This document shows, in pieces, positions 1-28,883 of a stretch of 28,883 nucleotides of DNA. A program made the translations under genes and the position numbers. The stretch lies in IMG/VR virus record IMGVR_UViG_3300032053_007684, positions 1-28,883 of that record; one strand, 5' to 3'. Numbering within the stretch: the stretch's first letter is position 1; each line of letters opens with the position of its first letter. The notes under the pieces are model-generated. The model had not been told where the DNA came from. It made no database searches and saw only the letters and a list, made by a program, of their open reading frames with translations. This DNA is from a virus.

Positions 1-7051: not shown

Positions 7052-7657
7052 TCACTTTCGCTTCTTTGTACAGGCCTTGTCAAGAATGAGAACGCCTATG
7101 TCATAGATCGGCCTTTTATCGTTCATGAAACAAGTGTGCCAACGTAAGTTCTGTGTGTACTTTAATCGCATCAATGGTTGCAACTTCTTCCATGAAATGA
7201 ATTGAATGACGGGACCTGGACGTGAGCTGTCGAGCATGAGAAATCCTCGACGTGAATGATACAGGACTGCGACCCAATGCGACCATTTGTCGATGCACAG
7301 AATGACAGGGCGTTTTTTCTTCAAAGATGCCATGAGCAATTTCTTTGCGCCTGAGGCAGTGCGCCTTCGAGAGAAGCTGAGATGAAGGCCAAGCTTGAGC
7401 TTTTTGATGGCTTTTACGAGGGCTGAATCACTAGTCCCTGATCGTGTGGTGCCAGCAAGTTTTGCCAACCTTCGATCATCCACGTCGAATCCGTAACCAA
7501 ACAAGCAGTGACGTAGGGCCATAGGACCACAAGACCATTTGTTTCGTTGAGGATATACGATCGTTTGTTCGGTGATGACGGCAGGGTCACCCTTGCGCCC
7601 ATTTCCAGCATTGCGATAGATTGCCTTTGTAAGTGAACGATTGGACACTTTGCCCAT
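7052..7657 (-). CDS. C39-like papain-fold peptidase
   Basis: 201 aa. The motif Q-x5-C-G (Gln37, Cys43 in QRNKWSCGPMALRHCL), a later WSHWVAV (His127) and MLDSS (Asp143) give the Gln, Cys, His and Asp of peptidase family C39, which includes the protease domains of double-glycine bacteriocin exporters. TTRSGTS and the KAIKKLKLGL segment also fit the family order. There is no ABC transporter domain and no signal peptide, so it should be a soluble cytoplasmic protein. The first 28 residues are basic. It sits 30 bp after the NAMPT gene on the same strand. Its substrate is unknown; it could process a phage protein or target a host factor. Confidence 0.72.
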   Translation of the reverse strand: MGKVSNRSLTKAIYRNAGNGRKGDPAVITEQTIVYPQRNKWSCGPMALRHCLFGYGFDVDDRRLAKLAGTTRSGTSDSALVKAIKKLKLGLHLSFSRRRTASGAKKLLMASLKKKRPVILCIDKWSHWVAVLYHSRRGFLMLDSSRPGPVIQFISWKKLQPLMRLKYTQNLRWHTCFMNDKRPIYDIGVLILDKACTKKRK

Positions 7658-7687
7658 GACTAATGGTACAAACTGTTATCGAGATGT

Positions 7688-9073
7688 TCAGGTCGCGCGG
7701 GCTCTGACTTCGTCGAGCGTCGTTTCATTGAGCGATTCTCCGTTTTCAAAGACAGTGTGCATGATCGAATTCGTAGAACTGACGTGTCCAGAACCAAGCC
7801 TGATCACAGTCCAAATATGCTCATGCTCATCATATTCGAGATCAAGGCGTCCAGGCTTTGATCGCTTTCCATGATCAGTGATGGGATCCTTGAAGACATC
7901 TCGTTCTTCACCATTCACCGTCACAGAACTGCACTTCATTGCGAACTTTTGGGTGTCGCGATTATGGTGTTGTAGCAAGCCACCACCCATGCCGAATGCA
8001 ATATTCGATGCACTGAATCCACTCGCTTGGGCAACTAACAAGATATTGTTGATCGATTCAGCATTGATGCCATCGCCTTGAATGACGCGGACATTCTTCA
8101 ATACTTTGTATCCCTTTGTGTTCGTTGTCACGCCGAATTTGCTCTCGAGGGCTAGAAGCGTGTCTCTGACGATCGTTGTAGGATCACCAGAGTCTGGACG
8201 AATGATGAGTGTGGCGCCCGAATCAATAACGTCCTGTCGGAGCTCTTCGCCCCAGAGCTTGTTCACGGCATTGAAGAGATCATACGAATCAGAGACACAT
8301 GCGACGAGCGAATTGGGCTTTGCATACTGCCGAAGCATGTTCTTGTATGCATCGACTTCATGTTCCTTCCCCCATGCGGTGATCGTCGAATGTTCTGCGG
8401 CCGGGATCGAAAATGCTGACATCGGCGAATTATAGTAACGATTCGCCGCCATGACTCCTACGACGGTGTCGCTTCCCATGAAATTTACGAGGTGGGCAGC
8501 ACCGCCGATCGCTGCAGACTCGCGGCTCGAGACGCCTCGAGAACCGAAATCATGCAACTTGAAATTGATCTCAGCTGCAGGATCATCAGCCGTGTTCTTG
8601 AGAAAGGACATGATGTTCTTTTTGATGTGATAGCTCGTCGTTGCAACGTTGATCGGATGCCAGACGCGGACGAGCATTGTCTCGAGCCATGACGCCAGCC
8701 AGAAGACCTTCGGATCGGTCGATTCGATCGTCACTAGCGGTAGGTGCGTCGGAACAACGGTTCCTTCTGGGACTGCTCGAATGCGAACAGGCAGGCGACC
8801 ACCATGGGCGTTGACGATGTGCATCCAACCGTCGTAGTTGAACGGTTCTCCGTGCACTGCATAGAATGCTTTTGCCTCTTCGACCATTCCTTTTGTGATG
8901 CGTTCTGTCAGGTACTTCTTGACGTAGTATTGAAGCCCGAAGAAGACCGTCTTGTCATAGAGGCCTCCTCGACTTTCAATGTACGAGAACATGCTCGTAG
9001 TGCCGGGCGGGTACTGAAGCCAGTGACTCGCTTTGTATGAATCGACATCGAAAATAACATTAAAGTCGTCCAT
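7688..9073 (-). CDS. nadV: Nicotinamide phosphoribosyltransferase
   Basis: 461 aa from the ATG at 9073; the GTG two codons upstream sits directly on the ribosome site. This is a full-length NAMPT: DVDSYKASHWLQYPPGT at the start, HDFGSRG in the middle, PAAEHSTITAWG with the catalytic His (residue 228), LIIRPDSGDP, and GMGGGLLQ near the end. It condenses nicotinamide with PRPP to give NMN, the rate-limiting step of NAD+ salvage. The next gene upstream in the transcript makes NAD+ from NMN, so together they form a complete two-step route. Phages with such pairs can restore NAD+ after host NADase defences act. The family is certain. Confidence 0.97.
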   Translation of the reverse strand: MDDFNVIFDVDSYKASHWLQYPPGTTSMFSYIESRGGLYDKTVFFGLQYYVKKYLTERITKGMVEEAKAFYAVHGEPFNYDGWMHIVNAHGGRLPVRIRAVPEGTVVPTHLPLVTIESTDPKVFWLASWLETMLVRVWHPINVATTSYHIKKNIMSFLKNTADDPAAEINFKLHDFGSRGVSSRESAAIGGAAHLVNFMGSDTVVGVMAANRYYNSPMSAFSIPAAEHSTITAWGKEHEVDAYKNMLRQYAKPNSLVACVSDSYDLFNAVNKLWGEELRQDVIDSGATLIIRPDSGDPTTIVRDTLLALESKFGVTTNTKGYKVLKNVRVIQGDGINAESINNILLVAQASGFSASNIAFGMGGGLLQHHNRDTQKFAMKCSSVTVNGEERDVFKDPITDHGKRSKPGRLDLEYDEHEHIWTVIRLGSGHVSSTNSIMHTVFENGESLNETTLDEVRARAT

Positions 9074-9109
9074 TTTCACTCTCCGTGATGTCCCCGCGGG
9101 CCTCTCTGG
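9074..9109 (-). promoter_or_regulatory. Leader of nadV, shared with the nadM-like gene
   Basis: Read on the minus strand, CAGAGAGG (complement of 9101-9108) is followed after about 13 bases by CACGGAGAGTGA ending just before the ATG. The same two blocks, in the same order and about 15 bases apart, precede the NMN adenylyltransferase gene (10219-10256). GGAG within the second block is the ribosome site. The identity goes beyond what a ribosome site needs, so a shared control element or a local duplication is possible. Confidence 0.5.
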
Positions 9110-9126
9110 CTCGATCGGAACGTCTA

Positions 9127-10218
9127 TTAGAATCTCGTGACGAAAAAATTGATGATGTGGAAGTGATCTTCGAAGAACTCATTTTCACGAGAAAAGACGT
9201 CACGAAGCGGGACCCACCACGCCTTATCGGCGTCATCCATTCCCTTGACTTCTGGAAGATTTCCATCTTTTAGTTTGATGCAGAATGCGTGGGTGATCGT
9301 CCGACCGCGCAAGGAGCGGTGTGGGTGATCAAACACACGTTCGCCGACAATGTGTGATTTTAGGTCAGTTACAGGAATTTTGATTCCCGTCTCTTCCTTG
9401 AGTTCACGAATGCATCCGTCGACAATTTTTTCTTCTTGTTGGAGGAATCCACCCGGGAGTGCAATGAGGCCGCGGCCAGGAGCGCCCTTACGGCGGACGA
9501 CTAGGATGTGACCGCTGCAGATCACGACTGCATCAGTCGTCACAAACATGGGAGGAAATGGTGCATCTTCCCATTCGGCTTTGTATTGAACGATGTGGTC
9601 GTGCTCTTCCTTCAGACGCTTGAACTCAGGACCGTCCATGAAAGAGATGACGTAGTTGTACACGTAGAACGGAACGCGATCCTTGATCGTGATCTTGTCC
9701 TGTTTGAACATCATGTCGCGAATCTTTGTCGCATCACAGTGCACATCGAAGAACTCAGTCTCAATGAACTTCCACTGTGGGAAAAGCTTCAGATAGAAAC
9801 TCGTTTCGTCTTTCTTGTGACCGATCAGAACGACATCCTTCGATCCCTGCGTCACAGTCCCGATCGCCTGCTGCACAGCGGCAATCCAGAGATTTTCGTT
9901 GTAGAGATAGTCTTTTGCAGTGATGAAGATGATCTGATCGAGCACGTCTGCGGGAAGTTTTGTTCCCGTTGGTTCGATGTAATCTTTGTAAACCTTGGAC
10001 TGTGACATGACTACAGCATGTGCATCGACGGAGATCGCGGACTTCATCATCGCGATCCTCTCTTCAGAGGTCCAGGGGTTCTTTGTCGTTCGGGCTTGGT
10101 TGTCGCTTCCGATTACGATGATGAGCTTTTTCGCCTGCTTAAGTGCAAAACGCACCGTTTCCAGGTGCGCGTTATGAAATGGTTGAAACCGTCCGATGTA
10201 AATTCCAAACTCGTGCAT
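9127..10218 (-). CDS. nadM: Bifunctional NMN adenylyltransferase / Nudix hydrolase
   Basis: 363 aa. Residues 1-185 form a nucleotidyltransferase domain: GIYIGRFQPFHNAHLE carries the H-x-x-H site (His15, His18) and CDATKIRD the C-terminal adenylyl-binding motif. Residues 225-363 form a Nudix domain with the complete box G-x5-E-x7-RE-x2-EE-x-G (Gly257 to Gly278). NadM-Nudix fusions join NMN and ATP to NAD+ and hydrolyse ADP-ribose or related pyrophosphates. The gene lies 53 bp upstream of nadV with the same type of leader. The Nudix half could also clear ADP-ribose left by NADase defence enzymes. Both domains look intact. The symbol is assigned from domain architecture. Confidence 0.93.
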   Translation of the reverse strand: MHEFGIYIGRFQPFHNAHLETVRFALKQAKKLIIVIGSDNQARTTKNPWTSEERIAMMKSAISVDAHAVVMSQSKVYKDYIEPTGTKLPADVLDQIIFITAKDYLYNENLWIAAVQQAIGTVTQGSKDVVLIGHKKDETSFYLKLFPQWKFIETEFFDVHCDATKIRDMMFKQDKITIKDRVPFYVYNYVISFMDGPEFKRLKEEHDHIVQYKAEWEDAPFPPMFVTTDAVVICSGHILVVRRKGAPGRGLIALPGGFLQQEEKIVDGCIRELKEETGIKIPVTDLKSHIVGERVFDHPHRSLRGRTITHAFCIKLKDGNLPEVKGMDDADKAWWVPLRDVFSRENEFFEDHFHIINFFVTRF

Positions 10219-10256
10219 GTCACTCTCCGTGAAAGTTCTAGCAAACCCTCTCTGGG
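10219..10256 (-). promoter_or_regulatory. Leader of the nadM-like gene, second copy of the shared element
   Basis: On the minus strand it reads CCCAGAGAGGG, about 15 unrelated bases, then CACGGAGAGTGAC directly before the ATG at 10218. It matches the nadV leader at 9074-9109. The GGAG is six bases from the ATG and serves as the ribosome site in both. The bases between the blocks are not conserved, which argues for selection on, or recent copying of, the two blocks themselves. Confidence 0.5.
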
Positions 10257-10267
10257 CTTATCGCTAG

Positions 10268-10308
10268 GATGGCGGTCTGCCATCTGTGTATAGATTATCA
10301 TCTTACAC
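10268..10308. promoter_or_regulatory. Hairpin and inverted repeat upstream of the NAD+ genes
   Basis: Two dyad elements lie side by side in the 108-bp gap upstream of the nadM-like gene. GATGGC and GCCATC (10268-10273, 10279-10284) form a six-pair hairpin with a five-base loop. Next to it GTGTATAGAT-TATC-ATCTTACAC (10286-10308) is a near-perfect inverted repeat with one bulged base. On the minus strand it contains GATAAT, a possible -10 box. This looks like the promoter and operator region of the NAD+ unit. There is no T-run, so the hairpin is not a typical terminator. Confidence 0.45.
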
Positions 10309-10326
10309 AGGCATTGTACACTGTCA

Positions 10327-11289
10327 TTATTCGCTTTTGATCTTTTTCGATATTGCTCTTCCAACGAGCTTTTCCCAATCACGTTGTGGCCTGACTTCGA
10401 GATTTTTCTTCCAAGCACCGAGCATGACGCTAGGTTCAATTCCTAGGTCTTTTGCAACAGCAACTAATGCGTTGAGATCTTTGATGAAACAACTCCCGCC
10501 GAATCCGAAGGCAGGTTCTCCTGAATCATCCGCGGGCATCGGTCCAGGAACCTTCCAATGTGATTTACCTAGACGCTCATCTAAGAGTGCGTATTCGACG
10601 ACTTTATCGTAGTCGATGTTTTTACCTTGCTTGTCGAGCGCTTCGCAGATCTGATAAAACTCGTTCGCTAGTGAAACCTTCACAGCAAGGTGAATATTTG
10701 TCACATACTTTACCATTTCAGCTGTCGAACTTGACGTCTTTACAATGGGAACGTTCGGAAACGCAGCCTCAAAGATTTGCTTTACTTTATTGATCCAGGG
10801 TCGTGGACCGCCTAAGATGATGCGATTCTGATTTCGCATATCATCAAGTGCAGATGCCTCACGTAAGAATTCAGGGCTAAAGACGACATACAAACCCTTC
10901 CCTTCGAACATTCTGTTCCATGCCTCGGTCGACCCGGGTGGAACAGTCGATTTGATGACTACAATTCGATCTGGGCCAGCCCATGCAGCTAGCTCACGTA
11001 ATGTGCCTTCAACGATTGATAAATCTGCAGAGCCGTCTTCGAACATTGGTGTTGGTAGACAGATGAAAAATACACCACTAAAATTCTTCTTATTGAAACA
11101 ATGGTAAAGAAATTCTGACATAGTATTAGCCGGTTGTAGCGTGCCCCGGGATGGGACAAGGTGTTTTCCTCCCGTAGCTTGCTTTCCCGCCTTGTCGTAA
11201 GTGTAAACGTCAAGTCCACGTTCGGCGAACACTGTTGTGAGTGATCCACCCACGAAACCCTGACCTATCACGCCGATTGACTTTTTCAT
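10327..11289 (-). CDS. Short UDP-glucose/GDP-mannose dehydrogenase-like protein
   Basis: 320 aa. The N-terminal NAD domain has IGVIGQGFVGGSL; FICLPTP, KSTVPPGST and SPEFLREASA follow in the usual order. Lys194 (EMVKY) and Cys267 (AFGFGGSCFIKD) match the catalytic lysine and cysteine. These enzymes oxidise UDP-glucose to UDP-glucuronate, or similar sugars, in two steps. Family members run to about 390-450 residues. This one stops about 53 residues after the catalytic Cys, so it lacks most of the C-terminal nucleotide-sugar domain. There is no open frame downstream that would supply it. It is probably a compact phage form or an impaired enzyme. It closes the carbohydrate region next to the NAD+ unit. 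Confidence 0.87.
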   Translation of the reverse strand: MKKSIGVIGQGFVGGSLTTVFAERGLDVYTYDKAGKQATGGKHLVPSRGTLQPANTMSEFLYHCFNKKNFSGVFFICLPTPMFEDGSADLSIVEGTLRELAAWAGPDRIVVIKSTVPPGSTEAWNRMFEGKGLYVVFSPEFLREASALDDMRNQNRIILGGPRPWINKVKQIFEAAFPNVPIVKTSSSTAEMVKYVTNIHLAVKVSLANEFYQICEALDKQGKNIDYDKVVEYALLDERLGKSHWKVPGPMPADDSGEPAFGFGGSCFIKDLNALVAVAKDLGIEPSVMLGAWKKNLEVRPQRDWEKLVGRAISKKIKSE

Positions 11290-11296
11290 ATGCTTC

Positions 11297-11698
11297 TCAG
11301 TTCACAATGTTGATGTCTAGAATTTTGACTTCAGCAGTCTTTCCATTTGATGTCAACAGCACAGTATCCCGTGAGATGTTCTTGTCAATGAAAACATCAA
11401 ATCGATCAGAAATCGTACCGAGAAGTCCAGATTTATTGAATGAGGGTTTATACAAAACGCTACACTCTAGTATGCATGCTATGTTGCGATTGACAAACAC
11501 ACGAGCTTGTTTCTCACCCATTTGATTAGTCGCATCAATCATCGTTTCGATGAGCGTTTCATACCATTCTCCAACAGTTCCTGTGAATTTTGGACCGCGG
11601 TAGACGACTTCACCGTTAACAGTAACCTCAATACCAGCGCCAGTATTTTTGTTGACGAATTTCCCGGGCACACGCGACCAAAATAGCTTTATCATCAT
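11297..11698 (-). CDS. Unknown protein in the carbohydrate operon
   Basis: 133 aa, or 132 if the second ATG at 11695 is used, which is better spaced from the GAGG site. It looks rich in beta strands, with GIEVTVNGEVVYRG near the start and KTAEVKILDINIVN at the end. No signal peptide or membrane segment is visible. It lies 37 bp after the methyltransferase gene and 7 bp before the dehydrogenase gene on the same strand. I recognise no family. Its place suggests a link with glycan synthesis, but a structural or accessory role is equally possible. Confidence 0.6.
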   Translation of the reverse strand: MMIKLFWSRVPGKFVNKNTGAGIEVTVNGEVVYRGPKFTGTVGEWYETLIETMIDATNQMGEKQARVFVNRNIACILECSVLYKPSFNKSGLLGTISDRFDVFIDKNISRDTVLLTSNGKTAEVKILDINIVN

Positions 11699-11735
11699 TT
11701 CCTCACATCAATCGTACAACTAACGTATGAACTGT

Positions 11736-12302
11736 TCACACTACGAGCCAATCCTTGACTTCTTCCCAAGAACGAAGTCGCATCCAAGCTTGTCGATTTT
11801 CCTCAAGATCCTTGTACGTAAGGTCATCCATGCTTTTTTCAACGATGATGGGATCCATGTTTGGGACGACCTTTACGATCCCGACACCATAATCATAGTT
11901 GCCGACGATGCAATTGAGCCCTTGATCTGCTCGAAGGTGTGCCATCGCTCGCCAAGCTGTTCCGCAAGCATCTTGAAGTTCGTATCGTTCATTGTGGGGA
12001 TTGCAATCGTGCATCACGATCAGTCCACCTTCATTGAGGATCTTCAATGAATTTCTCACGTCAGACATGACTTGCGTATGATGGTGATACGCATCAATGA
12101 AGACGATGTCGAACGTCTCTTTGTTCTGTGCAAAGAATTCGTCAGTCGTCATCCTGAGTGTTCCACCTTCAACAGAATCGACGCCGACCTTGTAGAGACA
12201 GTCGATCGCATTGAAATTGCTGTTGTGCCAACACCCGAGCTCGAGGTATGAATTGTATGAGTGAGCCTGGATTGCGTGTCTGATTGTCTGTGTTCTGTTC
12301 AT
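11736..12302 (-). CDS. SAM-dependent methyltransferase, class I
   Basis: 188 aa from the ATG at 12302, chosen because it overlaps the upstream TGA as ATGA. The Rossmann core shows YLELGC (SAM-binding motif I, without the full Gly loop), GVDSVEG, FDIVFIDAYHHHTQVMSDV and GGLIVMHDCNP. This pattern matches the Methyltransf_24-like group that often accompanies glycosyltransferases and methylates sugars. The acceptor is not evident. A second member of this general group lies at 25736-26461, but the two are not close copies. Confidence 0.8.
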   Translation of the reverse strand: MNRTQTIRHAIQAHSYNSYLELGCWHNSNFNAIDCLYKVGVDSVEGGTLRMTTDEFFAQNKETFDIVFIDAYHHHTQVMSDVRNSLKILNEGGLIVMHDCNPHNERYELQDACGTAWRAMAHLRADQGLNCIVGNYDYGVGIVKVVPNMDPIIVEKSMDDLTYKDLEENRQAWMRLRSWEEVKDWLVV

Positions 12303-13237
12303 GTCATCTCCAAGAGTGTCATTGCCGTGTTCACCCATGTGTTAGAGTCTCGAATGTACTGCACTGATGAATCGATGATCGCTTGACGTTCATCACTGTC
12401 CATCGCCTTGATGCCCTTCACGATGTCATGCAATTCTGCAACTGAACCATACGTTTTAACGGTCGGAATATTGCCAACATATAACTGCATGTCATTATCA
12501 CTGAATTTTTCTCGAAGGCTCCAGCAGCCTTGCGCTGCCACTTCAATGTCTCTGATCCAGATACCGTGTCCTACGTTTGTCTCTGTACCATCGAGGAGCT
12601 TGATTGGATTGTTTTCACTGCGAACGAAGATCTTGATGTCACGAAGCGTGTTCAAGTATGCATCATAATTGCGATTGTTTCCATGCATGATGTACGTTTG
12701 CATCCCCAATTTTTGCATGTCATTGAAGAGCGCTCGTCTATGTGGATGAACAGTGCCGACAAATCCAAGTTCATGCAAACGATGATCATAGTGATTATCA
12801 CTATTGCAATACTTTGAAAGCACACCCATCTTCACAAATATGCTTGGAACTCCTTTTGAATTGAGGTAATCTGACCACCATTTCGTTGTGACAGCAACGG
12901 TCCCTAGGTTCGTATTTTCAACCAACCAATCATAGAGTCCCGGATATGGCGTAGAGGCATCATATGCGCCCCATGGATCTTGATCATACATGACATATGA
13001 AGTATGACTTAGGTAACTTCTGAGGTTCATTCGGTAGGCTGAAATGCTTCGTTGTTTGAGACAACACACAACTTTGTCGTACCCTTGAGGCATTGATGTG
13101 CTGCCCAATTCAGCTAATGTCACTAGTCTGACTTCAGCAACTTCTTCAAGCGCTGATAAAAGTTGATGCTGGTAACAGTTCGTCGTGACATATTCCAGAC
13201 TGTCAACAAGCTGTAATACGCGCTGTTTGGGTGTCAT
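12299..13237 (-). CDS. GT-B glycosyltransferase, CgeB/GT4-like
   Basis: 312 aa. LGFVGTVHPHRRALFNDM in the middle, then YIMHGNNRNYDAYLNTLRDIKIFV and IRDIEVAAQGCW, follow the order of CgeB-like glycosyltransferases: a Gly and Arg phosphate loop, a sugar-nucleotide loop and a Glu near the end. The N-terminus is divergent. The start overlaps the preceding glycosyltransferase gene by 35 bp and the stop overlaps the methyltransferase start as ATGA. Donor and acceptor are unknown. The family call is reasonable but weaker than for the GT4 enzymes with a clear E-x7-E motif. Confidence 0.72.
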   Translation of the reverse strand: MTPKQRVLQLVDSLEYVTTNCYQHQLLSALEEVAEVRLVTLAELGSTSMPQGYDKVVCCLKQRSISAYRMNLRSYLSHTSYVMYDQDPWGAYDASTPYPGLYDWLVENTNLGTVAVTTKWWSDYLNSKGVPSIFVKMGVLSKYCNSDNHYDHRLHELGFVGTVHPHRRALFNDMQKLGMQTYIMHGNNRNYDAYLNTLRDIKIFVRSENNPIKLLDGTETNVGHGIWIRDIEVAAQGCWSLREKFSDNDMQLYVGNIPTVKTYGSVAELHDIVKGIKAMDSDERQAIIDSSVQYIRDSNTWVNTAMTLLEMT

Positions 13238-13928
13238 ATGTTTCCTTTGCTTCGTTGAACAACTTTATGAACAGAGGATCTGTGTAGTTGAATTGATTAT
13301 TAAACTTATTTGACATTGCAGCGCCGATAATTGCAAATCCACGAATCCTATCATAGTGATGCCTCACCCATGCATGGTGAACCTTTGATATTGTTTCTCC
13401 GTGATTCTTCAGTGCTCGATGCGCACCGTAGTGGAACGCTTGTAATTCAGATGCATGAGCACAGTGAAATCCAGCCGGGATCAACAATTGTGGCAGTTCT
13501 GCCTGGTGAAGGACGATGTCGTGTCCTGAATCGACCCCTCTATCACAATAGAGGTCGCTCTTTGAATCATTGAATGTTACAACTGGACTGAAACAATTTA
13601 AGCCATTGATCAGATCGTCTGTCATGTAGTCCCACAATGGTGCCTGAATCGCTGTAACACGAGGGTTTGCCTCGAATTGTTTCCAAATATCTTCGAGTGT
13701 TGACGGATTCCTAAGAACTGTGTCAGCGTCGACCTTTACGAACAAATCATGATTCACACGAGCAGCACGCCAGGCCGCCCAGAGTGAATTGTGTGCATCT
13801 TTTTCAGGAAGACCTGCGACGAGGTAGTGCGTCACATCAACATTCAATTGTACGTGAATCATCCTCAAACAATCTTGAAAGTCTCCTTCACCTGAAGACA
13901 TCGTTCCGACAAATATTCTGGGTCTCAT
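13203..13928 (-). CDS. GT-A fold glycosyltransferase
   Basis: 241 aa. It starts RIFVGTMSSGEGDFQDC, a GT2-like first strand, and has LFVKVDADTVLRNPSTL, with the D-x-D metal site used by GT-A enzymes. Later FHYGAHRALKNHGETISKVHHAW may supply the acceptor-side residues. The 241 residues correspond to a minimal GT-A domain with no membrane segment, so it should act in the cytoplasm. The ATG overlaps the stop of the formyltransferase gene (ATGA), linking it to the amino-sugar genes. Confidence 0.75.
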   Translation of the reverse strand: MRPRIFVGTMSSGEGDFQDCLRMIHVQLNVDVTHYLVAGLPEKDAHNSLWAAWRAARVNHDLFVKVDADTVLRNPSTLEDIWKQFEANPRVTAIQAPLWDYMTDDLINGLNCFSPVVTFNDSKSDLYCDRGVDSGHDIVLHQAELPQLLIPAGFHCAHASELQAFHYGAHRALKNHGETISKVHHAWVRHHYDRIRGFAIIGAAMSNKFNNQFNYTDPLFIKLFNEAKETYDTQTARITAC

Positions 13929-14695
13929 TTCATATCCTCAAGTGAAAGTGTGATCTTCTTATTTCCAACGACAATATACGGCTTGGGCTTGTTTGGAAAC
14001 GTCAATGCACGGACTTCATTGTACAATTGTTTTGGTGAATCTAACAATGATGAATTTATTTCTAGTGAAAGATCTTTGGCACGATACGTGTAAAATGGGT
14101 CGGCCGCGGGGATGAATTTCTTTATTTGTCCTTCACAAATGTCATCGATGTTTGTTTCCAACATCCACAATCCTATGTTATTCACTTTTTCGAATAATGA
14201 ACCAGCCGTGTCGTCTAGACTGATGTTACAGGGTCTTGAATCAATGATCGGTCCATCATCAAGCGATTCATTCATGTAATGGAGTGTGCTACCGTGCAAA
14301 GTCTCACCATTTCTTATTGCCCAAGTTGCACAATGTCGACCTCTATATTGTAACCTCAGTGAATGGTGAAGATTAATGATCCCAAGAGGAACACGCTCTA
14401 TGTCGTGCTTTGTGATGATCTTCCAATAACCTAGCGAGATGATGAGATCAGAATTTTCAATGACTTCTTCTAATGAAGAAAATTTTCTTTGAGCAGAGTA
14501 TGCTGTGCACCGAGCATCAAATAATGAGTGATCATCAACGAGGAAACCGCTCAAATCAAAGTGTTTTTGTTGGTCGGGATGATACTGAAATGTTGAATCT
14601 TTAAGACGCTCGAGCGCATGACCTGCATCGAGGGTCCAATTGACGTATGGAACGAAATAATCACGTGAACTGATTAGAAAGCCGACGCGGACCAT
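13925..14695 (-). CDS. Sugar N-formyltransferase-like protein
   Basis: 256 aa. The catalytic pattern of N10-formyltetrahydrofolate-dependent formyltransferases is present: GIINLHHSLRLQYRGR (Asn108, then His), ETLHGSTLHYM (His134) and SLDDGPIID (Asp146). The family includes methionyl-tRNA formyltransferase and sugar N-formyltransferases such as VioF and WbkC. The neighbours, an aminotransferase, a dehydratase and a reductase, favour a sugar substrate: the 4-amino group made by the DegT enzyme could be formylated here. The C-terminal 70 residues are unlike the tRNA-binding domain of Fmt. Sugar identity is inferred. Confidence 0.85.
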   Translation of the reverse strand: MVRVGFLISSRDYFVPYVNWTLDAGHALERLKDSTFQYHPDQQKHFDLSGFLVDDHSLFDARCTAYSAQRKFSSLEEVIENSDLIISLGYWKIITKHDIERVPLGIINLHHSLRLQYRGRHCATWAIRNGETLHGSTLHYMNESLDDGPIIDSRPCNISLDDTAGSLFEKVNNIGLWMLETNIDDICEGQIKKFIPAADPFYTYRAKDLSLEINSSLLDSPKQLYNEVRALTFPNKPKPYIVVGNKKITLSLEDMK

Positions 14696-14696
14696 A

Positions 14697-15866
14697 TCAT
14701 TCCTCGACCTTCACCATCTCTTCACAAAGTGCTCGTGTTGTAGCAATCATATGAATCAAGTCCTCGGTGTCAAGCCACCAACCACAAGGTAATGAAAATT
14801 GTCTCGATGAAAAGTCATCAACGCTTGGGAGGTCTTTATAGAAATCTTCGAAGCAGGTATAGTGATGATTTGGAACGTGTACGAGGCCCGCTTTTATGCC
14901 AGCATCGTTCAATGAAGCGACAAGTTTGTCACGATTGACCCTCTTGTCTTTGATGAGTACAGTGTAGACCCAATGCGCAGACTTTGCGCCAGCGTAAGAT
15001 AGTAGCGGCTGGATGAATTCATCATTTGCGAATGCAACGTTCAGGACTTCTGCACTTCTTCTGTGTCCTGAAAGAATCTTGTTCATGTGCGGGAGTTGAG
15101 CTAAGCCGATTGCAGCTGATACGTTGTTCATGTTGAATTTGTATCCTGCTTCAATGATGTCAAAGTCCCAATGTTGACCCTTCCAGTTTCCTTGAGCGTC
15201 CTTTGCGTGTTCTCTATTGATTCCGAACCACTTGAGTTGTTTTGCACGTTCAAAATCTTCTTTGTCTTTGCACACCAAGATTCCGCCGTCTCCCGTAGTG
15301 ACATGTTTGATCGCTTGCAGGCTGTAACACGTGTAGTCTGCAAATTCTGAGACCTGCTTATCATCAAACGTTGCACCCATTGCATGGGCTGCATCTTGAA
15401 TTAGCTTAACACCAGCTTTTTCACATATGCTTTTCAATCGTGGAAGGTCACAAGGATTTCCTGCCCAATCAACTGCCATCACTGCTTTGTACTTGTGATG
15501 TTTTGGATGTGCAGACAAAAGCTCTTCAACTTTATCAGGATCAATGCAGCCTGTTCTAGAATCAATGTCAGCCCAGTGTGGGTATGCGCCTGCTGTCATG
15601 ATCGGCGTATTGGTCGCAACGCATGTCATAGCCGTGCTAATGACCCAGTCACCTGGTTTGACACCTGACAATTTGAGTGCAAGGGTGAGTGCAGATGTGC
15701 AACTGTTTGTCAAACACGTGTTCTCTCCGAACAGCTTCTGAAACTCAGCTGTCAACTGTGTGACCTGTTCACCTTCATTGATGAATCCACTCTCAAAGAC
15801 TTTTCGCATCTCTGCTAGGGCTTCTTCGACTGGAATGTGAACTTTGAAAAGTGGTTGTGTCTTCAT
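14697..15866 (-). CDS. DegT/DnrJ/EryC1-type sugar aminotransferase
   Basis: 389 aa, the usual length of the family. SCTSALTLALKLSGVKPGD begins the cofactor domain, IQDAAHAMGA carries Asp158 and His161, and YSLQAIKHVTTGDGG carries the PLP-binding Lys187. Members transfer an amino group from glutamate or glutamine to a nucleotide 4-keto (or 3-keto) 6-deoxy sugar. The adjacent 4,6-dehydratase gene (1-bp overlap, TGATG) would make the keto substrate, and the formyltransferase gene downstream would act on the amine. This gives a coherent three-gene pathway. Position specificity (C4 or C3) cannot be told from sequence. Confidence 0.93.
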   Translation of the reverse strand: MKTQPLFKVHIPVEEALAEMRKVFESGFINEGEQVTQLTAEFQKLFGENTCLTNSCTSALTLALKLSGVKPGDWVISTAMTCVATNTPIMTAGAYPHWADIDSRTGCIDPDKVEELLSAHPKHHKYKAVMAVDWAGNPCDLPRLKSICEKAGVKLIQDAAHAMGATFDDKQVSEFADYTCYSLQAIKHVTTGDGGILVCKDKEDFERAKQLKWFGINREHAKDAQGNWKGQHWDFDIIEAGYKFNMNNVSAAIGLAQLPHMNKILSGHRRSAEVLNVAFANDEFIQPLLSYAGAKSAHWVYTVLIKDKRVNRDKLVASLNDAGIKAGLVHVPNHHYTCFEDFYKDLPSVDDFSSRQFSLPCGWWLDTEDLIHMIATTRALCEEMVKVEE

Positions 15867-16915
15867 CAGTCTTTCCTGTTTGTTGCAATCTCTTCGACAG
15901 ATGCACCCATAAATTGTTCGAGAGGCTTGTCAAGGATGCCTAATTCACTGAGATATCGTTCCAGTGCAACACGATCCATGACAATATCTGAACTTGAATA
16001 CGTGAAACGTGCACCTGAACCCGCATTGAATGCAGGGCCAATTACGTAATTGAAACCAATGGGAGGGGTGAGCTGATGTGTTCGAACTGATTCTGATTCG
16101 TTGATTAGATCTTCATGTTTCTTCTCACCAGGTCTCAATCCAATTATTTTAATGGGCTTGTTATATCTCTTTGAAAAGATGTCTGCAAGGTCACCAATCT
16201 TCATTGCTGGCAAACATGGGATCCATGTTTCTCCTGAACTTCCGTGTTCAAGTGCTTTTTGGATTAACGTAACGCTGTCATCTAGCGTCATGATATATCG
16301 TGTCATCTCTGGATCTGTGATAGTCAGAAATTCGTTTTTCTCTCCTTGGTGTTTGAGAAGTGGAATTATGCTGCCGCGCGATTCGAGCACATTTCCATAA
16401 CGCACACATAGATAACGTATCGTTGTTACATTTCTGGATTGACTCGTGATGATTCGTTCAGAGATCGCTTTGCACATGCCATAGACGTTTACGGGAGCAC
16501 ATGCCTTGTCTGTCGACACAAACAATATGCTCTTGAGTGTGCATTCGTGTTGAGTATCATATACGTCATTTATTGCATCAAGAACGTTTTGCGTTCCAGA
16601 CAAATTTGTTGATATGCTCTCTGATGGACTAAGTTCACATGTATCGACTTGTTTGAGTGCAGCTGCAACAAGGATGATCGTGGGTCCCAGTTGCCTCATT
16701 GCATTCTTCAGCCTCTCTGTGTCTCTGATATCTCCAACAAAGAAATTCAATTGATGAAATTGTGGGTGATTTGCGAGTTCATTCTTGATTGTGAAATGTT
16801 TTGCCTCATCACGCGAATAGACAATGACTTCATCTGTTGGAAGCAGGCGCTCAATAAGCTTCTTGCCAAGCGAACCGGTACCTCCAATGATCAGGTATCG
16901 TTCTCGTTTTTTCAT
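15866..16915 (-). CDS. UDP-GlcNAc 4,6-dehydratase-like SDR (PseB/CapE/WbjB group)
   Basis: 349 aa. Rossmann loop GGTGSLG (residues 11-17), VSTDKACAPVNVYGMCKA with the catalytic Thr-Asp-Lys and Tyr145/Lys149 pair, CVRYGNVLESRGSIIPLL, DPEMTRYIMT and LRPGEKKHEDL are all hallmarks of the FlaA1/PseB/CapE nucleotide-sugar dehydratases. They remove water from UDP-GlcNAc to give a 4-keto-6-deoxy sugar, with or without inversion at C5. The product is the likely common substrate for the aminotransferase downstream and the RmlD-like reductase upstream. The gene is coupled on both sides (ATGA above, TGATG below). Confidence 0.93.
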   Translation of the reverse strand: MKKRERYLIIGGTGSLGKKLIERLLPTDEVIVYSRDEAKHFTIKNELANHPQFHQLNFFVGDIRDTERLKNAMRQLGPTIILVAAALKQVDTCELSPSESISTNLSGTQNVLDAINDVYDTQHECTLKSILFVSTDKACAPVNVYGMCKAISERIITSQSRNVTTIRYLCVRYGNVLESRGSIIPLLKHQGEKNEFLTITDPEMTRYIMTLDDSVTLIQKALEHGSSGETWIPCLPAMKIGDLADIFSKRYNKPIKIIGLRPGEKKHEDLINESESVRTHQLTPPIGFNYVIGPAFNAGSGARFTYSSSDIVMDRVALERYLSELGILDKPLEQFMGASVEEIATNRKD

Positions 16916-17739
16916 AGTGCTTTCAACATTTCATGAAATGGAGGAATCTTCAATTTTGCATTGAAATCGTGTACAGTTGATAATGTTCTGTCGACCATGA
17001 CTGGTGCATTGAAAATTTCAACATCAAGATTCAAGTCAAATTTTGTATTGAATGCGTTTAGCATCATGAATTTGCTAAGAGGAGTGGGATTGAAAATGTG
17101 CCATGTGCCAATCTCGTAAAGGTCATTTGAAATGATCCTATCGCATGCCTCTGCAAATGCCTTTGTCGTAAGACCGTTCCAAAAATGATTCGCATAACCG
17201 GAGACTTTTTGATTTTTATGACGTTTTGCCCACTCAAGTAAGCTGTAACCACCGTGCAATTCATCACCAATGAATGATGTTCTCAAAGTCAAACAATCAT
17301 CAGGTTCACCTAACAACTTAGTGTAACCATAATCATCTGCTGGATCTGGCGTGTCGAGCTCTGAATAATTTCCCTTTTTGCCGCTGTAAACACAGTCAGT
17401 TGTCACGTGAATCAATCGCATTCCATGTGTATTGCAGTACTCTGCGAGCTTCAATGGGAACAGTGAATTGATCTTGATCAATTGTTCGCGAGACCAAGTC
17501 CTCTGTTTGATTGCTCCGACGCAATTGATGACGTAATCGAACCCGGTTTCAAGGTGACTTTGATCTTCTAGAAACTGTTCAGCATTGAACTTGAAGTGAC
17601 AGTATTGCGAATAGTTGTGTCTGTCATCACGTAGTGACAGGCTTGGTTCAAATCTGTCGGCATTTTTAACGAGGTGTTGACCGACTGCATATCCTAACAT
17701 GCCGGTGCTTCCTAAAACGGCGACTCTATATGCTTTCAA
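16912..17739 (-). CDS. RmlD-like nucleotide-sugar reductase (SDR)
   Basis: 275 aa from a TTG start at 17739, preceded by an AAAGGA site; no ATG fits the alignment of the first strand. AVLGSTGMLG is the NAD(P) loop, VTTDCVYSG the active-site strand, and DYGYTKLLGE holds the Tyr137/Lys141 pair. The family reduces 4-keto-6-deoxy sugars, as RmlD does in dTDP-rhamnose synthesis and WbjC/WbvR-type proteins do in UDP-FucNAc and UDP-QuiNAc synthesis. Next to a UDP-GlcNAc dehydratase it could open a second branch, giving a 6-deoxy HexNAc. The first 14 bp lie inside the upstream glycosyltransferase gene. Confidence 0.88.
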   Translation of the reverse strand: MKAYRVAVLGSTGMLGYAVGQHLVKNADRFEPSLSLRDDRHNYSQYCHFKFNAEQFLEDQSHLETGFDYVINCVGAIKQRTWSREQLIKINSLFPLKLAEYCNTHGMRLIHVTTDCVYSGKKGNYSELDTPDPADDYGYTKLLGEPDDCLTLRTSFIGDELHGGYSLLEWAKRHKNQKVSGYANHFWNGLTTKAFAEACDRIISNDLYEIGTWHIFNPTPLSKFMMLNAFNTKFDLNLDVEIFNAPVMVDRTLSTVHDFNAKLKIPPFHEMLKAL

Positions 17740-18628
17740 CTGTCATCCTTTCAGGCGCAACGATTGTTGAGATTCGTGTTTCTTGGTAACCAAGTGATTC
17801 AACTTGTGGAGTTGCGATGTAACTTCCTGCTACGGACCCATTGAACCAGCTCAATTTTGCGTGAAACAGCCCGCCATCAAGCACACCGAACACTGGGTAC
17901 TTTTCATAGTATCTCAATTGATAATCGAGTTCACTGAACCTCGTTCCATTTACAGAAAGCTTTTGAAGGTCAGCAAACACATCATAAAATGCAGTCATGC
18001 GATTCACACTATGCAATTGTGAAAGGAATTGTGTGCGATAAAAATCAGGCACGTCAGTTGGTTCGAGTGTGATTCGTTGTTTTGTCACAGGATTCATCTG
18101 ATGGACCCATGCGTACATTTTTGATCCATCGACTGGTCGACCCTTATCATACAAGTGTGCCTGTGAAACGATGAACTCTTGACCACGAACACCGCCGACG
18201 TCTTGGTGATGATCCAAAAAATCTGAAATATCTTGAAGCTTTTCAAGAGCAAAGTGTGTGTGATCAGATTCAATCACATAGACGTACTGATAGTTTCGAA
18301 TCCAATCTGCACTGTTTAGGACCCAATTGATTGCTGACCAAAAACCTTCATTTTTCTGACTGCGAAAAATGATTGCTGACCAAAAACCTTCATTTTTCTG
18401 ACTGAGAGGTTCTTTTCTCATGATGCGTGGCTTTTGAAAGTTCGATTTCAAAAGCTCAATCGTACCAGGAAACGTTGAACCATTGTCAAATACGATCAGG
18501 TCATCTTCAATTGAGAAGTGTTTGCTCGCCTGTTCATCTTTGATGTTTGCGATAACGGTCTTCAAGATGTCATAACGTGTCTTCTCGACACAGCACGTGA
18601 CGAGCAAATATAGCGTTCTGTGTGTCAT
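17726..18628 (-). CDS. GT-A glycosyltransferase with an internal duplication
   Basis: 300 aa. IVFDNGSTF is the GT2-like nucleotide-binding turn and YVYVIESDHTHF sits where the D-x-D motif would be. The SQKNEGFWSAI segment, corresponding to the N-x-G loop that precedes the DxD, occurs twice, separated by three residues (IFR), because of a 35-bp DNA repeat that adds 14 residues in frame. The insert falls in a conserved donor-binding region and could change or abolish activity. The gene ends in TAG, one of three amber stops in the window. Confidence 0.75.
   Translation of the reverse strand: MTHRTLYLLVTCCVEKTRYDILKTVIANIKDEQASKHFSIEDDLIVFDNGSTFPGTIELLKSNFQKPRIMRKEPLSQKNEGFWSAIIFRSQKNEGFWSAINWVLNSADWIRNYQYVYVIESDHTHFALEKLQDISDFLDHHQDVGGVRGQEFIVSQAHLYDKGRPVDGSKMYAWVHQMNPVTKQRITLEPTDVPDFYRTQFLSQLHSVNRMTAFYDVFADLQKLSVNGTRFSELDYQLRYYEKYPVFGVLDGGLFHAKLSWFNGSVAGSYIATPQVESLGYQETRISTIVAPERMTVESI
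18328..18404. repeat. 35-bp perfect direct repeat, period 42 bp, inside a glycosyltransferase gene
   Basis: The two copies, 18328-18362 and 18370-18404, are identical and separated by seven unrelated bases (CGAAAAA). The period is a multiple of three, so the frame is kept and the protein gains 14 residues. Identity without silent changes indicates a recent event, or an assembly artefact. It is not a CRISPR unit: two copies only, a seven-base gap, within a coding region. Confidence 0.97.
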
Positions 18629-18629
18629 C

Positions 18630-19544
18630 TTACAACGACTGTATCAAATCACGGTACCCTTTGTATCCGTCGGGCAATTTCCATGTTTCAACATTAGGAA
18701 TTGCGGGTGTTGCATCAATGATGAGATCATCTGCAATTGCTGTAAATGGCAAAACTTGTTCAGCAATTCCGACAGGACGAGAAATCACGGGCACATTTAG
18801 CAATCCACATTCAATAAGTGATTGAGGACCGCCTTCTTGACGGGCTGTCACTGGAATGAGATCAAGTGTTTGATAAAGTTCATTGATGACTTCTTGTGAT
18901 GGACGTTCAAAGTATGTGTGCGGAATGTTCATTTGTTCAAGACGACTTAACACATATTGTCGACGCCATCCTGCTAAAACAACATGTAAATCATCTCTTA
19001 TCTCATAGAGTTGTTCGACAAAATTACAAAATAAATCGGGACCTTTTTCAAGTTTGGGTAAGAAAATTCCATGTGGAATTCCGGCCCCTTCTGTGTCACG
19101 TTGAAACGAACCAATCAAAAATGTATTGGGAGGTAATCCATGTTTTTTGCGCAATTCTTGTTTGGTTCCCGTAGGATGCCAAATTTTTTGATTCGCCCAA
19201 TAGTGGATGAGGTGAATTGGTTTAGTTGTGATCTTCTTGACGAAATCATACGTTCGTTCATTATACACGTGATAGACGGTCGTGATCGTGTCTCTTACAT
19301 CAAATTCAAATCGTTCTTGAGCACCGAACTTTTCTGGAACAATGTGATGAACTGATGTGATGACTGGAACCTTCTTCAAGAGGTTCTGTGAAACATGTTG
19401 CCAACGCCAGTCAGACAACAACCAAATGACATTTGCTTCCTGGGGCGTTGACACAGTGATGTCAGCATTGTCTTCCGACCATTCCTTAACGAAGCGATCA
19501 CAAATCCACTGTTCGTCAGCTGGTAATACATAGACCTTGTTCAT
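18630..19544 (-). CDS. GT4-like glycosyltransferase
   Basis: 304 aa. The C-terminal half has LIGSFQRDTEGAG (phosphate loop), LHVVLAGWRR and QEGGPQSLIECGLLNVPVIS, the E-x7-E donor motif, followed by VGIAEQVL. The N-terminal half is short (about 130 residues), with VIWLLSDWRWQHVS in the acceptor domain. It starts as ATGA on the stop of the next glycosyltransferase and ends two codons before the duplicated one. Sugar specificity is unknown. The compact size is typical of phage and capsule-type GT4 proteins. Confidence 0.85.
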   Translation of the reverse strand: MNKVYVLPADEQWICDRFVKEWSEDNADITVSTPQEANVIWLLSDWRWQHVSQNLLKKVPVITSVHHIVPEKFGAQERFEFDVRDTITTVYHVYNERTYDFVKKITTKPIHLIHYWANQKIWHPTGTKQELRKKHGLPPNTFLIGSFQRDTEGAGIPHGIFLPKLEKGPDLFCNFVEQLYEIRDDLHVVLAGWRRQYVLSRLEQMNIPHTYFERPSQEVINELYQTLDLIPVTARQEGGPQSLIECGLLNVPVISRPVGIAEQVLPFTAIADDLIIDATPAIPNVETWKLPDGYKGYRDLIQSL

Positions 19545-20503
19545 TTATACCCGTATTGTTCTCGTAACTCTTTGTGTACGACGCTGTCAAACAATTCGAT
19601 GTATGAACGCACGACATTTTCAATGTCGATGTCAGCACATGGTGTCAAAGAAGCCTTGTTTGGTAAGGCGACTAATTGTGTGACATCAATGTCGGGTGGA
19701 TTGTCGTAATCAGCGAGCTCATAATTGTACGTTGCATTTTCTTTCAGTGTGATGCCAAAACCTTCGACGAGTTCTTTTGTCCCACCCGAGTCGCTACATA
19801 TGATGGGCGTTTCCTGACTAAGCGCTTCGATCACGACGTTTGGACAGTGATCCAACCATGCAAGGTGAATCATCCAATCTGCCATGGCATACACTTGTAG
19901 GTACACTTCTTCTGGTACTGCACCTGTGTAGAATATTCTTGAGTCAGCGACTCGAACGTCTGGGTTGGCACCCATCACTATCAAACAACTGTTTGGATAT
20001 GTGAATTGAAGGTGTTTAAACATCAAAATGTTGTCTTTTAGGCGTTTTTGAGGGTGCCAATTTGAAGAACAAACAAAGATTTTGTCGAACTTCTTTCTCA
20101 TCTCCATGAGTTCTGGGCTCGAGAATTGTGTGACCTTCTTCGTAAGGTCAAATCCATTGTGGATGACGCGACCTGAATGTGGCACATCCCACCAATTCAC
20201 TGTCATATTGCGATCGAATTCAGACTGCCAGACAACGGCATCAGCTGTCTTGTACAGTTCGTGGATTCCACGATTCTTCGTGGCATACTCTTCAGGGTGA
20301 AACCATATGCCATCTAGGCGCTGGATTACTTTTTCTGCAAGGGGTTGTCCCGTTTTTTCGATAAAGACGAGTGAGACATCAGCTCCGGGGGCTGACAGTT
20401 CGATTTCGTGGCCGGCTTGGTATAGACCTCTTGCTAGTCGATTTGCAAAAGCATTTGGGCCAGAATGGCTATTCCATACGATACCATCGAAATGTACTTT
20501 CAC
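19541..20503 (-). CDS. GT4-like glycosyltransferase
   Basis: 320 aa. FDGIVWNSHSGPNAFANRLA opens the acceptor domain, FVCSSNWHPQKRLKD is the Arg/Lys phosphate loop and HCPNVVIEALSQETPIICSDSGG is the E-x7-E region (the first acidic residue is replaced by Asp in LDHCPN). RIFYTGAVP precedes it as in family members. It is coupled to both neighbours by ATGA overlaps. It probably belongs with the other glycosyltransferases to one glycan assembly set, but order of action cannot be inferred. Confidence 0.87.
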   Translation of the reverse strand: MKVHFDGIVWNSHSGPNAFANRLARGLYQAGHEIELSAPGADVSLVFIEKTGQPLAEKVIQRLDGIWFHPEEYATKNRGIHELYKTADAVVWQSEFDRNMTVNWWDVPHSGRVIHNGFDLTKKVTQFSSPELMEMRKKFDKIFVCSSNWHPQKRLKDNILMFKHLQFTYPNSCLIVMGANPDVRVADSRIFYTGAVPEEVYLQVYAMADWMIHLAWLDHCPNVVIEALSQETPIICSDSGGTKELVEGFGITLKENATYNYELADYDNPPDIDVTQLVALPNKASLTPCADIDIENVVRSYIELFDSVVHKELREQYGYK

Positions 20504-20871
20504 GCTCGCCTCTTGATCTCCAGAAGAAGTGGCATTGCAAAATCAGTGCCACTTAGTAGTACGGCTAATAGCGCGATCTCTTTTGTTTCAATTCCATCGA
20601 GCTTTGCACGTTGGGTGAAAATGTTTGGATCGAGCTCCTGTGTGTTATTTATCAGGACGCCGTCATAATATTGCTGGGCGAGGTAATTCATTGACTCATT
20701 TGTGAGTTCAACGTTTGATTGTTCGAAGAGGTCAACGAGGCTGTCAAAGATCTCTTGATAGATCTTGACACATGTGTATACGTTGATTGATTCGGCTTGG
20801 TATTTTTGAAGGCGAGCGCCCAAAAGTCTACTCACTGCATCGTGAAATGTCTTAGCGGGCTCGGCGCTCAT
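20500..20871 (-). CDS. Small unknown protein, member of a tandem pair
   Basis: 123 aa, mostly helical, with no membrane segment. Its C-terminal half (ELTNESMNYLAQQYYDG, later LAVLLSGTDF and LLLEIKRR) aligns loosely by eye with the next gene (HLDSISIEWLTTTYFKS, ILSTLFRNTD, LLEELNRR). The two are probably old tandem duplicates. It overlaps both neighbours by 4 bp (ATGA). I recognise no family; a small structural or accessory protein is possible. Confidence 0.6.
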   Translation of the reverse strand: MSAEPAKTFHDAVSRLLGARLQKYQAESINVYTCVKIYQEIFDSLVDLFEQSNVELTNESMNYLAQQYYDGVLINNTQELDPNIFTQRAKLDGIETKEIALLAVLLSGTDFAMPLLLEIKRRA

Positions 20872-21260
20872 GACATGTTCTTTCGACGATTTAGTTCTTC
20901 GAGTAGTTTGTCGCCGATGTCAGTGTTTCGAAACAGCGTAGAAAGTATCCGAACATCAATGAATGGTAAATCAGCTGGCTCAACATCATTTGAGACGATC
21001 TGATCACCCATGAGTGCTTGACCTGCTTGACCTGCATCAATGAATGCTGATTTGAAGTATGTTGTTGTCAACCATTCAATAGAGATTGAATCGAGATGTG
21101 TCGTGCTCTTTGCAAATGTGTTTGTGAGAAGCGTCTTGATCTCATGTTTGATGTCATGGTACGTTTGATTGCTGACAGGCTGACCAACAAACTTTTGCTT
21201 CAAAATGTCATTGAGGGTGCGGGTGAGCATGTCAGCGAACATGCCCGGGTGATTACTCAT
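20868..21260 (-). CDS. Small unknown protein, second member of the tandem pair
   Basis: 130 aa, helical, with a short repeated AGQAGQ (encoded by a 9-bp tandem) in its middle. It resembles the 123-aa product of the downstream gene in overall order: an early F-x-D helix, a YW-type strand region, a TD and a final ELNRR. Its ATG overlaps the TGA of a 40-codon open remnant (21257-21379) as ATGA, which suggests that it once followed a longer gene directly. Function unknown. Confidence 0.6.
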   Translation of the reverse strand: MSNHPGMFADMLTRTLNDILKQKFVGQPVSNQTYHDIKHEIKTLLTNTFAKSTTHLDSISIEWLTTTYFKSAFIDAGQAGQALMGDQIVSNDVEPADLPFIDVRILSTLFRNTDIGDKLLEELNRRKNMS

Positions 21261-21379
21261 TTAGTGTTCTCCATGAAGTCAACATATTCCTTGACACAAG
21301 GTAACCAATCTCGGGTCGGTTGACAACTTAAAGATGTTTCCACGAATGTCTTAAACGAATTTTTCAATTGTTCGTTTGC
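21257..21379 (-). pseudogene. Orphan C-terminal tail of a displaced gene, probably a glycosyltransferase
   Basis: A 40-codon frame without a suitable start runs from just after a TAA (21380-21382) to a TGA that overlaps the next ATG as ATGA. It reads like real protein (LKNSFKTFVETSLSCQ, then WLPCVKEYVDFMENTK) and ends like a glycosyltransferase C-terminal helix. It is in the same frame as the glycosyltransferase at 21554-22486, with the GIY-YIG gene between them. I infer that it is the original end of that gene, cut off by the insertion. Confidence 0.5.
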
Positions 21380-21620
21380 TTACGTTGAACTCAAATGTTG
21401 CCTCAATCACAAGAATGAAACTACTTTCACCATACAAACGAATTGCATCATGTAGATGATATCGATGTTCTTGTTTCGCTTGACGCTTATGTGCCATCCA
21501 TCGTGATTTAGCGTTGCCTTTTCCAACATACGACTTTCCGGTGATTGTACAAGTTAGACGATAGACTTCCCACACACGCTTTCGATGTATGTTATGTAGT
21601 TTTGTATTGTTTGATTCCAT
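21351..21620 (-). CDS. Short GIY-YIG endonuclease-like protein inserted at a gene end
   Basis: 89 aa. WEVYRLTCTITGKSYVGKG is the GIY-YIG core, followed by SRWMAHKRQAK (Arg and His) and HLHDAIRLYGESSFILVIEAT, the usual second half of the domain. There is no C-terminal DNA-binding part and the frame stops abruptly (RTIEKFV), so it is a minimal or truncated endonuclease. The first 66 bp are shared, in another frame, with the end of the upstream glycosyltransferase, and an orphan tail lies beyond. It could be a degraded homing endonuclease or an active stand-alone GIY-YIG protein. Confidence 0.75.
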   Translation of the reverse strand: MESNNTKLHNIHRKRVWEVYRLTCTITGKSYVGKGNAKSRWMAHKRQAKQEHRYHLHDAIRLYGESSFILVIEATFEFNVSKRTIEKFV

Positions 21621-22486
21621 GTTAAAAATTTCGTTAAATTCGAACTAAATTTTTTCTTTAAAAGAAGATGTTCAAGCTCATCAAATGTTGAAAATACGTG
21701 ATCATCCCCCGCAAATTCAACTGCGCCACCGCCATCTTTATGAACATAAGTTGGTAATCCACACGTGATTGGTTCAATCACACTATTTGGACCAGGATCA
21801 AATCGACTAGCATTTATGCATACATCGTATTTACCAATTTCGTTTGCCAACAATCGTCCGCTAAGAGGTCTTACATATGAACTATTTTTAAATTGTGCCT
21901 TCGTACGACCAATGAATGTGAATGTGAATTCATTAGTATATTTCCCAATGAATTCATCAAGCCACTCAGCATAATCTTGTCCTTTCATATAATTGTCTGA
22001 CCAGTGTGACATTAGCAAATTTATTTTGCCATTGTTCAATTTGGGTTGTTGTTTGAAGAGTTCATGGTCGACGCCGTTCACAATGACAGTGTTGTTTTCA
22101 CACTTCCAACCCTTTTCGAGGAAATAATCGCGTTGCCAATTTGAAACAAAGATCGCTCCGTCCATGTATCCAGATAGTGTGATCAACATTGGATCAACTG
22201 TCGATGTGCCCTTTCGTGCGTCGTTTTCATTGACGCGGAGGAACAATTTGACGACTCGTTTTCCCTCCATCATGTTTTTGTACATGATTGCCTGTTCGGC
22301 AGAAATTCCATAGCCATCATTGTCGATGCCCGCAAGCAACATGACGTCGGGCGCGACCATTGCGTTATCGGCGGCGATCAGTTCGTGTGGAGACATCTCG
22401 GGCACATGCTTATACATGGCTTTTACGAACATGTTCCCGCCTCCCCACGCTGCATTGACAGGTTTGCGATTGATGTAGATCTTCAT
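21554..22486 (-). CDS. GT4-like glycosyltransferase with an altered C-terminus
   Basis: 310 aa. NAAWGGGNMFVKAMY starts the acceptor domain; NLLMSHWSDNYMKG and FTFIGRTKAQ form the donor loop; FDPGPNSVIEPITCGLPTYV is the donor motif (Asp-x7-Glu form), followed by KDGGGAVEF. The last 22 residues overlap the GIY-YIG gene in another frame. The final third of the gene looks more AT-rich than the rest, consistent with replacement by incoming DNA. The ATG at 22486 opens the long minus-strand operon and has no ribosome site. Confidence 0.85.
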   Translation of the reverse strand: MKIYINRKPVNAAWGGGNMFVKAMYKHVPEMSPHELIAADNAMVAPDVMLLAGIDNDGYGISAEQAIMYKNMMEGKRVVKLFLRVNENDARKGTSTVDPMLITLSGYMDGAIFVSNWQRDYFLEKGWKCENNTVIVNGVDHELFKQQPKLNNGKINLLMSHWSDNYMKGQDYAEWLDEFIGKYTNEFTFTFIGRTKAQFKNSSYVRPLSGRLLANEIGKYDVCINASRFDPGPNSVIEPITCGLPTYVHKDGGGAVEFAGDDHVFSTFDELEHLLLKKKFSSNLTKFLTWNQTIQNYITYIESVCGKSIV

Positions 22487-22492
22487 GTTGTA

Positions 22493-22521
22493 ATTCTACA
22501 CTTTCTTGTATCGATGGTCAA
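22493..22521 (-). promoter_or_regulatory. Sigma70-like promoter for the long minus-strand carbohydrate operon
   Basis: On the minus strand, TTGACC (22516-22521) and TAGAAT (22493-22498) are 17 bp apart, the best -35/-10 match I found in the window. The -10 box ends six bases before the ATG at 22486, so transcription would begin at or next to the start codon and the mRNA would be nearly leaderless. No ribosome site competes with this reading. Promoter activity is inferred from sequence alone. Confidence 0.5.
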
Positions 22522-22541
22522 TTTCAGGCTCGGAGGTAAAC

Positions 22542-22577
22542 ATGTATACACATGAGGCTTACAATAAGTGCAAATGA
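22542..22577 (+). CDS. Possible 11-codon leader peptide coupled to the epimerase gene
   Basis: The reading frame MYTHEAYNKCK has the best ribosome site in the area (GGAGG, then five bases, then ATG). Its TGA overlaps the ATG of the epimerase gene (22574) as ATGA, whereas the epimerase ATG itself has no close ribosome site. Ribosomes could therefore load on this mini-ORF and restart on the epimerase. The peptide has no run of one amino acid, so classic attenuation is not evident. Confidence 0.4.
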   Translation: MYTHEAYNKCK

Positions 22578-23596
22578 GATATTACGTTACGGGTGGATTA
22601 GGCGTTATCGGTTCGTGTTTTGCAAAATCAATGTTGATCGCAGGACACAGTGTCACAATTGTTGACTCCGCCGAAGAACAGCGAAACTTGTGGACAGCAA
22701 ATCAACTTCGTAAACAGTTTGGGAACAAGGTCACAATTCAGATCAAGCGCATGGAGCGTGCTGACCTTTCAGATGCACGTGACCATGATTTCATCCTCCA
22801 CGCAGCTGCGCATACTGGGATTCCACATTCTGCACAGGATCCAACTGATGATTGGTCATCTAATGTTGATGCAACACGACAGTTGCTTGAAGCACTTCGT
22901 AAATGTAAGACTCAAGTTCCTCCTATGATCGCTCTTTCAAGTGTGAAACCATATCAAGTAAAAGACATACCGTACATCATGGATGGAAAGCGACTAATTT
23001 GGCACGTTCCGATCGTTGGAATTAATGAACAATGGCCTCTTGAACCAGATGAACCGTATGCTGCGTCAAAAATGGCACAATCTGCATTGTGCATGGCGTA
23101 CGCAAGAACGTACAATCTCCCAGTGACAGTATTGAGATGTTCGAACTTGTATGGTCCGGCGCCGTGTCATGGACCACGTCATGGTTGGTTGACGTGGTTT
23201 TGTATATCAGCAGTGTTAAATCGAGAAATTGAAATTCAAGGTACTGGTCTTCAGGTTCGTGACATGTTGTATTCAGATGATGTGACGTCGGCGGTCCTCG
23301 CCGCGGGAAAACACATCGTTCATACAATGGGAAATGTGTACAATGTGGGTGGCGGTCATAAAAATAGCGTCAGTGTTCTTGAGGCAATCGATATGATTTC
23401 TGAAACAGTTGGCGTAAAGACAATGCATGGACAAGGACGTTTGAATGAAGATATGATTTTCATAACAGATCATACGAGATTTTCAAGTGTCACAGGGTGG
23501 AGTCCTACGATTGACGTAAAAACGGGCATTCGTAGCATCATTCAATATGCAGATGACAAAAGAGATGATCTTAGGGCCATGTACGATGGGGTTTAA
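22574..23596 (+). CDS. CDP-paratose 2-epimerase-like SDR
   Basis: 340 aa from the ATG at 22574 (a GTG two codons upstream is possible). YYVTGGLGVIGS is the NAD loop, LSSVKPY the Ser strand and EPYAASKMAQS the Tyr/Lys pair. RCSNLYGPAP...HGWLTWF and IQGTGLQVRDMLYSDDV closely follow the CDP-paratose 2-epimerase (tyvelose) pattern, and more loosely that of UDP-glucose 4-epimerases. It probably epimerises or dehydrates a nucleotide sugar. It opens the only plus-strand block, with a methyltransferase and a glycosyltransferase overlapping downstream. Confidence 0.85.
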   Translation: MRYYVTGGLGVIGSCFAKSMLIAGHSVTIVDSAEEQRNLWTANQLRKQFGNKVTIQIKRMERADLSDARDHDFILHAAAHTGIPHSAQDPTDDWSSNVDATRQLLEALRKCKTQVPPMIALSSVKPYQVKDIPYIMDGKRLIWHVPIVGINEQWPLEPDEPYAASKMAQSALCMAYARTYNLPVTVLRCSNLYGPAPCHGPRHGWLTWFCISAVLNREIEIQGTGLQVRDMLYSDDVTSAVLAAGKHIVHTMGNVYNVGGGHKNSVSVLEAIDMISETVGVKTMHGQGRLNEDMIFITDHTRFSSVTGWSPTIDVKTGIRSIIQYADDKRDDLRAMYDGV

Positions 23597-24107
23597 GCTA
23601 AATCTTGCTAGTGGAACAGACGTTCGTCCGGGTTGGGTGAATCTAGATATCGTTCCGTTATGGCCTGGGATGGCATACGGATGTGATTTAATCTGGGATG
23701 CTAGGACTGATCGAATTCCAATTGATGATAATTCAGCAGACATGGTGTATGCAGGGTATCTTTTGATGCATCTTGCGCCAATGTATCATACGCGAGTTTT
23801 AGCTGAAATAAAGCGTGTGCTTGGGCCTGAGAAGGTTTTTTGTGTGGGTGAGGTAGACATGAATATCGTCATGGATAGATTTCTGAAGGACCCGACAAAC
23901 GAAAGATTGTGTGAACTCATCTGGGGTGAACAAGGAACGATATATGACGGCAAATTTGCAGAATTTGACAAACATTGTCATGGATTCACTGAGGACAGTC
24001 TGAAGAAATTGTTAGAATCGAATGGATTCACAGGGTTCCAACGAACGTCAATTCATGACCCTAATGTGTTTTATGAATTGACGATGCTCTGCAAGAAAGT
24101 TATCTAA
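23586..24107 (+). CDS. SAM-dependent methyltransferase, Methyltransf_11-like
   Basis: 173 aa from the ATG at 23586, which overlaps the end of the epimerase gene by 11 bp; an earlier start would run far into that gene without support. LNLASGTDVRPGWVNLDI is a clear motif I and II, IPIDDNSADMVYAGYLLMHL follows and RVLAEIKRVLGP is the usual fourth helix. Proteins with this opening are often encoded beside glycosyltransferases and are thought to methylate sugars. The stop overlaps the ATG of the next gene (TAATG). Confidence 0.82.
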   Translation: MGFKLNLASGTDVRPGWVNLDIVPLWPGMAYGCDLIWDARTDRIPIDDNSADMVYAGYLLMHLAPMYHTRVLAEIKRVLGPEKVFCVGEVDMNIVMDRFLKDPTNERLCELIWGEQGTIYDGKFAEFDKHCHGFTEDSLKKLLESNGFTGFQRTSIHDPNVFYELTMLCKKVI

Positions 24108-25021
24108 TGCCCTATGTTTCAGTCGTTGTTCCAACGATGCGAGTCGGAGGATTGGACGTTTTGTTTGACGGTTTGAAACAACAAACGTTCAAAGATTTTG
24201 AACTCGTACTTTCTGATGGCTTATATGAACACAGAAAAGACATCGTTCTCGAAAAAGCAAAAGAATATGGTCTTCGAGTCAAACACGCCGAACCGTATAA
24301 AAATCCTTTCCCAAAGAATGCATTTTGCAGGTATGCGAACACAGGTCTGACTTATGCTGATTGTGAGATGGTGCTGTTCATGACAGACTATACGCTTGCA
24401 CCGCCAGAATGCATTGAAGTACATCAAGAATTTCATCGGCGGGCACCGAGGGATGGTCTAATGTGTCCACACATTTACAAGGCTTTGCCTTCTGTCAACA
24501 AGGAATTTCCAAATTACAAAAAAATGCAAGTTGAAGCATATGCTCAAGATGTCATGAGCGGAAAATTGAACAATGTGATGTGGAGCATCTTTGAAAAATC
24601 AGTCGGAACGATCATGTTGGATGATGATCCAAGCCTTCCGAACGCAGATCTAAAATTACAATGCGCCGCGGCGCCGCATTCATCAAGATTCTTTCACGGC
24701 AAAAATGAAAGTTGTAGCCTGAAGTACGCACTCGATGTCAATGGATGGAATGAAGCTCTCGATGGAACACATGGATGGCAGGATTCTGAATTTGCCGGGC
24801 GCTTACAATCAACAAGTGAACTAAGTGCATGGGTCATTCAACCAACCAACGTTGTGTTTATCGTGAATCCCAGATGGATTTTTCCTTTTGCAAAGAGGAC
24901 ACGAAATATCAAAACAAATGAAGTGCTGTGGAAACAGTTAGAAAAAGAAGGATATCCTAGACCAAACGCCTGGTCACTCAAGAACCCTAATTCGCTCCTT
25001 CTTAACGATCAACTAACGTAA
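24107..25021 (+). CDS. GT2 family glycosyltransferase
   Basis: 304 aa. It starts VSVVVPTMRVGGLDVLFDGLKQQ, the standard GT2 first strand, and EMVLFMTDYTLAPP occupies the D-x-D position (here TDY). AFCRYANTGL matches the N-x-G helix. NGWNEALDGTHGWQDSEF resembles the acceptor-side G-x-D/E-D motif. The C-terminal 60 residues are an extension. It ends the plus-strand block, and its stop codon overlaps the 3' end of the opposing glycosyltransferase gene by 13 bp. Confidence 0.85.
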   Translation: MPYVSVVVPTMRVGGLDVLFDGLKQQTFKDFELVLSDGLYEHRKDIVLEKAKEYGLRVKHAEPYKNPFPKNAFCRYANTGLTYADCEMVLFMTDYTLAPPECIEVHQEFHRRAPRDGLMCPHIYKALPSVNKEFPNYKKMQVEAYAQDVMSGKLNNVMWSIFEKSVGTIMLDDDPSLPNADLKLQCAAAPHSSRFFHGKNESCSLKYALDVNGWNEALDGTHGWQDSEFAGRLQSTSELSAWVIQPTNVVFIVNPRWIFPFAKRTRNIKTNEVLWKQLEKEGYPRPNAWSLKNPNSLLLNDQLT

Positions 25022-25746
25022 CCACGTTCACGAAGGAACACGGCTTCGTCGCGTTGGAACACTGCATCTGTCGTTTGGTACGTTGCGGGAACATCGTCAA
25101 TCGTATAGTGATACATGCAGCGTGGAAAGAAGACACTGTGTTTTGAATTGTGAAGTACTGGCAAATAGATGGCCTGGTCGCCGGCTCGGCGGATGTAGTT
25201 CCCATCCTCACCACGAAAGTTCGCATCGTTCACATCATTCAACAAGTGCTTTCGAAACGTCTTCAAGTGACTTGAAACCCACGGAAATTTGTACGGATCT
25301 GCACCCCGGGGCATCGGACCACTGATATTCTTGTCGCTGTATCCCCATCGGTGAGCGGTCCAGAGCGCATCACAACCTGTCTTTTCATAGACAGATCCGA
25401 TCATCATTAGTGCATCGAGGTCTGTCAACCAATCATCGGCATCGATCCTGCAGACAATGTCATCGTCATCACACATTGAAATCCCATGCAAGACATTGGC
25501 GACTTCCCATTTCTTTTCAGTGTTCCAGACAACGTTGATTTTGTTCATGTATGCACCACCCAAGATAGATTTGAAGTGTGTGCAGATGTTCTCAGACTCA
25601 CGTGCGTGTTCCTCTGATGAGACGTCATCGATCAGGATCAATCGCCAATTCTCATACGATTGTCCTGCTATGCTATGCAGCAATCGAGGCAATGTTTTTG
25701 AAGCATTGAACATCGGTGCGACAAAACAGAATCTTTCACCATTCAT
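25009..25746 (-). CDS. GT2 family glycosyltransferase
   Basis: 245 aa from the ATG at 25746, which overlaps the upstream methyltransferase by 11 bp; the upstream in-frame ATG at 25818 lies well inside that gene. CFVAPMFNASKTLPRLLHSI, then LILIDDVSS, then IVCRIDADDWLTDLDAL give the complete GT2 set with D-x-D. VNDANFRGEDGNYIRRAGDQAIYLP is the acceptor-side region. The last codons are shared antisense with the plus-strand GT2. No terminator is seen between the two. Confidence 0.9.
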   Translation of the reverse strand: MNGERFCFVAPMFNASKTLPRLLHSIAGQSYENWRLILIDDVSSEEHARESENICTHFKSILGGAYMNKINVVWNTEKKWEVANVLHGISMCDDDDIVCRIDADDWLTDLDALMMIGSVYEKTGCDALWTAHRWGYSDKNISGPMPRGADPYKFPWVSSHLKTFRKHLLNDVNDANFRGEDGNYIRRAGDQAIYLPVLHNSKHSVFFPRCMYHYTIDDVPATYQTTDAVFQRDEAVFLRERGYVS

Positions 25747-26461
25747 CGATTGAAATCCCAGGTTTTGTAATAAGGACTTGACCGTAATCAATTTTGTCAT
25801 CAGTGAAACGTCTGTCATCAGGGAACATGCGTCTATCCATCACGATTAATTCTTTTGTAGGATCGTCGATCTGGTCAATCAACATACTGCATTGAATTCC
25901 GGGATCATTCTTTGTTGCCATATGATAGTCGTCAAACAGGATGAACTTTTCCCACTTGTCTTTTGTCATCTCCCAATCAGACTTAGTCGCTTCATATGAA
26001 TGGTCGCCATCGATGTAAATGAGGTCAAACTTTTCATTCAGCGTTGGAATGACAGCCTGTGAAGTACCCTTCATGAACTTGACGTATGAGAACCAATCCT
26101 TCGGAAGTGCCTGTTGCAACATCTTGATGTAATTCTCGTCAAGAGCAGGATCTATTGTCGTCACCTTTCCCATGACACCACCATCGTGAAATGCTCGAGC
26201 CGCACAAAATGTTGAATATCCTCGGCCAAAGCCAATCTCAAGCATGCTGGTCAGGTTGAAGCGCCTAATGAGGTGATAGATCAGGATGCCGCGTTCGTAA
26301 TTCGACCTATAGAAAGCTCCGAATTTTTTGTAGTTGGGATCCGATGATTCACGTTCACGTTCTGCAGTGAACTTGCCAATCTTGTCAAAATCTCCCATGA
26401 TGACTGATTCAGGTGAGACGCCGATCTCTGTAAGCTTATCTTTGATGTTGATGATCTTCAT
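25736..26461 (-). CDS. SAM-dependent methyltransferase, Methyltransf_24-like
   Basis: 241 aa from the ATG at 26461 (ATGA overlap with the upstream stop). A 70-residue N-terminal helical part precedes SMLEIGFGRGYSTFCAARAF (motif I), VTTIDPALDENY, FDLIYIDGDHSYEATKSDWE and FILFDDYHM. This is typical of class I methyltransferases found in lipopolysaccharide and phage glycan loci, often acting on sugars. Its role beside two GT2-type genes is probably glycan decoration. No substrate is evident. Confidence 0.85.
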   Translation of the reverse strand: MKIINIKDKLTEIGVSPESVIMGDFDKIGKFTAERERESSDPNYKKFGAFYRSNYERGILIYHLIRRFNLTSMLEIGFGRGYSTFCAARAFHDGGVMGKVTTIDPALDENYIKMLQQALPKDWFSYVKFMKGTSQAVIPTLNEKFDLIYIDGDHSYEATKSDWEMTKDKWEKFILFDDYHMATKNDPGIQCSMLIDQIDDPTKELIVMDRRMFPDDRRFTDDKIDYGQVLITKPGISIDEW

Positions 26462-26790
26462 TTCCACTCGCCTCCCAAGGTCCTATATTCAATCGGATGA
26501 TTGATCGACTTTGCATGTTCAATCCCGTATTTCATGCCGCGGGAACGTCCTAAGTCACAGTACACGACTGTCTTGTCTGCAACTGAACGCCACAAGAATC
26601 CCGCTTGGATTCCTAACTCTCGTTCATGAATGTCTTCGTCTATGAGGACGCCTGGTTGTGTATAAAGGCCGTGTGATGCAAACGGCGATTCATCATGGTT
26701 GACGATGCAGTCGTGCATACAAGCCCGGAGATAACGTGTGTTCTTTGGGATGTCACCTGCATAGGGCGACTCAATGATGACGCGTTTCAT
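26458..26790 (-). CDS. DUF7768-like protein, nucleoside deoxyribosyltransferase fold
   Basis: 110 aa from the ATG at 26790 (ATGA overlap). RVIIESPYAGDIPKNTRYLRACMHDCI opens it, then ESPFASHGLYTQPGVLIDED, ERELGIQAGFLW and TVVYCDLGRSRGMKYGIEHA. This matches the small phage and bacterial proteins grouped as DUF7768, related in fold to nucleoside 2-deoxyribosyltransferases and DUF4406. The biochemical role is not established; action on a nucleotide or nucleotide-sugar is plausible here. It lies between a large glycosyltransferase gene and a methyltransferase gene in a coupled operon. Confidence 0.8.
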   Translation of the reverse strand: MKRVIIESPYAGDIPKNTRYLRACMHDCIVNHDESPFASHGLYTQPGVLIDEDIHERELGIQAGFLWRSVADKTVVYCDLGRSRGMKYGIEHAKSINHPIEYRTLGGEWK

Positions 26791-28724
26791 TTCATTACTT
26801 TCGGTTGAGTTCGATTGCATGTGATCCAGGGTGTGATCGTCTTTCCATCCCACTTTTTGTGCCATATCCATCCACCCAATTTTGACAATTCTTTCGCTCG
26901 AACTTCGATCATTTCATCTATCACGTCAGACCATGGAACGTCAAACATCATGTTATTCTCTGCGGTATCTTCTTGACTCTTTCCAAAGAGGCTTTCCCAA
27001 TGACGCGTCCAATAACCTTTGTATAATTTGATCTTTCTGGGAAGGTCATACCAACTGTAGTGAAATACACAAGGAAGTGCTTCAACTGCTTGGTTGAACC
27101 AACCTTCGTACTGTTGGCGTGCCTCTTCGCTTCCTAACATTGCAACTTGGCGCAGTTTGTCTGCTTCAGGTGTGAAGAAGCTGATGTGCGGAATTCGTTC
27201 GCCTGTTTCTTTGTCGATCATGTCACAACCGTCAGTTCCACCTGACGCATGAACATTGCCATCAGAATCTGTGACACGAAGTTCAACAGGAATTCCGTGT
27301 GTGATGTTGGGTTTGTTACGGCTCAAACGCCACTTCCAAGGTTGAACGTCAACGCGAACTTTGTCGGGACCTCCCCAGTATTCGATGACCGGGAGTGACA
27401 GGATGTCAATGTCCTTCGGAATGTGGCGACACATCTCCGAGATCTTGGGAGCGTCATCCTCATGGACAATTTCGTCTGAGTCCATCTGCCAGCAAAATTC
27501 CTTTGTACACATGGCTCGAGCTTCAGCCTTTTGCATGCCATCAAAGACTGCAAAGCGTGGATGTGACCAATCACGAATTACTTGTTCAATTTTTAGAGGT
27601 TGAATTGCCTCACCAGTGATCGGATCTGGACGCATGACAGCGAGGGCTAATTGTTGGAGGTGACTCCACGTCCCGTCAGTTGATCCTCCGTCAACAACAC
27701 AAACTTCATCACAGAATTCAAGCATTGATTTGATACACTCTTCGAACGGATATCCTTGCGACATTGCATTGTATGTCGTTGTATAGCCACTGATCTTCGG
27801 TTGGTAATCCATCATCCTCTTGATTCCATTCCAAAAGATGGCCCTTGATGCATAAAGGTACCCTTCAATCGATTCAATGTCGTCGGTTGCGAACCATTCT
27901 TCGTCTTTGTGCTGGGCATTTTCGTTCAAATGAAGTTCGCAGCCGAGTAACTTAGCCTCAATGACCATGCGAGGACATGTGTCTCCACCGGGCGGCAAAT
28001 AGACAAAGCCTTCACTCACTGACAATTTTGCCAAGACGTCTTCATATGGAATGTTCCATACGATTTCGTATTCCTTTTTGTTTGCTTCACACCACTTCTT
28101 TGCATCATCACAACCCTTGATCCAAGAATTCGAACCTAAAACGATCCATCCCTTACGATCATGTTTGGGAGTCCTCATTAACTTGATTGTGCCAAGAGTC
28201 TTATCGTCGAAGACGCTGGATAGGACAATGTTGTCTTTTTCAGCGAGAAATGGGAACAATGTCAGGTATTTGTCCTTCTGCTTCTCAGACATCCACCACA
28301 TTCCCATTGAACCAAAATAGAATGCACTGATCATCTTTCCGTAGAGTTGATTGTGGCAATCACAAGGGGTTCCCAATTGTGACATGTGCTTTTCAGGAGA
28401 ACGGAATGAACAATACTTGTAGTCGTATTCGAGTACACTATACTTGAGATTTCCAACGACAGCTGGGATCAGCTGGGGATTTAGTTGAGAAAAGTTCCCA
28501 AAGATCCAAAATTTGTCAATTCCTTGTTGAAGAACATTGATGTCAACGTCCTTTGAGTGAAGCTTAAATACTTCATAAGGCGATGAATCTATCAATGCTT
28601 GTGATGTTAATTCTGCTCCTCCCACATAGTCTTCAACGAACATGTCTGAAACAAACACGATCTTTACGGATCCTGGAATATTGATTGTTTTGTCGAAAAC
28701 GCTGTCGCTGAAATCAAATCCCAT
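26787..28724 (-). CDS. Two-domain glycosyltransferase (GT4-like + GT2)
   Basis: 645 aa. The first half (about 20-310) is GT-B-like: VFVSDMFVEDYVGGAELTSQ (the GGAE acceptor loop), WIVLGSNSWIKGCDD and FVYLPPGGDTCPRMVIEAKL. The second half (about 330-600) is a GT2 domain: SGYTTTYNAMSQGYPFEECI, VVDGGSTDGTW and CWQMDSDEIVHEDD with D-x-D. Joining both folds allows two sugars to be added in one protein. A GAGG site lies six bases before the ATG. It starts the minus-strand block, so a promoter is expected in the 159 bp beyond. Confidence 0.88.
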   Translation of the reverse strand: MGFDFSDSVFDKTINIPGSVKIVFVSDMFVEDYVGGAELTSQALIDSSPYEVFKLHSKDVDINVLQQGIDKFWIFGNFSQLNPQLIPAVVGNLKYSVLEYDYKYCSFRSPEKHMSQLGTPCDCHNQLYGKMISAFYFGSMGMWWMSEKQKDKYLTLFPFLAEKDNIVLSSVFDDKTLGTIKLMRTPKHDRKGWIVLGSNSWIKGCDDAKKWCEANKKEYEIVWNIPYEDVLAKLSVSEGFVYLPPGGDTCPRMVIEAKLLGCELHLNENAQHKDEEWFATDDIESIEGYLYASRAIFWNGIKRMMDYQPKISGYTTTYNAMSQGYPFEECIKSMLEFCDEVCVVDGGSTDGTWSHLQQLALAVMRPDPITGEAIQPLKIEQVIRDWSHPRFAVFDGMQKAEARAMCTKEFCWQMDSDEIVHEDDAPKISEMCRHIPKDIDILSLPVIEYWGGPDKVRVDVQPWKWRLSRNKPNITHGIPVELRVTDSDGNVHASGGTDGCDMIDKETGERIPHISFFTPEADKLRQVAMLGSEEARQQYEGWFNQAVEALPCVFHYSWYDLPRKIKLYKGYWTRHWESLFGKSQEDTAENNMMFDVPWSDVIDEMIEVRAKELSKLGGWIWHKKWDGKTITPWITCNRTQPKVMK

Positions 28725-28883
28725 TGATACCTCGGTGAGATAGTATGTCGCTGTGTGTAGGTGTTCACTGAAATATTTCCTAGCGTTAGCGTGTATGCCT
28801 GCGATCTAGGATCCACTAGCTGCACACTCGCTCTCCGCACTCCGCACTCTTAAATTTCTGATCTCTCTGATCTACTTAAGATC
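28725..28883. other. Non-coding edge region with short tandem repeats
   Basis: No frame stays open on the minus strand. The region holds TAGCGT twice (28781-28792), CTCCGCA twice plus CTC (28833-28849) and TCTGATCTC repeated with one difference at the end (28857-28874). On the minus strand a TACTAT box lies some 15 bases before the ATG at 28724, a possible -10. The repeats might be regulator sites, or reflect a low-quality contig end, since they run up to the edge. Confidence 0.4.

Follow-up and report, generated by a model that had tools for sequence, protein, structure and literature searches.

Bacterial defences against phages commonly end in the depletion of NAD+. The locus analysed here, on a 28.9-kb virus fragment from IMG/VR (the whole stretch of DNA studied, referred to as the window), raised the question of whether it encodes a complete route for rebuilding NAD+ and how such a route might be controlled. 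The initial annotation had described two adjacent enzymes with all their catalytic motifs, a two-step conversion of nicotinamide into NAD+ and an organisation of the NARP2 type.

An enzyme pair of a known kind

Both genes lie on the minus strand and were assigned from profiles, motifs and PDB homologues. The first (9127..10218) encodes a bifunctional NMN adenylyltransferase/Nudix hydrolase of the NadM/NatV type (NMNAT/Nudix, 363 aa) and is followed, after a gap of 53 nt, by the gene of a nicotinamide phosphoribosyltransferase (NAMPT/NadV; 7688..9073; 461 aa counted from the ATG). The ATG at 9073 was considered a more probable start for NAMPT than a GTG at 9079, the latter falling within the Shine-Dalgarno hairpin of the NAMPT leader described below.

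NAMPT carries the domains PF18127 and PF04095, matched PHROG 448 in a profile search (E=1e-159) and scored 645 bits against NCBIfam NF006629 (cut-off 405). Its best PDB homologue was the Xanthomonas NAMPT 7yqo (591 bits), to which it is much closer than to other branches. The motifs DSYK, HDFGSRG, PAAEHS (with the catalytic His), IRPDSGDP and GDGIN were all found, and their columns were near-invariant in an alignment of 15 phage homologues. NMNAT/Nudix carries PF01467 and PF00293, matched PHROG 395 (profile search, E=3e-78), scored 424.6 against NCBIfam NF003791 (cut-off 409) and matched the bifunctional NMNAT/Nudix structure 2qjo with 360 bits; the motifs GRFQPFHNAH and DATKIR were present together with a perfect Nudix box, GFLQQEEKIVDGCIRELKEETG. 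Its NMNAT domain also contains an insertion of ~26 residues (residues about 64-92) that was absent in 11/11 aligned homologues.

Both genes occurred together in 157 of 179 homologous viral loci, and therefore their adjacency is not due to chance. The nearest relatives of the window were contigs of 309-340 kb with the same gene order: UDP-glucose dehydrogenase, a small protein, NMNAT/Nudix, NAMPT and then PTH2, HD and PD-(D/E)XK. Among the phage records of INPHARED, 461 matched NMNAT/Nudix and 1911 matched NAMPT; a megablast search of the same collection returned no DNA-level relative of the window.

The profiles, NCBIfam cut-offs, PDB homologues, motifs and conserved pairing thus bear out the description of two adjacent enzymes with complete catalytic motifs. 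By motif and homology both appear intact, which supports the two-step enzymology: NAMPT would convert nicotinamide and PRPP into NMN, NMNAT would convert NMN into NAD+, and the Nudix half would probably hydrolyse ADP-ribose. The NARP2-type organisation was supported as well, since both enzymes are intact, their order is conserved and the second is clearly a NAMPT rather than a Namat.

The pair is therefore of a known kind, NadM/NatV plus NadV, a salvage route of the NARP2 type. NadV together with NadM has been described as a phage NAD+ pathway directed against NADase effectors, every phage with NadM also carrying NadV (PMC9503650), and NARP1 and NARP2 are counter-defences that replenish NAD+ (PMC11984713). 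The same two enzymes, with the same NMNAT-Nudix fusion, are found in phages such as Vibrio phage KVP40. Like them, the window has a NAMPT with the catalytic His and the PRPP/NMN-binding motifs, an NMNAT with the GxFxPxHxxH and an ISTxxR-like motif fused to an intact Nudix box, and both genes side by side in a phage genome (an IMG/VR virus record). NARP1 (Adps plus Namat) leads to the same end product, and Namat is a homologue of NAMPT; however, NARP1 has an Adps gene, whereas the window pairs NAMPT with NMNAT, and no PRPS/Adps gene was detected among the window genes scanned. A Namat/NARP1 identity for the window NAMPT (P0001) was rejected, its top PDB matches being true NAMPTs (427-591 bits) with no Adps gene adjacent.

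While the enzymes and the salvage organisation of the initial annotation stood, a structured RNA leader before each of the two genes had been missed. The sources on NadV-NadM and NARP2 make no mention of a leader RNA either. The enzyme pair was already known, and it is the two-hairpin leader that was previously uncatalogued.

Structure of the leader RNAs

Each leader consists of two tandem hairpins, HP1 with a conserved pentaloop and HP2, located directly upstream of the ATG, with the Shine-Dalgarno sequence in a GGANN loop, within ~45-60 nt and with about 10 nt from HP1 to HP2. Leader 1, before NMNAT/Nudix, occupies 10219..10267 on the minus strand. Its HP1 (10238..10267) has an outer stem CUAGC/GCUAG (10263-10267 with 10238-10242), an inner stem AAGCCC/GGGUUU and the pentaloop AGAGA (10249-10253), and its HP2 (10220..10232, UCAC-GGAGA-GUGA) holds the Shine-Dalgarno GGAG in the loop (10224-10228) and ends 1 nt before the ATG. 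Leader 2, before NAMPT, lies at 9074..9121 on the same strand. Its HP1 (9090..9121) has an outer stem GUUCC/GGGAC (9117-9121 with 9090-9094), an inner stem GCC/GGC and again the pentaloop AGAGA (9103-9107), and its HP2 (9076..9088), also UCAC-GGAGA-GUGA, has the Shine-Dalgarno in the loop (9080-9084). Model R1 matched leader 1 with 52.1 bits (E 5.7e-13) and leader 2 with 48.7 bits (E 5e-12), the window being part of its training set. Both leaders adopted the expected hairpins on MFE folding, with a z of -2.4 for leader 1.

In both window genes, CCAGAGAGG within HP1 is followed by a short linker and then by CACGGAGAGTGA directly before the ATG. The identical 12-mer CACGGAGAGTGA and CCAGAGAGG occur before these two genes only, as counted over the 28.9-kb fragment, and further copies elsewhere in the phage are possible. 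The relatives L002-L006 also carry the leader, with protein identities of no more than 47-65%.

The pairing was assessed with HP1 anchored on its loop letters and HP2 anchored on GGA, neither of which selects on pairing. In the 78 leaders with an HP1 of the form GATAGAC, the first two stem pairs were paired in 99%, versus 43% and 59% with arms swapped among leaders; the 47 CAGNGAG leaders gave 96% and 98%, versus 52% and 45%. The same HP1 7-mers elsewhere in the loci were paired in about 40-50% of cases. An HP2 stem of at least 4 bp around the GGANN loop was present in 94% of 122 leaders. The share dropped to 3.3% in 389 control genes whose Shine-Dalgarno contains GGA, and to 10.7% after exchanging arms. 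Covariation reached 1.09-1.12 versus 0.20-0.25 for shuffled alignments, in alignments that include elements chosen for pairing, and two-sided changes were seen at 11/12 pairs (type-1 set) and 12/12 pairs (mixed set), whereas slid controls collapsed. Of these results, the two anchored comparisons are the unbiased ones. The existence of the two-hairpin element is near certain.

Conservation was confined to the two pentaloops (NNRGA-like in HP1); the stems diverge completely, and the linker between HP1 and HP2 is A/C-rich and G-poor with no fixed position. This pattern bears on whether the element acts as DNA. Inverted repeats before NAD genes look like operators, and NrtR is a known NAD regulator, so that a DNA-level operator for such a transcription repressor, in place of an RNA structure, was considered. 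Nevertheless, the arms vary freely around a conserved loop, opposite to what a protein-DNA palindrome shows. HP2 has the Shine-Dalgarno at its centre, and every short intercistronic gap holds a copy, all of which makes this explanation very improbable.

Other RNA-based arrangements were also discarded. Attenuation by an intrinsic terminator was rejected, as a U-tract follows neither hairpin. A pseudoknot between the HP1 loop AGUGA and the CAC of HP2 was dismissed, since AUAGA and AGAGA, the commonest loops, are unable to form it. A CsrA/RsmA double-site leader was rejected for most lineages: HP2 has GGA, but most HP1 loops (AUAGA, AGAGA, ACAGA) do not, the GGAGU loop of HP1 in some alphaproteobacteria being the exception.

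Distribution in phages and on bacterial chromosomes

The pattern CCAGNGAGG-N8..32-ACGGAGAGT (17 bases) was scanned across 2.9 million viral contigs of IMG/VR and yielded 81 stretches. All of the matches located 2-6 nt before the start codon of a long ORF and in a hairpin context precede NMNAT/Nudix or NAMPT; the remaining ones, not before a start codon, were set aside as chance matches within coding or other DNA. When the set of viral loci was enlarged by 160 loci, a strict tandem-hairpin finder detected the element in 62/122 NMNAT and 55/124 NAMPT leaders (117/246), against 28/802 other genes of the same loci (Fisher 6e-58). About half of the NMNAT/NAMPT leaders had no recognised element, some of them having loop lengths outside the models. 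On whole phage genomes (130-480 kb), the strong matches of models R1 and R2 lay almost only at the NAD genes.

Two main types of HP1 were found, G-AUAGA-C and C-AGNGA-G, the window belonging to the latter, and the loop letters varied by lineage (AUAGA, ACAGA, AAAGA, AGAGA, AGUGA, GGAGU). Among cultured phages, LucasX, RcXuper and Synechococcus B23 share the architecture with the loop AUAGA, BUCT-ZZ01 does so with AAAGA, and the Erwinia and XbC2 phages have a variant with a 6-nt loop. KVP40-like, Caulobacter Ccr10 and Milchi phages had no element in their NMNAT/NAMPT leaders; likewise, the NAMPT leader of Vibrio nt-1 (KVP40-like) lacks it, unlike that of the window. Nor did the NAMPT-only phages examined have the leader. 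Certain phages also carry the element before pnuC (PF04973, E=2e-37; L138:902, L151:867).

The same leader was additionally seen before several small ORFs of unknown function (L126:3612, L171:3072, L132:3624, L132:6737, L145:3400, L154:3693, L157:684, L127:3274). Their proteins, for example PHROG 33851, 12218 and 1843, are candidates for new NAD-related functions.

The leader was likewise present before the same two genes on bacterial chromosomes of Xanthomonadaceae, Caulobacteraceae, Burkholderiales, Campylobacterota and cyanobacteria. The carriers were Stenotrophomonas, Luteimonas, Burkholderia, Methyloversatilis, Caulobacter, Asticcacaulis, Marinobacter, Erythrobacter, Roseibium, Methylosinus, Sulfurovum and a cyanobacterium. 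It was found in 17/37 NAMPT and 15/84 NMNAT leaders of bacteria versus 3/1041 control genes, two of these three having an AUAGA loop. Model R1 gave no matches in bacteria, and R2 or R3 was needed. In 17 whole bacterial genomes (2.4-7.8 Mb), the significant matches of R3 were essentially only at these leaders, some of which had also served to train it. E-values of the custom models are rough, and their training sets share some members with the test sets.

A more independent test than the 17-genome search was provided by 99 genomes of the Stenotrophomonas family (Xanthomonadaceae), 18 of which had matches, each matched locus with NMNAT and/or NAMPT alongside. The leader occurred in 18 of the 21 genomes with NAMPT and in 0/78 without it (p=5e-17). 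For Caulobacteraceae the figures were 4/5 and 0/55, and for the two families pooled 22/26 and 0/133. Since bacterial chromosomes hold this operon too, complete with the RNA leader, it serves nicotinamide salvage in general and is found in phages as well; it is not a counter-defence restricted to phages.

Several bacterial loci carried variants or additional copies. In several alphaproteobacteria, the loops of both HP1 and HP2 are GGAGU. The NAMPT leaders of Psychrobacter (L339, L343, L378, L393) have a Shine-Dalgarno hairpin CAGA-GGAGU-UCUG, and in L378 a GATAGAC hairpin lies upstream of it at a greater distance; this spaced variant was missed by the models. Downstream of one bacterial NMNAT-NAMPT operon, an SPFH/flotillin-like gene (L329, about 8683, plus strand) has its own copy of the leader; a flotillin gene also lies upstream of NMNAT in Brevundimonas phage Domovoi.

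Possible mode of control and neighbouring genes

HP2 places the Shine-Dalgarno in a loop that adjoins the start codon or overlaps it, a position that suggests regulation at the level of translation. A separate copy of the leader for each cistron, even at a gap of 53 nt, together with the missing U-tract, likewise favours translation over transcription attenuation. Therefore, the leader was interpreted, with a probability of about 60%, as a translational switch that represses NAD salvage when NAD is ample, its effector being a metabolite or an RNA-binding protein. We infer translational control and the kind of effector from the architecture, and the direction of the switch is taken from the analogy with NAD+-I. 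Each salvage gene would be controlled by a separate copy of this conserved cis-regulatory RNA. With plentiful NAD+, pathway metabolite or sensor protein, the HP1-HP2 unit would be closed and the ribosome kept off; when NAD+ falls, for instance through a host NADase defence, HP2 would open and the salvage enzymes would be made. Variation of the HP1 loop letters by lineage, and the lack of the element in about half of the NMNAT/NAMPT leaders, count against this switch.

An explanation with no switch at all would have HP2 lowering translation constitutively or acting as a thermosensor, and HP1 serving as an mRNA-stability hairpin on a mobile cassette. HP2 alone would indeed cut initiation, and the NMNAT-NAMPT cassette is mobile between phages and bacteria. 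Nevertheless, a hairpin with a purely passive role would not require a conserved HP1 pentaloop at a fixed spacing, and separate copies have been retained on each gene and on pnuC while the stems diverged completely, which renders this explanation improbable.

Since conservation is limited to two pentaloops with a free linker, and GGAGU can occupy both loops, the effector of a translational switch could be either a metabolite held by a compact receptor or a dimeric protein seated on the two loops; direct metabolite binding and a dimeric RNA-binding protein were given roughly even odds against each other. A metabolite-sensing riboswitch, in which the two-hairpin unit would bind NAD+, NMN, nicotinamide or ADP-ribose directly and with no protein, is quite possible, though short of being favoured outright. 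As in riboswitches, a conserved structured leader is tied here to one metabolic pathway, and it would control only genes of NAD salvage or transport (NMNAT, NAMPT, pnuC) in very different phages and hosts, across which no shared regulator is known. There is also the precedent of NAD+-I from Acidobacteria, a pair of tandem bulged stem-loops with the RBS in the second (domain II), which is off at high NAD+ (PMC10702441). On the other hand, the conserved unpaired bases are few, the linker is variable and the loop letters change between lineages. Two conserved pentaloops with a free linker are thin for a small-molecule pocket, and recognition by a protein fits them at least equally.

The logic of NAD+-I (nadA motif), with tandem stem-loops upstream of NAD biosynthesis and the RBS in the second, is strikingly similar to that of the window element; however, NAD+-I has conserved J1-1a/J1b-1a bulges, whereas the window element consists of plain hairpins with conserved pentaloops. 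NAD+-II (pnuC motif), a single P1/P1a/pseudoknot aptamer found in Streptococcus (PMC7749635), also sequesters the RBS and controls pnuC, but it is one pseudoknotted aptamer, in contrast to two separate hairpins of broad distribution. No Rfam 15 family, the NAD+-I and NAD+-II models included, matched the window or six homologous type-1 loci at E<=5, and searches of the openly accessible journal literature on phage or NAD-linked riboswitches returned no description of this element.

Alternatively, the leader may be the operator of an RNA-binding protein that grips both loops as a dimer, possibly by autoregulation through NMNAT/Nudix or NAMPT, a reading that is advanced tentatively. These two are the proteins always encoded beside the element, the loops of HP1 and HP2 can be alike (GGAGU in both in some alphaproteobacteria), and the flexible A/C linker between them is as expected for a dimer binding two sites. 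Autoregulation by NMNAT/Nudix would agree with the lack of a leader in the NAMPT-only phages, and the Nudix domain of the window protein weakly matches the model of the repressor NrtR (E 9e-8). CFIm25, a protein of the Nudix fold, dimerises and contacts RNA at two sites. CsrA is an unlikely candidate for the protein, given that the HP1 loop is usually not GGA.

If the translational switch holds, an RNA sensing NAD status would couple the counter-defence immediately to what provokes it, and it would account for phages sparing themselves costly salvage enzymes when these are not needed. Compared with NAD+-I (Acidobacteria) and NAD+-II (Streptococcus), it would also be an NAD-linked RNA of much wider occurrence, in Pseudomonadota, Campylobacterota, cyanobacteria and many large phages. 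The leader might then represent a third class of NAD-responsive regulatory RNA, widespread and shared by phages and hosts, switching on the rebuilding of NAD+ at depletion, that is, a counter-defence triggered by the very metabolite that the defence removes; this wider proposal is a speculative one.

With regard to the genes surrounding the pair, a C39-peptidase-like protein (7052-7657, minus strand) directly follows NAMPT in the window, a place taken by other genes in the relatives; in L003, a small phosphatase-like ORF and a macro-domain-like ORF (ADP-ribose processing) were recognised by eye directly after NAMPT (8704-9623). A protein like the peptidyl-tRNA hydrolase PTH2 (6180-6734, minus strand; PHROG 1866) is syntenic in L002 and L003. 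Next to it, a RelA/SpoT-type HD domain protein resembling a (p)ppGpp hydrolase (5560-6183, minus strand) is found beside the NAD genes in relatives too, and in Mesorhizobium phage Cp1R7A-A1 a gene annotated as (p)ppGpp synthase/hydrolase directly precedes NMNAT. A tRNA with the anticodon CUA (5473-5545, minus strand), which reads amber, may have a suppressor role. Wholesale amber recoding on account of this tRNA looks unlikely, as TAG still ends 2/35 genes and readthrough would add 19-62 codons. Finally, a large sugar/glycan block (12299-28724) contains a DegT aminotransferase, a formyltransferase, epimerases and several glycosyltransferases, and probably serves the modification of virion or host surface glycans.
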